From Schaalia sp. 19OD2882 (GTDB lineage Bacteria; Actinomycetota; Actinomycetes; Actinomycetales; Actinomycetaceae), in assembly GCF_018986735.1 (NCBI RefSeq), contig NZ_CP065521.1, positions 558,001 through 622,000 on the forward strand: a stretch of 64,000 nucleotides of DNA. The letters are read 5' to 3'. Of this stretch, positions 1 to 64,000 are shown piece after piece. How positions within the stretch are numbered: the stretch's first letter is position 1; every line of letters begins with the position of its first letter. The translations under genes were made by a program, and so were the position numbers. Below the pieces are notes generated by a model. The model made no database searches and was not told the origin of the DNA. It worked only from the letters and a program-made list of their open reading frames with translations.

Positions 1-881
1 AGGCGGCTTGCGCTGGTGGCGACCGCGGAGATCGCAGGCGTGGTCGCGCGGCACAGTGGCGAGTCCTGGCAGGAGAACAACAGGACGTCGGCGTGAGCGC
101 TCCCATTGGTGGCCGCCAGTCCACCCAGGGTGAGGATCTCGTTGTCGAAGATCAAAGCGTCGACATCTTTTTCGAGCAGCGAAGAAGCGGCGCTGCGGCC
201 CGCTGTTTCGGTGAAGTCCGTGCCCTCTGAGACGAACACCCGGACCTGTGGGTGCTCGTCGGCGTAGGCGTGCAGGGCTGCACAGCGCGAAACCGTGTGG
301 ATGAAGCTTGCGTCCCCCGAGACGTAACCGATTCGGCGCGCCCCCTGCGCGACGAGGTGTTCGACAATGCTCCGGATCAGGGCATCGTCCGCGGTGATGA
401 CGCTGGGCAGTCCCGGCGCGTCGAGACCGACGACGACTGCGGGCAGGTCAAGGTCCTTGACGAGGTCGAAGCGGGGATCCCCGACGACCGGTTCGACCAG
501 GACCACACCGTCCACGCGTCCGGACGAACTCCACTCCCTGTACAACTGCATCTCCTCCTCCAGGCAGGAGGCGTGCCGCATGACCAGGTCCATGTTCGCG
601 GTGGCAAGCTCGCTCTGCAGGCCGATGAGGAAGTGGAAGTAGAAGCCTTCCGAGGCGTAGGAGTCGTCGGGTCGGGTGATGACCAATCCGATGGCGTCAG
701 CGCGGGCGCGGGACAGGGCCTGGGCGCGCGGACTGGGTGTCCAGCCGGCCTCGTGGGCGACCGTGAGGATCCGCTCGCGTGTCTCCTGGCCGACCCCTGG
801 ACGCCCGTTGAGGGTGAAGGAGACCGCGGTGGGGGAGACCCCGGCCTTCTCGGCGATGTCCTTGATCGTGGTCTTCTTCAC
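1..881 (-). CDS. LacI-family transcriptional regulator (3' end outside window)
   Basis: Sugar-responsive repressor of the LacI/GalR family. Reading leftward from GTG at 881, the N-terminus KKTTIKDIAEKAGVSPTAVS is a classic LacI helix-turn-helix (residues 2-21), followed by the hinge region and a periplasmic-binding-protein-like effector domain (LVITRPDDS, DGVVLVEP, RRIGYVSGD). About 293 codons are visible, so only the last 40 or so residues are missing. An upstream ATG at about 949 runs into a stop before the HTH, so the GTG, preceded by AAAGG, is the start. The gene is divergent from the glycosidase/transporter operon, whose promoter carries a LacI-type palindrome, so it is the likely local repressor. 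The effector is unknown, perhaps mannose or an N-glycan fragment. Confidence 0.9.
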   Translation of the reverse strand, partial: MKKTTIKDIAEKAGVSPTAVSFTLNGRPGVGQETRERILTVAHEAGWTPSPRAQALSRARADAIGLVITRPDDSYASEGFYFHFLIGLQSELATANMDLVMRHASCLEEEMQLYREWSSSGRVDGVVLVEPVVGDPRFDLVKDLDLPAVVVGLDAPGLPSVITADDALIRSIVEHLVAQGARRIGYVSGDASFIHTVSRCAALHAYADEHPQVRVFVSEGTDFTETAGRSAASSLLEKDVDALIFDNEILTLGGLAATNGSAHADVLLFSCQDSPLCRATTPAISAVATSASR

Positions 882-1047
882 CGCAGGCCTTTTGTCGGTA
901 GTGATGTGCTGAACGGTCGGGCGCCGAGGGCGCGCGTGTCGGTGTTCATGAGGTGATCTGTCGGGGTGCGCCGGGGGCGGGTGGAAGCGCCCGGGGTGCG
1001 TGCAACCGACACACACATGATAGTCGACAGGAGTTCTTCGGAAGCAC

Positions 1048-1076
1048 TTGCGCTAAATCGGTTTAGTGCCTACCCT
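1048..1076 (+). promoter_or_regulatory. Predicted sigma70-type promoter of the glycan operon
   Basis: TTGCGC (1048-1053) and TACCCT (1071-1076) are separated by exactly 17 bases. The spacer contains the LacI-type palindrome, so a bound repressor would block RNA polymerase directly. The -10 box is a poor match to TATAAT, so this is a moderate prediction. Confidence 0.5.
1053..1066. promoter_or_regulatory. LacI-family operator palindrome
   Basis: CTAAATCGGTTTAG is a near-perfect palindrome centred on CG (arms CTAAA/TTTAG). This is the usual form of LacI/GalR operators. It lies between the divergent lacI-type gene and the mannosidase operon. Confidence 0.75.
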
Positions 1077-1106
1077 TGGTGCAGAGCGTGAAAGGTCGAA
1101 GAAGAC

Positions 1107-4100
1107 ATGCATCACAACCGTTCAATCTTGCACAAGCGTGTCGAACGTACCCTGCGAGAAAAGCTCGCACCGGCCACGGTGAGTGTGATCGGCGCGTTGG
1201 ACGTGTCCGCTTGGCGCGTCCCCCTTGAAGCAGGCGTCATCGGCGAACCGATTCCCTACGCCCTCGTTCCCCTCGACGAATTCACCCCCATTGCCGTCGG
1301 CGACACCTGGGGAGCGCCTTGGCAGACCACGTGGATGCTCTTCACCGCGCAGATCCCCTCCAGTGAGCAGGTCGCCCTTGCCCCCGGCGACACCTTGGAG
1401 GCCCGCATCGACCTCGGGTGGCAGGACCACTCGCCGGGATTCCAATGTGAGGGACTGGTCCGCGACGAGGACGGACGCACCGTCAAAGCACTCAATCCGC
1501 GCAACACGTGGGTTCCTCTACCTGCACCCGCCGAGGATGAAACGCCCTTCCGATTCACCGTGGAAGCAGCTGCCAATCCGCTTCTGCTCGACGTTCCTCC
1601 ATTCCAGGTCACCTACCAGGGGCACAAGACCACGGCGACCTCCAAAGAGGCCTACGCCCTGACTCGGGCCGACCTGGTGGTCCGCCACGCGGAAGTCGAC
1701 GCCCTGTTCTGGGACATGACTGTCCTGAGCGAATTGATCGCCGTCCAAGAAGACCTGGACGCGCGCGGATGGCAGATCCTCCTCGCCCTGTCCCACGCCA
1801 TCGACGTCCTCGACCTCCAGGACATCCCGAACACCGCGGCAGCAGCGCGCGCCGTCCTGGCGCCACTGCTGGCCGAACCTGCATCCCCCTCGGCCCACCA
1901 CCTGTCGGCAGTGGGACATGCACACATCGACTCCGGATGGCTGTGGCCCCTGCGTGAAACCAGACGCAAGGTCAACCGCACCCTGGCCAACGTCGTCCGT
2001 CTTCTCGACGACGGGGCCGACATGATCTTCGCCCTGCCTGCGGCCCAACACGTGGCGTGGCTGGAGGAAGAGGACCCGGAGCTCTTCGAGCGGGTCAAGA
2101 GGCACGTCGCGCGGGGACGGATCGTTCCGGTCGGCTCCATGTGGGTGGAGGCGGACGGCCAGCTGCCCGGCGGGGAGGCCCTGGCCCGTCAATTCGTCGA
2201 GGGCGAGCGCTGGTTCCGGGAGAAGTTGGACTTCACCTGCAAGGAAATGTGGCTGCCGGACTCCTTCGGATACTCGGCGGCCCTTCCGCAGATTGCGCGC
2301 GAAGCCGGCATCTGCCGATTCCTCACCCAGAAGATCTCGTGGAACCAGGTCGACAAGTTCCCGCACCACACCTTCTTGTGGGAAGGGATCGACGGAACCA
2401 GGATCTTCACTCACTTCCCGCCCGTCGACACCTACGGTTCGGAGATCACCGCAGAACAACTCCACCACGCCCAGACGAATTTCCAGGACAAGGGATGTGC
2501 CTCGGCCTCACTGCTGCCGTACGGCTACGGTGACGGCGGCGGAGGCCCCACCAGGGACATGGGTGAACGCATCACGCGATTCGCCAACCTTGCCGGGGCG
2601 CCCCGCATCGAACACGAAACCCCCCAGCAGTTCTTCGACCGGGCGATCGCCGAATACCCCGATCCGCCCGTGTGGGTCGGCGAACTCTATCTGGAACTGC
2701 ACCGGGGGACCCTGACCAGCCAGATCGCCATCAAACAGGGGAATCGTCGCTGTGAGTCCGTGATCCGCGAGGCCGAACACTGGGCCGCCCTGGCGGCCCA
2801 CGCAGGTCTGGTCGACTACCCGCACGAGGAGTTGCGCAAGGCCTGGCAGGACCTGCTCCTCACCCAATTCCACGACATCCTTCCGGGCACCTCCATCGCC
2901 TGGGTGAATGAGGAAGCGGCAGGACTCCACCGCCGGGTCCTTGGCACGTGCGAGGAGGTCATCACCCGCTCCCTGCGCGCTCTGACCGGGGCCGACGCAG
3001 TCCACGTGAACCCACCTGACGCCCCGCGCCCGCACGAGGCCCATCTGGCCAACGCTTCGGCCTTTCCCGAGCGCGGAGTCGCCCCCTTCGCCGCCGACGC
3101 CCAGCGCACCGGCACGGCCAGCGCGGCCCTCACCTTCGACCCGGAGACCAGGACGGCGTCCAATGGCCGGGTCACGGCACGCTTCGACGAATCGGGCGCC
3201 CTCGTGTCCCTACGAGGAAAGGACGGTGCCGAACTCGTCCCGCCCGGTGGTCGCGCCGGCGTCTTCGAAGTCTTCCAAGACTTCCCCAACATGTGGGACG
3301 CGTGGGACATCGACCCCTTCTACAAGGGCACCCGACAGGTCCTCGACCTCGAACCATGCGGCATCGAGCAGGGACCCGACCGCATCGTCGTGCGCGCCGC
3401 ATCCCACTTCCGCAACTCCGAATTGCGCTTGGCCTGGATCCTCGACTCCGACGCCGAATCCATCGACCTGCATGTCCATGCGGACTGGCACGAGCACGAA
3501 CACCTGTGCAAACTCGCCTTCCCCGTGGACATCCACACCGATCACGCGCAATTCGAAACCCAATTCGGGCACTTGAGGCGCCCCATCCACGAAAACACCT
3601 CATGGGACGCCTGCCGTTTCGAAGTCAGCGCCCACCGTTGGCTGCGTCTGGCGCACGCCACGGCCGCCCTCAGCATCGCCAATGACGCCACCTACGGGTG
3701 GGACCTCACCCGACACCTCCACCAGGACGGGACCTCGGGTCGGCGACGTGGAACCTGGACCCTCGTGCGCGCGACATTGGTCAAGTCCGCGCGCTTTCCC
3801 GACCCGGAACAGGACCAGGGGTCCTTCGAGTGGAACTTCCGCCTGCACCCGGGGGCCACCACCCTGGATGCAGTCGCCGACGGACAACACCTCAACCTGC
3901 GGCAACGATTCCTCGACGGGGCGCAGCGCAGTGTTGCCGCACCTTTCACGGTGGACGGAGCCGTCGTGGAGTCGGTGTGCGTCATCCCCCACACCGACAA
4001 CTCCCTCGCCCTGCGCCTGTACGAGGCCCGAGGTGGATCCTCCACCGTTCACCTGCACACCGAGGCCGACGCCCGCGTCCGCCTCGTCGACCTCCTGTAC

Positions 4101-4214
4101 CGGGAGTCGGAGGCCGAACCCGAACTGACAGACCTGGGAGGCGGACACCATTGTGTCGAATTGAGCCCCTTCCAGATCATCACCATTCGGATCGACAGGG
4201 GAGACCGTGAGTGA
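1107..4214 (+). CDS. Alpha-mannosidase, glycoside hydrolase family 38
   Basis: Retaining zinc-dependent alpha-mannosidase of 1035 residues, the usual size for bacterial GH38. The metal-binding motif GHAHIDSGWLWP carries H273 and D275. The nucleophile motif MWLPDSFGYSAALPQI carries D385, and a GYGDGGGGPT loop follows near residues 473-482. A central helical domain and C-terminal beta-sandwich domains complete the family layout. There is no signal peptide, so it should act in the cytoplasm on imported oligosaccharides. It is the first gene of the operon, starting 31 bases after the predicted -10 box, and its end overlaps the next gene by 8 bases. It probably removes alpha-linked mannose from N-glycan-type oligosaccharides. 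The exact linkage cannot be read from the sequence. Confidence 0.95.
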   Translation: MHHNRSILHKRVERTLREKLAPATVSVIGALDVSAWRVPLEAGVIGEPIPYALVPLDEFTPIAVGDTWGAPWQTTWMLFTAQIPSSEQVALAPGDTLEARIDLGWQDHSPGFQCEGLVRDEDGRTVKALNPRNTWVPLPAPAEDETPFRFTVEAAANPLLLDVPPFQVTYQGHKTTATSKEAYALTRADLVVRHAEVDALFWDMTVLSELIAVQEDLDARGWQILLALSHAIDVLDLQDIPNTAAAARAVLAPLLAEPASPSAHHLSAVGHAHIDSGWLWPLRETRRKVNRTLANVVRLLDDGADMIFALPAAQHVAWLEEEDPELFERVKRHVARGRIVPVGSMWVEADGQLPGGEALARQFVEGERWFREKLDFTCKEMWLPDSFGYSAALPQIAREAGICRFLTQKISWNQVDKFPHHTFLWEGIDGTRIFTHFPPVDTYGSEITAEQLHHAQTNFQDKGCASASLLPYGYGDGGGGPTRDMGERITRFANLAGAPRIEHETPQQFFDRAIAEYPDPPVWVGELYLELHRGTLTSQIAIKQGNRRCESVIREAEHWAALAAHAGLVDYPHEELRKAWQDLLLTQFHDILPGTSIAWVNEEAAGLHRRVLGTCEEVITRSLRALTGADAVHVNPPDAPRPHEAHLANASAFPERGVAPFAADAQRTGTASAALTFDPETRTASNGRVTARFDESGALVSLRGKDGAELVPPGGRAGVFEVFQDFPNMWDAWDIDPFYKGTRQVLDLEPCGIEQGPDRIVVRAASHFRNSELRLAWILDSDAESIDLHVHADWHEHEHLCKLAFPVDIHTDHAQFETQFGHLRRPIHENTSWDACRFEVSAHRWLRLAHATAALSIANDATYGWDLTRHLHQDGTSGRRRGTWTLVRATLVKSARFPDPEQDQGSFEWNFRLHPGATTLDAVADGQHLNLRQRFLDGAQRSVAAPFTVDGAVVESVCVIPHTDNSLALRLYEARGGSSTVHLHTEADARVRLVDLLYRESEAEPELTDLGGGHHCVELSPFQIITIRIDRGDRE

Positions 4215-5361
4215 CATCAGCGTGGGGGCAAACTACGTGCCCCGCCGAGGCTGGTTCCACTCCTGGCTGGACTTCGACGTGGACCAGGTGCGCGAAGACC
4301 TGGACGACCTCGTCGAACTGGGACTGGACCACATCCGGATCTTCCCCCTGTGGGAGCTCGTCCAGCCCAATCCTGGCCTCATCAGGGAGTCCGCCCTGAT
4401 GGACGTGCGGACACTGGCGTGTGAGGCCTCCGAACGCGGGCTCGGAGTCAGCGTCGACGTCCTGCAGGGGCACCTGTCCAGCTTCGACTTCCTGCCGGCA
4501 TGGACCAGGACATGGCACGCATCGAACATCTTCACCGACCCGGAGGTCATCGAGGCCGAATCCCGACTCATGACGGCGTTCGCCCAGTGTCTGAGCGACG
4601 TCCCGGGTGCCACCGGACTCTCGGTGGGCAACGAAATCGTCCAATTCGCCGCCCACAGGCACCCCGAGGCCGCGCCGCTGACCACCGCGCAGGCCGCATC
4701 CTGGCTGACGGCCATGTTCGAGGCGATGCGTTCGCAGTGGCCCCACGGCCGCCACACCTTCTCCTACGACGACGACGTCTTCTTCGACCCGACCCACCCC
4801 TTCACCCCGGACCTCATCGCCATGGGCGACCTGGTCACCGTGCACTCCTGGGTCTTCGGCACAGTGGGGCGGCACCACGGCAAGGACCATCCCCGCCTAG
4901 CCCTGTTCGCCCGTTACCTGCTCGAAGTGGCGCACGCATGGGCTCCGGGCAAGCCACTGTGGCTGCAGGAGATCGGAGCCCCCCTGACCTACGTCAGCCA
5001 GGACGAGGTCCCCGACTTCGTACGCAAGACCCTCTCCCATGCGTCCTGCGTCCCACAGAACCGCATGGTGACCTGGTGGTGCTCGGCAAACGTCTCCCCC
5101 TCGCTCACCAGATTCCCCGAGGTCGAGTACGGGCTGGGACTCTTCGACGCCGACGGGCACCTCACGCCGGCCGGCCGGGCTCTACGCGACTGGGTCAAGC
5201 ACCCCGAGGTCGCGCCTGCGGCCAGTGGTGCCAACGCCCTTGCCATTCCCGCTCCCACCGATCCCGGAGCACGTCGTGCAGTGTCACCCGACGGCGCCCT
5301 CTTCGACTCCTGGGCCACCGCGATCGAAACAGGCACACCACTCACCCTGGAGGTCCAATGA
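4207..5361 (+). CDS. GH5-like (clan GH-A) glycosidase, probable beta-mannosidase
   Basis: A 384-residue TIM-barrel glycosidase of clan GH-A. The acid/base glutamate is E143 in SVGNEIVQF and the nucleophile is E255 in LWLQEIGAP. Both motifs end strands 4 and 7 in this clan. No signal peptide is present. It starts at GTG 4207 behind AGGGGAG and overlaps the GH38 gene by 8 bases, so translation is probably coupled. In bifidobacterial N-glycan clusters, a GH5 (subfamily 18) enzyme beside GH38 genes and an AGE epimerase cleaves Man-beta-1,4-GlcNAc. The same neighbours here suggest that role. The subfamily was not verified; another beta-glycoside substrate is possible. Confidence 0.8.
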   Translation: MSDISVGANYVPRRGWFHSWLDFDVDQVREDLDDLVELGLDHIRIFPLWELVQPNPGLIRESALMDVRTLACEASERGLGVSVDVLQGHLSSFDFLPAWTRTWHASNIFTDPEVIEAESRLMTAFAQCLSDVPGATGLSVGNEIVQFAAHRHPEAAPLTTAQAASWLTAMFEAMRSQWPHGRHTFSYDDDVFFDPTHPFTPDLIAMGDLVTVHSWVFGTVGRHHGKDHPRLALFARYLLEVAHAWAPGKPLWLQEIGAPLTYVSQDEVPDFVRKTLSHASCVPQNRMVTWWCSANVSPSLTRFPEVEYGLGLFDADGHLTPAGRALRDWVKHPEVAPAASGANALAIPAPTDPGARRAVSPDGALFDSWATAIETGTPLTLEVQ

Positions 5362-6626
5362 TCCCCGATCCTCTCTCGGCCGCCGAAGAAGCCGGCATCG
5401 ACGTGTTCATCGCGCCCGGGCAGGCCACGTACACGGTGACCCGTCTGCCCGAAGGGGCCGGCGATTGCGCCGACGTGACAGGAATCCGTGTGACGGCACC
5501 GACCCAGGCGGGTCTGGTGTGGGGAGCGGCCCAGGTTCTCGCCGAGAAGGCGGCCGGCGCGCCCGTCACCCAGGGCGAGTTCGACCCGCCTTACGCGCGT
5601 CGAGGACTGCACGTCGATTCCGCCCGCCACTTCTTCGAACCGCAGCACATCCACGACCTGCTGCACATCATGGCGTGGGGGCGGCTGAACGTCATGAACC
5701 TCCACCTCTCCGAGAACGAAGGATGCCGCCTTCCCTCCCAGCGCCACCCCGAGATCATGTCCGAAGCCCATTTCTCACGGGAGGACATCCGCGGATTCAT
5801 CGAGGAAGGCCAACGCCTGGGGATCACCGTCATCCCTTCGATCGACATGCCCGGGCATTTGGGCAGGGCCTTGGAAGGAAATGAGTGGGCGCAATTGCGG
5901 GACCAGGACGGGACGCCGATCCGCGGCGCCCTCGACATCCTCAATCCTGAGGCCATCGCCTTCGCATGGGACATCCTCGACGAGGCCGTCGAACTCTTCG
6001 GCGCCGAGGAGGTCACCATTGGCGGAGACGAATTCCTCGACCTCGGCGTGGGAGTTCCCGCCCTGCATGCGGCGGCGCAGGAACGATTCGGCCCGGACGC
6101 GGCCGAGAACGACCTGTGGATCGATTTCGTCAACCGAACCGTCGAACGTCTTGCCGCCAAAGGCGTGCGCTCAGGCGTGTGGAACGACGGGATCCGAGGC
6201 CGTCGTGTCGTCGACCTGGATCGGCGCGCGCTGCTGCACCACTGGACGCGATGGGGGCAGCACATGGCCGCTCCTTGCGAACTGTCCGACCACGACATGG
6301 TCAACTGGGACGCGGATGCCCTGTACTTCGTCCTGCGCCGCGACCAGCTCCACCTGCTTCCCACATTCGACTCGGTGTGGGACAACTTCGAACCCTCGCT
6401 CTTCCTCGACCGCGTCGGACACACCCGTCTGCGCAATGTCGAAGGAGCAGTGTTCTCCATCTGGTGCGACGAGCCCGACGCTTTGAGCACCGTCTCCATT
6501 GTGCGACTCGCGAAAGATCCCATCCTGGCCTTCGCCTGTCGTTGTTGGCCGCTGGGAGGCCTGCACGGCAAAGCTGCCGTCCACTCCGCCTTCTCGGCCG
6601 TGACCCAAGAAAGGGAAGGAAAATGA
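5358..6626 (+). CDS. Beta-N-acetylhexosaminidase, glycoside hydrolase family 20
   Basis: A 422-residue GH20 exo-hexosaminidase that releases terminal GlcNAc or GalNAc. The hallmark RGLHVDSARHFF near residues 77-88 opens the barrel. The catalytic Asp-Glu pair is D224-E225 in IGGDEF, which uses the substrate's acetamido group as nucleophile. A short N-terminal GH20b-like domain precedes the barrel. There is no secretion signal. The ATG at 5358 overlaps the previous stop (ATGA), which fixes the start even though the frame is open far upstream. Together with the GH38 and GH5-like enzymes it would complete exo-trimming of an imported complex-type glycan fragment. Confidence 0.93.
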   Translation: MIPDPLSAAEEAGIDVFIAPGQATYTVTRLPEGAGDCADVTGIRVTAPTQAGLVWGAAQVLAEKAAGAPVTQGEFDPPYARRGLHVDSARHFFEPQHIHDLLHIMAWGRLNVMNLHLSENEGCRLPSQRHPEIMSEAHFSREDIRGFIEEGQRLGITVIPSIDMPGHLGRALEGNEWAQLRDQDGTPIRGALDILNPEAIAFAWDILDEAVELFGAEEVTIGGDEFLDLGVGVPALHAAAQERFGPDAAENDLWIDFVNRTVERLAAKGVRSGVWNDGIRGRRVVDLDRRALLHHWTRWGQHMAAPCELSDHDMVNWDADALYFVLRRDQLHLLPTFDSVWDNFEPSLFLDRVGHTRLRNVEGAVFSIWCDEPDALSTVSIVRLAKDPILAFACRCWPLGGLHGKAAVHSAFSAVTQEREGK

Positions 6627-7924
6627 CACGAGGACGTCCTCTTGTTGCACTCGTGGCCGCCGGGGCAATGATTTTCGGCCTGGCAGCCTGCACAGGTGGT
6701 GGCCCCACCACCTCGACCGAAACCCCTGCTTCGGCAGCGGCCTCCGGTGAAGTCGCCGGAGAGATCACGTTCCAGACCTGGAGTCTGAAGAACGAGAAGT
6801 TCACGCCGTACTTCGAGAAACTCATTGCGGAATTCGAGAAGGAGAACCCGAAAGTCAAGGTCAAGTGGCTGGACCAGCCCGGCGAAGGCTACGAGGAGAA
6901 GCTTCTCCAGCAGGCCAATGCCGGTGAACTGCCCGATGTCGTGAACGTGCCCCCGCAATTCGGATACCAGTTGGCCAAGACCGGTCAGCTCCTGGACCTG
7001 CGCGCGGCCGACTCGGCCGTGCTCAAGGACTACGTCGAAGGCGGTCTTGCGGCCTACCAGTACACGGACGCGGGTCTCGAAGGCTCCTACGGCTACCCGT
7101 GGTACCTGGGCACCATGTTCAACTACTGGAACATGGACGCCCTCGCAAAGGCGGGTATCACCGAGATCCCCACGGATGAAGCGTCCTACTACGCGGCAGC
7201 GGAGAAGGCAGGGGCCAAGGGTGTGGCCCTGCTCCACTCGGTGCCCTCCATCGGAACCTTCGCCGCCCGCGGCATCCCGGTCTGGGACGCCGACAAGCGT
7301 GAGTTCGTCTTCAACACGGACGAAGCCGTGAAACTCGTCGAACGCTACGCCGACCTGTACGCCAAGGGCGCACTCCCTCCGGAACTCATCACTGCCTCTG
7401 ACAACGGCGCCGCCAAGAACGAGGCCTACTACAAGGGGGTTCTCGGCAACATCCAGTCCACTCCGTCCTTCGTCGGGGCAATCGCGGACAATGCTCCGTC
7501 ACTGACCGACAAGACGAAGGTGACGAACCCGTGGGAAACCCCGCAGCTGCTGGTCCAGGGCATCTCCGTGTCCGCCAAGTCGAAGGCCCCCGCCGCCGCA
7601 CTGGCTTTCGCCAAGTACGTGACCAACAACGAGAACCAGGTGGCTTTCGTCAAGATCGCCAAGGGCTTCCTGCCCGGCACCGTGGAGGGAAACAAGAACG
7701 CCGCAGACTTCGCATCCGCGGAGGATTCGGCGCTGATGAAGGAAGCCCTCAAGGTCGCCGGTGACACCGTCCAGAAGGCAGAGCTCCTCGGGCCCCTCGA
7801 GGTGTCGAACCAGATGGAGACCATCATCGTCCAGCAGGTGTCGGCAGCCATCACAGGACAGCGCAGCGCCAAGGAAGCACTGGACACCGCCGTCCAACAG
7901 TGCAACCAACTTGTGACGAAGTGA
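6623..7924 (+). CDS. Sugar ABC transporter substrate-binding lipoprotein
   Basis: A 433-residue extracellular solute-binding protein of the carbohydrate type (MalE/UgpB-like, family 1). It has a lipoprotein signal peptide with lipobox GLAAC, the lipidated cysteine being C23, then a Thr/Ser-rich linker and a two-lobe binding fold starting EITFQTWSLKNEKF. It captures the oligosaccharide outside the membrane for the two permeases encoded next. ATGA overlap with the GH20 gene fixes the start at 6623, preceded by AAGGGAAGGA. No ATPase gene is present; the importer probably uses a shared MsiK-type ATPase encoded elsewhere, as is common in actinobacteria. Confidence 0.93.
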   Translation: MTRGRPLVALVAAGAMIFGLAACTGGGPTTSTETPASAAASGEVAGEITFQTWSLKNEKFTPYFEKLIAEFEKENPKVKVKWLDQPGEGYEEKLLQQANAGELPDVVNVPPQFGYQLAKTGQLLDLRAADSAVLKDYVEGGLAAYQYTDAGLEGSYGYPWYLGTMFNYWNMDALAKAGITEIPTDEASYYAAAEKAGAKGVALLHSVPSIGTFAARGIPVWDADKREFVFNTDEAVKLVERYADLYAKGALPPELITASDNGAAKNEAYYKGVLGNIQSTPSFVGAIADNAPSLTDKTKVTNPWETPQLLVQGISVSAKSKAPAAALAFAKYVTNNENQVAFVKIAKGFLPGTVEGNKNAADFASAEDSALMKEALKVAGDTVQKAELLGPLEVSNQMETIIVQQVSAAITGQRSAKEALDTAVQQCNQLVTK

Positions 7925-7937
7925 GTCGGAGCGGGTC

Positions 7938-8966
7938 ATGAAATCCTATCGTTCGTACACGCCCTACCTGCTGATCGGACCAGCAGTGCTCTGGGTCGTG
8001 GTGTTCGGCCTGTGGCCCTTCGCGAACACGATCTTCCTGTCGTTCACTGATGCTCGACCTCTTCAAGAGGTGACGATTGTCGGGTGGGCGAACTACGAAC
8101 GGCTTTTCGCTGACCCGCAGTTCCGGGAGGCCCTGCTCATTTCGCTGCTCTATGCAGCCGCGTGCGTGCCTCTGCTGACGATCCTGCCCCTTCTGATTGC
8201 ACTTCTGGTCGTGAAGAAGATCCCCGGAATCGGATTCTTCCGGACCACCTCCTACTTCCCGGTCGTCGCATCGATCGTCGTGGCGGGAATCATCTGGTCC
8301 TGGTTGTTCGACTCCAAGGGCATCATCAACGAGTCATTGCAGGCAATGGGGCTGACGGACGCGCCGATCCACTTCCTCATCGACAGGTGGAAGCTGCTCG
8401 GATGCGCCATCGCCCTGACCGTGTGGAAGGGGCTGGGGTACTACATGGTGGTGTACCTGGCTGCACTGGCCAACATGGGTACGCAGATCCAGGAAGCCGC
8501 CGCTCTGGATGGGGCGGGATGGTGGCGGAGGCTCTTCTCCATCGTCATCCCCTCCATCCGGAGCGCCATGATCCTCGTCGCCGCGTTGATCTGCGCCTCG
8601 GCCATACGCGTCTTCTCGGAAATCTACGTGCTCTCCAACGGCACAGGAGGTCCGGGTGGCCTGGACCAGTCCATCGTCATGCTCATCAAGAGGGTCGGTC
8701 AGGGCCTCAACGGAGACCTGGGCTATGCGTCGGCCATGTCCGTGGTGTTGTTCCTGCTGACCCTCGTGCCTCTTCTCGTCGTCGCCTACTTCAATCTCGA
8801 CGGGCGTGAGCGTCTGGCCAAGATGCGCAAACGCTGGAAGCAGCGTTCGGCCTCCGCAGGGGAGGAGGCCCCCGGCGAGGCGGCAGTCCTTGCCGCTTCG
8901 GCAGCGGGACGAGGGCGAGCCCGGCACTCGGACGGCGGGCACTCACGGAAGGGAGAGACACGATGA
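7938..8966 (+). CDS. Sugar ABC transporter permease, MalF/UgpA type
   Basis: A 342-residue inner-membrane permease with about six hydrophobic helices, the first being YLLIGPAVLWVVVFGLWPF. The cytoplasmic EAA loop, EAAALDGAGWWRRLF, sits near residues 187-201 and docks the ATPase. The last 40 or so residues are a charged Ala/Glu/Arg-rich cytoplasmic tail, longer than usual. It begins 13 bases after the binding-protein gene and ends in an ATGA overlap with its partner permease. Substrate choice is inferred only from the neighbouring glycosidases. Confidence 0.92.
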   Translation: MKSYRSYTPYLLIGPAVLWVVVFGLWPFANTIFLSFTDARPLQEVTIVGWANYERLFADPQFREALLISLLYAAACVPLLTILPLLIALLVVKKIPGIGFFRTTSYFPVVASIVVAGIIWSWLFDSKGIINESLQAMGLTDAPIHFLIDRWKLLGCAIALTVWKGLGYYMVVYLAALANMGTQIQEAAALDGAGWWRRLFSIVIPSIRSAMILVAALICASAIRVFSEIYVLSNGTGGPGGLDQSIVMLIKRVGQGLNGDLGYASAMSVVLFLLTLVPLLVVAYFNLDGRERLAKMRKRWKQRSASAGEEAPGEAAVLAASAAGRGRARHSDGGHSRKGETR

Positions 8967-9889
8967 GCACCCTGGCCGCAGGTGGCGCCGATGGCACGAG
9001 GGCATCGAGAGCTCCTCGAATCCATCAGGAGAAGTGGTACCAACGCGGTTCGGCCCCTTACGAGCACGTCACCCCGGGGCTGGTCATCGCAAAGTACGTG
9101 CTCCTGGTCCTCCTGCTGGTCATTTCCGTGGGCCCGTTCATCTGGGAGCTCTCCACGGCGCTCAAGGGACCAGGGGACGACATCTACCAATTCCCTCCGC
9201 AGCTCATTCCCAGTGAGCCGACCTTGGCCAACTTCGGCACGGTTGCGGACCGCATTCCGATTCTGTCCTACGCATGGCACTCGGTGCTGGTGGCGATTGC
9301 CAGCGTCATCTCCAATGTCGTCTTCGGGACCCTTGGCGGCTACGCGTTGGCCCACATGGAGTTCCGAGGCAAGAAGATCGCCATCGCGATCCTCCTGTCC
9401 ACACTGATCCTTCCGGGCGAAGTCACCCTGACCTCCCAGTACCTGACGGTCAAGTCCCTCGGAGTCGACAACTCGCTGGTCGGGGTGTGGCTGCCAGGAG
9501 CCGTCGGAACGATGAACGTCCTGCTCATGGCAGTGTCGGCACGAATGATTCCGCGCGCCCTCATCGATGCGGCGATCATCGACGGGACGAACACCTGGCA
9601 GCGTCTGCGCTACGTCGTCTGGCCCAATGTGCGCGGCATGGCCTCGGTGGTCGCCCTCTTCTCCTTCATCGGCGCCTGGGACGACTACCTGTGGCCTTTG
9701 GTGGTGCTCTCCGATCCCGAGAACTACACGCTCACCGTCGGAATGCAGTACCTGAAGTCCTCGTTCTCGGAGAATCCGCGTGTCGTCGCGGCCGGCACGA
9801 TCATCGCCCTCGTCCCCATCATCATCATCTTCGCGTCGATGCAGAAATACTTCTTCCGCGGAGTCGAGGAAGGCGCGGTGAAGGGATGA
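8963..9889 (+). CDS. Sugar ABC transporter permease, MalG/UgpE type
   Basis: A 308-residue permease and partner of the preceding gene. About 40 hydrophilic residues come before the first membrane helix (KYVLLVLLLVISVGPFIW). The EAA-loop equivalent IDAAIIDGTNTWQRL near residues 201-215 contacts the ATPase. The N-terminal extension is slightly longer than in MalG. The ATG at 8963 overlaps the previous stop and its own stop overlaps the next start, so all three transporter genes and the epimerase are translationally chained. Confidence 0.92.
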   Translation: MSTLAAGGADGTRASRAPRIHQEKWYQRGSAPYEHVTPGLVIAKYVLLVLLLVISVGPFIWELSTALKGPGDDIYQFPPQLIPSEPTLANFGTVADRIPILSYAWHSVLVAIASVISNVVFGTLGGYALAHMEFRGKKIAIAILLSTLILPGEVTLTSQYLTVKSLGVDNSLVGVWLPGAVGTMNVLLMAVSARMIPRALIDAAIIDGTNTWQRLRYVVWPNVRGMASVVALFSFIGAWDDYLWPLVVLSDPENYTLTVGMQYLKSSFSENPRVVAAGTIIALVPIIIIFASMQKYFFRGVEEGAVKG

Positions 9890-11124
9890 GCGCAGTGGAT
9901 CCGCAGTGGCGTCATCGTGAACGCGACGCCCTCGTCTCCTTCGCAACGAATGCCGTCCTTCCGGGAGGTTTCGGCTACCTCGATGCTCACGGACGTCACC
10001 AGGGCGACCACGGCTGTGAATTGTGGATCAACGGGCGTTTCACCCACGTGTTCGCCTGCGAGGTCCTGCGAGGAAACACCCGGGCGTGGGAACTGCTCGA
10101 CCACGGGATGGGTGCACTGACGCACTCGCTTCACGACGACGAATTCGGGGGGTGGTTCCGCGCGGTCGACACGCAGGGGCACGGCCCCCTGACCCCGGCG
10201 GACACCGTGAAGGAGGCCTACTCCCACGCATTCGTGGTCCTGGCGGCCGCCGGCGCTCTTCAAGCGGGGCACCCCGAGGCCGCAGACCTCTTGGAGGAGG
10301 CGGTGTCCACGACCGAGCGGTACTGGTGGGAGCCCGAACACGGTCGAGTCCGGGAAAGCGCCAGTCGGAACTGGACGTCCTTCGAGCCCTACCGTGGCAT
10401 CAATGCGAACATGCACACGGTCGAATCGATGCTCGCCGTCCATGACGCGACAGGGGACACCCGATTCCTCGACCGTGCCGTGGCCGTCTGCGACTTCGTC
10501 CTGGAGGGGGCTGCCGGCAGGATCTGGCGGATTCTCGAGCACTACACGAGTACTTGGCAGCCGCAGCCCGAATACAACCGTGACCGGCCGGCGGACCCGT
10601 TCCGTCCTTACGGCGCCACCGTGGGTCATGCCTTCGAGTGGGCGCGACTGTCGATCCAGGCCCATGTGACCAAGCAGCGGCACGGGACGGGTAGGGCTGA
10701 CCTTTCGCGGGAGATTGCGCTGATCAGGCAGGCGCTTGCCGATGGCTGGGCGGTGGATGGTGCTCCCGGCTTCGTGTACACGACGGACTTCGACGGGCGC
10801 CCGGTCGCCCACGAGCGCATGCACTGGGTGGTGTGTGAGGCGATCAATGCCCTGGTCGTGCTCCGCGCGGCCGCGCGTGAACTCTCCCTTGATGCGCAGA
10901 TCGACTGCGATGCGTGGGAGAGGGTCTTGTGGGACTACGCGCGTGAGCATCTCATCGCCTCTCCAGGGCACTGGCGCGAAGAACTGGACAGCCGCAATCA
11001 ACTCTCGGAACGCACCTGGACCGGTATGCCGGAGATCTACCACGCCTACCAGACCCTGGTGCTGCCCGATGGTGACTACGCGTCGGGCTTTGCCCGGGCG
11101 GCCAAGGGGCTCCGAGAGGATTGA
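9886..11124 (+). CDS. AGE-family epimerase/isomerase (mannose isomerase-like)
   Basis: A 412-residue (alpha/alpha)6-barrel protein of the N-acylglucosamine 2-epimerase family, which includes mannose isomerase and cellobiose 2-epimerase. Family marks are the RGINANMHTVESMLA segment, the WRILEHYTSTW segment and the EFGGWFRAVDTQG loop. The ATGA overlap at 9886 sets the start. Placed last in an alpha-mannosidase operon, it most likely converts released D-mannose to D-fructose. Bifidobacterial N-glycan clusters contain the same kind of enzyme. N-acetylglucosamine/N-acetylmannosamine epimerisation is the alternative. No kinase for the product is encoded in the operon. Confidence 0.85.
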   Translation: MSAVDPQWRHRERDALVSFATNAVLPGGFGYLDAHGRHQGDHGCELWINGRFTHVFACEVLRGNTRAWELLDHGMGALTHSLHDDEFGGWFRAVDTQGHGPLTPADTVKEAYSHAFVVLAAAGALQAGHPEAADLLEEAVSTTERYWWEPEHGRVRESASRNWTSFEPYRGINANMHTVESMLAVHDATGDTRFLDRAVAVCDFVLEGAAGRIWRILEHYTSTWQPQPEYNRDRPADPFRPYGATVGHAFEWARLSIQAHVTKQRHGTGRADLSREIALIRQALADGWAVDGAPGFVYTTDFDGRPVAHERMHWVVCEAINALVVLRAAARELSLDAQIDCDAWERVLWDYAREHLIASPGHWREELDSRNQLSERTWTGMPEIYHAYQTLVLPDGDYASGFARAAKGLRED

Positions 11125-11165
11125 CGGCGGCGCCGCGCCCTCCCCCCGCCCCCCCTTCTTCGTGA

Positions 11166-11196
11166 GATTCGTCCGTCATGCCGTTCATGACGAATC
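11166..11196 (+). terminator. Weak hairpin after the glycan operon
   Basis: CGTCATG (11174-11180) pairs with CATGACG (11186-11192) around a 5-base loop. GATT/AATC extends the stem across a bulge. There is no T-tract. It lies between convergent genes, so it may serve both strands. Confidence 0.35.
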
Positions 11197-11269
11197 CCGG
11201 CCAAGGGAGGGGCGTCCCTGACGTCGAGGGCGTGGCCTTGTGCCCAATGCGGCGCCGCCGCCCTGGGAA

Positions 11270-12574
11270 TCACTGCTCCAAACGGGTGCCCAACTTCTCC
11301 TTCGTGGCCCACAGGCCTGCGGAGGGGGTCGAGATGAAGAACACGACCTCGCCATCGGGCATTGTGTTCCACCCGTCCTGCATCACCTCCGGGTCGTATC
11401 GACGCAGAGCCTCGTCACAGTCCATGTACGCGAAACCCACGCCTTCGATGTCCTCACGGCTCAGGTGCCCCGGCGCGTAGCGCACCGTGAAACGCCCCTC
11501 GGGGGAGCTGTGCGGCAGGTGCGCGGTGCCGTGAGGAATGTCCTGCATGTCCTCCTGGGTCCTGAAGAGGTCGATGACCTCCTTCTGACCGATGTACCCG
11601 TACTTGCGAATCAGCGCCTCGACCTCGGGTTGCTCGCCGAAGCGCTCCACGCCCGGGGCGATGATGAGCAGCTCGCCGCCGTCCGCGATGGCCATGCGGG
11701 TGCGGTAGATCGCCTTGTTCGCCACCCACGTGGCGTGGAACTCATCGCCCTGCATGACGGCCACGATCTTGTGGACGGGTTCGTCGAAGACAGTGATGTT
11801 CTGCGCGCGGCTGGCCTTTGCCGCATCCAGGTAGGTCTCCAGGTCGTCACCGACATAGATTCCCGTGTGTTCCAGATGGCCGCCCTCGTCGTAGGCCATG
11901 ACCACCTGCACGTACACGTCGGGGAGGCCACCCAGGAACTCGTCCTCGGCCTTGTTGAAGCACTTGCGCGCCGGGGTCAGCAGATTCCCCAGGTTGTTCT
12001 CGATGCCGTGGACGGCCGAGAGCATGTGTGAAGCGCCCAGCGTCCGCTTGCCGCCCAGGCCGATGAAGTAGTTCTTGTTGTGGTTGGCAAAACCCAGGAC
12101 CTCGTGGGGCACCACGTGCCCCAAGTTGATGACCAGGTCCCAGTGCTCGGTCATGAGCATCGTGTTGAGGTCCACCGGCATGTCCCAGTCGACCAGGCCA
12201 CCGGAGACCTGCGCCAGGTACGAGCCCGGCACCGTACCCACGTGGACGACGCCGTCCTTCCAGTCGTGGGCGTGGATGCGTTCCTCGGGGATCGAGCCGA
12301 ACATCCACCGGTTCTGCTCGGGCGTGTGCGGAACGTGCTGGCCCAGGGTGGGGATGACGTGCACTTGGGCGCCCATGGCTTCCACATGGTGGTAGAGGTG
12401 CTCGGTCATCCATCCCAGGCCGGCGTGGGCGCGAGTGATGTCGGGAGGCAGCAACAGCACGCGATCCAACCTGTCGATTCCGAGGCGCCGTTGCGACTCC
12501 TCGACGGTGCGTTCCAACAACCCTTTGATGGTGGCCCGGTCGATGCCTTTGCCCGTGTGCGAGAACCACGTCAT
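11270..12574 (-). CDS. LarA-family nickel-pincer hydroxyacid racemase/epimerase
   Basis: A 434-residue member of the lactate racemase (LarA, DUF2088) superfamily. These enzymes use the nickel-pincer nucleotide bound to a lysine to invert alpha-hydroxyacids. H157, K167 and H183 have the same spacing (10 and 16) as H174, K184 and H200 of Lactobacillus LarA, and H103 in HAHDW matches the fourth histidine. K167 is the expected cofactor-anchoring residue. Neighbours are sugar-related, so a sugar acid such as D-mannonate/D-gluconate is a better substrate guess than lactate. The cofactor genes larB, larC and larE are not in the window. ATGA overlap links it to the upstream HAD gene. Confidence 0.85.
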   Translation of the reverse strand: MTWFSHTGKGIDRATIKGLLERTVEESQRRLGIDRLDRVLLLPPDITRAHAGLGWMTEHLYHHVEAMGAQVHVIPTLGQHVPHTPEQNRWMFGSIPEERIHAHDWKDGVVHVGTVPGSYLAQVSGGLVDWDMPVDLNTMLMTEHWDLVINLGHVVPHEVLGFANHNKNYFIGLGGKRTLGASHMLSAVHGIENNLGNLLTPARKCFNKAEDEFLGGLPDVYVQVVMAYDEGGHLEHTGIYVGDDLETYLDAAKASRAQNITVFDEPVHKIVAVMQGDEFHATWVANKAIYRTRMAIADGGELLIIAPGVERFGEQPEVEALIRKYGYIGQKEVIDLFRTQEDMQDIPHGTAHLPHSSPEGRFTVRYAPGHLSREDIEGVGFAYMDCDEALRRYDPEVMQDGWNTMPDGEVVFFISTPSAGLWATKEKLGTRLEQ

Positions 12575-13509
12575 CGCAGTGTCCTTTCCTTGGAGGTCGT
12601 CGTGGGGCAGTCCGTGCGCCAGGGCGGGTCCGCAGGCAGCAGGGCTTCGAATTCGGTGACGAGGGCGTCCTGGTAGGCACCCCTGTAGGTCCCGGCGAGG
12701 AAACGCGGCAACGCCTCCTCACGGAAGCGCTTCCACGAGGCCGCTTCCCCTCCGGGATTGATGGGGTAGAAGAGAACACCTTCGCCGAAGGCCGCATCCC
12801 GGTCGCCCGGGGCGTCACCGATGAGCAGGATGTGGTCGTCCTCGTACTTGCCCTTGGCGGCCAGACGCAGGTGCTCCGCCTTCGAGCCCATCTCCTGGCC
12901 GGCGATGACCTTCACGTACTTGGCGAGGTCGTGTTCGCCCCACTCGCGGGCAAGGGCTTCGCCCGGCGTGGCTGACACCGTCATGCAGTCGACGTCGGTC
13001 TGCATGGCCTCCATGGCCTCACGCACGCCGGGGAAGGGGGCGCAGCCGCGCACCATCCAGGCGATGAGCTCATTGACGCCGTGGCCCCAGGTCACGCACC
13101 GTTCGATCTCTTCGGAGGGATTCGCGGCGGCGAATTGGGCGATGCCGGCGTCCGACAGGGGCAGCCCCGAGCCGATGAAGCGTTTGAGTTCATCTCCGTC
13201 GGGGATCTTCACGCCGCGGGCGGCGACCTCGGGACGCTCTCGCAGCAGGTCGAACAGGCGCGCCAGGGCTAGCCAGCGATTCCGGCCACGTGTCGTCGAG
13301 TACAAGTTGACGAACAGCGCCGTCTGCCGCACCAGAGTCGATGCCGCCTGCAGGTCGAAGTACTTGATGTAGGCGGGGGTGAAGCACTCCTGGTGCTTGA
13401 TGTCCATGGCGTCCATCGCGCAACCGTCGGAGTCGATTCCGACGAAGAAGGACTTCGTGGGGACGAAGTCGATGAGCGCTTGGGTGGCTGTGTGGGATGT
13501 GATGGTCAT
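12571..13509 (-). CDS. HAD-superfamily hydrolase
   Basis: A 312-residue haloacid-dehalogenase-fold phosphatase. Motif I is GIDSDGC (residues 24-30), motif II is the VSATP segment, motif III the lysine in GSKAEHL, and motif IV LIGDAPGDRDAA. A large helical cap lies between motifs I and II. The start is the ATG at 13509 behind GAGGAA. The longer open frame upstream runs through the GH3 gene and is rejected. It lies 10 bases after the GH3 gene, and its stop overlaps the LarA-family start. The substrate is unknown; a sugar-acid or sugar phosphate is likely from context. Confidence 0.82.
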   Translation of the reverse strand: MTITSHTATQALIDFVPTKSFFVGIDSDGCAMDAMDIKHQECFTPAYIKYFDLQAASTLVRQTALFVNLYSTTRGRNRWLALARLFDLLRERPEVAARGVKIPDGDELKRFIGSGLPLSDAGIAQFAAANPSEEIERCVTWGHGVNELIAWMVRGCAPFPGVREAMEAMQTDVDCMTVSATPGEALAREWGEHDLAKYVKVIAGQEMGSKAEHLRLAAKGKYEDDHILLIGDAPGDRDAAFGEGVLFYPINPGGEAASWKRFREEALPRFLAGTYRGAYQDALVTEFEALLPADPPWRTDCPTTTSKERTLR

Positions 13510-13519
13510 GGTCTGTTCC

Positions 13520-15289
13520 TCACACCCTTGCGTCCGGGAAGCCGCAGTACGCGTCCACCGGGGAAACACCTGTGAACTGCGACCGTCCTTCGAGCTTGTC
13601 CAGCACGGCGACCAGGGTGTGTTCCTTGTCGTCGTAGGCGTTGATGAATGTCCGCACCTGGGGGACGTCGGCCATGTCGAAGGGGCCGCCGGTGGCCACG
13701 TAGACGACCGGAAGTTCGTGGACGTACCACGGGATGTCCACAGTGCCTTTGGTCGCCGGCCATGCCACACGTTGGGCGGGCTGCATCATTCCGTCGACCT
13801 TGGCCACCAGCAGGACGAGGTCGTAGGAGTCGGTCAGAGTGGCGATCGGCGCCTTGCCTGCGTAGATGTCGCGTACTCGTGCCGCCTGTTCCTCGGGCGA
13901 GAGTTCGGCGAGCACGCTCAGCAGGGATTCGTGGACAGTGACCTCGTAGCCGCGTTCGCCGAGCAAACGCGCGACGACATCGGCGGGGTGCGTGGCGCCT
14001 CCGCCACCACCGAAGGCGCGACTGATGGGGTTCTCGGGTCCGCTGACGGGGACGACGAGGATGCGGCGGTGCCGTTGGGGCGACAGGGGCAACAGCCCTT
14101 CCTCCCGCGACTTGACCAGGGTCACCGCGCGGTCCGACACGGCCGGTGCCAGCGCGAGATTCTCCGCCAATCCAATGCGTGCCATGGCCTCTTCCTTGGG
14201 GGCGAGGATCTGTTCACGCGGGGTCGAGTGCAATTTGAGGCGCGCCTTGAGTCCGAGGATGCGTTGCAGGGCCTGCGTGAGCCGCTCCTCGGTGATGACG
14301 CCGTCCCGGTGGCCCTGCAGCATCCACTCGAAGTCCTCATCCGGGTCATTGAAGAACAGGAACAGGTCGCAACCTGCGGCGATGGCGCGGGGCAGCAGGT
14401 CCTTGCGCGACATGCGTCCGGTCAGACCCACCATGTGCGAGGCGTCCGTGACCACCAGGCCGTTGAAGCCGAGGCGGCCACGCAGCAGGTCGGTGACCAG
14501 CTCCTTGGACAAGGTGGCGGGCAGCAGGTCCTCGTCGGTGGTCTCGGGGCTGAAGAAGCGCTGGTAGGCGGGCTGCATGATGTGGCCGACCATGATCGAG
14601 GGCAGTCCTTCGTCGATGAGTCCCCTGTAGACCTTGCCGAAGGTGGCGTCCCATTCCTCGCAGCTCAGGGAATTCACGCTGGAGGAGAGGTGGTGGTCGC
14701 GTTCGTCGATGCCGTCACCCGGGAAGTGCTTGGCGGTCGGCAGGATTCCGGACTCCATGATTCCCCGCATGTACGCCTTGGACATTTCCAGGACCAGGTC
14801 CGGGTCGTCGCCCCAGGTGCGGGTGCACACGATCGGGTTGCGCCAGTTGCGCACCAGGTCGACGATCGGCGCGAAGGACCAGTTGCAGCCGATCGCACTG
14901 GCCTCGACGCCGCTGACCCGCCCCATCTCGTAGGCCCACGACGGGTCGGCGGTGGCACCGATCTTCACTTCCCATCCGACGTAGGTGCCGTCGGTGCAGG
15001 CGCCGTTGCCGCCGGCTTCGGTGTTGGCGGCGATGAGCAGTGGAATCTTCGAGGAGGTCTGCAGGATGTGGTTCTGTTCCCACACTTCTTCGGCGATGCC
15101 GGGGTTGTATCGTACGGCGCCGATGTGGAAGCGGTCGAGGATGCCGGTCAAGTACTCCTCGGTGCGCTTCGAGCCCATGTTGACGAAGAGCTGGCCGATC
15201 TTCTCTTCGTCGCTCATCGATGCGATGGTGTCATTGACCCAGTCGATGTCCTCTGGGGCCAGGTTGAAGGGGGGTGCGGACAGATCCAC
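13520..15289 (-). CDS. Glycoside hydrolase family 3 protein (NagZ-like)
   Basis: A 589-residue cytoplasmic GH3 enzyme. The segment KHFPGDGIDERDHH (187-200) carries the Asp-His pair D198/H200 that NagZ-type enzymes use as acid/base. The nucleophile is D282 in VTDASHMVGL. A second, C-terminal alpha/beta domain follows from about residue 370. The GTG start at 15289 is preceded by AAGGAG. It is the first gene of a minus-strand unit with the HAD and LarA-family genes. The NagZ-like acid/base suggests a beta-N-acetylhexosaminide substrate or a phosphorolytic variant, but the sugar is not certain. Confidence 0.87.
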   Translation of the reverse strand: MDLSAPPFNLAPEDIDWVNDTIASMSDEEKIGQLFVNMGSKRTEEYLTGILDRFHIGAVRYNPGIAEEVWEQNHILQTSSKIPLLIAANTEAGGNGACTDGTYVGWEVKIGATADPSWAYEMGRVSGVEASAIGCNWSFAPIVDLVRNWRNPIVCTRTWGDDPDLVLEMSKAYMRGIMESGILPTAKHFPGDGIDERDHHLSSSVNSLSCEEWDATFGKVYRGLIDEGLPSIMVGHIMQPAYQRFFSPETTDEDLLPATLSKELVTDLLRGRLGFNGLVVTDASHMVGLTGRMSRKDLLPRAIAAGCDLFLFFNDPDEDFEWMLQGHRDGVITEERLTQALQRILGLKARLKLHSTPREQILAPKEEAMARIGLAENLALAPAVSDRAVTLVKSREEGLLPLSPQRHRRILVVPVSGPENPISRAFGGGGGATHPADVVARLLGERGYEVTVHESLLSVLAELSPEEQAARVRDIYAGKAPIATLTDSYDLVLLVAKVDGMMQPAQRVAWPATKGTVDIPWYVHELPVVYVATGGPFDMADVPQVRTFINAYDDKEHTLVAVLDKLEGRSQFTGVSPVDAYCGFPDARV

Positions 15290-15302
15290 CAGGGGGTTCT
15301 CC

Positions 15303-15320
15303 TTGCCTCATTTGCCTCAT
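15303..15320. repeat. Tandem 9-base direct repeat in a divergent promoter region
   Basis: Two perfect copies of TTGCCTCAT lie head to tail, just upstream of the GH3 ribosome-binding site and in the shared region before gnd. This could be a regulator site or slippage. A second feature of this spacer is an inverted repeat with arms at 15357-15370 and 15440-15453 (one internal mismatch). Confidence 0.5.
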
Positions 15321-15486
15321 TGCACGGCTGCGAACGATTCAAGGGTTTCATCGGGGTGCCTGCCGGGCGCTCGGTTTCCATGAGTTGCCACAGGCGGCGC
15401 CCTCGTTCGTGCAACTGGCGGCAACCCGCGTCCGCCGGCGTGCCCGGCGGGCAGTCTGGCTTCACGTACGAATGAAGGAGGATTCG

Positions 15487-16941
15487 ATGTCGATCTCCAC
15501 CCCAGCTCGGGCAAGCGCCGACGTCGGCGTCACCGGCATGGGCGTCATGGGCCGCAACCTCGCCCGGAACCTTGCGCGCAACGGCCACACCGTGGCCATC
15601 CACAACCGCAGTGCCGACAAGACCGAACAGGTCTTCGCCGACCACGGCAGTGAGGGCGTTTTCGTCCCTGCCGAGACCATGGATGACTTCGTCGCCTGCC
15701 TGCAACGCCCTCGCGTGGCCATCATCATGGTCAAGGCCGGTGCCGCCACCGACGCCGTCATCGAAGAACTGGCGTCACGCATGGACGAGGGCGACATCAT
15801 CGTCGACTGCGGCAACACCCTGTTCCACGACACCCGACGCCGGGAGGCAGCACTGCGCGAACGCGGAGTGCACTTCGTGGGCGTGGGCGTTTCGGGAGGT
15901 GAAGAGGGCGCCCTGTGGGGTCCTTCGATCATGCCCGGCGGTCCGGTGGAGGCCTACGGGCGACTGGGCCCCGTGTTCGAAACGATCAGCGCCAAGGTGG
16001 AGGACACTCCGTGCTGTACGCACATCGGCCCCGACGGGGCAGGCCACTTCGTGAAGATGGTGCACAACGGCATCGAGTACGCCGACATGCAGGTCATCGG
16101 CGAGGCCTACGACCTGCTGCGTCGCGTGGCGGGACTGGAACCGGCCGAGATCGCCGAGGTCTTCGCGACATGGAACCGCGGCGAGTTGGACTCGTATCTG
16201 ATGGAGATCACCGTGGAGGTCCTGCGTCAGGTCGATGCGCGTACGGGCAAGCCTTTCGTCGACGTCGTCGTGGACGCCGCAGGCCAGAAGGGCACGGGCG
16301 CATGGACCACTCAGACTGCGCTGGACCTGGGTGTGCCGGTCACAGGCATCGGTGAGGCCACCTTCGCCCGAGCACTGTCCGCCTCTCCGCTCCAGCGGCA
16401 GGCGGCCCGGGACCTCCCGGGGCAGATCCCGGCGACCGACCCGGTTGACCGTGACACATTCGTCGAGGACGTCCGCCAAGCGCTGTACGCCTCCAAGCTC
16501 ATCGCCTACACGCAGGGTCTCAACGAGATCCAGGCTGCCGCCGCCGAATACGGGTGGGACCTGGACCTCGGGGCGATTGCGCGCATCTGGCGTGGCGGCT
16601 GCATCATACGTGCGCGTTTCCTCAGCGAGATCACGGCGGCCTTCGAAGCCGATCCGGCTCTGCCGCTGCTCATCTCCGCCGCGGTGTTCCGCGACCGGAT
16701 CGTCGCGGCACTGCCGTCCTGGAGGCGTGTGGTCGTGGCATCGGCTCAGCACGGGGTGCCTGCACCCGTGTTCTCCTCCTGCCTGTCGTACTACGACGCG
16801 CTGCGATCCGACCGCCTGCCTGCAGCCCTCATCCAGGGGCAGCGGGATTTCTTCGGAGCGCACACCTACGGCCGTGTCGACGCACCGGGTGCCTTCCACA
16901 CCCTGTGGGCCGTCGAAGGCCGCCCCGAGGTCGAGGCCTGA
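15487..16941 (+). CDS. gnd: 6-phosphogluconate dehydrogenase, decarboxylating
   Basis: A 484-residue 6PGDH that oxidises 6-phosphogluconate to ribulose 5-phosphate, CO2 and NAD(P)H. The dinucleotide motif GVTGMGVMGRNLARN starts near residue 13. The family segments VSGGEEGALWGPSIMPGG and HFVKMVHNGIEYADMQ follow; the latter carries the catalytic lysine and the HN substrate pair. The length fits the 470-485-residue homodimeric class. The ATG at 15487 follows GAAGGAGGATTCG; an in-frame ATG 15 bases earlier lies upstream of that site. It is divergent from the GH3-HAD-LarA unit and followed 27 bases later by a sugar kinase, so it appears dedicated to sugar-acid catabolism rather than only housekeeping. 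Confidence 0.95.
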   Translation: MSISTPARASADVGVTGMGVMGRNLARNLARNGHTVAIHNRSADKTEQVFADHGSEGVFVPAETMDDFVACLQRPRVAIIMVKAGAATDAVIEELASRMDEGDIIVDCGNTLFHDTRRREAALRERGVHFVGVGVSGGEEGALWGPSIMPGGPVEAYGRLGPVFETISAKVEDTPCCTHIGPDGAGHFVKMVHNGIEYADMQVIGEAYDLLRRVAGLEPAEIAEVFATWNRGELDSYLMEITVEVLRQVDARTGKPFVDVVVDAAGQKGTGAWTTQTALDLGVPVTGIGEATFARALSASPLQRQAARDLPGQIPATDPVDRDTFVEDVRQALYASKLIAYTQGLNEIQAAAAEYGWDLDLGAIARIWRGGCIIRARFLSEITAAFEADPALPLLISAAVFRDRIVAALPSWRRVVVASAQHGVPAPVFSSCLSYYDALRSDRLPAALIQGQRDFFGAHTYGRVDAPGAFHTLWAVEGRPEVEA

Positions 16942-16968
16942 GCCGGGCAAGGACGGAAAGGATCGGAG

Positions 16969-18045
16969 ATGGAACTACGCGCTGACGCACGATGGTCCCT
17001 GGTGGTGCCCACCTCGATGGGGGTCCGACTGACGCCGGACAACCGTCAGGCCACCCACACCTGCGACCACTTCTTCCTCCTGCAGGCGACCTCCGCGGAG
17101 ACCAACGTCGCCTCGATCGCCTCCCACTTGGGGCTCCCGACCAAGGTGCTCACCAACTTCGTGGAGGGATCGCCCATCGCGGCCTTCATCAAGGCGAATC
17201 TGCGAGCACGCGGCATGGAGGTCGAAGGCCGCGAGGTCCCGCAGGGAGATGCGTGGGGGTACCGCCACCAGTTCAACATTGCGGACTCCGGCTTCGGCGG
17301 ACGCGCCCCGCGTGTGTGGAACGACCGTGCGGGCGAGGTCGGGCGCACTCTGGCGGCCACCGACTTCGACCTGGAGGCCCTGTTCGAACGCGACGGGGTC
17401 AAGATCGTGCACATGTCGGGTCTGATCGCCTCCCTGTCGCCCGAAACCGGTCGCCTGTGCGTGGAACTGGCGCGTGTGGCTGCCGAGCACGGGACGGCGG
17501 TGAGTTTCGACCTCAACTACCGCGCCTCGTTCTGGAAGGGGCGCGAAGAGGAGCTTTCGGCCGCATTCCACGCCATCGCCGAGCACTGCGACATCCTCTA
17601 CGGCAACGAAGAGGACTTCCAGTTGTGCCTGGGCATCGAGGGCCCTGAGGTGGGCGGCAGTGGAATCGACGCTCAGATCGACCAGTTCGCCGGCATGATC
17701 GAACGCGTCCGCGCCGCCTACCCGAAGGCCACGTGGGTGGGAACCTCTTTGCGCGAGGTCGTCTCGGCGAACCACCACAGGTGGGGCATGATCCTGTGGG
17801 GCCAGGGCCTGCTCGAGGTGGTTCCTTTGCGTGACATTGACGTCCTGGACCGCATCGGTGGAGGCGACGCGTCGATCGGTGGTGTCCTGTACGGCATCCT
17901 GCGCGGGTGGACCACGCGAGAGTGCGCCCACTTCGGGTGGGCCACCGGCGCCCTTGCTGCCACCAGTGTCCACGACTACGCGGCTCCCGCCGACGAGGCG
18001 CAGGTGTGGGGCGTGTGGGAGGGCAACGCTCGCGTCCAACGCTGA
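16969..18045 (+). CDS. PfkB-family carbohydrate kinase (KDG kinase-like)
   Basis: A 358-residue ribokinase/PfkB-fold kinase. The C-terminal signature RIGGGDASIGG (295-305) contains the catalytic base D300. The RIGGGDA form is typical of 2-keto-3-deoxygluconate kinases, and SFDLNYRASFW is also found in that group. It lies 27 bases after gnd, so it probably shares its transcript. If it phosphorylates gluconate, it would feed gnd directly. If it acts on KDG, it belongs to an Entner-Doudoroff-type route whose aldolase is not in the window. Family assignment is firm; substrate is open. Confidence 0.88.
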   Translation: MELRADARWSLVVPTSMGVRLTPDNRQATHTCDHFFLLQATSAETNVASIASHLGLPTKVLTNFVEGSPIAAFIKANLRARGMEVEGREVPQGDAWGYRHQFNIADSGFGGRAPRVWNDRAGEVGRTLAATDFDLEALFERDGVKIVHMSGLIASLSPETGRLCVELARVAAEHGTAVSFDLNYRASFWKGREEELSAAFHAIAEHCDILYGNEEDFQLCLGIEGPEVGGSGIDAQIDQFAGMIERVRAAYPKATWVGTSLREVVSANHHRWGMILWGQGLLEVVPLRDIDVLDRIGGGDASIGGVLYGILRGWTTRECAHFGWATGALAATSVHDYAAPADEAQVWGVWEGNARVQR

Positions 18046-18236
18046 GTCGCTTCACCTGTGAGGCGCCGATCTTCGACCCGGCGAAGCGGCGGAGCCGTCA
18101 AGGCCGGTGTCCGCATGGCGCCGGCTCGATCGGAGCAGTGCCAGAGGCCGGGCTTGTCGGTGATGCCGTTGGAGGCGGCCGTGGAGGAATGGCCGGTGGC
18201 ACCGTGGCGGCCGGTTGCCCGGTGGTGGTCCAGTCC

Positions 18237-18584
18237 TCAACTCAGGCAGAGGAAGAGTTTCTCCAGGTCGTTGACGTCGTGGGCGGGGTCGTCGTCGGTG
18301 AGGCACTCGCGCATGGCGCTGGAGATGACGGTGAAGCCGGCCCGTTGCAGCGCGGAGGTCGCGGCAGCCAGTTGGGTGACGACGTCCTTGCAGTCGCGGC
18401 CCTCTTCGACGGCGCGGATGACTCCGTCGAGTTGTCCGCGCGCCCGCTTGAGACGGTTGATGACCTTGCGTCGGGTTTCCCGGGCCTGTTCCGGTGCGTG
18501 CGGTGAGGCGAGGGCGTTCGTGGTGCCCTTCGACGAGGGCGGGACCTCGCCCTGGTGATCGTGCGGCCTGGATGTTCGTCCCAT
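18237..18584 (-). CDS. CsoR-family repressor, CstR-like (persulfide sensor)
   Basis: A 115-residue all-helical tetrameric repressor of the CsoR/FrmR/CstR family. The two conserved cysteines are C65 and C94, spaced 29 as in both CsoR (C36/C65) and CstR (C31/C60). The copper-ligand histidine of CsoR, four residues before the second cysteine, is alanine (A90) here. That pattern fits thiol/persulfide sensing rather than Cu(I) sensing. The ATG at 18584 is 9 bases after GAGGAG; the in-frame TTG upstream is too close to it. The gene is divergent from a CoA-disulfide reductase-rhodanese gene, with a CsoR-type operator between them. The N-terminal 30 residues are a poorly conserved, charged tail. Confidence 0.87.
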   Translation of the reverse strand: MGRTSRPHDHQGEVPPSSKGTTNALASPHAPEQARETRRKVINRLKRARGQLDGVIRAVEEGRDCKDVVTQLAAATSALQRAGFTVISSAMRECLTDDDPAHDVNDLEKLFLCLS

Positions 18585-18609
18585 GTCCAAGAACTCCTCT
18601 TCCGTGCTC

Positions 18610-18640
18610 TTGCACGATTGTATACCCCCAGGGGTATAGT
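18610..18640 (+). promoter_or_regulatory. Predicted promoter of the CoA-disulfide reductase gene
   Basis: TTGCAC (18610-18615) and TATAGT (18635-18640) are 19 bases apart. The spacing is long, and the CsoR/CstR operator overlaps the -10 box and spacer. This geometry fits repression by occlusion. The predicted transcript has a leader of about 40 bases. Confidence 0.5.
18621..18638. promoter_or_regulatory. CsoR/CstR-type operator
   Basis: TATACCCC-CA-GGGGTATA is a perfect inverted repeat with a two-base centre. It matches the G-tract operator style known for CsoR/CstR repressors. It lies in the divergent region between the repressor and the CoADR-rhodanese gene, so it could control both. Confidence 0.8.
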
Positions 18641-18685
18641 GCTGATGTCGGCGGAGATCCCGTCACATGAGACCCAGGAGGCCCC

Positions 18686-20443
18686 ATGCAGGTCGTCATC
18701 GTCGGAGGTGTCGCCGGAGGAATGAGCTGCGCCGCGCGCCTGCGCAGACTCGACGAGAACGCCTCGATCATCGTCCTCGACAAGGGCCCGGACGTGTCCG
18801 TCGCCAGCTGTGGCCTGCCCTACCACGTGGGCGGAGAGATCCCCGACGAGGCCTCACTGCGCGTCCAGACGCCCGCATCCCTGCGGGCCTCCCTCGACCT
18901 CGACGTGCGCACGGGACACGAGGTCCTTTCCGTGGACCCGCAGGCGCGCACCGTCCTCGTCCGCAACGCCGCAGGGAAGCACACGATCGGGTGGGACGCC
19001 CTCGTCCTTTCCCCCGGCGCAACCGCCGCCCGCCCACCCATCCCCGGAATCGACTCGCCTCGCGTCCACGAACTTCGTGTCGTCGAGGACGCCGTCCGCC
19101 TCAAGGCCGCCGTGCGCGGTGCCACGCGGGCAGTGGTCGTCGGTGGAGGATGCATCGGGATCGAAGCCGCCGAAAACCTGCGCCTTGCGGGCCTGGAGGT
19201 CACACTGCTCGAAGGCAGCGACCACGTCCTGCCGCCTTTGGACGCCGAAATGGCCTCCCTGGCGCGCGCCGAACTGCGGCGCCTGGGCATCGAGGTCGTC
19301 GAAAACGCTCCTCTTGCCGAGATCCGACCCGGAGCCGACGCCGACACCCTGGTCCTGGCCGACGGGCGCACCTGGGAGGCCCAGGTCATCGTCGTCTCCG
19401 TGGGTGCCCGAGCCGAGACCGCGCTGGCGGCATCCGCCGGTGTCGCACTCCAGAACGGGGCGTTCGTCATTGACGGTCGCGGGCGAACCGACGTCGAAGG
19501 AATCTGGGCCATCGGCGATGCGGTGAACCAGACCCACTTCGTCACCGCCTCCGTGCGCCCCGTGCAACTGGCCGGACCCGCGAATCGAGCGGGCCGCCTG
19601 GTGGCCGAGGATGTCATCGCCTTCACAACGGCCGCTTGCGGACAGGGGGCGGATGGAGACACCGCGCCCGCAGCGCAAGCGTCGACCTCGTGGAAGACCC
19701 CGCAGGTGGGCGCCGCCAGCGCGCGCGAACTGCCCAAGCCCTTGGGGACCGCCATCGTGCGCATCGGCGAATTGCAGGTGGCGATGACCGGCGCCTCCAA
19801 GCGGGAGTTGGAGCGTGCGGGGATTGAGCACCGCACCATCCACCTGCACCCCAACCAGCACGTCACGTATTTTCCGGGGGCCGAGATGATGGCCCTGGTC
19901 CTGCACTTCGACCAGGAGGGCCGGATCCTGGGTGCCCAAGGTGTCGGTCGCGACGGCGTCGACCGGCGCATCGACGTCCTGTCCACCGCCATGCGGGCGG
20001 GCCTGCACGTGGGGGATCTGGCCGACCTGGACCTGTGCTACGCGCCGCCCTTCGGCGCCGCCAAGGACGCTGTCATGATGGCCGGAACCGCGGCCCAGAA
20101 CGTCCTGGACGGGACATTGACCCTGTGGTACCCGTGGCAATTGGCCGACGTGCGCAAAACCCACCTGATCCTCGACGTGCGCACGGTGGCGGAGTCCGAG
20201 GCCGGCCCGCGCATTCCGGGCGCCCTGCTGGTCCCGCACACCCAGCTGCGCGAACGCATGGAGGAAGTGCGCCGCGCCGCCATCGGGCGCCCGGTCGCCG
20301 TGCACTGCAAGTCAGGGGTTCGCTCCTACTTGGCCCATCGGATGCTCGCGGCGGCCGGGCTCGAAAGCGTCTCACTGTCGGGCGGCATGCTCACCCTGCA
20401 GGCGTGGGCCGAGGGGCGCGAACAGGGGCTGCTCGAAGGCTGA
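18686..20443 (+). CDS. CoA-disulfide reductase with C-terminal rhodanese domain
   Basis: A 585-residue FAD-dependent pyridine-nucleotide disulfide oxidoreductase fused to a rhodanese domain (CoADR-RHD). The FAD motif VVIVGGVAGG starts at residue 3. The active-site cysteine C42 lies in ASCGLPYHVGG, the single-cysteine form of CoADR. A second Rossmann motif, VVVGGGCIGIEAAE, binds NAD(P)H. A dimerisation domain follows, then the rhodanese domain with active-site C541 in CKSGVRS. Such fusions reduce CoA disulfide and CoA persulfide, linking thiol balance to sulfane-sulfur handling. AGGAGG precedes the ATG. The gene is controlled by an adjacent CstR-like operator and followed by a small Cys-rich protein. 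Confidence 0.93.
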   Translation: MQVVIVGGVAGGMSCAARLRRLDENASIIVLDKGPDVSVASCGLPYHVGGEIPDEASLRVQTPASLRASLDLDVRTGHEVLSVDPQARTVLVRNAAGKHTIGWDALVLSPGATAARPPIPGIDSPRVHELRVVEDAVRLKAAVRGATRAVVVGGGCIGIEAAENLRLAGLEVTLLEGSDHVLPPLDAEMASLARAELRRLGIEVVENAPLAEIRPGADADTLVLADGRTWEAQVIVVSVGARAETALAASAGVALQNGAFVIDGRGRTDVEGIWAIGDAVNQTHFVTASVRPVQLAGPANRAGRLVAEDVIAFTTAACGQGADGDTAPAAQASTSWKTPQVGAASARELPKPLGTAIVRIGELQVAMTGASKRELERAGIEHRTIHLHPNQHVTYFPGAEMMALVLHFDQEGRILGAQGVGRDGVDRRIDVLSTAMRAGLHVGDLADLDLCYAPPFGAAKDAVMMAGTAAQNVLDGTLTLWYPWQLADVRKTHLILDVRTVAESEAGPRIPGALLVPHTQLRERMEEVRRAAIGRPVAVHCKSGVRSYLAHRMLAAAGLESVSLSGGMLTLQAWAEGREQGLLEG

Positions 20444-20465
20444 AGAGCAGCAAGGAGGAATGACG

Positions 20466-20666
20466 ATGTGCAGAGCAGTCACGTGCAAGGTCTGCGGCAA
20501 GACGACATGGGCCGGCTGCGGCCGCCATGTCGACGCGGTCAAAGCAGGAGTCCCCAGCGGGCAGTGGTGCGGGGGCACTCACTCCCGCGAAGAGATCGCC
20601 AAAGCCCGGGCTGGGCGCCCCACGGCCGCCAGGTCATGGATCAAAGGGCTCTTCGGCAGGGGATGA
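20466..20666 (+). CDS. Small Cys-rich protein of unknown function
   Basis: A 66-residue protein beginning MCRAVTCKVCGKTTWAGCG. Cysteines fall at positions 2, 7, 10, 18 and 35, a pattern that could bind zinc or react with sulfane sulfur. The C-terminal half is basic. AAGGAGG ends 7 bases before the ATG at 20466, so that start is preferred over the ATG at 20460, which is only 1 base away. It lies 22 bases after the CoADR-rhodanese gene and is probably co-transcribed. Similar tiny proteins are widespread in actinobacteria, but I know of no assigned function. Confidence 0.75.
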   Translation: MCRAVTCKVCGKTTWAGCGRHVDAVKAGVPSGQWCGGTHSREEIAKARAGRPTAARSWIKGLFGRG

Positions 20667-20679
20667 CCTTTCCGTCTTC

Positions 20680-20719
20680 ACGAGGGCGCAGCGGTGCACC
20701 TGCATCGCGGCGCCCTCGT
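20680..20719 (+). terminator. Hairpin ending the sulfur operon
   Basis: ACGAGGGCGC pairs with GCGCCCTCGT (10 perfect pairs). An inner GCG/CGC helix adjoins across one mismatch. Only a short T run follows, so it is a terminator-like hairpin without a strong U-tract. Confidence 0.55.
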
Positions 20720-20949
20720 TCAGTCTCTGCAGCATTCATCCACGTCATACATTTCCTGCCCTTGCGGGCACACCGTGGAAAGCGTGTGTGTCACATTCTG
20801 GTGTCGCTCATGGAGTCTCCGGTGGTGTTCCGGCGGGTGGTTCTGTCGATCTCCGTACTTCGATCGCAGTACGTGCGTCGGCCGACAACGATCGAATCGG
20901 CGGAATCGCGCCCTTTCCGGGCCAGTGAGCAGGGTCACCCCTTCGCGAT

Positions 20950-20978
20950 TTGACCGCACCTGCCGACCTGCGTAATGT
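20950..20978 (+). promoter_or_regulatory. rRNA operon promoter
   Basis: TTGACC (20950-20955), a 17-base spacer and TAATGT (20973-20978) make the best sigma70-type match in the 538-base region before 16S. The predicted transcript start near 20985 gives a leader of about 220 bases. Between 20720 and 20949 no gene or clear signal was seen. Confidence 0.65.
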
Positions 20979-21070
20979 TTTCACCTGTCGCCGAGACGGC
21001 CTGAACGGCCCGGAGGTGACGGATCGCCTTTCGGAGAAGCGCTTGTGAGTTGCTGATTCGGTTGTGTGGT

Positions 21071-21100
21071 TGTTGTTTGTGAACTCGATAGCGTGTTTGT
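21071..21100 (+). promoter_or_regulatory. rRNA leader antitermination/processing element
   Basis: TTGTTTGTGAACTCGATAGC in a GT-rich leader resembles the conserved boxA-like segment (TTTGAGAACTCAATAG) of actinobacterial rRNA leaders. It sits about 105 bases before the mature 16S end. Confidence 0.55.
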
Positions 21101-21204
21101 TTGTTTATGCCTGTTTTTTGTTTTGAGTTGTTTTTTGGTTGGGATTCCTGTTGGCTGGCTTTCTTGTTTTGGGGGGTTGGTTGGTGGGGTTTTCCGAGTG
21201 TTTT

Positions 21205-26140
<4,936 letters not shown>

Positions 26141-26248
26141 CCCCACCCCGGTGGGGGGACACGGGACAACACCGCTCACAACCACTGTACAAACCACGAC
26201 CAACCCACACCCCCCAACACCAGGGGGCGTGGAACACGGTTGACACCA

Positions 26249-26367
26249 TTGCGGCGGTCATGGCGTGGGGGAAACGCCCGGCACCCATTCCGAACCCGGA
26301 AGCTAAGCCCCACAGCGCCGATGGTACTGCACCCGACAGGATGTGGGAGAGTAGGACACCACCGCAA
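26249..26367 (+). rRNA. rrf: 5S ribosomal RNA
   Basis: A 119-base RNA. Terminal helix TTGCGGCGG/CCACCGCAA closes the molecule. The internal segments CCATTCCGAACCCGGAAG and GCGCCGATGGTACTGC are invariant 5S features. It lies about 110 bases after 23S. Confidence 0.96.
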
Positions 26368-26382
26368 CACAACCACCCAACA

Positions 26383-26414
26383 TGGGGGCCCAGAGCACAC
26401 GCTCCGGGCCCCCA
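26383..26414 (+). terminator. Terminator-like hairpin after 5S
   Basis: TGGGGGCCCAGAGC pairs with GCTCCGGGCCCCCA around ACAC, with one internal mismatch. It stands 15 bases after 5S. A CA-rich run follows instead of T residues. Confidence 0.7.
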
Positions 26415-26977
26415 CAACCACACCCACACAACAACACCAAACCCCAGCCAGGACGGACGTCGGCAGGTACGCATCCTGCCGACGTCCACGGCACGAAGGT
26501 GTGGCCCCACTCCAAGGTCCAGTGCTGTACCTTCCCTCCTTTTGCCCTGATCGGGACCGCGACGGGCTCCTGGCCCGGCCAGGGGTTTCCCGTGACCTCC
26601 ACCTGCTGGCTGTGCCACTGATCCGCACTGCGACCGTCCATGTGCGGGTGTCGGCCCCAGCGCCTTGGTGCACCCTCTTGCAGGTGTTGCCGGCCGGAAA
26701 CCACTCATGAACCCGCCCCGGTGCATCAGGCGATCTTCTGGTGGTGCCATGCGCACGCGAAATGCCACGAACAAGACGCACTGTTCGTCGCCCCCTTACT
26801 TCCAACGTTTTTCGCGGGCTCTGACAATTCGCCTTTTGCTTCTTTTGATGCCTGAATGCCTGAATGAATGTCCGGCTTTTGGTGCGCCTGAATTCTTGTA
26901 GTGGTCGATGGTTGTCCAGGAGGTGTTCGATAGACTTCGAGAGCCCATCAATGGATCTCCTTCAGAGGAGTCTGTTC
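26415..26977 (+). other. Structured non-coding stretch between rRNA operon and surface-protein gene
   Basis: No convincing protein-coding gene is seen in these 563 bases. Two hairpins stand out. GGACGTCGGCAGG/CCTGCCGACGTCC (26455-26487) is a perfect 13-pair stem with a 7-base loop. A nested structure, CCTGGC/GCCAGG inside ACGGG/CCCGT, spans 26562-26593. Near 26851 the sequence TGCCTGAA is repeated in tandem. The last part should hold the promoter and leader of the surface protein. I recognise no known RNA family. Confidence 0.45.
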
Positions 26978-28480
26978 GTGAAATTCCGTTCCGTCGTGCA
27001 GGGGGGCCTGGTGCTCGCCCTGGCTGCAGGTGCGCTGGTCCCTGTTGCCGCCCATGCGGCAGTGCCGACCGCGCCGGTGGTGACCTTCACCGGTGCGACC
27101 TGCCATGCTCCGCGCAACATCCTCACCGTGGCGGGTGCCGGCGCACTGTCTGCTGCGGAAATGGAGAACATGCGAGTCGCCCTTTTCTTCGGCGACGGCA
27201 CGCAACTGTTCGTTCCCAAGGCAATGACGTCGACCTTCTTGGTCGACGATACCAAGCCCGTCGAGGAATACCTGACCCTGGCCGGTAGGAATCCCGCCGA
27301 CTTCTACGGCAAGACCGTGAGCCTCAAGCTCTACTACTTCGACAAGGACCGGACAGAGCCTCCTGCCTCCTACGACGCCGAGGCCGCTGGTCTGGGAAAG
27401 ACTCGCTTCATCAAGCTGGCTGACACTCAGGCGGCCCTGGTGGATCCCGACACGGCCTGCAAGCAAACCCTTCCTGCCGCCCCCGTCGTCACGATGACGC
27501 GAGTTGCGGGCACGAACAAGATCCAGGTCAGCGGAGGCGATGGCGCCGCAAACGCAAACTACCGCTTCATCGTCACCCTTGACGGACAGTCCGTGGCTGT
27601 GCCCAAGGCCAAGTCCCAGCAGATCCTCGCCAATGGCGGCACCACGACCCTTGAAGAGCTCATCGGCGCCGACGAGGCGAAGAAGTACTACGGCAAGAGC
27701 GCCAGCGTCGACGTCTACTACTTCGACCAGGCTGGCGAGTACGCGACCACACTGTATGTCGATCTTGCCTCAGTGATTGCCGGACAGACCAAGGAACGCT
27801 TCATCAAGCTCGATCGCCACACTCTCAGCGCTCGTGGCCCCGTGGTGGTTCCGACCCTGACCTTCACCCCCGCCACCTGCGATGCGAAGGCCAACACGGC
27901 CACGCTGACCGCATGGGACAAGGACCGTCAGGACAACTACCGTCTGGTCGTGAGCATTGGCGGACAGGACTTCCACCTGCCCAAGGCCGATGTGGCGAAG
28001 ATCCTTGCCGATGGTGGTTCCCTGAAGATCGAGGACTACCTCACCGCCAAGAACCAGAAGCCCGCCGACTACTACGGCAAGGACTTCAGCGCCAAGCTCT
28101 ACTACTTCGACAAGGACGGCGAAGAAGACCCCGCGACCTACGACGCGGCCATGGCCGGCGCCGGCAAGACACGTTTCATCCTCCTGTCGGCCCAACCCGT
28201 CACCGGCACCTTCGTGGACCCCGCCGGCCTGTCCTGCGCCCCCGCCCCGAACCCGGCTCCCGGCCCGAATCCGGCGCCCGCTCCGAACCCGGCGCCCTCG
28301 CCGAGCCCGAACCCGGCGCCCACCGCACCTGCCAAGCCCCAGACCAAGGCTCCGGCAACCACCCCGGCCAAGACCAGTTCGACACTGGCCCACACCGGCG
28401 CACAGAACCTGGCCCCCATCGCACTGCTCATCGCCCTGCTCGGTGGAGCCACCCTCACCCTCAAGCGCCGCAGCCGCTGA
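26978..28480 (+). CDS. LAHTG-anchored surface protein with three internal repeats
   Basis: A 500-residue secreted, wall-anchored protein. The signal peptide runs to about VAAHA. Three homologous units of about 120-130 residues begin near residues 34, 169 and 292. Each starts PVVT(F/M)T or PTLTFT and ends with a Y(Y)GK...YYFD...RFI core. A Pro/Asn/Ala-rich spacer (PNPAP type, about 424-455) leads to the sorting signal LAHTG (470-474), a hydrophobic segment and KRRSR. The LAxTG form suggests a class E-type sortase, not encoded here. The GTG at 26978 lies 7 bases after AGAGGAG and is chosen over the ATG at 26951. The repeat domain is not recognised; adhesion is a guess. Confidence 0.85.
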   Translation: MKFRSVVQGGLVLALAAGALVPVAAHAAVPTAPVVTFTGATCHAPRNILTVAGAGALSAAEMENMRVALFFGDGTQLFVPKAMTSTFLVDDTKPVEEYLTLAGRNPADFYGKTVSLKLYYFDKDRTEPPASYDAEAAGLGKTRFIKLADTQAALVDPDTACKQTLPAAPVVTMTRVAGTNKIQVSGGDGAANANYRFIVTLDGQSVAVPKAKSQQILANGGTTTLEELIGADEAKKYYGKSASVDVYYFDQAGEYATTLYVDLASVIAGQTKERFIKLDRHTLSARGPVVVPTLTFTPATCDAKANTATLTAWDKDRQDNYRLVVSIGGQDFHLPKADVAKILADGGSLKIEDYLTAKNQKPADYYGKDFSAKLYYFDKDGEEDPATYDAAMAGAGKTRFILLSAQPVTGTFVDPAGLSCAPAPNPAPGPNPAPAPNPAPSPSPNPAPTAPAKPQTKAPATTPAKTSSTLAHTGAQNLAPIALLIALLGGATLTLKRRSR

Positions 28481-29326
28481 CACAAACCCGCCCACCTCTA
28501 CCACGCAGGCGCACTGGAGGGGTCGGTGGCAGGCGATGGTTCCATCCCACCCGGGCCCGTGTGGACGTGTGGCACAGTCGTCGTGTCGATCGCCCAAGGC
28601 CACCCCCTCGACCTCCTGGCGCCCCACTGTCGCAGAAGTGGAGTCCGGCGCCATCGACCTTCTTCGCGGCCGAACTCCTCCGACCCGTTCTGTCGCCGCT
28701 TCGCGCCGGCGGCACCGAAGCGATTGCGGGCGCAAGTGGTCATGGCTCTCGTCTGCACCAAGTCGCGTGTGCATCGCCGGATCGCAAAAGACGAACGGGG
28801 CGAAGACCCCAATGCCCCTGCGGTCCCCAAGTCGGCCGGGCCTGGTGCGTTGAAGCACCGCAACCCGGTCTTGGAACAGCCAAACGAGATCCTGTGCGCC
28901 GCCGCCCCTTCTGCGCCAAGGGAGTCGGCCCGGAGCGAGAAGGATCGCCGAGCCCAAGGACGCGCGCGATGGGACCCGTGACGAGCGAATCACGTACGGC
29001 ACTCACGGGAAAAGGTCGTATCTGGCGGAGAGTGGCGGCTCCAGGGGAGACGAACACTTGCTCGAGCCGCCAACCGACGCGCGACTGGCGAGCAGGACGA
29101 TCGCCTCCACCCGCTCTCGCCTCACCCATCCACCTGCCACATGAATGCGCTCCACCACCCCGGCCCGCCAGACCCAGGAGCGCTCCGACCAATGGTGCTG
29201 CAGCCTCCATCGAAAGACGGAGATCAGGACGCAAAACCCCTCGTTCGCAGTATTCCCGCAGTTCAGGAATGTCTCTAACGTTCGTAGTTGTCCGATCCTC
29301 CACCTGATCGAGGAGTTGAACGCCAC
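28481..29326. other. Long gap without a recognisable gene
   Basis: These 846 bases keep a high GC content but show no reading frame with a recognisable protein, start signal or third-position pattern. Open frames on both strands give Arg/Pro/Ser-rich translations typical of noise. It may be a decayed gene, or a long regulatory region for the ABC exporter that follows. No insertion-sequence ends or tRNA were seen. Confidence 0.5.
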
Positions 29327-30091
29327 ATGAGCGTTACCGAATGGTGGCACAGCGCCACAGGAACAGACCACGTCATCGAGGCCCGGGGCGTGACGAAGGT
29401 GTACGGCCAAGGCGAGGCCCGGGTCGTCGCCCTCGACGGCGTCAGCCTGACCATCCGAAAAGGCGAGTTCGCCGCCATCATGGGCCCCTCCGGCTCCGGC
29501 AAGTCCACCCTGCTGCACTGCCTGGCCGGCCTGGATTCCCCCACCTCCGGCCAGATCCTCATCACCGGGATCGATCTGGCCGCCATGAACGACAAGCGCC
29601 TCACCCAAGTGCGCCGCGACAAACTCGGCTTCATCTTCCAGTCCTTCAACCTGTTGCCCTCACTGACCGCCGAGGACAACATCCTGCTGCCCATGCGACT
29701 GGCACACCGCAAGCCGGACAAGGCCTGGTTCGAGGCAGTCATCACCACCCTGGGCATCGGCGACCGCCTGACGCACAAGCCCAACGAACTCTCCGGTGGA
29801 CAGCAGCAGCGTGTTGCCGTTGCCCGCGCCCTGGTGGGCCGTCCCGATGTCATCTTCGCCGACGAGCCCACCGGTGCCCTGGACACCGCCTCTGCCGCCA
29901 ACCTCCTGGAGACCCTCGCCCGCATGTGCGAAACCTTGGGCCAGACCATCGTCATGGTCACTCACGACGAGGACGCGGCAGCAACGACCACGCGCATCAT
30001 CAGGTTGCGCGACGGCCATGTCATTGACGACGCCCCCGTGTCGCGCCACGTCGGCGCCCACGCCCGTGTCACGGGAACGGGAGGCTGCTGA
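29327..30091 (+). CDS. ABC transporter ATP-binding protein (MacB/LolD type)
   Basis: A 254-residue ATPase. The Walker A motif GPSGSGKST is at 53-61, signature LSGGQQQRV at 155-163 and Walker [12 protein letters not shown] at 175-185. The sequence [10 protein letters not shown] is typical of the MacB/LolD/FtsE-like export branch. The ATG at 29327 lies 11 bases after a GAGG-type site; an upstream in-frame GTG is less convincing. Its stop overlaps the next start (TGATG), giving a two-gene exporter with an FtsX-type permease. Confidence 0.92.
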
Positions 30092-32556
30092 TGCCCGCCA
30101 TCTTCGACGTGAGGCGCGCCATCGCCGCATTCGTCGCAGTGATGATGAGTGCCGCCCTCATCGCTTTCGCCCTCGTCGTCTCCGGCTCATTCCGCACCCA
30201 GATGCAGTCGCAGGCCCGCCTGTCCGTGGGAGACGCGGATGCCGTCGTCACCGACCAGCGTCTGCCCAGCAGCACCGAAGGAGGGCTGGACGAGGCCCTC
30301 GTGTCGCGGATCTCCGGGATCGACGGTGTCTCCTCCGTCCGAGGCTCGCACTGGTCTCACCTCAAACTCGATCTGCCCCCACAGTTGGCGAACTCGATCG
30401 GCGGTACCGTCGTGGTCCAGGACGTGCCCGTTCTCACCGAGCACACGACCCTGACCAGCGGTCGGCTCCCATCCGCAACCGGTGAAGTCCTCGTCAGTAC
30501 CGACCTGGCCGAGCAACAGGGGCTTGGCGTCGGTGACACGATCCGCACCAAAACCCCCGAGGAGACCACGCGCGCGGCCTCGTCCGTCGTCGGCGTCATC
30601 TCCCCGGGCGCAGATTCCCACCTCGCTGGAACCGGAACCGTCTACGCCACCACCGATCAGATCGTGGCGCTCGGAGGGGAGCGAGACTACCGCTACCTGT
30701 ATGTGACCGGTTCACCGGGCAACAGCCCTGCTGATCTGCGCGAGAAAGTGGCCGCAGCGGTGGAGGCGGTCCAGCCCTCGGCATTGGTGCAGACCGCTGA
30801 TGAGGAGATCTTCCAGCGCGCGAGCAACGAGGAGGGGAGCACAACCATTGCAACAGTCCTCAACCTGCTGGCCCCGGTGTGCGCGATCGTCGCCATGATC
30901 GTCATCGCCACCACCTTCACCACTCTCGTGGCAAGACAGACCCGCACCATCGGGCTCCTGCGCTGCGTCGGCGCCAGCCGGGGGCAAGTGCTGCTCGCCA
31001 TCGTGCGCACGGGCCTGTTGACCGGAGTGATCAGCTCCGTCCTCGGGGCCGGGCTCGGAGTCGGCAGTGCCGCGATCCTGATCCGCTCGGGAGTCTTCGC
31101 CGACCTGGTCGCAGAGCACTTGACGATCTCCCCGCTCTCAGTGGCCCTCGCCATCGGGCTGGGATCCTTGACCGCACTCATCGCAGTACTGCGTCCCGCC
31201 CGCAGGGCCACACGCATCTCACCACTGGTGGCCCTGACCGGACAGAGCGCCGACGTGAAACAGGCGGCACGCAAGCACCGATGGGTCGCAGCCGTCGGGG
31301 CGGTCATCGTCCTCGTCGGAGGGATCCTCGCCGCACTGGGGGCCACAGGAGGGCAGCTGCCCCTCGCAGCCGGCGGAAGCGCCCTGACCGTCGCCGGCTT
31401 CCTGGCGATGCTGCCCTTCCTCACGACAGCGATCGCCCAACTCGTCGGAAACCTCGGTTCGCCAGGACGATTTCCGATCCTCCACTTGGCCATCCGCAAC
31501 CTCATTGCCGACTCCGGTCGTTCCGCAGCGACGACGTCCACGTTCTTCGTCTGCGTGCTGGTGGGCTCAGCGCTCTTCGTCGGCCTGTTCTCCCTGCGCG
31601 GGTCCTTTGACGAACTGGTGCACCGGGGGTCGCCCGTCGACGTGCAGATCCACGGCATCACGCCGAGCACGGACGTCAAGGGCCTCACCTCCACCATTGC
31701 ATCCGTCAACGGGGTTGAGAAAACGCTCACCGTCCCCTCGATCGAGGTGACCAGGAACTTGGGAGAACAGCAGGAGAAGCTCTACGTCGTCAGCATCGAC
31801 AAAGTGCAGGCCGCCACCGTCGTTCGATCCACCCTCGGGCTGGAGGACCTGTCCGATGACACACTCATCGTGGGCGACATCTATCACATTCCCGACGGCA
31901 CGCAAGTCACCCTCACCGGACCCGGCGGCCAGTCCACGCTGACGGCACGAGTGCGTGAGGGCTGGGGCGCGGCGATCACCCCCGCCACGGCGCAACGCCT
32001 CACGGCGGGCACACCCACGGACTCGATGATGTGGATCCGCACGAGCGAAGACTCCTCCGGCGCGACAGAGAAGGCGATCCGGGAGGCTTCCCGGGGACAG
32101 GACCTCATGGTCGTGGGAAGCGCGGCGGCCCGGGCACAAGTCGAGGAGAACATCAACCGCATGATCTTCATCGTGTGCCTCGTCATCGGAGCGGCCTTCA
32201 TCATCTCCTTGTCCGGCATGGCCAACACCATCGATGTCTCAGTCCTGGAACGCACACGTGAGATCGGTGTCCTGCGCGCCACCGGTTCGAGTCGATCGGA
32301 GATCAAGCGCCTCATCATCACCGAAGGAGTGCTCCTCGCCGTGGTCGGCGGAACCCTGGGGCTCATCGCGGGAAGCGCCCTGGGCGCAGCGGACACCTTG
32401 GCAGCGTTGAAAGACGGCGGGATCACCCTCGTACTCCCTCTGGTCGCGCTCGCGGGCATCTTTGGTGTGACACTGCTCGTCGCCGTGTCGGCCGCGCTCG
32501 TCCCAGCAGGCCGGGCGAGCGCGGTGGCACCGGTTGCGGCGCTGGCCGAGGACTGA
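30091..32556 (+). CDS. FtsX-like ABC permease (MacB/LolC type, duplicated)
   Basis: An 821-residue membrane protein of the ABC3/FtsX permease class. An N-terminal helix (residues 8-29) is followed by a large extracellular domain. Three helices near 260-370 include the FtsX signature (RTIGLLRCVGASRGQV). A second helix and extracellular domain follow, then a final three-helix block with the same motif (TREIGVLRATGSSRSEI). This duplicated layout is common in actinobacterial exporters of peptides, lipids or antimicrobials. It partners the preceding ATPase. A two-component system lies next door and may control it, as in antimicrobial-peptide exporters. The substrate is unknown. Confidence 0.9.
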   Translation: MPAIFDVRRAIAAFVAVMMSAALIAFALVVSGSFRTQMQSQARLSVGDADAVVTDQRLPSSTEGGLDEALVSRISGIDGVSSVRGSHWSHLKLDLPPQLANSIGGTVVVQDVPVLTEHTTLTSGRLPSATGEVLVSTDLAEQQGLGVGDTIRTKTPEETTRAASSVVGVISPGADSHLAGTGTVYATTDQIVALGGERDYRYLYVTGSPGNSPADLREKVAAAVEAVQPSALVQTADEEIFQRASNEEGSTTIATVLNLLAPVCAIVAMIVIATTFTTLVARQTRTIGLLRCVGASRGQVLLAIVRTGLLTGVISSVLGAGLGVGSAAILIRSGVFADLVAEHLTISPLSVALAIGLGSLTALIAVLRPARRATRISPLVALTGQSADVKQAARKHRWVAAVGAVIVLVGGILAALGATGGQLPLAAGGSALTVAGFLAMLPFLTTAIAQLVGNLGSPGRFPILHLAIRNLIADSGRSAATTSTFFVCVLVGSALFVGLFSLRGSFDELVHRGSPVDVQIHGITPSTDVKGLTSTIASVNGVEKTLTVPSIEVTRNLGEQQEKLYVVSIDKVQAATVVRSTLGLEDLSDDTLIVGDIYHIPDGTQVTLTGPGGQSTLTARVREGWGAAITPATAQRLTAGTPTDSMMWIRTSEDSSGATEKAIREASRGQDLMVVGSAAARAQVEENINRMIFIVCLVIGAAFIISLSGMANTIDVSVLERTREIGVLRATGSSRSEIKRLIITEGVLLAVVGGTLGLIAGSALGAADTLAALKDGGITLVLPLVALAGIFGVTLLVAVSAALVPAGRASAVAPVAALAED

Positions 32557-32597
32557 GGGTTCAAAGCACACAAGCGCTCGACGACAATGGCACCATT

Positions 32598-32645
32598 CCT
32601 TCTGCGCTGCGGCAACACCGTCGAATGTCGCTGCAGCGCAGAAGG
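32598..32645. terminator. Bidirectional terminator hairpin
   Basis: CCTTCTGCGCTGC (32598-32610) and GCAGCGCAGAAGG (32633-32645) form 13 perfect pairs. Two or three further inner pairs are possible. It lies exactly between the convergent exporter and response-regulator genes. Confidence 0.7.
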
Positions 32646-32661
32646 CCGTCAGGCATCCGCT

Positions 32662-33363
32662 TCAGGTGTCATCAGCGACTCGGGCGGCAGGTCGCATCTC
32701 CTCTTGGTGCACGGCCACGACGAGCTTCAGCCGGGAGTTCACGCCGTACTTCTTCATGACATGCGAGATGTGGGTCTTGACGGTGGCCTCGGAGAGGCAG
32801 AGTTTCTCCGCGATCTCCGCGTTGGAGCACCCCTCGCAGAGGAGGGCGAGAACCTCGGTCTCGGCTTGGGTGATGCCGGGGCGGGGCGCTGCCATGGGGC
32901 GCAGGTGGTGGGCAACGAGGCGGGAGGCGGTGGCCGGGGAGATGGTCGTGCCGCCGTCGCGGGCGGCGTGGACGGCGCGAATCACCTCCTCGGGGGAGGA
33001 GTCCTTGAGAAGGAAGCCGTTGGCTCGTTGGTCCAGCGACGTTCTCATGGCCTCATCGTCATCGAATGAGGTGAGCATGATGACGGCGGTTTCCGGCATC
33101 TCCTGTTTCACGGTGGTGAGGAGCTCCAGTCCATCCGTACCCGGCATGCGCACATCGGTGATGAGCACATGCACCTGGTGGTGCCGGAGGAAGGCCAGCG
33201 CCTGCTTGGCCGAGTTGAAGGTGCGGAGCACCTCGATCCTGTCATCCTCTTTCAGGTAGGCCCGTAGGGCTTGCAGGACCATCGGATCGTCGTCGACGAC
33301 CACCACTTGGCACCTCTCATCGCGGATGTCGGCTTGCGCAGAGGGGATGGCGTCATCATGCAT
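32662..33363 (-). CDS. NarL/LuxR-type response regulator
   Basis: A 233-residue two-component regulator. The receiver domain has the acidic pair in VVVVDDDP, phospho-acceptor D70 in LITDVRMPG and the conserved lysine in FLLKDSS. The C-terminal LuxR-type HTH spans about 160-215 (ITQAETEVLALLCEGCSNAEI, then LSEATVKTHISHVMKKYGV). It is divergent from a histidine kinase gene 46 bases away and convergent with the ABC exporter, a plausible target. Head-to-head pairing of kinase and regulator is less common than a single transcript. Confidence 0.93.
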   Translation of the reverse strand: MHDDAIPSAQADIRDERCQVVVVDDDPMVLQALRAYLKEDDRIEVLRTFNSAKQALAFLRHHQVHVLITDVRMPGTDGLELLTTVKQEMPETAVIMLTSFDDDEAMRTSLDQRANGFLLKDSSPEEVIRAVHAARDGGTTISPATASRLVAHHLRPMAAPRPGITQAETEVLALLCEGCSNAEIAEKLCLSEATVKTHISHVMKKYGVNSRLKLVVAVHQEEMRPAARVADDT

Positions 33364-33409
33364 GGGAGAATTTTAACCATCACGTTCCCCCCCTCCGAGA
33401 GGTGCCACC

Positions 33410-34567
33410 ATGTGTCCTCACAGAAGCGATGAGCTGACCTTCCCCGTGTGGCGGCCCACGAGGCAAGCGCATCTGATGCAGGCGGGGATCGCTCTGTTCC
33501 TGTTCGTCATCTCTCCGGTCATGGTCGACTCCTGGCAGCCACGGGGTCTGGGGCTCACTGCGCTCCTCGTGGCATGCCTCCCCCTGTCCTCACTGCACCC
33601 TGCTGCCGGCCTCAGCGCAAGCATGGTCCTCGGCTGGACGGCCTTGTTCGGAGTGGAGCCAATTGCCTTGGCGGCCCTCTCCACTCCCTTGTTCATCTGC
33701 ACGCTCCTCCTCGCCAGGGGATACCCGCGCTGGGTGCCCTATCTGGCGGCTGGGGCCCATGGCCTCGCCTTCGTCGTCTACATGCACATGGCGTTTTCGC
33801 CCCCTGGCGCCCACGTTGGCCTCATCTTGACGGGGATCGTCGCCACCCCTTGCCTCGTCGGCGCTGAGATCGTTCGGCGTCATCGCCACATGGTCACCAC
33901 GAGCGAGCGGAATCGCCGGGAGAGATTGGAGCAGCAGCGGCGCCTGGTGGTCTCCGAGCTCCATGACACCGTGGTCCGCGACCTGAGCCATGCGGTCATG
34001 CTCGCCGAGCAGAGCCGGCTGGCGCATCCCGATGACGATCTCCTCCAACGAGAGCTGGCCACCGTCATCCTCCCGGTCCGCACCGCCCTACGGCAGTTGC
34101 GGCAAGGTCTCAAGGCAATGAGCACCGCAAAGGGGGATGACGCACTCCTGCTCCTGGCATCCTCCCCGCCGCCGCGCCTTTCCGAGACCATCGCGGGGTC
34201 CCGGGCCTCACTCGCCGATCGCGGCGCAACGCTGGTCGAGGAAGGCATTGAGCTCTTGGACAACCCGATGATCACCCCGGGTGTGCATCAGCAGTTGGTG
34301 AGGGTCATTGGCGAGCTCATCACCAATGCCTCGAAGTACGCCTCCCCGTCTTCCACGGTCTCGCTGGTCGTTGAGTGCGATGGGCGTACCGTCGAATGCA
34401 TGTGCGTCAACGCGATCAGTTCCGATGTGCCCACCAGCTCGGAGCTGTCCTCGAAGGTTGGTCTGGACGGGGCACAGCGTCGGATCGAGACCTTGGGAGG
34501 AACCTTCACTGTGAACAGATCGGCCGAGCGGTGGTCGGTCGTCTTCAGCGTTCCGATCCAGGTCTAG
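33410..34567 (+). CDS. Sensor histidine kinase (HisKA_3 type)
   Basis: A 385-residue kinase of the NarX/DesK-like class. Four or five membrane helices fill residues 25-160. The dimerisation/phosphorylation helix contains ELHDTVVRDLSHA, with phospho-acceptor H185. The ATPase domain follows: N-box ELITNASKYA near 303-312, then a G-rich segment SSKVGLDGAQRRIETLGG. There is no large extracellular sensor domain, so it may sense within the membrane. The ATG at 33410 is preceded by GAGAGG. It pairs with the divergent LuxR-type regulator and probably serves the adjacent exporter. Confidence 0.9.
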   Translation: MCPHRSDELTFPVWRPTRQAHLMQAGIALFLFVISPVMVDSWQPRGLGLTALLVACLPLSSLHPAAGLSASMVLGWTALFGVEPIALAALSTPLFICTLLLARGYPRWVPYLAAGAHGLAFVVYMHMAFSPPGAHVGLILTGIVATPCLVGAEIVRRHRHMVTTSERNRRERLEQQRRLVVSELHDTVVRDLSHAVMLAEQSRLAHPDDDLLQRELATVILPVRTALRQLRQGLKAMSTAKGDDALLLLASSPPPRLSETIAGSRASLADRGATLVEEGIELLDNPMITPGVHQQLVRVIGELITNASKYASPSSTVSLVVECDGRTVECMCVNAISSDVPTSSELSSKVGLDGAQRRIETLGGTFTVNRSAERWSVVFSVPIQV

Positions 34568-34748
34568 TTGCCTCAAGGCCGGGAATTGACTTCCCCTCCG
34601 ATTCCTTTCGGCCGCTTGACGCGCCGCGTGGGGAGTTTTCCGGATTCCGTCCAGTACACCCAGAGTGACGAAGCCGGCGAGACGATGGCCGAATCATCAC
34701 GAGATGGCGGACGAATCTCGCGGGTTGAGCGGGCGGCGAGTGCAGCGC

Positions 34749-35594
34749 TCAGCGGGCGATGCGCAGGCGGAATCGGTGGGCTCCTGTGGCGCCCAGGTAG
34801 GTGATTCCGGCCAGGACGGCAATGGTGCCGCCGGCGGACAGGTCAGCGATGACGGCAACTCCCAGGCCGAGCAAGCCGAGGCCGGCGCCCAGGAGCGGCG
34901 ACCACACCACGAGGCTGAGTGCCGAAGGCGCCCACGGCTTGAGACTGGCCGCAGGAGCGGCCAGCAGAGCCAGGGACAGTACCGTGCCCACTGCGGGGAT
35001 GACGACCACCGTGGTCAACACGACCAGGGCGAGGATGGCGCCCTCGGCCAGTTCCACCCTGCCGCCGTGAGCGCGAAATCCGTCCTCGTCGAAACTCAGC
35101 GCGACCAAGTGACGTCCGCGAAAGACCACCAGCGCAGTGGCGAGGGCGAGCACCGTGGCGGCGGCCGCGACATCAGCCACATTCACGTGCAGCAATGACC
35201 CCGTGAGGAAGGAGGTGATCTGCAAGGGCAAAGGAGCGAACCACTTGGCCAGGAAGTAGCCCAACGCGAATCCGAAAGTCAGGACGATGCCGGCGGCTGC
35301 CTGCGGAGAAATGCCCCGGATGCGCGAAAGTCCTCGCATGAGCCACGCAAGGGGCACGCACATGGCGAATGCTCCGGCGAAGAGCCACACCGACAGCGAC
35401 TGCTGGTCGGCCCCAAGTGCGGCTCCAACGACCACGCCCAGGACGGCCCCCGGGAAAGTCCCGTGAGTCACGGATTCGGCGAAGAAGACTCGCCCACGCA
35501 TGACGGCCAAGGCACCGACCAGCCCACACAGGGCGCCGACCGCCACGACCTCGAGGATCGGAAGACGAAGAATGTCCAGCAGTACCGGTGTCAT
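34749..35594 (-). CDS. Metal ABC transporter permease (ZnuB/TroD family)
   Basis: A 281-residue permease of the ABC-3 family, with about eight to nine hydrophobic helices starting LPILEVVAVGALCGLVGALAV. The segment RGISPQAAAGIVLTFGFALGYF is typical of zinc/manganese permeases. It is the last gene of a four-gene unit, its ATG at 35594 overlapping the previous stop. It is the second permease, so the transporter resembles TroABCD or SitABCD rather than the three-gene ZnuABC. Confidence 0.9.
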   Translation of the reverse strand: MTPVLLDILRLPILEVVAVGALCGLVGALAVMRGRVFFAESVTHGTFPGAVLGVVVGAALGADQQSLSVWLFAGAFAMCVPLAWLMRGLSRIRGISPQAAAGIVLTFGFALGYFLAKWFAPLPLQITSFLTGSLLHVNVADVAAAATVLALATALVVFRGRHLVALSFDEDGFRAHGGRVELAEGAILALVVLTTVVVIPAVGTVLSLALLAAPAASLKPWAPSALSLVVWSPLLGAGLGLLGLGVAVIADLSAGGTIAVLAGITYLGATGAHRFRLRIAR

Positions 35595-36538
35595 GCGCTG
35601 AGCGCCTCCTCGGCACGCGGGGTGGTGGGCCGCGCGTGGGAGCGCCCTCGACGTCGAATGAATTGGAGGATCTGCTGAGCGGCCAGGGCCACGGGAAAGG
35701 AGGCCAGGACCATGAGGGCCACACTCGCCTGGGGCGACACCAGCCGGGCGGAGGGCAGGGTTGCCAGCCACAGGCCGAGCCAGCCGCCGGCCACTCCTGC
35801 CAGGATTGCGAGCAACGCCATGGTCCGCGGCGAGGACGACAACAGCCGCGCTGCGGCCCCCGGCACCACCATGTAGCCGATGACCAGCAGCACTCCGACC
35901 GCCGATGCGGCCGAGACCACCACCGCGGCGATCGCCGTGTTCAAGGCCAAGTCGACCAGCGTCACGCGGATCCCGCAGGCGCGAGCCCCGTCGGGGTCGA
36001 AGGCGACGAAGACCTGGGCTCGCCATGTCAGCGCCGCGAGAACCATGCCGACCGAGCAGGCCGCAAGGGCCTGGAGGAGCCGCGCATCGGTGACCTCCAG
36101 CATGCGGCCGAACATGAGCGCCTCCAGCTGTCCCGAGCTGTCCCCGACCCGCAGTGACAGGACGATGCCGACGGCGAAGAACGAGGTGAGGACCACTGCG
36201 GTGGCGCTCTCACTTGCTCCTCCTGAGCGCATTGTCCATGTGAGTGCCGCAACGACGAGGATGCTGACCAGCGCAGCGCCGGGCAGGATGCCTTCGAGTC
36301 CTCCCCACAGTGCGCCGCCGACAATGCCGGGGAAGACGGAGTGGACCATTGCCTCCGCATTGAACTCCACACGCCGCAGATTGACGATGGTCCCGACCAG
36401 GCCCGCGGTCATCCCCAGCGTGACGAGCAAGAGGAAGGGGCGGAAGAAGTATGGGGTCGATGCCACAGTGACGAAGCCGGGAACGCCGGCAAGTGCATTC
36501 CTCAGCGCTTCCAGGGCCTCCAGGAGCAGAGAGGTCAT
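35591..36538 (-). CDS. Metal ABC transporter permease (TroC/ZnuB family)
   Basis: A 315-residue permease of the ABC-3 family. Hydrophobic helices begin FFRPFLLLVTLGMTAGLVGTI after a short N-terminal region. The EFNAEAMVHSVFPGIVGG and DPDGARACGIRV segments are conserved in the family. The C-terminus is a basic tail rich in Arg and Pro. ATGA overlaps on both sides couple it to the ATPase gene before it and the second permease after it. Having two different permeases suggests a heterodimeric channel. Confidence 0.9.
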   Translation of the reverse strand: MTSLLLEALEALRNALAGVPGFVTVASTPYFFRPFLLLVTLGMTAGLVGTIVNLRRVEFNAEAMVHSVFPGIVGGALWGGLEGILPGAALVSILVVAALTWTMRSGGASESATAVVLTSFFAVGIVLSLRVGDSSGQLEALMFGRMLEVTDARLLQALAACSVGMVLAALTWRAQVFVAFDPDGARACGIRVTLVDLALNTAIAAVVVSAASAVGVLLVIGYMVVPGAAARLLSSSPRTMALLAILAGVAGGWLGLWLATLPSARLVSPQASVALMVLASFPVALAAQQILQFIRRRGRSHARPTTPRAEEALSA

Positions 36539-37407
36539 GAGGCGCGTCCTGCCGGCTGGCGAGCGGCCGGGCCGGCTTCCGTGGGGGCAGGACCCGTGGG
36601 GCCCAGGGCGGCAAGCGTGGGGGAGGCGGGAGCAGAATCGGTGAGGTCGACGCTGGCGAGGCGGGCCACCGTGAGCGAGTGCTCGCGAACCACCTCGTCG
36701 CCGGCGTGCCCCCCGTAGGCCAGGGCGAGCACCTCCGGAGCCAGAACCTGCTCGACACCGCCGAAAGCGACCTGCCGCCCTGCCAGGAGCAGCGCGTGGT
36801 CGCATGCGTGCCTGGCAAGGTCGAAGTCGTGAGTGGACGCCAAGAAGGCGACCCCTTCCGCCTTCATCTGTTGGATCTGGTCGAGCAGGGCGGCCCGGTT
36901 CGGCTCGTCCAACCCATTGAAGGGTTCGTCCAGAAGGACCAGCCCCGGGTCGCCGACCTGGGCCCTTGCCAAGAGGACCCGTTGGCGCTGCCCGCCCGAG
37001 AGCTCGCCGAATCGTCGATCGGCGCGGTCGGCCAGGCCCACCCTTTCGAGGGCCTGGCCGACCTTGGCCCGTCCGTGACGCCCAAGGCGTCCCCACCACC
37101 CGAGTCTGGCGACAAGTCCCATGGTCACGACTTCGCGCACCGTCACCGGGAAGGTGAGGTCGACGTCGACGGACTGGGGGACGTACCCGATCCGCGTGTC
37201 GCCCAGGTCCACGGTGCCCTCCAACACCCTGACGGCCCCGAGGACGGCCCGCAGCAGGGTCGTCTTTCCAGAGCCGTTCGGTCCGACGAGGGCGACGGCC
37301 TCGCCCTCGTGGATGTCGAAGTGCAACTGCCGGACCACGGGCGTCCCGGCGTATCCGAGGGCCGCATCGGTGAAGGACAGGACTGGGCGGGGCATGGCAG
37401 TGCTCAC
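36535..37407 (-). CDS. Metal ABC transporter ATP-binding protein (ZnuC/TroB family)
   Basis: A 290-residue ATPase. Walker A GPNGSGKTT is at 42-50, LSGGQRQRV at 136-144 and Walker B LVLLDEPFNGLDE at 156-168. The PFNGLD form is characteristic of the Zn/Mn importer branch. A long Ala/Pro-rich tail of about 50 residues follows the ATPase fold. GTG 37407 overlaps the previous stop (GTGA), matching the coupling seen across this operon; an in-frame ATG at 37395 is the alternative start and changes only four residues. Confidence 0.9.
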   Translation of the reverse strand: MSTAMPRPVLSFTDAALGYAGTPVVRQLHFDIHEGEAVALVGPNGSGKTTLLRAVLGAVRVLEGTVDLGDTRIGYVPQSVDVDLTFPVTVREVVTMGLVARLGWWGRLGRHGRAKVGQALERVGLADRADRRFGELSGGQRQRVLLARAQVGDPGLVLLDEPFNGLDEPNRAALLDQIQQMKAEGVAFLASTHDFDLARHACDHALLLAGRQVAFGGVEQVLAPEVLALAYGGHAGDEVVREHSLTVARLASVDLTDSAPASPTLAALGPTGPAPTEAGPAARQPAGRAS

Positions 37408-38585
37408 TTCAAGGAATCGGGCTGGGGCGCCAGGGTGCCGCCCCATGCGGTGACCAGGGTGGTCACGTTGTGGATGATCGAGCCGGTGTAGGTCTCTCCT
37501 TCGGAGCCCTTGGGGCCCAAGGAGTCGCCGTACAGGGCGTCGTCGCCGATGACGGCCTTGACCCCTGCCGCGCGGGCGACCGCCTCGATCGACTTGGAGT
37601 TGTTCGAGTTCTCGGCGAAGAGGGCGGTGGCTCCCGACTTCTTCACTTCGGCTGCGGCTTTGGTGATGTGATCGGCAGTGGCGTCCTGCTGGTGGTTGAA
37701 GTCCGACAGGGCGGCGCCGATGAATTTCACTCCGTAGGAGGCGGAGAAGTAGCCGAAGGCGTCATGGGAGGTGAACAGCACCTTGTGCTGTTCCGGGATC
37801 GAGTCGATCGACGCGGCGGCCCATGCGTCGAGGTCACTGAGCTTCTTCTTGTAGGCGCTCACCTGTGATTCGAAGAGCGCCTTGTTCTTCTCGGAGGTCA
37901 TGGAGAGGAACTCTCCGATGTTTTCCACCTGGACCGCCGCATTCTTCGGGTCGGTCCACACGTGCGGGTCGAAGCGGAACTCGGCCTGGGATTCACCGTC
38001 CTCGGGCGGGAAGGGCCACGGGCTGACTTCGATCGTCTTGGAGCCGCGAGCGACCTTGTAGGGCAGGTTCTGCTCCGCCTTGAGTTGTGCGTCAAGGTCG
38101 TCACGGTCCTTGGAGGACAGGACGCCGGAGGTCACCCCCATGATCCCCTTGAACCCGGAGGATTCCACGGCGGCGTCGAGGAAGTGTTCGAGGTCGACTC
38201 CGTTGACCAGGAGCAGGTCTGCTTCGGCCATCGCCGTGGCCTGCTTGGGGGTCAGTTCGTGCTCGTGCGCCGAGGCGTTGGGGGCGAGCAGGCATGTCAG
38301 GTCGATCGTCGAGGCTGCCGAAGACGGGTCCGCTCCGAAGGTCTCGGTGGTGCCCTCGGCGGTGTTCTTGACGAGGGCGAGAGTCGGTGTGGAGGAATTG
38401 TCGGCGGCGATCTGGGTGACGTAGTCGCAGATCTGCGTGGTGGTGGCGACGATTTTCACGGTGTTGGCCGCCTCGGAATTCCCCCCGCTTTGCGCGCCGG
38501 CGCCGCCGGTGTGACATCCGGTCAGTGCCAGTGTCGAGGCGACGCAGAATGCGCCGGTTGTCAGTGCGATGCGTGAGGGGGTCAC
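37404..38585 (-). CDS. Zinc/manganese-binding lipoprotein (TroA/ZnuA family)
   Basis: A 393-residue cluster A-I solute-binding protein. The lipobox ends at C24 (LTGC). Four metal ligands can be placed by family alignment: H107 (HEHELTP), H208 (DPHVWTDP), H274 (FTSHDAFGYF) and D354 (LYGDSLG). Three His plus one Asp is the TroA/ZnuA pattern, and the HDAFGYF form is seen in both Zn and Mn binders. There is no long His-rich loop. The GTG at 38585 follows GGGAG. Twin palindromes upstream suggest metal-responsive repression. It is the first gene of the four-gene importer. Confidence 0.9.
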   Translation of the reverse strand: MTPSRIALTTGAFCVASTLALTGCHTGGAGAQSGGNSEAANTVKIVATTTQICDYVTQIAADNSSTPTLALVKNTAEGTTETFGADPSSAASTIDLTCLLAPNASAHEHELTPKQATAMAEADLLLVNGVDLEHFLDAAVESSGFKGIMGVTSGVLSSKDRDDLDAQLKAEQNLPYKVARGSKTIEVSPWPFPPEDGESQAEFRFDPHVWTDPKNAAVQVENIGEFLSMTSEKNKALFESQVSAYKKKLSDLDAWAAASIDSIPEQHKVLFTSHDAFGYFSASYGVKFIGAALSDFNHQQDATADHITKAAAEVKKSGATALFAENSNNSKSIEAVARAAGVKAVIGDDALYGDSLGPKGSEGETYTGSIIHNVTTLVTAWGGTLAPQPDSLK

Positions 38586-38642
38586 GTGTGGTCTCCCGTT
38601 CCTGTTCGTCGGCGGTGCTTTTCAACATCGACCACCCAAAGT

Positions 38643-38689
38643 TTCGGGTGCCCGAATAATCCGGAGGCTACACCTTTCGGGCATCCGAA
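38643..38689. promoter_or_regulatory. Twin palindromes, probable metalloregulator sites
   Basis: TTCGGG-TG-CCCGAA (38643-38656) is perfect. TTCGGG-CA-TCCGAA (38676-38689) differs at one base. Their starts are 33 bases apart, about three helical turns. They lie upstream of the metal-transport operon and in front of the small divergent gene at 38800. The form recalls DtxR/MntR-type operators, but the regulator is not in the window. Confidence 0.6.
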
Positions 38690-38799
38690 AACAAGGGGGA
38701 CCTCGGCCGGTGCGGGCTCGGCCGTGCAGGTCACTCGTTGCCCGGGAAGTGCCTGTACCATTGCTGGGATACTGCAACCCAGAGAAGGGGAGGACCCGC

Positions 38800-38982
38800 A
38801 TGAACCTCGATGACATCACCAAGCAGGCACAGGGCGCCGTCGAAGGCGTTCTGCGCGACGAGGCTTCCACTGACAAGGCCCTCGACATGGCGGCCGACGC
38901 CGCCAAGCAGGTGACCGGTGGCCGCTTCGACGAGCAGATCGACGCCGCGCGCACCGCAATCGACGAGAAGATCGGCGAGTGA
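38800..38982 (+). CDS. Small MT0933-type antitoxin-family protein
   Basis: A 60-residue acidic helical protein. The segment VTGGRFDEQIDAARTAIDEKIG (shown here by its core TGGRFDEQID) resembles the MT0933/Rv0909 family. Members of that family are annotated as antitoxins, but many have no partner. GGGGAGG precedes the ATG at 38800. No toxin gene is adjacent, since metal transport lies on one side and rsmI on the other. It may have another cytoplasmic role. Family assignment is by eye. Confidence 0.65.
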   Translation: MNLDDITKQAQGAVEGVLRDEASTDKALDMAADAAKQVTGGRFDEQIDAARTAIDEKIGE

Positions 38983-39020
38983 TCGCCTGATCCGACGAGC
39001 CCCTTCCAGGGCTTTCCATG

Positions 39021-39050
39021 ACGGGGTCGACCCTTCGGGGTCGGTCCCGT
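39021..39050 (+). terminator. Stable hairpin with TTCG tetraloop
   Basis: ACGGGGTCGACCC-TTCG-GGGTCGGTCCCGT forms 13 pairs, two of them G-U. The UUCG tetraloop is exceptionally stable. It lies between the small gene and rsmI, with no T-tract. Confidence 0.65.
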
Positions 39051-39092
39051 TCCACGTGCGGGCCCGCTCCCGCGAGATGTGACAATGGGCGG

Positions 39093-39956
39093 GTGGAAAA
39101 TGACGACCGCCACGTCCAGCCTCCGGGTTCGATTCTGCTGGCCGCAACCCCCATCGGGGACATCCGAGATGCCTCTCCGCGCTTCGTGCGCGCCCTTGGA
39201 GAGGCCCAGGTCGTGGCCGCCGAGGACACCAGGCGTCTGTTGGCCCTGGCCAAACGCCTCGACGTGCGCATCAATGGCAGACTGCTGAGTCTTCACGACC
39301 ACAACGAGGGCGAGCGTGCCGCCCAAGTGGTCTCCATGGCCGAGGGCGGAGCGCGGGTCCTCATCGTCTCGGACGCCGGAATGCCCACCGTCTCCGACCC
39401 CGGCTACAGGGTCGTGTGCCGAGCCGTCGAGGTCGCAGTGCCGGTCTCGGCGCTTCCGGGACCTTCCGCGCCGGTCACCGCGTTGGCGGTGTCAGGGCTT
39501 CCCAGCGACCGGTTCAGCTTCGAGGGATTCCTGCCGCGCAAGGACGGGGAGGCCCGCCGTCACCTGACCTCCGTTGCGTCGATGCCCCACACCTTGATCT
39601 TCTTCGAGGCGGCCAAGCGACTGAACGAGACGCTGGTCCGCATGGCTGACGTGCTCGGAGGCCACCGCAGGGCCGTCGTCTGCCGAGAGCTGACCAAGAC
39701 CCACGAGGAAGTGCTGCGGGGTGAACTCACCCAGCTCATGGCCCAAACCCGCGGCGAAGTGCTGGGGGAGATCACCATCGTTGTCGAAGGAGCGCGAGGA
39801 GTGTGCGATGCCCAGGACCATGTGGGTGCCGTCCTGGCGCTGGTCGCGGAAGGCATGCGCCTGAAAGAGGCGGCCGCCGAGGTGGCCGAAGCCACCGGGG
39901 CGCGCAAGAACGACCTGTACAAGGCGGCGCTGGCCCGGCGGGACAAGGAAATGTGA
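39093..39956 (+). CDS. rsmI: 16S rRNA (cytidine(1402)-2'-O)-methyltransferase
   Basis: A 287-residue SAM-dependent methyltransferase of the tetrapyrrole-methylase fold that modifies C1402 of 16S rRNA. Signatures are LLAATPIGDIRDAS near the start, AAEDTRRLL, LSLHDHNEGER and the SDAGMPTVSDPG loop that binds SAM. The C-terminal part LKEAAAEVAEATGARKNDLYKAAL is typical. The GTG at 39093 lies only 6 bases after GACAAT, a possible -10 box, with no ribosome site, so the mRNA may be leaderless. Confidence 0.95.
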   Translation: MENDDRHVQPPGSILLAATPIGDIRDASPRFVRALGEAQVVAAEDTRRLLALAKRLDVRINGRLLSLHDHNEGERAAQVVSMAEGGARVLIVSDAGMPTVSDPGYRVVCRAVEVAVPVSALPGPSAPVTALAVSGLPSDRFSFEGFLPRKDGEARRHLTSVASMPHTLIFFEAAKRLNETLVRMADVLGGHRRAVVCRELTKTHEEVLRGELTQLMAQTRGEVLGEITIVVEGARGVCDAQDHVGAVLALVAEGMRLKEAAAEVAEATGARKNDLYKAALARRDKEM

Positions 39957-40030
39957 CTTTGCCCGATGCGGCCCGCGGCAAGCGGGTGCGCGTCAGTGAC
40001 GACGGGCACCGGCCAAAGGGCCCGCCTCCA

Positions 40031-40618
40031 TCAGGCGCGGACCGCCTTCCACACGAGGCCACCGATGACCATGAGCACGGCGGCGATCCAACCGAAGATG
40101 CCGAAGAGGATTCCTCCGACGAACCCGAAGATCCCGCCGACGAACCCGGACAGCTGCGATCCCTCACCGATCTCCAAGGTCGACTTGTAGGAGGAGGCCA
40201 CAGTGCATGTGATCGTGTACCGGCCGGCCTCCTGGGAGGTGAATTCGAGAATCTGTGCACGACCGTTCACGGTCATCGAACCCGAGGGGTCGCTTGCGAC
40301 GATCTCCAGGCCGCCCGGCGACACGGCGGTGCATTCGGCATCGGCCTGGGCCGATCTGCTCCGAGGCGCGTAGATGGCGTAGAGGGTCGATGCCTTGAGT
40401 TTCATCTGGGTGGATTCGGTGGTGGACAGGCGTGTGAGGTCCGTACTCGGCATCGCCGAGAGGAAGTTCGTCAGACCCAGGGCCATGACCACCGAGGCGA
40501 CGACGGCCACGATGATGCCGGCGACGATGAGGATCATCGGTCCCGGGCCGCGTTTGACGGGTCGTTGCGCGCCCATCGGGGGCACGGGAGCGCCGTAGGG
40601 GGGCATCGATTCACTCAT
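40031..40618 (-). CDS. Membrane protein of unknown function
   Basis: A 195-residue protein. A Pro-rich cytoplasmic start (PPYGAPVPPMGAQ) is followed by a membrane helix at about 29-50. An extracellular domain of about 100 residues comes next, with two cysteines (in AECTAV and ITCTV) that could form a disulfide. A Gly-rich hydrophobic region at about 158-192 (FVGGIFGFVGGILFGIFGW) forms one or two more helices. No family was recognised. It is convergent with rsmI. Confidence 0.75.
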   Translation of the reverse strand: MSESMPPYGAPVPPMGAQRPVKRGPGPMILIVAGIIVAVVASVVMALGLTNFLSAMPSTDLTRLSTTESTQMKLKASTLYAIYAPRSRSAQADAECTAVSPGGLEIVASDPSGSMTVNGRAQILEFTSQEAGRYTITCTVASSYKSTLEIGEGSQLSGFVGGIFGFVGGILFGIFGWIAAVLMVIGGLVWKAVRA

Positions 40619-40709
40619 CTCTTCTGCTCCGATCAGTCATGGGGGCCTGCGGGTCGGTGGCGAAGACCTGCGGGTGCGGCAGGGGTCGGCGCCAGTGGTG
40701 TGGCCACGC

Positions 40710-41294
40710 TCATGACAGGCCTTCGCGTGAGGTCGACAGGACTTCGGCAATCCCGGCCTCCGCCAGGCGCATCGAGGCCGCTGCCCCGGTCTCGGGGGAG
40801 ACCGGCTCGGTGAGGTCCGACAGGACGCGCACGCGGAAGCCTTCCGCCGCAGCATCCAGGGCGGTTTCGCACACGCAGTGCGACTGGGCCAGGCCCACGA
40901 CGTCGACGCAGGTGACACCGGCGCTGCGCAGGGCCTCTGCCAGTGTGGTCCCGTCCTGGGTCGTTCCCTCGAATCCCGAGTAGGCGGCGCTGTACTGTCC
41001 CTTCTTCACGGTGACATCCGCCCCGAGGTCTGCAAGAGCCGGGTGCAACTCGGCCTCGGTGGTGTCCGCCACGCCATGCGGGGGCCAGGTGTCGACGTAG
41101 TCCGGGGTGGCGGAGAAGTGCTCGCCCGGGTCCACGTGCCAGTCCTGGGTGGTGACCAGCAGATCGTAGTCGCCCCGGTGTGCGGCCACGTAGGAGGCGA
41201 TGCGTCGGGCGCTGGCGTTGCCTCCGGACACGGGCAGTGCTCCACCTTCGCAAAAGGTCGGCTGGACGTCGACGACGATGAGTGCGCGTGCCAT
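40710..41294 (-). CDS. pncA: Nicotinamidase (isochorismatase family)
   Basis: A 194-residue amidohydrolase that converts nicotinamide to nicotinate for NAD recycling. The catalytic triad is D9, K98 and C140 (SHCVCETAL). The metal-binding set is D51, H53 and H59 in QDWHVDPGEHF. This matches PncA rather than plain isochorismatase, because the metal triad is present. The ATG at 41294 lies 6 bases after GAGGAG; the much longer open frame upstream is rejected. It is divergent from metG. Confidence 0.92.
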   Translation of the reverse strand: MARALIVVDVQPTFCEGGALPVSGGNASARRIASYVAAHRGDYDLLVTTQDWHVDPGEHFSATPDYVDTWPPHGVADTTEAELHPALADLGADVTVKKGQYSAAYSGFEGTTQDGTTLAEALRSAGVTCVDVVGLAQSHCVCETALDAAAEGFRVRVLSDLTEPVSPETGAAASMRLAEAGIAEVLSTSREGLS

Positions 41295-41342
41295 GCGTTG
41301 CTCCTCGGTGGCGGCTCGGGACCGGGTGGGCGGAAGGGTTTT

Positions 41343-41368
41343 CCCGCCCCGGCGGGGGCCGGGGCGGG
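41343..41368. other. GC-only hairpin between pncA and metG
   Basis: CCCGCCCCGGC pairs with GCCGGGGCGGG around GGGG (11 perfect pairs). It lies about 50 bases upstream of pncA, so would be in its leader if transcription starts further away. Nothing else was seen in the 299-base gap apart from the metG -10-like TAGGAT at 41580. Confidence 0.5.
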
Positions 41369-41593
41369 CCCCGCCTCCCACGCTAGTCGCGTGCCGCCCC
41401 CATGTCCTGTGCGGGCGTCCTCGCAAAGGGGCGACCTCCAGTGCCTCACAGTCGACGTCGCGGGTGACCCGATCCGCCTCCTGCCGGCGTGTAGCACGCG
41501 GCGCGACCGCCGCAGGTGCTCCCGCGAGTGCGCAGGGCGCAGGTGGCCCCGCCCTCGTCAATGGTTGTCGGAGCGCGACTAGGATGGGACCCC

Positions 41594-43435
41594 ATGAGCC
41601 GCATCCTCTCCGCCGTCGCATGGCCCTACGCCAACGGCCCCCGCCACATCGGACACGTCGCCGGATTCGGCGTCCCCTCTGACGTCTTCTCGCGCTACAT
41701 GCGCATGGCGGGACACGAGGTCCTCATGGTCTCCGGCACCGACGAACACGGCACCCCCATCCTGGTGGCGGCCGACGGCGAGGGAGTCACAGCCCGCGAA
41801 CTGGCCGATCGCAACAACCGACTCATCGTCGAAGACCTGGTCAACCTGGGCCTGTCCTACGACCTGTTCACCCGCACCACTGCGGGCAACCACTATGCGG
41901 TGGTCCAGGAGATGTTCGAAGTCGTCCGCGACAACGGGTACATGATCCAGCAGGTCACGCGGGCCGCGATCTCGCCCTCGACAGGACGTACCCTGCCCGA
42001 CCGCTACATCGAAGGCACCTGCCCCATCTGCTCCACCCCCGGCGCGCGCGGTGACCAGTGCGACGCCTGCGGCAACCAGCTGGACCCCACCGACCTGATC
42101 GACCCGCACTCGCGAATCAATGGAGAGACCCCGGAGTTCGTCGAATCCACCCACTGGTTCCTGGACCTGCCGGCCTTGGCCCAGGCCCTGTCGCAGTGGC
42201 TGGACGAGCGCGAGAAGTCCGGTACGTGGCGGCCCAATGTCATCAAGTTCTCCAAGAATTTCCTCGACGACATCCGCCCGCGCGCCATGACCCGCGACAT
42301 CGACTGGGGCATCCCGGTGCCCGGCTGGGAGGACCAGCCCACCAAGCGCCTGTACGTGTGGTTCGATGCCGTCATCGGCTACCTGTCGGCCTCCATTGAA
42401 TGGGCGCGCCGCAGCGGCGAGCCCGAGGCGTGGCGCAAGTGGTGGAACGACCCGGAGGCCCTGTCCTACTACTTCATGGGCAAGGACAACATCGTCTTCC
42501 ACTCGCAGATCTGGCCGGCGGAGATGCTGGGCTACAACGGCGGCGGCTCCAAGGGCGGCGAGCCCGGCACCTTGGGCACACTCAACCTGCCCACCGAGGT
42601 CGTCTCCAGCGAGTTCTTGACCATGGAGGGCAAGAAGTTCTCCTCCAGCCACGGCATCGTCATCTACGTGCGCGATTTCCTCTCGCGCTACCAGGCCGAC
42701 GCGCTGCGCTACTTCATCAGCGCGGCCGGTCCGGAGACCTCCGACGCCGACTTCACGTGGGCCGAGTTCGTGCGCCGCACCAATGGTGAGCTGGTGGCCG
42801 GATGGGGCAACCTGGTCAATCGCACTGCGTCAATGATCGCCAAGAAGTTCGGCCAAGTGCCCGCCCCGGGCGAGTTGGAGGAAATCGACCGCGTCCTGCT
42901 GGACGCCCTGTCCGCCGGATTCGACGAGGTCGGGGACCTCATTCGTCACCACCGTCAAAAGGCCGCCTTGGCTGCGGCGATGCGCCTGGTGGGTGAGGCG
43001 AACAAGTACGTCACCGACACCGAGCCCTTCAAGCTCAAGGCTCCTGAGCAGCAGCAACGCCTGGCGACCGTCCTGTGGGTCCTGGCCCAGGCGGTGTCCG
43101 ACCTGAACCTCATGCTCAGCCCCTTCCTGCCGCACGCCGCCAATGCGGTGGACGCCGTCATGGGTGGTGCGGGCGACGTGGCCCCAATGCCCCGCATCGA
43201 AGAGGTCGAGGAGCTGGACCCGCAGGTGCTGCCCGCCGCCTTCGAGGGGCGCAGCGGCTACCCGATCATCACCGGCGACTACTCCGGCTTCCCCGCGTGG
43301 GCGCGTCGCGACGTGGTGGTGGGCACTCCCATTGCCAAGCCGACTCCGGTGTTCACCAAGCTGGATGAGTCCATCGTCGAAGAGGAGTTGGCACGATACG
43401 CCGACATGGTCCCCGACGACGTCACCGGGGCCTGA
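41594..43435 (+). CDS. metG: Methionyl-tRNA synthetase
   Basis: A 613-residue class I synthetase that charges tRNA-Met. HIGH is at 18-21. A zinc knuckle CPIC...CDAC lies near 147-163. The KMSKS equivalent is KFSSS (348-352), a form known in actinobacterial MetRS. The C-terminal anticodon-binding helical domain is present; the extra tRNA-binding (EMAP-like) domain is absent, as in MetG1-type enzymes. TAGGAT ends 8 bases before the ATG at 41594, so the mRNA is probably leaderless or nearly so. No ribosome-binding site is visible. Confidence 0.96.
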
Positions 43436-43704
43436 GGGCGCGCTCCCTCCATCGAGGCCACGGGGTGGTGCGAATGGCCTCTGACCTGGTAAATTGACCG
43501 GAAAGTTGATTGCGTTTTAGGTCCAAGGTCGCATGCCGGCCGATGGCGAGGATCGTCGTGGGCACATCCGGGTGGCGTTGACCTGCGAAGTGTGAATTCG
43601 TGTCCGAGGCCCACACATAGCATGTACGAGGGCTTCGCAGGAGAGGCCCCTGACGGACGCTGACGTCCGCACCCATCGCACAGACACGGAAGGAGATTCG
43701 CCGT

Positions 43705-46700
43705 ATGCTCGCGCGACGAATCCTGGGTGGTGCCGCCACAGCGGCACTGCTCATTTCGGGAGGAGCCCTTTCGCCGGCGCTGGCCTCCCCGTCGACGGCC
43801 GACCTGGCCGTCGGCGACGTCCAGGGAACCCCGGCACTGGTGGAGACCTCGTCCAACCCGCGCATCGCCGCCTGGCAGAACCTGCAATTCGGCCTGTTCA
43901 TGCACTGGGGCGTCTACTCGATGTACGAAGGCATGTACAAGGGCAAGCCCCAGCACATGGGCTACCCCGAGCAGATCAAGGCATGGGAGAAGATCCCGCG
44001 CAGCGACTACCTGGCACAGGCGTCGAAGATGACCGCGGACAAGTGGGACGCCGCGCACGTGTGCCGCACCGCCAAGAAGGCCGGCATGAAGTACGTGATG
44101 ATCACCTCCAAGCATCACGACGGCTTCGCCATGTGGGACACCAAGACCACCGACTACAACGTGGTCAAGCAGACTGCCTTCGGCAAGGACCCGATGAAGC
44201 AGCTGGCGGACGAATGTGCGAAGGTCGACATGAAGCTCGCCTTCTACTTCTCCATCATCGACTGGGAGAAGCACGAGCCAGAGCCGTGGGGCAACCAGAA
44301 CCCGATCACCGACGAACACCTGCAGTACAACCTGGCCCAGATCACCGAGCTGATGACCAACTACGGTCCGATTGCCGAGTTCTGGTTCGACATGGGCGGC
44401 CCCACCGCCGAACAGTCGCAGAAGATGGCCGACAAGGTCCACGAACTGCAGCCCGAGACCACCGTGGTCAACTCGCGCGTGTGGAACAAGAAGGGTGACT
44501 TCGAGGTCGGCGGCGACAACGCGGTCCACGGCTCCTTCACATTGGGTCCCTGGGAGTCGATCCGCTCCATCTTCCCGGCCTGCTGGTCCTACTGTGTCGA
44601 CGGGCGCGCCAACCGCGCCGAGGACCGGATCCTTCCCAACGCCAGAGCCGCCATCAACGACCTGGTCAAGGTCGTCTCCAACGACGGCAACTTCGCCTTC
44701 AACATCGGCCCCAAGGGTGACGGCTCCTTCGACCCCTTCGACCAGAAGGTTCTGGACGAGTTGGCGGCGTGGCACACCCGCCACCCCGACGCCATCGACG
44801 GGGCCCGCGCCACGTGGTTCCCGAACCAGTCCTGGGGTGCGGTCACCGGCAAGGGCAATTCGCTGTTCCTGTTCCCGACCTCGTGGAAGGAGGGGGCCCA
44901 GCTGACCCTGAAGGGCTTGGCCAACAAGGTCACCTCTGTCACCATCGACGGAGTCGGCACTGCTCTTGACCACACGCGCAACGGCCTGGACCTCACCGTC
45001 ACGCTCAAGGGGGACGCCCCCGACAAGTTGCGTTCCGTGGTCCGTGTCGACCTGGAGGGCGAACCGCGCATGGTTCCCACCCAGACGCTTGAACTGACCC
45101 AGGGAGCCGGCACCGTCGAGGCCAAGAACATCGCCCTGCGCACCACCGGCACCGGCCAAGCCAAGAGTTTCGCCGACGCGTGGGTGGTGGACCGCGCCGG
45201 CGTCACCTACCGTGACGTCGAGGTCGAGTTCTCCGGAGTCGAGGGCCTCAAGGCCGACACCACCTATGCCGTGACCTTCGGCGACAAGACCGTGGAAGTC
45301 ACCGGGGCCGAGCTCTCGCAAGGCCCGCTCTCCGGTTTCACCCTGCTGCCCAATCAGGTCACCCGCGTGAGCATCAAGCAGGCCAAGCCCGTCTACTACA
45401 CTGATGGGCTGGGTCTGAAGTTCGGTTCGATCAAGATCACCGGCTACAAGGACGGCATTGCCCAAGTGGCTCCGCAATTCACCGTGCAACCGCAGGACGC
45501 CACCGTGGTCGAGGGCGACGAGGCGACCTTCACGGCAAGCGCCTCCGGACGTCCTCGCCCCACCTACCAGTGGTACCGGGTGGGACGCGACGGTACGAAG
45601 AGCGCCATCAAGGGCGAAACCTCGACCTCGTACACCATCACCTCGACGAAGGCCGATGACGGCGTCAAGTTCTACGTCGAGGCCACGAATGCGGAAGGCA
45701 AGGCGACCTCGTCCGAAGCCCTGCTGACCGTCACCGAGCCGGTGGTGAACCTGGCGCTGAAGAAGCCCGCACGCCAGTCCTCCGAGGGCTGGTTGGGCGG
45801 AGCGGCCTCGCGCGCCAACGACGGCAACACCGACGGTGAATGGGAGAACTCGTCCGTGTCCGGCACCGCCCCTCAGGACAACCCCTGGTGGGAGGTCGAC
45901 CTGGAGGACACCTACGCAGTGGGCACGGTGAACGTGTTCAACCGCGCTGAGAGCGACGACTGCTCCGGCGTACCCTGCTCCGAACGTTTGCGCGACTTCT
46001 ACGTCATCGCCTCGGCCGACAAGTTGCCCGACGAGATGTCCATGGACGACTTGGCCGCCCGCGCGGCCGCAGGAGTCAAGGACGGAGACACCTACAAGGT
46101 CATCAAGGTCGAGGGCAAGGGTGCCTACCCGTCGACCGTCGACTTCGGCGGATTCGAAGCCCGCTGGGTTCGCGTGGCCCTGCCCGGCTCCCTCACGGAG
46201 TTGAACCTGGCCGAGGTCGAGGTCATCGAGGCCCCCACTGAGCCGAGCGTGTCGATCTCGGCCACGGGCGATCCCGAGTCCGACTTCGTGCTGAAGGACG
46301 GGCGCGCCACCGTGCGCCCCGGAACGACGGTGACCTTCACCGCCACTGCCGACGGACAACCCGCTCCGACCCTGCAGTGGCAGAAGCAGAAGGGTGGCAC
46401 CTGGGTCGATGTCGCCGACCAGACCGGTCAGGCCTTCACCATGACCGTCGCAGTCGAGGACGATGACGCCGCCGTCCGCGTGGTGGCGACCAACTCGGCG
46501 GGCAGTGACACCTCGGATCCAGTGGCACTGACGGTCAACGACCCGCCCACGGTCTCGGCGATCAGCGCCAAGGCCGGCGGCGCCGTCGTGGAACCGGCGG
46601 ACGACGGCGCCTGGCAGAAGGTCACGGTGGACAAGGACACCGAAGTCGAGCTCTCGGCCACCGTCAAGGGTTTCCCTGCACCCGAACTGCAGTGGCAGAC

Positions 46701-47421
46701 CCGCCCGGTCTCCGGCGGCGAGGACGACTGGACCAACCTCGATGGCAAGACCGGTGCGACGTTGACCGTCACTGCCTCGGAGGACACGCAGGCCGTCCTG
46801 CACCGCCTGGTGGCCAAGAACAGGGCCGGAACAGTCGACTCGGCGCCGCTGCGCGTGGCCATGAAGCCTGCCACCCCGCCGAACCCGGATCCCCAGCCGA
46901 ACCCGGATCCGAAGCCGAATCCCGACCCCAAGCCCAACCCGGACCCGAAGCCGAATCCCGACCCGGCGCCGGGCCTGAAGGTGACAGCCGAGCCCGTCAC
47001 CGTGACCGTGGGCAAGGAGCTGGTGGTGCGGATCTCCGGGATGAAGCCTGGTGAGACGGCGACGGTCTCGGTCCACTCCGATCCGGTGGTCATCGGCACG
47101 GTCGAGGCCGGGCCCGATGGCACCGCGTCCTTGGTGTGGAAGGTCCCGACCGACTTCCCGGTCGGCGCCCACCGCCTGGTGGTCCAAACGCCCACCAGTG
47201 GCACCACGGAGATCCCGCTGACCATCCGTTCGGTTGCGGCCGATCCGAACAAGCCCGCTGATCCGAGCAAGCCGACTGATCCGAAGTCGACGTCGAAGCC
47301 CAGTGGCAAGGGCATCCTGGCTGAGACCGGTGCCGAGTCGGTGTTGACGGTGGGCCTGTGCCTGACCCTGATCGCCGGCGGCGCCATCTTGAGGGTGGCC
47401 TCTCGACGCCGCCAGAGGTGA
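43705..47421 (+). CDS. Cell-wall-anchored GH29 alpha-L-fucosidase, multidomain
   Basis: A 1238-residue secreted enzyme. The signal peptide ends near ALASP. The GH29 catalytic domain occupies about 50-370: FGLFMHWGVYS, SKHHDGFAMW and nucleophile D229 in EFWFDMGG. A beta-sandwich follows, then an Ig-like domain (about 589-678), an F5/8-type discoidin/fucolectin domain (680-842) and further Ig-like repeats. A (PKPNPD)n spacer lies at about 1055-1092, before another beta domain. The sorting signal LAETG (1205-1209) has a membrane segment and RRRQR tail. It should release L-fucose from host mucins or glycans at the cell surface. AAGGAG precedes the ATG. The F5/8 domain probably binds glycans. Confidence 0.95.
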   Translation: MLARRILGGAATAALLISGGALSPALASPSTADLAVGDVQGTPALVETSSNPRIAAWQNLQFGLFMHWGVYSMYEGMYKGKPQHMGYPEQIKAWEKIPRSDYLAQASKMTADKWDAAHVCRTAKKAGMKYVMITSKHHDGFAMWDTKTTDYNVVKQTAFGKDPMKQLADECAKVDMKLAFYFSIIDWEKHEPEPWGNQNPITDEHLQYNLAQITELMTNYGPIAEFWFDMGGPTAEQSQKMADKVHELQPETTVVNSRVWNKKGDFEVGGDNAVHGSFTLGPWESIRSIFPACWSYCVDGRANRAEDRILPNARAAINDLVKVVSNDGNFAFNIGPKGDGSFDPFDQKVLDELAAWHTRHPDAIDGARATWFPNQSWGAVTGKGNSLFLFPTSWKEGAQLTLKGLANKVTSVTIDGVGTALDHTRNGLDLTVTLKGDAPDKLRSVVRVDLEGEPRMVPTQTLELTQGAGTVEAKNIALRTTGTGQAKSFADAWVVDRAGVTYRDVEVEFSGVEGLKADTTYAVTFGDKTVEVTGAELSQGPLSGFTLLPNQVTRVSIKQAKPVYYTDGLGLKFGSIKITGYKDGIAQVAPQFTVQPQDATVVEGDEATFTASASGRPRPTYQWYRVGRDGTKSAIKGETSTSYTITSTKADDGVKFYVEATNAEGKATSSEALLTVTEPVVNLALKKPARQSSEGWLGGAASRANDGNTDGEWENSSVSGTAPQDNPWWEVDLEDTYAVGTVNVFNRAESDDCSGVPCSERLRDFYVIASADKLPDEMSMDDLAARAAAGVKDGDTYKVIKVEGKGAYPSTVDFGGFEARWVRVALPGSLTELNLAEVEVIEAPTEPSVSISATGDPESDFVLKDGRATVRPGTTVTFTATADGQPAPTLQWQKQKGGTWVDVADQTGQAFTMTVAVEDDDAAVRVVATNSAGSDTSDPVALTVNDPPTVSAISAKAGGAVVEPADDGAWQKVTVDKDTEVELSATVKGFPAPELQWQTRPVSGGEDDWTNLDGKTGATLTVTASEDTQAVLHRLVAKNRAGTVDSAPLRVAMKPATPPNPDPQPNPDPKPNPDPKPNPDPKPNPDPAPGLKVTAEPVTVTVGKELVVRISGMKPGETATVSVHSDPVVIGTVEAGPDGTASLVWKVPTDFPVGAHRLVVQTPTSGTTEIPLTIRSVAADPNKPADPSKPTDPKSTSKPSGKGILAETGAESVLTVGLCLTLIAGGAILRVASRRRQR

Positions 47422-47445
47422 GCGGCGCACTGCGCCTCACGAATC

Positions 47446-47476
47446 GGAGCCCCCTCCCGCTGCGGGAGGGGGCTCC
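47446..47476. terminator. Bidirectional terminator after the fucosidase gene
   Basis: GGAGCCCCCTCCC (47446-47458) pairs perfectly with GGGAGGGGGCTCC (47464-47476) around GCTGC. It sits between convergent genes and has 13 pairs, but no T-tract. Confidence 0.75.
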
Positions 47477-47533
47477 TGGCGTCCTGGAAGCGTGATGCCG
47501 AGCAGACTGCAAGGGTCAGGGAAGTGACTCGGC

Positions 47534-48049
47534 TCAGCCCTTCTTCGCACGTCCGACGAACAGGGCCAGGACGATCAGGCCCACACCCAAGGCTGCGACC
47601 ATGGAGATGAGGATCATCGGCAGGTCGACGTGCTGCAGGAAAGCCGTGCCGATGAGCAGCAGCCCGGTCAGCAGGACGACCGATGCCCACAGGGCCTGGC
47701 CCACGCGGATGCCGCGTGCGGGGGCTTCCGGTCGGGACACCGGTGCCTCGACCTTGACGGTGGAGGGGGCCGAAGCAGGGGCGGGTGCCGCCGGCATGGC
47801 TGCGGACGAGGAGGCGGCCGAAGAAGCAGTTTCGGTGGTTGCGCCTGCACTTGCCGCTGGTGTCGCCTCGGTGAGGGGCGTTCGATCGGGTGCGGCCGAT
47901 GCCATTTCGCTGCTCGCTTCGACGACCGGCGTCTCGTCGTGCCCCATGGACGCCAACTCCGTGGTCGCGTCCACGTGCAGTTCCGTGGTGGCGGCCTCTG
48001 TGCGCACGGAGTCCTCGGTGGTCGGATCGGGGGTCTTCTTGGTGCTCAT
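47534..48049 (-). CDS. Membrane protein with acidic Ala/Thr-rich N-terminus
   Basis: A 171-residue protein. The first 110 or so residues are disordered, rich in Ala, Thr, Ser and Glu. Two helices (about 115-135 and 143-165) form a hairpin ending in GRAKKG. The ATG at 48049 follows GAAGGAGGAACACACG and lies 14 bases after the PspC-type gene, so the two are likely co-transcribed. No known family was recognised; it could be a partner of the PspC protein. Confidence 0.75.
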   Translation of the reverse strand: MSTKKTPDPTTEDSVRTEAATTELHVDATTELASMGHDETPVVEASSEMASAAPDRTPLTEATPAASAGATTETASSAASSSAAMPAAPAPASAPSTVKVEAPVSRPEAPARGIRVGQALWASVVLLTGLLLIGTAFLQHVDLPMILISMVAALGVGLIVLALFVGRAKKG

Positions 48050-48063
48050 CGTGTGTTCCTCCT

Positions 48064-49896
48064 TCAGCGTCCGGTGGACTGCGCAGCATCGCCACGCGAG
48101 GTCGTGCGAGTCGACTGGGACTGGTCCGTGTGACCAGGTCGGGTCCGGTCAGGGGTGGTCGGTTCGGACGGCGCGTCGGTCAAGGGGGCGGGTGAGGCCT
48201 CCTCGTCGCCGATCAGGGTCACGTCCAGCGAATCAACGAAGGGCCACACGTGGACGGTGATCCCCCGGCCCTCGCGCCAGGTGGCCGAATGCCACACGGT
48301 GGCCCCGTTCGGGGTGGCGGCGACCTCGTTCGCCCTGGAAGCAGTGACGCCATCGGAGTCGGTGATGGTGACAGAGTCGACGACCGTGTGCGCCACGATT
48401 CGCACCGGCATGCTCACGCGGGTGAACACGCGCAGATTGTCGACTGCGGCGCCACGGATCGTGATCTCCCTGTCAAGGTCACTGGGGGCGGTCGACAGGT
48501 CCAGAACCAGGTCGTCGGTGACGACTGCGGTGTGGATCTCTTCATCCGTCCAGTCGGCGTCGACGCGGGAGGTGATGGCGGACTCGAAGTCGTGCAGGCC
48601 GCCGGTCTCGACGAAGTGCGGGGACTGCAAAGAGCCCGCACCGATGAGCAATGTGGATCCGGCCAGCATCATGCCGAAGACCGACAGGGCGATCAGCCAA
48701 CCTGCCCCACGGTCCTTGACTGCGGCGATCAGCATTGCCACGGCGACGACCAGCAGGCACAGGCCACCGCCGACCAGGATCAACTGGCCGGGCAGGTTCC
48801 ACCCGAAGGGCGCCAATGGGCCCATGCCGGCGTTCAATTGGTCGACCGAGAGGCGGACGCCGAGGAAGGTGAGGGCGATGAGCAGTACGACCAGACCTGT
48901 GACCGCCAGGTTCCACGAGGTCGGGACCACTCGCGGGGTCACGATGGCCGGCCGCGGCGGGACCCAGGCGACCGGCGTCGGGGCGGCCGGCCCTGGGGCA
49001 GTCGCCCAGGCCTGCGGTCCCGGGACGCCCCGGTGGACGGGGGGCACGGCGGGCATGGTGTGCATGGCGGGTGCACCGTACACGCCGGATGCGCCGCGCA
49101 TGGCGGCGGCACCCGGGGCCGGTGCGCCAGGGGCAGTGGGGCCGCCGGGAACCGGATGGGCGGGTCCGGCCATGGGCGCCGCCCCGTGGGCTGCGGGCGC
49201 GGGGTGTGTGTTCGGGTTGTGCGCCGGCATGGCGCCGACGGGGCCCGCTGGGCGCTGGGTGGGGGGCACAGTACCTCCGAGGGGGGGCGAGGGAGTGGGA
49301 ACAGGGGTGCGTGAACCGCCGTCGAAGGCGAAGTAGAGGGCGACGCCCACCACGACGAGGACGGCCAGGACGAATGCGCCGGGCAGCAGCAGGAGCCCGC
49401 CCGAGGACAGGGTTGCCGACAGGAACGAGGTCGTCCCCGTGAGTCCGGCCAGCAGGAGAATCGCGGCTCCCAGGTGCGAGGCCTCGAAGTCCCCGTGCGT
49501 GAGGGTTTCGAGGGCGATCCGCCCGTCACGCTGGGCGGGCAGCAATATCCACCCCAGCGCGTAGAGGATGGCGACCGGGGACAGGACCAGTGTGAGAATC
49601 ACCGTGAGGCCACGGACCAGGATCGGATCCCATCCGAAGTGTTCGGCGATGCCGGTGCACACTCCACCGAAGACCCGGTGCTCGGATCGGTACCAGCCCG
49701 AGTATCGCAGCGAGTTGAAGAATCCAGTGGGGCGGGGGCCCTGCGATGCGTGGGGCGTGTGGGCGTGGAAGTTCGGGTCGGCGGGTGCGGCACCCGCCTG
49801 GGGCGGGGGGGCCGCGGAGTGGGCCGGCCCTGCAGCGGCCGGGCCGCCTTGCGTGCGCCAGTCGGAAGCGCCAGGGTGCGCAGTGTTCGTGTCCAT
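48064..49896 (-). CDS. PspC-domain membrane protein
   Basis: A 610-residue protein. A disordered N-terminal stretch is followed by a PspC domain at about 65-125 (YRSEHRVFGGVCTGIAEHFGW, then a hydrophobic helix). Two more helices lie at about 140-190. A long Pro/Ala/Gly-rich linker and three or four further helices follow. The last 160 residues are a beta-rich outer domain (VRIVAHTVVDSVTITDS). The layout matches actinobacterial envelope-stress proteins with a PspC start and a DUF2154/LiaF-like C-terminal part. The ATG at 49896 is chosen because the open frame upstream is noise. It is divergent from a PspC-kinase. Confidence 0.87.
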   Translation of the reverse strand: MDTNTAHPGASDWRTQGGPAAAGPAHSAAPPPQAGAAPADPNFHAHTPHASQGPRPTGFFNSLRYSGWYRSEHRVFGGVCTGIAEHFGWDPILVRGLTVILTLVLSPVAILYALGWILLPAQRDGRIALETLTHGDFEASHLGAAILLLAGLTGTTSFLSATLSSGGLLLLPGAFVLAVLVVVGVALYFAFDGGSRTPVPTPSPPLGGTVPPTQRPAGPVGAMPAHNPNTHPAPAAHGAAPMAGPAHPVPGGPTAPGAPAPGAAAMRGASGVYGAPAMHTMPAVPPVHRGVPGPQAWATAPGPAAPTPVAWVPPRPAIVTPRVVPTSWNLAVTGLVVLLIALTFLGVRLSVDQLNAGMGPLAPFGWNLPGQLILVGGGLCLLVVAVAMLIAAVKDRGAGWLIALSVFGMMLAGSTLLIGAGSLQSPHFVETGGLHDFESAITSRVDADWTDEEIHTAVVTDDLVLDLSTAPSDLDREITIRGAAVDNLRVFTRVSMPVRIVAHTVVDSVTITDSDGVTASRANEVAATPNGATVWHSATWREGRGITVHVWPFVDSLDVTLIGDEEASPAPLTDAPSEPTTPDRTRPGHTDQSQSTRTTSRGDAAQSTGR

Positions 49897-50012
49897 GTCA
49901 CCACTGTGCCCGCAGGAGGCGCCCCGGCGACATGGGGTGTCCCCCTGATCGCCCCCTGATTGGACCCGTGGACCTCGGGGACGAGGGCGCCGAGGGTGGG
50001 AGGATGGGGACC

Positions 50013-51581
50013 ATGGAAGCGAATGGCCGTGCTGTGGAACCAGAGGCGAATGGCGCCTCGGAGGCACCGCATTGGGGTCCTGCCCCCGAAATGGCGTCGG
50101 CTCCGCCCTCCTCACCTGAGGCAACCCCGCAACCCCCGCCGCTGACAGGGTCTGGCACCCACGTGCCCCTCTACACCGCTCCCCGCACCGCCCTCGCCGC
50201 CACTGCCGACCCGGCCAATGACTGGGTCCGCCCCGAACCGCGACACTCCCGCCCTCCCCTGCGGAGGGCGACGGCAGGTTCCCCGGACATGGCCACTCCG
50301 TGGGCGGCGGGAGTCTGTGCGGGCCTGGCGCGGCACCTGGGCGTGTCCGCCACATGGATACGTGGAGCCTTCGTCGTGACAGGACTGGCTCTGGGCATCT
50401 CGGTGCTGCTCTACCTGTGGCTGTGGATCATGGTCCCCGCCGACCGCTATGAGGAACGCCGGGCCGAAGCGGGCCTGCTGGGTGCGGGCCTTCGGACTCG
50501 GGACTCCGAACGTGAGCGGATCACCGAACGCAACCGGCTGCTCACGGCGGGGGTGGCGGCGCTGGTGCTGGCGGCGCTGCTCTTCGCCCTGCTGCGACTG
50601 TCCGCCGGCAACCAGCGCGACATCCTGTCCGCGGTTCTGCTGGTCTTCGGCATCCTCCTGGTGTGGAGCCAGGCGGGACGTGCCCTGGACATGAAGTCGC
50701 CGGACTTCGTCGCCTCCGTGGCTGCGGGTCTCATCTCGGTCCTCGGCGGTCTGGCACTGCTGGTCTTCGGCGGCGACCCGGCCGACGCCCTGCTGCGCGG
50801 AGGCGTGGTCGGCGGAGTCCTCATCGGCGGAATGATGGTGGCCGTCATGCCCCTGTGGTTGCGCGCCAGTCGAGAACGCAACGCCTCACGCGTCCAACAG
50901 GTCCGCGACGCCGAACGCGCCGAAATCGCCGCCCACCTGCATGACTCCGTGCTGCAGACCCTGACCCTGATTCGTGCCGGCGCCGAGGAGCCCTCGCGTG
51001 TGCGCGCACTGGCGCTGGCCCAGGAGCGTGAACTCCGGGCCTGGCTGTACACCGGCAGGCACGAGGCCGCCACCTCCCTTGCCCAGGCACTGCGCGAGGC
51101 CCTGGACCAGGTGGAGAGCACGCACGGAGTGCCCGTCGAATTGGTCACTGTCGGCGACGTCGAACCGGGACCCGCCGAACTCGCCCTCGTCGCCGCCACT
51201 GCAGAAGCCGCGAAGAACGCGGTGCGACACGGCGCCCCGCCCGTCACCGTGTACGTCGAAGCGCGCCACGGGGCAGTGGACGCCTATGTGAAGGACCGCG
51301 GGCCCGGCTTCGACATCGCCACGATTCCCGAGGACCGTCACGGAGTACGCGGGTCGATCATCGGGCGAATGGGAAGGGCCGGTGGATGCGCCACCATCAG
51401 GCGCCTGGACCCCGGTACCGAGGTCCACCTGTCCTTGGCGGCGCCCGGACGCGCCGAATCGGCGCCCGGGGCCGCACCGACCGCATACTCGAGTCCTGTG
51501 GGATCTGCATCCTTCGGACCTGCCCCCACCGGAGGGGCTCCCGCCCACCAGAAACCCCCCGTCGCCACACAGGAGGTATGA
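50013..51581 (+). CDS. PspC-histidine kinase fusion
   Basis: A 522-residue sensor kinase. A disordered first 85 residues is followed by a PspC domain at about 86-145 (ATPWAAGVCAGLARHLGV, then SVLLYLWLWIMVP). Four or five membrane helices follow. The phospho-acceptor helix is HLHDSVLQTLTLI with H310. The ATPase domain has its N-box at AATAEAAKNAVRHG and its G-box at YVKDRGPGFDI. Start 50013 follows GGGAGG by 9 bases; an in-frame ATG at 50004 is too close to that site. The stop lies 2 bases before the regulator's start. With the divergent PspC protein it forms an envelope-stress sensor of the type known in actinobacteria. Confidence 0.9.
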   Translation: MEANGRAVEPEANGASEAPHWGPAPEMASAPPSSPEATPQPPPLTGSGTHVPLYTAPRTALAATADPANDWVRPEPRHSRPPLRRATAGSPDMATPWAAGVCAGLARHLGVSATWIRGAFVVTGLALGISVLLYLWLWIMVPADRYEERRAEAGLLGAGLRTRDSERERITERNRLLTAGVAALVLAALLFALLRLSAGNQRDILSAVLLVFGILLVWSQAGRALDMKSPDFVASVAAGLISVLGGLALLVFGGDPADALLRGGVVGGVLIGGMMVAVMPLWLRASRERNASRVQQVRDAERAEIAAHLHDSVLQTLTLIRAGAEEPSRVRALALAQERELRAWLYTGRHEAATSLAQALREALDQVESTHGVPVELVTVGDVEPGPAELALVAATAEAAKNAVRHGAPPVTVYVEARHGAVDAYVKDRGPGFDIATIPEDRHGVRGSIIGRMGRAGGCATIRRLDPGTEVHLSLAAPGRAESAPGAAPTAYSSPVGSASFGPAPTGGAPAHQKPPVATQEV

Positions 51582-51583
51582 CC

Positions 51584-52234
51584 ATGACCGTGAGGATCCT
51601 CGTCATCGACGACCACCCGATGGTGCGCGCGGGCGTGCGCGCCGAGATCGAAGGCTCAGGCGCTGACCTTGTCGTCGTCGGAGAAGCCGCTGACGTCGAC
51701 GGCGCCGTTGCCGCCTGCCATGAGCTGCGTCCCGATGTCGCCCTGCTCGACGTGCACCTGCCCGGCGGAATGGGTGGGGGAGGGGCCGAGGTCGCCAGCC
51801 GCTGCCAGGACGTCGAGGGCCTGCGATTCCTGGCCCTGTCCGTCTCGGATGCCGCCGAGGACGTCGTCGCCGTCATCCGTGCGGGCGCTCGCGGGTACGT
51901 CACCAAGTCGATCTCCACCCCGGACCTGGTCGAAGCCATTGGGCGTGTGGCGGGCGGTGATGCGGCATTCAGCCCGCGCCTGGCCGGTTTCGTCCTGGAT
52001 GCCTTCGGCACGGCGATGGTGGCCGCCGCCGACGACGAATTGGACCTGCTGTCGATTCGCGAGCAAGAGGTCATGCGTCTGATCGCCCGAGGGTACACGT
52101 ACAAGGAAGTGGCCTCGGAACTGTTCATCTCGATCAAGACCGTCGAGACGCACGTCTCCGCCGTGCTGCGCAAACTTCAGTTGTCCAACCGCAATGAGTT
52201 GACCCGCTGGGCGATGCAGAGGCACATCGTCTGA
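51584..52234 (+). CDS. NarL/LuxR-type response regulator
   Basis: A 216-residue regulator. The receiver domain carries the acidic pair at residues 9-10 (VIDDHP), phospho-acceptor D56 in LLDVHLPGG and the lysine in GYVTKSIS. The LuxR HTH (about 148-205) reads LSIREQEVMRLIARGYTYKEV, ending in ETHVSAVLRKLQL. AGGAGG at 51571-51576 is 7 bases before the ATG at 51584 and only 1 base from the ATG at 51578, so 51584 is the start. It pairs with the PspC-kinase directly upstream and probably controls both PspC genes. Confidence 0.94.
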   Translation: MTVRILVIDDHPMVRAGVRAEIEGSGADLVVVGEAADVDGAVAACHELRPDVALLDVHLPGGMGGGGAEVASRCQDVEGLRFLALSVSDAAEDVVAVIRAGARGYVTKSISTPDLVEAIGRVAGGDAAFSPRLAGFVLDAFGTAMVAAADDELDLLSIREQEVMRLIARGYTYKEVASELFISIKTVETHVSAVLRKLQLSNRNELTRWAMQRHIV

Positions 52235-52407
52235 CGGGGTCGTCGGGCGGCGGGGCCGAGGGTGTGGGAGCGGCGTGTTCCGGTCGTGGCTCGGAAAGCC
52301 GGGGGCACGCTTTCGTGACATCTACAGGGAAATGTGTTGACTCATACATGACCGGGCCGTGGCGATTCGCTGGGGTGCATTCCGGTGCGCGATAGGATCG
52401 AGGTCCG

Positions 52408-52427
52408 TGCGGGGAGAGGTCCCCGCA
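52408..52427 (+). promoter_or_regulatory. Leader hairpin before the DUF1846 gene
   Basis: TGCGGGGA and TCCCCGCA pair perfectly around a GAGG loop. It begins about 10 bases after a possible -10 box TAGGAT (52393-52398) and ends 16 bases before the GTG start, so would form at the mRNA's 5' end. Confidence 0.5.
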
Positions 52428-52443
52428 GGGACGGAGAGTGCAC

Positions 52444-53934
52444 GTGCGCAGGATCGGATTCGACCGCCGGAAGTACCTCGAGTTGCAGGCGCAGCACATC
52501 GCACAGCGCCGCACCCAGTTCGGCGGAAAGCTCTACCTGGAGTTCGGCGGCAAACTGGTCGACGACATGCACGCCTCCAGGGTGCTGCCCGGATTCACCC
52601 CCGACAACAAGGTCGTCATGCTGGCCGAACTGGCCGACGAGGTCGAGATCATCGTCGCCGTCAACGCCCGCGACTTCCAGAGGCGCAAGGTCCGCGCCGA
52701 CCTGGGGACCTCCTACGAGGACGAGGTCCTGCGCCACATCGACGCCTTCCGGGACCGTGGCCTGCTGGTCGGCAGCGTGGTCATCACCCAGTGGGCGGAC
52801 GACAACCGCGAAGCCAAGTCCGTCAAACGCAAGTTCGAACGCCTGGGCATCCGCGTCCACCGCCACTACCCGATCCCCGGATACCCCAATGACGTGGCAC
52901 GCATTGTCTCCGACCAGGGTTACGGGCGCAACGACTACATCGAGACCAGCAGGGACCTGATCGTCGTCACCGCTCCGGGTCCCGGCTCGGGCAAGATGGC
53001 GACCTGCCTGTCGCAGATGTACCACGACCACAAGCGAGGAATCCGCTCCGGCTACGCCAAGTGGGAGACCTTCCCCATCTGGAACCTGCCGTTGGACCAC
53101 CCCGTCAACGTCGCCTACGAAGCCGCCACCGCCGACCTGGACGACGTCAACATGATCGACCCCTTCCACCTGGCCGCCCATGGCGAGCAGACGGTGAACT
53201 ACAACCGCGACGTCGAGATCTTCCCGGTGCTGTCCCGGCTGTTCACCGAGATTCTCGGCGAATCCCCCTACCAGAGTCCCACCGACATGGGCGTGAACAT
53301 GGCGGGACTGTCCATCTGCGACGACGAGGCCTGCCGTGAGGCTTCGAAACAAGAAGTCATCCGTCGCTATTACCGGGCGCTGGTCCAGGAGAAGAAGGAG
53401 CTTGCCGAGCCCACACAGTCCGAACGCATCGCCCTGCTCATGACCTCCCTGGGCATCACGGTGGAGGACCGGCCCACGGTGGTGCCCTGCAGGAAACTGG
53501 CCAAGTCGACCAAGGCCCCGGCCTCGGCAATCGAATTGGCGGACGGGCGCATCATCACCGGCAAGACCTCGGCCCTGCTGGGCAACTCCTCGTCCATGCT
53601 GCTCAACGCCCTCAAGGTCGTCGCAGGCATCGACCCGGAGGTCAACCTGTTGGCGCCCGAATCGATCGAACCCATCCAGCGCCTCAAGACGACCCACCTG
53701 GGTTCGAAGAACCCGCGCCTGCACTCCGACGAGGTGCTCATCGCTTTGGCGGTGTCGGCCAACGGCGACGCGAACGCCCGCAAGGCCCTGGAGTCGCTGG
53801 GAGAGCTGCGTGGGTGCGATGTGCACGCCTCGACGATCCTGGGTTCGGTGGACGAGGGGATCTTCCGCTCCCTGGGCATCCAGGTGACTTCCGAGCCGGT
53901 GTACGCCACCAAGGGCCTGTACAAGAAGCGTTGA
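52444..53934 (+). CDS. DUF1846 family protein
   Basis: A 496-residue soluble protein matching the DUF1846 family. The start ([15 protein letters not shown]) and the segments [14 protein letters not shown] and [20 protein letters not shown] are characteristic. The latter is a P-loop-like GPGSGK. A cysteine-containing segment [17 protein letters not shown] follows near residue 345. Family members are broadly conserved in Firmicutes and actinobacteria; I know of no firmly established biochemical function. GTG 52444 is chosen because ACGGAG ends 7 bases before it; the GTG at 52438 is too close. Confidence 0.9.
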
Positions 53935-54040
53935 CTGCGCGGTTCAGGGAGTTCTCCGCCGGCCGACCCGGAGGAAACCGAAATCCGTCGATCATGATCG
54001 GCACCCGGAGGTGTGGGCGCCCGGCGCTAGGGTTGTCCTG

Positions 54041-56839
54041 ATGAACGAGGACTTCACTGCGCTGCCCGACCTCGGCCTGCCCGTGTGGGACGAGGACGGG
54101 TACGTGCCCGCCGACGCGCCCGCCTTCGACGAGGACGAGGGCGTCTCCGACACCCTGCCCGTGCTCGACGAAACCGCCTACGGCCTGCCCGGGGCCACCT
54201 CGGCGCGCAGCGAGGCCCCGCCCTCATCCCACGGACACCACCCGCACGGGGGACGAGCCGCCGGAGCGGATCCGGAGGACCTGCTCAAGGGGCTCAACGA
54301 CCGACAACGTGAGGCCGTCATCCACCAAGGAGCACCTCTGCTCATCATGGCCGGCGCAGGATCGGGAAAGACCCGCGTCCTGACCCACCGCATCGCCCAC
54401 CTGCTGGCCACCGGGCGTGCCCGCGCGGGCCAGATCCTGGCAATCACCTTCACCAACAAGGCCGCCGCCGAGATGCGCGAGAGAGTCGCAGCGCTGGTCG
54501 GCCCCAATGCCGGCCGCATGTGGGTGTCGACCTTCCACAGCGCCTGCGTGCGCATCCTGCGAAGTGAACACCGGGCGGCCGGCCTGACCAGCACCTTCAC
54601 CATCTACGACGCGCAGGACTCGCAGCGCCTGATCCAGATGGTCCTCAAGGCCGCCGACGTCGACGTCAAACGATTCAGCGTCAAACTGGTCGCCGCGCGC
54701 ATCTCGGACCTCAAGAACGAACTGGTGGGCCCTGCCCAGTACGCGGACTGCGCCCCGAACGACCCCGTGTCGAAGGTCGTGGCCTCCGCCTACGTCGAAT
54801 ACCAGAAGCGCCTCTGGCAGGCCAACGCCCTGGACTTCGACGACCTCATCATGCGCACCGTGCAGCTGCTGCAGGACAACCCCGCCGTGGCCGAGCACTA
54901 CCACCGGCGATTCCGTCACGTCCTGGTCGACGAGTACCAGGACACGAACCACGCCCAGTACGTGCTGGTCAGGCAGCTTGTCGGCACCGGGGCTGACGGG
55001 GTGGCCCCGGCCGAACTGACCGTCGTGGGCGACTCCGACCAGTCCATCTACGCCTTCCGCGGCGCCACCATCCGAAACATCGAGGAATTCGAACGCGACT
55101 TCACCGGAGCACGCACCATCCTGCTGGAACAGAACTACCGCTCCACCCAGAACATCCTGTCCGCCGCCAATGCCGTCATCGCCCGCAACGAGGGGCGCCG
55201 CCCGAAGAACCTGTGGACCGCCTCCGGCGACGGGGCACTGATCGTCATGGACGCCGCCGACTCCGACAGGGACGAGGCGCGTTTCGTCGTCTCCGAGATC
55301 GACCGCCTGGCCGCACACGACTCCGACTGGGGTGACATCGCCGTCTTCTACCGGACCAACTCCCAGTCGCGCGCACTTGAAGAACTGCTGGTCCGCCAAG
55401 GCATCCCCTACCGGGTGGTGGGGGGCACACGCTTCTACGAGAGGCGTGAGATCAAGGACGCACTGGCCTACCTGCAGGCCGTCTCCAACCCCGACGACAC
55501 GGTGGCCCTGCGCCGCATCCTCAACGTCCCGCGCCGCGGCATCGGCGCTAAGGCGGAACAAGCCCTGGTGGCCCACGCCGACAGTCACGGGATCTCCTTC
55601 GGGCAGGCGCTGCGGCACGTGTGGATCGCACAGGGGCGTCCGCTCGGCGAAGGCATCAGTGACGCCACCGGCGAGCAGGTGCAACCGCGCCCTGGCGAGA
55701 ACGAGGAGGAAGGTACCGCCTTCGAGGTCCTGGGGCTTTCACCCCGGGCGCAAAAGTCCGTCGCCGCCTTCTGGGGCCTGCTGGAGGTCTGCCGCACACT
55801 GGACCAAGGCGGGGGAGCGGCAGCCGACGTCCTCGAAGAGATCCTCGACCGCACCGGCTACCTCGCGGAGCTGCGACGCAGCGAGGACCCGCAGGACGCC
55901 TCCCGGGTGGAGAACCTCGCCGAACTCCACACCGTCGCCAAGGACTTCGTCACCGCAGCACCGGAGTCGACCCTGGTGGACTTCCTCGAACGCGTCGCCC
56001 TGGTGGCCGACTCCGACCAGGTGCCCGCCGAGGACGCACGCAGCGGACAAGTGACCCTCATGACCGTGCACACCGCCAAGGGCCTTGAGTTCCCCACGGT
56101 ATTCGTCACCGGCATGGAGGACGGCACCTTCCCCCACCAGCGCAGCCTTGGCCAGGCCAGCGAACTGGCCGAGGAGCGCCGCCTGGCGTATGTCGCCATC
56201 ACGCGCGCCCGCCAGCGTCTCTACCTCACGCGGGCCGCGCTGCGCAGCGCATGGGGAACCCCGGTGGAGATGCCACCTTCGCGCTTCCTCGACGACATCC
56301 CCGTAGAACTGGTGGAGGTCCGGCGCGAAGCCACCGCCATGGACCGCGCGCGCGCCGGCCACGGCTACTCCGGGGGACACGGCAGTTCCTACGGCCGCGG
56401 ATCGTCGAGTGGGGCCGGTGGGTGGAGTGTGCGCTCCACCGGACGCGACCCCTGGGGGGAGGAAGACACCGGTGCCGTCATCGGCGCCGGCACCGGCAGG
56501 CGCACCGGCAGCACGTCCATGAAGTCGGGTTTCGGTCTGGCGCCGCGAGCCTCCGAGGTGAACAAGGCGGCAGTTTCGCCCTTGACTTCGCCTTCCTCCC
56601 CGAAGGGAAATGGCGCCGACGGCACAGGGGCTGGCGCTGCCGGCGGAGGATCCTCCACTGGCGAGGCAGGTGAGGGTCTTCTGTCCTTGGCGCCCGGCGA
56701 CCGTGTCCTGCACCGGACCCTGGGCCAAGGAACCGTCCTGGGGGTCGAGGGCGGCGGACCCCGGATGGTCGTCAAGGTCGCCTTCTCCGCAGGCGAGAAG
56801 CGCTTGCTGGTGCGCATGGCACCAATGGAGAAGATCTGA
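54041..56839 (+). CDS. pcrA: ATP-dependent DNA helicase PcrA/UvrD
   Basis: A 932-residue superfamily 1A 3'-5' helicase involved in repair and replication-fork maintenance. Motif I AGAGSGKT is at 104-111, motif II VLVDEYQDTNHAQY near 294-307 and motif III GDSDQSIYAFRGA near 329-341. Motif IV (EQNYRSTQNIL) and motif VI (VAITRARQRLYL) follow. Two family-typical oddities are an acidic N-terminal extension of about 80 residues and a Gly/Ser-rich linker of about 100 residues before the C-terminal Tudor-like domain (about 872-932, GDRVLHRTLGQGTVLG). TAGGGT lies 7 bases before ATG 54041, so the mRNA is probably leaderless. Confidence 0.95.
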   Translation: MNEDFTALPDLGLPVWDEDGYVPADAPAFDEDEGVSDTLPVLDETAYGLPGATSARSEAPPSSHGHHPHGGRAAGADPEDLLKGLNDRQREAVIHQGAPLLIMAGAGSGKTRVLTHRIAHLLATGRARAGQILAITFTNKAAAEMRERVAALVGPNAGRMWVSTFHSACVRILRSEHRAAGLTSTFTIYDAQDSQRLIQMVLKAADVDVKRFSVKLVAARISDLKNELVGPAQYADCAPNDPVSKVVASAYVEYQKRLWQANALDFDDLIMRTVQLLQDNPAVAEHYHRRFRHVLVDEYQDTNHAQYVLVRQLVGTGADGVAPAELTVVGDSDQSIYAFRGATIRNIEEFERDFTGARTILLEQNYRSTQNILSAANAVIARNEGRRPKNLWTASGDGALIVMDAADSDRDEARFVVSEIDRLAAHDSDWGDIAVFYRTNSQSRALEELLVRQGIPYRVVGGTRFYERREIKDALAYLQAVSNPDDTVALRRILNVPRRGIGAKAEQALVAHADSHGISFGQALRHVWIAQGRPLGEGISDATGEQVQPRPGENEEEGTAFEVLGLSPRAQKSVAAFWGLLEVCRTLDQGGGAAADVLEEILDRTGYLAELRRSEDPQDASRVENLAELHTVAKDFVTAAPESTLVDFLERVALVADSDQVPAEDARSGQVTLMTVHTAKGLEFPTVFVTGMEDGTFPHQRSLGQASELAEERRLAYVAITRARQRLYLTRAALRSAWGTPVEMPPSRFLDDIPVELVEVRREATAMDRARAGHGYSGGHGSSYGRGSSSGAGGWSVRSTGRDPWGEEDTGAVIGAGTGRRTGSTSMKSGFGLAPRASEVNKAAVSPLTSPSSPKGNGADGTGAGAAGGGSSTGEAGEGLLSLAPGDRVLHRTLGQGTVLGVEGGGPRMVVKVAFSAGEKRLLVRMAPMEKI

Positions 56840-57002
56840 GGGGGCGTCTCGGGGCGCGAGGCGGGGCGCCCTGCGTGAAACGCCCCTGCCCGGAACCGGG
56901 ACGAACGGCCCATCGGGGCGGTAGCCTGACTCTGGATGTCTCGACGTCGAGCAGTTCTGCGTGACGTCGCCGAACCCAGAACGACCCATGAAGGGACACG
57001 AG

Positions 57003-58172
57003 GTGGACCTCTACGAGTACCAGGCACGGGAAATGTTCTCCCAGCACGGCGTTCCTGTCCTTCCCGGCATCTGCGCCACCACCGTCGACGAGGCCGAAAA
57101 GGCCGCAGCCGAGCTGCTCGCCGCAACGGATCTGCTGGTCGTCAAGGCGCAGGTCAAGACCGGTGGCCGCGGAAAGGCCGGCGGCGTCAAACTGGCCCGG
57201 ACCCCCGCCGAGGCTCGCGAGAAGGCCGAGGCGATCCTCGGCATGGACATCAAGGGGCACACGGTCCACACCATCCTCATTGCCGCCGGCGCCGAAATCG
57301 CCGAGGAATACTACTTCTCGATCCTCCTGGACCGCGCCAACCGCCAGCACTTGGCCATGTGTTCCAAGGAAGGCGGCATGGACATCGAGACGCTCGCCGT
57401 CGAACGCCCCGAGGCCCTGGTCAAGTACGGCCTCGACCCGGACGTCGGCATCGACCACGACGTCGCGCTGACCATCCTGGACCAGGCGGCATTCGACACC
57501 GACCTGGCTGGACGCATCGCCCCCGTCCTCGTCCTCCTGTGGGAAACCTACCGGGACGAGGACGCCACCTTGGTCGAAGTCAACCCGCTGGTCACCACCG
57601 ACACGGGCGACGTCCTTGCCCTGGACGGCAAGATCTCCCTGGACGACAACGCGCGCTTCCGGCACAGCGCGCATGAGACCCTGGTCGACACCCGCACCGA
57701 GGACCCGCGCGAGGCCATGGCCAAAGCCGCAGGTCTGAACTATGTGCGCCTGGAAGGGCAGGTCGGAATCATCGGCAACGGCGCCGGACTGGTCATGTCC
57801 ACCCTGGACGTCGTCGCCCTGAGCGGACAGGACCTGGGCGTCAAACCCGCCAACTTCCTGGACATCGGAGGCGGCGCCTCGGCCGAGGTCATGGCCAAGG
57901 GCCTGGAGATCATCCTCGGCGACGACCAGGTCACCTGCTGCTTCGTCAACGTCTTCGGCGGCATCACCGCATGCGACCAGGTGGCAAAAGGTGTGGTCGG
58001 CGCCCTCGAAACCCTGGGGGAGGCGGCCACGAAGCCGCTGGTCGTGCGCCTCGACGGCAACAAGGTCGAGGAAGGTCGCGCCATCCTGGCCGCAGCCGCC
58101 CACCCGCTGGTCCACATGTCCGACACCATGGACGGCGCCGCGCGCCTCGCCGCCGAACTGGCCGCCAAGTGA
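57003..58172 (+). CDS. sucC: Succinyl-CoA synthetase beta subunit
   Basis: A 389-residue ATP-grasp subunit that binds the nucleotide and CoA-derived phosphate and, with SucD, interconverts succinyl-CoA and succinate. The start [16 protein letters not shown] is the family standard. Conserved segments are [17 protein letters not shown] and EVNPLV, with [13 protein letters not shown] near the C-terminal domain. The GTG at 57003 is preceded by GAAGGG at 7 bases; an upstream ATG at 56988 would add five atypical residues. A TAGCCT box at 56922 suggests a leader of about 75 bases. Confidence 0.95.
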
Positions 58173-58199
58173 CCCGCGACAAGGAACAGGAGAACTGAC

Positions 58200-59126
<927 letters not shown>

Positions 59127-59287
59127 CGCCTGTGAGACGGCCCCCACGGGTCGATGGCCTGTACCCCTTGCCCGGGGCGTGGCCCTGGTTGTGGGACACT
59201 GTGGGGCGCACAGGGGCGGACACCGCCCCCGCGCACTCACCCTGCGGCCGACAATCAGCGAGCTGCCCAGAACGAGAAGAGGCGACC

Positions 59288-60268
59288 ATGACCACCTACC
59301 CGTCAATGCCGCAGTCCGACACCACGAAGATCCAGGTGATGCCCAGCTTCTGCATCGGAGACCGGATCGCTGACGCCCTGGAGACCTACCGTGCCCTGTT
59401 CACGGACTCGCGCGTCGAAGGGATCCTCCAGCCGGACCCGGCGGGAGCGATCGTCGCCGCTGACCTCACGATCCACGGAAGCACCCTCAACCTTCTCGAC
59501 GGCGGAGGATCCCTTCGCCCGACCGGCGCCCTCAGCCTGCTCACCAATTTCGACCCGGGCGTGCTGCCGGGTGCCGACGAGTACCTGCGCAGTGTCTGGC
59601 AAGGGCTGTCGGATGGGGGAGAAGTGCTCATGCCGCTCCAGGCCTACCCGCACTCGCCCCTGTACGGCTGGGTCAAGGACCGTTTCGGTGTTCATTGGCA
59701 GCTCATGCTCACCGATCCGGCGGGTGAACCGCGCCCGTTCCTCACTCCGAGCCTCATGTTCGACCGCCTCGAGACCGCCACCGCACTGCGCGCCAGGGCC
59801 GATCATGCCCAGGTCTTCGCCGGTGTCGCCCCGGAGATGACCGGGTTGGGGCATGCGGCGCCCTACCCCGGGCAGGGGAGTCGGGCCGGAGTGGCCGGAG
59901 TCGGTGGTGAGCGCGAGGTCGGCGCTGTGGGCGCCGAACCGGGTCCGGACGTGCGGGTCATGTTCTCCGAGGCCCTGCTCGGGGGAACCCACGTGGCCTA
60001 CATGGACACGGGTGTGGAGCTGGACATGCCGTTGAACATGGGCTCGTCAATGCTGGTCAAGGCAGTGGGGCAGGAACAGGTCGACCATGTGTGGACCATG
60101 AGCGCCGACCCGGACACGGAGGTCTGTGGATGGATGCAGGACGGTTTCGGACTCAGCTGGCAGGTCGCTCCGAACAACATCCATGAACTGCTTCAGGCGC
60201 CCGGAGCCATGGCGCGCATGCAACAGATGAAGAAAATCGACATCGCGGCCCTGGCTGAACTCGCCTGA
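59288..60268 (+). CDS. VOC-superfamily protein, two PhnB-like domains
   Basis: A 326-residue protein with two vicinal-oxygen-chelate-type domains. Domain 1 (about 14-165) starts IQVMPSFCIGDRIADALETYRALF and ends DRFGVHWQLMLTDPAG. Domain 2 (about 215-300) repeats this: VRVMFSEALLGGTHVAYMDTG ... GFGLSWQVAPNNI. The linker is Gly/Val-rich (GQGSRAGVAGVGG). Such PhnB/3-demethylubiquinone-methyltransferase-like duplications are common and mostly have unknown substrates. The ATG at 59288 follows GAAGAGGCG. It is downstream of sucD with a 161-base gap. Confidence 0.85.
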   Translation: MTTYPSMPQSDTTKIQVMPSFCIGDRIADALETYRALFTDSRVEGILQPDPAGAIVAADLTIHGSTLNLLDGGGSLRPTGALSLLTNFDPGVLPGADEYLRSVWQGLSDGGEVLMPLQAYPHSPLYGWVKDRFGVHWQLMLTDPAGEPRPFLTPSLMFDRLETATALRARADHAQVFAGVAPEMTGLGHAAPYPGQGSRAGVAGVGGEREVGAVGAEPGPDVRVMFSEALLGGTHVAYMDTGVELDMPLNMGSSMLVKAVGQEQVDHVWTMSADPDTEVCGWMQDGFGLSWQVAPNNIHELLQAPGAMARMQQMKKIDIAALAELA

Positions 60269-60369
60269 TGCTTCCCGTGGGGTCGTGCATGGGGAACTGG
60301 CAGGCACTCAGGGAGCGGCCGGGCGGTGCGGGGGCGGGCAGCCGGCCGGTTCGTCAGGTGCTTTGACGG

Positions 60370-60407
60370 CGGTTGGGGTGGTCGGTCCTCGCCGGCCACC
60401 CCAACCG
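60370..60407. terminator. Bidirectional terminator between VOC gene and putA
   Basis: CGGTTGGGGTGGTCGG pairs with CCGGCCACCCCAACCG around TCCTCG, giving 16 pairs with one G-U. It lies exactly between the convergent genes. Confidence 0.75.
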
Positions 60408-60423
60408 TTGCCCGCCGCCGGGC

Positions 60424-63400
60424 TCAGCCCATCAGCACCTTCGTGGTCAACGGCGTGCGATTGCCGAAGCGGTGGTTGGTGATCGACACGGCCTGCTCAT
60501 GGACGAAGGGCAGGATCTCGACCCGACCGGCATTCGTCACCGGTGAGTCCCACACGGCCACGTCGATCGAGCCCTCGACCGCGCGACGCACTGCGTCCCC
60601 GTCCTCGCCAATGACCCTGATCCGCTCGTCCAACCCCTTGGCCGAGGCCTTGAGACCGGCGTGGAACTGCTCGGCCGACTCCTGACGGATGACCACTCCC
60701 ATGCCGCGCAGAGTCGCATCGACCGCGCCCGGCAACGGATTGGCCGTCGACACCGTCAGTGTCGCCTCCGTCACCCCGCCGCCGGGGATCGAGCGCAGCG
60801 CCCCGGTGCCCGAACCCACGAAGGATCCGGTTGCAAGGCCGGCCGAGATCACCCGCAGGACCTGCCCGAGCTCGGCGTCGGCCCCAGCGCGGATCGTCAC
60901 CGCGGTGGGTACGTAGCGCAGCAGGTTCCGCTCGACCGGAATGGCGCTCGGATCGTGCAAGACGTCGAACTCCTGGGCGCATGCGCGCTCGTCGGCCGCT
61001 GCCGCTGCTCTGAGCGAGGCCATCGCATCGCCCGACAGCGTCGCAGCAGCCGCATCCAACAGCGCCTTGAGCTGCGGCTTCGACACCGTCACCGGCTCGG
61101 AGGTCGACAGGGGCGCCGAGGTGACCTCGCCGAAGCCCAACAGGTAGTTCGGACCACCCGCCTTCGCACCCTCGCCGACGACAGAACGCTTCCACCCGCC
61201 GAAGGGCTGGCGACGCACGATCGCGCCGGTGATTCCCCGGTTGATGTAGACGTTGCCGGCCTGGACCTTCTCCAACCACAGGTTGATCTCGTCCGGGTCC
61301 AGTGAATGCAGGCCGGCCGTCAACCCGTAGTCGGTCATGTTCTGGGCGGCGATCGCCTCTTCCAATGTGTCGACCCTCATGACGCCCAGGATTGGACCGA
61401 AGTACTCCACCAGGTGGTACTCGGAGCCGACCTGCACACCGGATCGGATGCCGGGGCTCCACAGTCGCTGCGTGTCGTCCAAGGGCTTGGGCTGCAGCTC
61501 CCACTTCTGGCCCGCCTCCAATGAGGTCAGACCCTTGAACAGCTTGTCTCCCGGCGGGGTCGACAGGGGGCCCATCTGCGCCGACAGGTCATCCGCCCAC
61601 GCGACATGAAGTGAACGCACCGCGTCCAACAGCTGGTCGTGGACCCGACGCGAGAAACCGACCGACCCCACCAGGATCACGTAGGAGCAGGCCGAGCACT
61701 TCTGGCCCGCGTGCCCGAATGCGGAGTACACGACGTCCTTGACCGCCAGGTCCAGGTCCGCCGAAGGCGTGATGACAATGGCGTTCTTGCCGGAGGTCTC
61801 CGCCATGATGCGCAGCGTCGGGTCCCAGGAACGGAAGAGCTCGGCGGTCTCCGCGCCGCCCGTGAGGACCACACGGCCCACCTTCGGATGGGTGACCAGC
61901 TGCTTGCCCAGTGAACGCTCTCCCACGCTGACCAGCGCCAGGACCTCCTTGGGCACACCGGCCGCCCACAGGCACTCGGCCACCAGGGCGCCGCAGCGCT
62001 TGGCCACGGACGCCGGCTTGAGAATCACGCCGGAGCCGGCCGCCAAGGCGGCCAGCACGCCTCCGGCAGGAATCGCAATGGGGAAGTTCCACGGCGGAGT
62101 CACCAGGGTCACTCGAACCGCAGTGAACTCGGCGCCGTCCAGCTTCTCCAGGGCAAGCGCCTGCTCTGCGTAGTAGTGGGCGAAGTCGATGGCCTCGGAA
62201 ACCTCCACATCCGCCTGGTCCAGCGACTTGCCCAGCTCCGAGCCCGCCACCTCGATGAGGTCCGCGCGGCGTCGGCCCATCTCCACGCCGGCCCGGTGCA
62301 GGATCTCGGCCCGCTCGCCGGCAGGCAGGGCCGCCCACGCCTCGGCGGCCTCGTGAACCGTGTCGACGACCTTGACCAGCGCCGACTTCGTGGAGACGGT
62401 CGCCTTCGTGATCGAGTCCACCCCCAACGTGGACGTCGGGATCCGCGCGGCGATGGCGCCGGCCCACGCTCGGTTGGCGGGCAAGGAGGGGTCGGAGTCG
62501 GCGGTGTTGTCGAAGCGCCAGTGGCCGCCCCGGTCCTTGAGCGGGGCGGCAAGGTCCTCCGGCGTCTCGGCGCTCCGGTCCTGGAGACGGTTCGGGCCCA
62601 CGCGTGAGAACCCCTCACTGCGCATCTGGTCGACCGCATCGAGGAAACGCTGCTTCTCCTTGTCGAAGGAGGCGGGGTTGGTGCCGATGTCGAAGATGGA
62701 CGCCATGAAGTTTTCGTCCGCGGCGTTCTCCTCCAGGCGGCGCACCAGGTAGGCGATGGCCACGTCGTACTCCTCCGGGTTGACCACGGGAACGTAGAGC
62801 AGCAGGTTGCCCACGTCCTCGCGCACGGCTGCAGCCTGCTGGGTGGCCATGCCGGAGAGCATCTCGATCTCGACGCCCTCGCGCACCCCGCGCTCGCCCG
62901 CCAGCTCCCAGGCGGCGGCCACGGTGAACAGGTTGTGCCCGGCGACGCCCAGGCGCACGTTTTCCACGCGCTGGGGAGTCATCGCCCAGTCGAGCATGCG
63001 CACGTAGTTGGCGTCGGTGGCCTGCTTGGACTCCCACGTGGTCATCGGCCAGCCGTGCATCAAGGCGTCCACGCGCTCCATCGCCAGGTTCGCTCCCTTG
63101 ACCACGCGAACCTTGATGCGCTGGCCACCTCGGGCTCGGCGGGCGGCGGCCCATTCCTGAAGATCCTTCATGGCGTCCAGCGCGTCCGGCAGGTAGGTCT
63201 GCAAGACGATGCCGGCTTCCAGGCCGAGCAGCTCGTCGCGATCAAGAATCCGCTTGAAGACGTCGATGGTCAGGTGCAGGTCTCGGTACTCCTCCATGTC
63301 CAGGTTGATGAACTTGTTCCCGGCGGCGGCTGCGTACTGGTACAGGGGAAGCAGCTGGTTGACGGCGTGTTCGACGACCTGCTCGTACCCCCAGGGGTTG

Positions 63401-63987
63401 TGGGGGCCGGTGACGGCCGAAACCTTCAGCGAGACGTAGTCGATGTCGGGGCGTTCGAGCAGCCGGCGGGTGTCGGCCAGGCGCTTGGCGGCCTCGGTGT
63501 CGCCCAGGACGGCCTCGCCCAGCAGGTTGACGTTCAGGCGTGCGCCGTCGGCCTTGAGTCGGGAGATGGCGGGCCCCAGTTTGGCGTCGGTGACATCCAC
63601 CACGAGGTCGCCGACCAGGCGCGCGAAGACCTTGCGGGCCACCGGGACGGTGAGTTTGGGGGCGAATCGGCTGGCCTTGCCTCCGACGAGGGCGGGCGTG
63701 CGCAGGAACCAGGGCAGGAACCTCGGGTTGAGGTCGCCGATCTCGGTGAGGTGGCGTCCGGCCACGTCGACGTCCTCGGGGCGCACCACGCCGTCGACGA
63801 AGGAGACGGTGTAGTCGAGGCCTCCCTCGTCGTCGAGGACGCCGGCCAGGAGCTTCGCCGCAGGGTCGATGGGGAACTTGTTGGAGGCCTCCGCCCACCT
63901 GCTGGCGGTGGCCACGGCGCGGTCGACGACGGCCTGGAAGTCCGTGGGGGTGGTGGGGGAGGGGTCGCTCGTGGCGGAGGTGGTCAT
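60424..63987 (-). CDS. putA: Bifunctional proline dehydrogenase / P5C dehydrogenase
   Basis: A 1187-residue PutA. The FAD-dependent proline dehydrogenase barrel occupies about 70-460 (DYVSLKVSAVTGPHNPWGYE; RIKVRVVKGANLAMER). The NAD-dependent P5C dehydrogenase follows from about 530, with catalytic C764 in GQKCSACSY and the general-base region MAETSGKN. The last 190 or so residues (from about 1000) form an extra domain of low similarity. No ribbon-helix-helix DNA-binding domain is present, so it is an enzyme only, oxidising proline to glutamate. The ATG at 63987 is preceded by AGGGAAAG. It reaches almost to the right edge. Confidence 0.95.
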   Translation of the reverse strand: MTTSATSDPSPTTPTDFQAVVDRAVATASRWAEASNKFPIDPAAKLLAGVLDDEGGLDYTVSFVDGVVRPEDVDVAGRHLTEIGDLNPRFLPWFLRTPALVGGKASRFAPKLTVPVARKVFARLVGDLVVDVTDAKLGPAISRLKADGARLNVNLLGEAVLGDTEAAKRLADTRRLLERPDIDYVSLKVSAVTGPHNPWGYEQVVEHAVNQLLPLYQYAAAAGNKFINLDMEEYRDLHLTIDVFKRILDRDELLGLEAGIVLQTYLPDALDAMKDLQEWAAARRARGGQRIKVRVVKGANLAMERVDALMHGWPMTTWESKQATDANYVRMLDWAMTPQRVENVRLGVAGHNLFTVAAAWELAGERGVREGVEIEMLSGMATQQAAAVREDVGNLLLYVPVVNPEEYDVAIAYLVRRLEENAADENFMASIFDIGTNPASFDKEKQRFLDAVDQMRSEGFSRVGPNRLQDRSAETPEDLAAPLKDRGGHWRFDNTADSDPSLPANRAWAGAIAARIPTSTLGVDSITKATVSTKSALVKVVDTVHEAAEAWAALPAGERAEILHRAGVEMGRRRADLIEVAGSELGKSLDQADVEVSEAIDFAHYYAEQALALEKLDGAEFTAVRVTLVTPPWNFPIAIPAGGVLAALAAGSGVILKPASVAKRCGALVAECLWAAGVPKEVLALVSVGERSLGKQLVTHPKVGRVVLTGGAETAELFRSWDPTLRIMAETSGKNAIVITPSADLDLAVKDVVYSAFGHAGQKCSACSYVILVGSVGFSRRVHDQLLDAVRSLHVAWADDLSAQMGPLSTPPGDKLFKGLTSLEAGQKWELQPKPLDDTQRLWSPGIRSGVQVGSEYHLVEYFGPILGVMRVDTLEEAIAAQNMTDYGLTAGLHSLDPDEINLWLEKVQAGNVYINRGITGAIVRRQPFGGWKRSVVGEGAKAGGPNYLLGFGEVTSAPLSTSEPVTVSKPQLKALLDAAAATLSGDAMASLRAAAAADERACAQEFDVLHDPSAIPVERNLLRYVPTAVTIRAGADAELGQVLRVISAGLATGSFVGSGTGALRSIPGGGVTEATLTVSTANPLPGAVDATLRGMGVVIRQESAEQFHAGLKASAKGLDERIRVIGEDGDAVRRAVEGSIDVAVWDSPVTNAGRVEILPFVHEQAVSITNHRFGNRTPLTTKVLMG

Positions 63988-64000
63988 TGTGACTTTCCCT

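Follow-up and report, generated by a model that had tools for sequence, protein, structure and literature searches.

For Thermotoga maritima, a route leading from mannonate through gluconate and 6-phosphogluconate to ribulose 5-phosphate has already been put forward (Rodionova 2012, cited in an extract of PMC6978723), and the epimerase activity of this organism has been demonstrated according to an extract of PMC7583248. In that route, UxaC-UxuB-GntE-GntK-Gnd with GntE2 (LarA group 20) as the epimerase, the predicted reaction and the flow are like those that we propose here for Schaalia sp. 19OD2882, and UxaC and a decarboxylating Gnd are also present in the latter, but LarA18, the Schaalia group-18 LarA homologue, belongs to a separate group and a PfkB kinase is found in place of the gluconokinase. 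Used as a control in our profile searches, T. maritima matched both LarC and UxuA, whereas the Schaalia genome matched neither (UxuA at E 1); a lack of UxuA is thus not a feature of the T. maritima genome. In Lactobacillus suebicus, a mannonate kinase and a 6-phosphomannonate 2-epimerase join mannonate to 6-phosphogluconate without a dehydratase, as predicted here but possibly with another order of steps, and the extract of PMC6978723 leaves the genes unidentified. A hexonate activity had already been hypothesised for LarA group 18 (extract of PMC7583248), and together with the T. maritima proposal this leaves unsupported the remark of the initial annotation that it recognised no described example.

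The canonical larABCE system has larA, larB and larE in common with the Schaalia genome, from which larC is missing, and in two genera the loss of larC is accompanied by that of the canonical LarA. The final step in the synthesis of the nickel-pincer cofactor is ascribed to LarC. No description of the lack of LarC in group 18 was found in the literature searched. Our main reading, to which we assign a probability of about 0.7, is that LarA18 is a LarC-independent hexonate epimerase in a glucuronate route to pentose phosphate that bypasses mannonate dehydratase.

The divergent locus and its genes

The window, a stretch of 64,000 nucleotides of Schaalia sp. 19OD2882, holds larA18, a HAD-like gene and a GH3 gene on one strand, back to back with gnd and pfkB on the other (Table 1). 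All five members of this module were confirmed as open frames where the initial annotation had placed them, with a 4 bp overlap of the HAD and larA frames and gaps of 10 bp between GH3 and HAD and of 27 bp between gnd and pfkB. No Rfam elements were found within 11-18.3 kb of the window, and a scan for sigma-70 promoters and terminators gave no signal exceeding shuffles.

Table 1. Features of the divergent locus (positions in the window; scores in bits).
Feature	Position	Strand	Assignment and evidence
larA18 (group-18 LarA homologue)	11270..12574	-	Predicted D-mannonate/D-gluconate 2-epimerase; NF052594 564, cut-off 500
HAD-like protein	12571..13509	-	HAD_2 16.1, below the Pfam cut-off of 23.8
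GH3 glycosidase	13520..15289	-	PF00933 200; first gene of the larA operon
Two-site promoter motif	15374..15425		GCAAC repeats with a period of 10 bp; probably the operator of the divergent promoter
gnd	15487..16941	+	NADP-dependent decarboxylating 6-phosphogluconate dehydrogenase; NF006765 710, cut-off 413
PfkB-family sugar kinase	16969..18045	+	PF00294 74.5; predicted gluconate (or mannonate) kinase

The model NF052594 carries the name 'nickel-dependent putative hexonate epimerase', and LarA18 also matched Lar_N at 47 bits in the Pfam scan. The nearest solved structure was 4nar (101 bits), which we take to be T. maritima GntE, and a Glu after the second catalytic His is common to both proteins in the alignment. 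Residues D45, R48, H80, H157, K167, H183 and K287 were kept in 68/68 rows of a group-18 alignment in which one genome is counted twice and 51 rows stem from loci that had been collected by motif patterns, including a pattern that covers the lysine loop. These residues, which comprise the catalytic His pair, the cofactor Lys, the Ni-ligand His and the Asp and Arg of the cofactor site, include the cofactor lysine (K167) and the three conserved histidines (H80, H157 and the Ni-ligand H183), whose retention had been noted initially and held in every row; the SGG that precedes the cofactor lysine is replaced by ANH in LarA18. The GntE-type signature is 'usually' E, V, A and H at the positions of LarA1 F175, F176, W358 and T359 (PMC11770544), and LarA18 has three of the four (E158, V159 and H348), with P replacing A. 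Across the 68 rows, E and V were invariant (68/68 each) and H nearly so (67/68), while the third position was P in 43, A in 17, T in 6 and G in 2.

The Gnd frame, scanned from 15490, gave a second NCBIfam match to TIGR00873 (652 bits, cut-off 427). The GH3 and PfkB proteins exceeded their Pfam cut-offs and no specific NCBIfam cut-off; for the kinase the nearest solved structure was the KDG kinase 2afb (112 bits). This kinase is 75% identical to the kinase that follows gnd in a relative (G096). The HAD-like protein had no match in the PDB at E 1, although DxDG and GDxxxD, which we take to be HAD motifs, are visible by eye.

Glucuronide genes and the shared promoter motif

Genes for larE and larB lie approximately 15 kb from larA18, just upstream of the window, within a glucuronide cluster that also holds uidA, uxaC, a uxuB-like gene, lacI and a GPH transporter. 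LarB and LarE scored above cut-off (NF033503, 269 bits against 175, and TIGR00268, 260 bits against 150, respectively), as did UxaC (500 bits against 387), and LarE carries SGGVDS, CxxC and further Cys. The UxuB-like protein was above the Pfam cut-off for the Mannitol_dh family; its match to the fructuronate reductase model (229 bits) was below the cut-off of 603, and a D-arabinitol dehydrogenase model scored higher (260 bits), also below cut-off.

The motif of this locus agreed at 35/52 bp, with equal spacing, with the promoter of uidA/GPH in the Schaalia genome, against a maximum of 32 among 300 shuffles and also among 300 pieces of the window, and it was also recovered independently as an inverted repeat (15373-15388/15411-15426). 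It is a direct repeat with a 10-bp period rather than a CG-centred palindrome, and a palindromic operator with a central CG, sought at the gnd promoter, was rejected since none of at least 16 bp was found by the rule used. These similarities suggest that the window holds half of a glucuronide-utilisation regulon, with the other half just upstream, in which the motif would have a regulatory role.

LarC among genomes with group-18 LarA

No match to PF01969, and none to TIGR00299 at E 10, was found in the Schaalia genome, which is a single contig and 99.94% complete. The initial annotation had regarded a lack of larB, larC and larE as counting against its pathway; larB and larE were present and larC was not found. 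Among 213 genomes of the same family (Actinomycetaceae), LarA18 occurred in 17, all of which (17/17) had larE in a genome-wide search. Where group 18 was the only LarA, LarC was found in 0/16 genomes and larE in 16/16, whereas LarC was found in 21/21 genomes with another LarA (Fisher 8e-11, phylogeny uncorrected). As the absence of larC tracks group-18 LarA in the family, it does not simply reflect a broken system.

Comparison of close relatives revealed the same pattern. A genome of the same genus, G173, contains uxuB-uxaC-lacI-larC-larB-larE-uidA, GPH, HAD-GH3 and gnd-pfkB-larX and carries a canonical LarA with larC; relative to it, the Schaalia genome has equal blocks, minus larC and larX and plus larA18 after HAD. 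The HAD-like and GH3 proteins, adjacent in G173 as well, are 79% and 78% identical, respectively, between the two genomes, and in this same-genus genome both are conserved beside gnd-pfkB. The double loss of larC and canonical LarA is repeated between G099 and G096, which belong to one genus. Between relatives, canonical LarA and LarC are swapped for LarA18, and their joint loss suggests that LarA18 is what makes LarC dispensable. The HAD-like protein was considered as a LarC substitute and rejected, as it lies beside GH3 in the LarC-bearing G173 and was not found near larA18 in the other relatives.

Outside the family, where larE and larB were scored within 9 kb of larA18, we examined 50 group-18 genomes, many of them MAGs of unstated completeness. 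LarC was absent from 32/50, including the complete Terriglobus roseus chromosome, and present in 18/50; among the planctomycete genomes it was found in 8/11. Genomes with several LarA matches had LarC in 11/14 cases and those with one in 7/36 (Fisher 1.8e-4). The seven LarC-bearing genomes without a second LarA match included four with full-length matches, one of which (G237) retains a larB-larC-larE cluster, and three genomes had several LarA matches yet no LarC. Extra LarA paralogues as an explanation of LarC presence fit the family and the plain outside count, but the association was not significant in independent pairs of the LarA18 tree.

Neighbourhoods were conserved in other genera and phyla. 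In Terriglobus and Granulicella, larA18-larE-larB are consecutive with no adjacent larC, and in some uxaC or UxaE is nearby. The claim that LarA is rarely seen beside gnd and PfkB has to be qualified, with gnd within 9 kb of a group-18 larA at 10/80 loci and this PfkB at 2/80, both in other phyla (Kiritimatiellae and Lentisphaerae). Neither HAD nor GH3 was found beside group-18 larA in other relatives.

Proposed pathway and alternative explanations

In the proposed pathway, UidA would release D-glucuronate from beta-glucuronides, UxaC would convert it to D-fructuronate and the UxuB-like enzyme would reduce this to D-mannonate, which LarA18 would epimerise to D-gluconate for phosphorylation by the PfkB kinase to 6-phosphogluconate and decarboxylation by Gnd to ribulose 5-phosphate. 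The initial proposal, in which a hexonate is epimerised at C2 and passed on towards gnd with no dehydratase step, is well supported as a prediction by the group-18 score, the GntE residues, larB and larE in a cluster with uidA, uxaC and the uxuB-like gene, the shared motif, the missing UxuA and the conserved neighbourhoods. As elsewhere among bacteria, LarB and LarE would yield P2TMN, a precursor that contains sulfur, and LarA18 would most likely take up metal after, or while, P2TMN binds; with no LarC found, LarA18 would work without it. Gene content, the shared motif, the conserved active site and the swap between relatives were observed; what we infer are the substrates, the order of reactions, regulation through the motif, and how, or whether, nickel is acquired.

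The metal could instead be inserted by a LarC-unrelated nickel insertase encoded elsewhere, with LarA18 itself ordinary, which we consider rather unlikely. The nickel and cofactor residues are all kept, including H183, which makes normal NPN the probable final cofactor; against such an insertase, the joint loss of larC and canonical LarA points to LarA18 itself, and no single extra gene recurs across lineages beside larA18, larB or larE. Conserved neighbours were for this reason rejected as LarC substitutes, the eight genes recurrent within or near one lineage typing as two transporters (MFS), UxaE, two SDRs, a lipoate ligase, a DEAD helicase and a HIT protein. The invariant Ni-coordinating histidine (68/68 rows, 51 motif-recruited) also makes it improbable that the hydride carrier is nickel-free P2TMN or contains a different metal, although a cofactor form without nickel has been seen on LarA in E. 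coli (extract of PMC11796402) and the ANH in place of SGG would be consistent with such a change. It is very improbable that a LarC has been missed through divergence or through a gap in the assembly and that the cofactor is made as usual: the absences come from profile searches and many outside genomes are MAGs, but LarC proteins of the family score up to 400 bits, 15/16 of its LarC-less genomes are at least 97% complete, and the Schaalia genome, one contig and 99.94% complete, gave no TIGR00299 match even at E 10.

The order of the last steps may also differ, with a mannonate kinase acting first and LarA18 then epimerising 6-phosphomannonate to 6-phosphogluconate. This order was shown in L. 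suebicus cell extracts (extract of PMC6978723), and the kinase here does not belong to the FGGY gluconokinases; in a Georgenia-type relative, however, an FGGY kinase follows uxuB, and its best NCBIfam match, to the gluconokinase TIGR01314 (352 bits, below the cut-off of 648), suggests gluconate as the substrate there, so that we consider the kinase-first order unlikely. There is an about even chance that group-18 LarA is self-sufficient, the product of LarB and LarE being metallated on the enzyme or used nickel-free, in which case a whole nickel-pincer branch would do without LarC and in related actinobacteria one LarA18 gene would have taken the place of a two-gene system, canonical epimerase plus LarC, within one and the same pathway.

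A LarA group from which LarC is generally missing, across the genomes of Actinomycetota and Acidobacteriota that we examined, would demonstrate that there is another way of completing the cofactor or a related form. If true, production in E. coli would be simpler, with three genes instead of four, and for group 18 there is now a specific substrate and pathway that can be tested.

A predicted glucuronide route encoded in two blocks

All five genes that the initial annotation had assigned to a sugar-acid module were found in the window where it had placed them, in two divergent groups about 200 bp apart: GH3, a HAD-like gene and larA18 (a group-18 larA) on the minus strand, with a 10-bp gap and then a 4-bp overlap, and gnd and pfkB spaced by 27 bp. 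The HAD-like gene was present, but its HAD identity scored only weakly. For the PfkB protein, the closest solved structure was 2afb, a 2-keto-3-deoxygluconate kinase. The glycan-use operon on the larA18 side has genes for a GH38 mannosidase, a protein of 384 aa lacking any significant Pfam match, a GH20 hexosaminidase and a solute-binding protein, along with two permease-like genes and one for an N-acylglucosamine/mannose epimerase-family protein. Beyond pfkB, the CsoR-type repressor and the reductase adjoining it are possibly a persulfide-response pair, a pairing that we guess, and a complete rRNA operon follows just downstream.

Features of the window, with related features of the same genome
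Feature	Position	Strand	Remarks
larB	contig, ~552.4-553.1 kb
larE	contig, ~553.1-554.1 kb
Glycan-use operon	1107-11124	+	between both glucuronide blocks
larA18	11270-12574	-	NF052594 "nickel-dependent putative hexonate epimerase", 564 bits (cut-off 500)
HAD-like gene	12571-13509	-	16 bits (cut-off 23.8), weak assignment
GH3	13520-15289	-
GH3/gnd promoter	15374-15425
gnd	15487-16941	+	NADP-dependent 6-phosphogluconate dehydrogenase model, 710 bits (cut-off 413)
pfkB	16969-18045	+	PfkB family clear; under every specific kinase model
CsoR-type metal-sensitive repressor	18237-18590	-
Pyridine nucleotide-disulphide reductase with rhodanese domain	18686-20443	+
rRNA operon	21205-26367	+	16S, 23S, 5S
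uidA/transporter promoter	L009, 16008-16059

The genome is a single contig of 2.56 Mb, 99.94% complete, of which the window occupies bases 558001-622000. Its larE and larB lie 15-16 kb from larA18, about 4 kb beyond the window edge, in a glucuronide cluster (L009) where one strand carries uxuB-like, uxaC, lacI, larB, larE and uidA in that order and the opposite strand has the gene of a GPH (glucuronide-type) transporter. UidA, UxaC, LarB and LarE passed curated models, while the uxuB-like product was a mannitol-dehydrogenase-family protein under the fructuronate-reductase cut-off. LarE carries SGGVDS, CxxC and further Cys, and resembles the [4Fe-4S] type described in the available part of PMC9283937. 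Among dehydratases the search covered UxuA, the mannonate dehydratase, which had no match in this genome at E 1. Because of this gene set and the lack of a UxuA match, the genome appears to encode conversion of glucuronide to mannonate, followed by a hexonate epimerase together with a sugar kinase and gnd, with substrates and an order of kinase and epimerase that we infer. The route proposed initially, hexonate epimerisation, phosphorylation and then gnd without the usual dehydratase, was right in outline and is already known in kind: in the parts of the articles available, the T. maritima enzyme is described as probably channelling mannonate into the pentose phosphate pathway (PMC7583248), and a related route is given for Lactobacillus suebicus (PMC6978723, citing Rodionova 2012). 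The same portion of PMC7583248 names LarA groups 19 and 20 as gluconate 2-epimerases and hypothesises action on a hexonate for group 18.

The GH3/gnd and uidA/transporter promoters had two 16-bp sites in common, agreeing at 14 and 15 of 16 bases with an identical 20-bp spacing. Overall, 35 of 52 bases agreed, against a maximum of 32 both in 300 shuffles and in 300 random window pieces, figures that serve as a guide and not as a test because the motif was found by looking. The window's two sites were reported as an inverted repeat by the repeat finder, and the core GCAAC-N5-GCAAC, in either direction, occurred once in the 64-kb window. Across 12 chosen loci scanned along with the window and L009, the core stood at pathway promoters of relatives: upstream of gnd and between larA18 and TRAP transporter genes in G096 and G099, and between uidA and GPH in G173, a genome of the same genus. 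A separate comparison placed it in the GH3/gnd promoter of G173 too. The motif ties the window genes to the glucuronide cluster.

Exchange of larX and larC for larA18

Group-18 larA occurred in 17 of the 213 genomes of the same GTDB family. The surroundings of the gene in the 16 relatives, read over at most 20 kb, held uxaC and uxuB in 8, gnd in 6, and larE and larB in 6, and in 7 of the 16 larA was the sole match among the 17 queries used. Georgenia-type loci carry after uxuB a kinase gene of the FGGY class, and the one copy typed was most similar to gluconokinase. The best 80 of 244 loci from public genomes, read within 9 kb where the contig allowed, contained larB (26), larE (24), uxaC (15), gnd (10), uxuB (8) and PfkB (2), the last with gene order pfkB-gnd-larA18 in both Kiritimatiellae (L146) and Lentisphaerae (L175); a BLAST search at 1e-12 with LarC references from actinobacteria placed larC near larA18 in none of these 80. 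Consecutive larA18-larE-larB was seen in Terriglobus and Granulicella, and some Terriglobus-type loci add uxaC, a tagaturonate epimerase (UxaE), a short-chain dehydrogenase and MFS transporters. Because the latter three adjoin larA18 (L142 3258-4505, L148), these loci suggest that galacturonate feeds the same route.

Asking whether the genome holds larBCE, as the initial annotation had advised, gave larB and larE but not larC, the nickel insertase gene, with no PF01969 match and no TIGR00299 match even at E 10. Across the family, larE was found in 40 genomes (including all 17 with LarA18), LarC in 22 and any LarA in 37. LarC was present in 0 of 16 genomes with LarA18 as sole LarA and in 21 of 21 with another LarA (Fisher's test, 8e-11, which ignores relatedness); G096 was the only genome with both kinds. 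Fifteen of the 16 were at least 97% complete (G140, 57%), and both LarC states occurred within genera g1, g14 and g15. Three genomes had larE without a LarA match (G124, G172, G201), with LarC only in G201. In g15, larB was followed by a HIT-domain gene (L096 7043-7540 and its counterparts), whether or not the genome has LarC.

In G173, uxuB-uxaC-lacI-larC-larB-larE-uidA and a transporter gene precede HAD-GH3, divergent from gnd-pfkB-larX, where larX encodes a canonical LarA (LarA-X); its HAD and GH3 proteins are 79% and 78% identical to those of the window. Schaalia sp. 19OD2882 has the same blocks with no larC between lacI and larB, no larX after pfkB and larA18 gained after HAD, and a GH38-to-AGE operon now separates the blocks. 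Within g14, G096 has gnd-pfkB-larX-larE-larB-larC-lacI-uxaC-uxuB and G099 the same locus minus larX and larC, with larA18 elsewhere in each. In these two comparisons, LarA18 thus goes with the joint absence of canonical epimerase and nickel insertase. The G096 larC (L094 8803-10211) runs in two frames, the break falling in its first half; a broken gene, a frameshift or a sequencing error would each explain this. LarA-X and LarA18 are ~28% identical, and since they share the E-V signature both are predicted gluconate 2-epimerases of one pathway.

LarC outside the family and maturation of LarA18

Fifty further LarA18 genomes, from 50 of the best 80 of 244 loci, comprised 18 with LarC and 32 without, the latter including the complete Terriglobus roseus chromosome. 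LarA18 was the sole LarA match in 36, of which 29 lacked LarC; the other seven had three partial matches (G226, G249, G258) and four full-length ones, one of these in a larB-larC-larE cluster of G237 (Acidobacteriaceae). Several LarA matches occurred in 14 genomes, 11 with LarC and three with no LarC match (G223, G225, G231). In the complete Micropruina glycogenica genome, where LarA18 is the only LarA match, the LarC match reaches only to about residue 260 of 423 (L208 9024-9845), with no larB or larE match within the 19.5 kb read. A tree built from 68 LarA18 rows, in which one genome appears twice, required at least five changes of LarC status on supported branches, and by independent pairs LarC showed no significant link to extra LarA genes. 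LarC was mostly missing from Actinomycetota and Acidobacteriota rows and found in 8 of 11 planctomycete rows. Where LarC accompanies LarA18, it may serve other proteins.

Equivalents of LarA D72, R75, H108, H174, K184, H200 and K298, read from an alignment to 4nar with residue roles taken from the available text of PMC7583248 and of PMC11770544, which also gives the signature residues, were invariant in 68 of 68 rows, and the triplet before the cofactor lysine was ANH in all 68 and SGG in 5 of 5 LarA-X. The patterns FANHNKN or DMQDIPH had served to select the loci behind 51 of these rows, which leaves the 17 family rows as the free test of this conservation.

LarC is a step of cofactor synthesis in the portions available of PMC9283937, PMC12611868 and PMC11851776, and what was available of PMC11796402 reports LarBCE without LarA in ~15% of genomes and a nickel-lacking form of the cofactor. 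The literature searched, which largely excluded subscription journals and left out supplementary tables, yielded no mention in its accessible text of LarA without LarC, nor was any earlier description found of the larC-less state, of how widely it extends or of the gene swap. The main rival explanation is a hidden nickel insertase not homologous to LarC. A metal-free cofactor is less favoured because the nickel-ligand histidine is kept in LarA18, and metallation on the enzyme or spontaneously would be preferred to it. The most economical reading of the gene content and order, shared motif, kept residues, swap and lack of detectable LarC is that LarA18 would accept P2TMN, the sulfur-containing precursor made by LarB and LarE, and, with metallation that we infer, would complete the cofactor without LarC.
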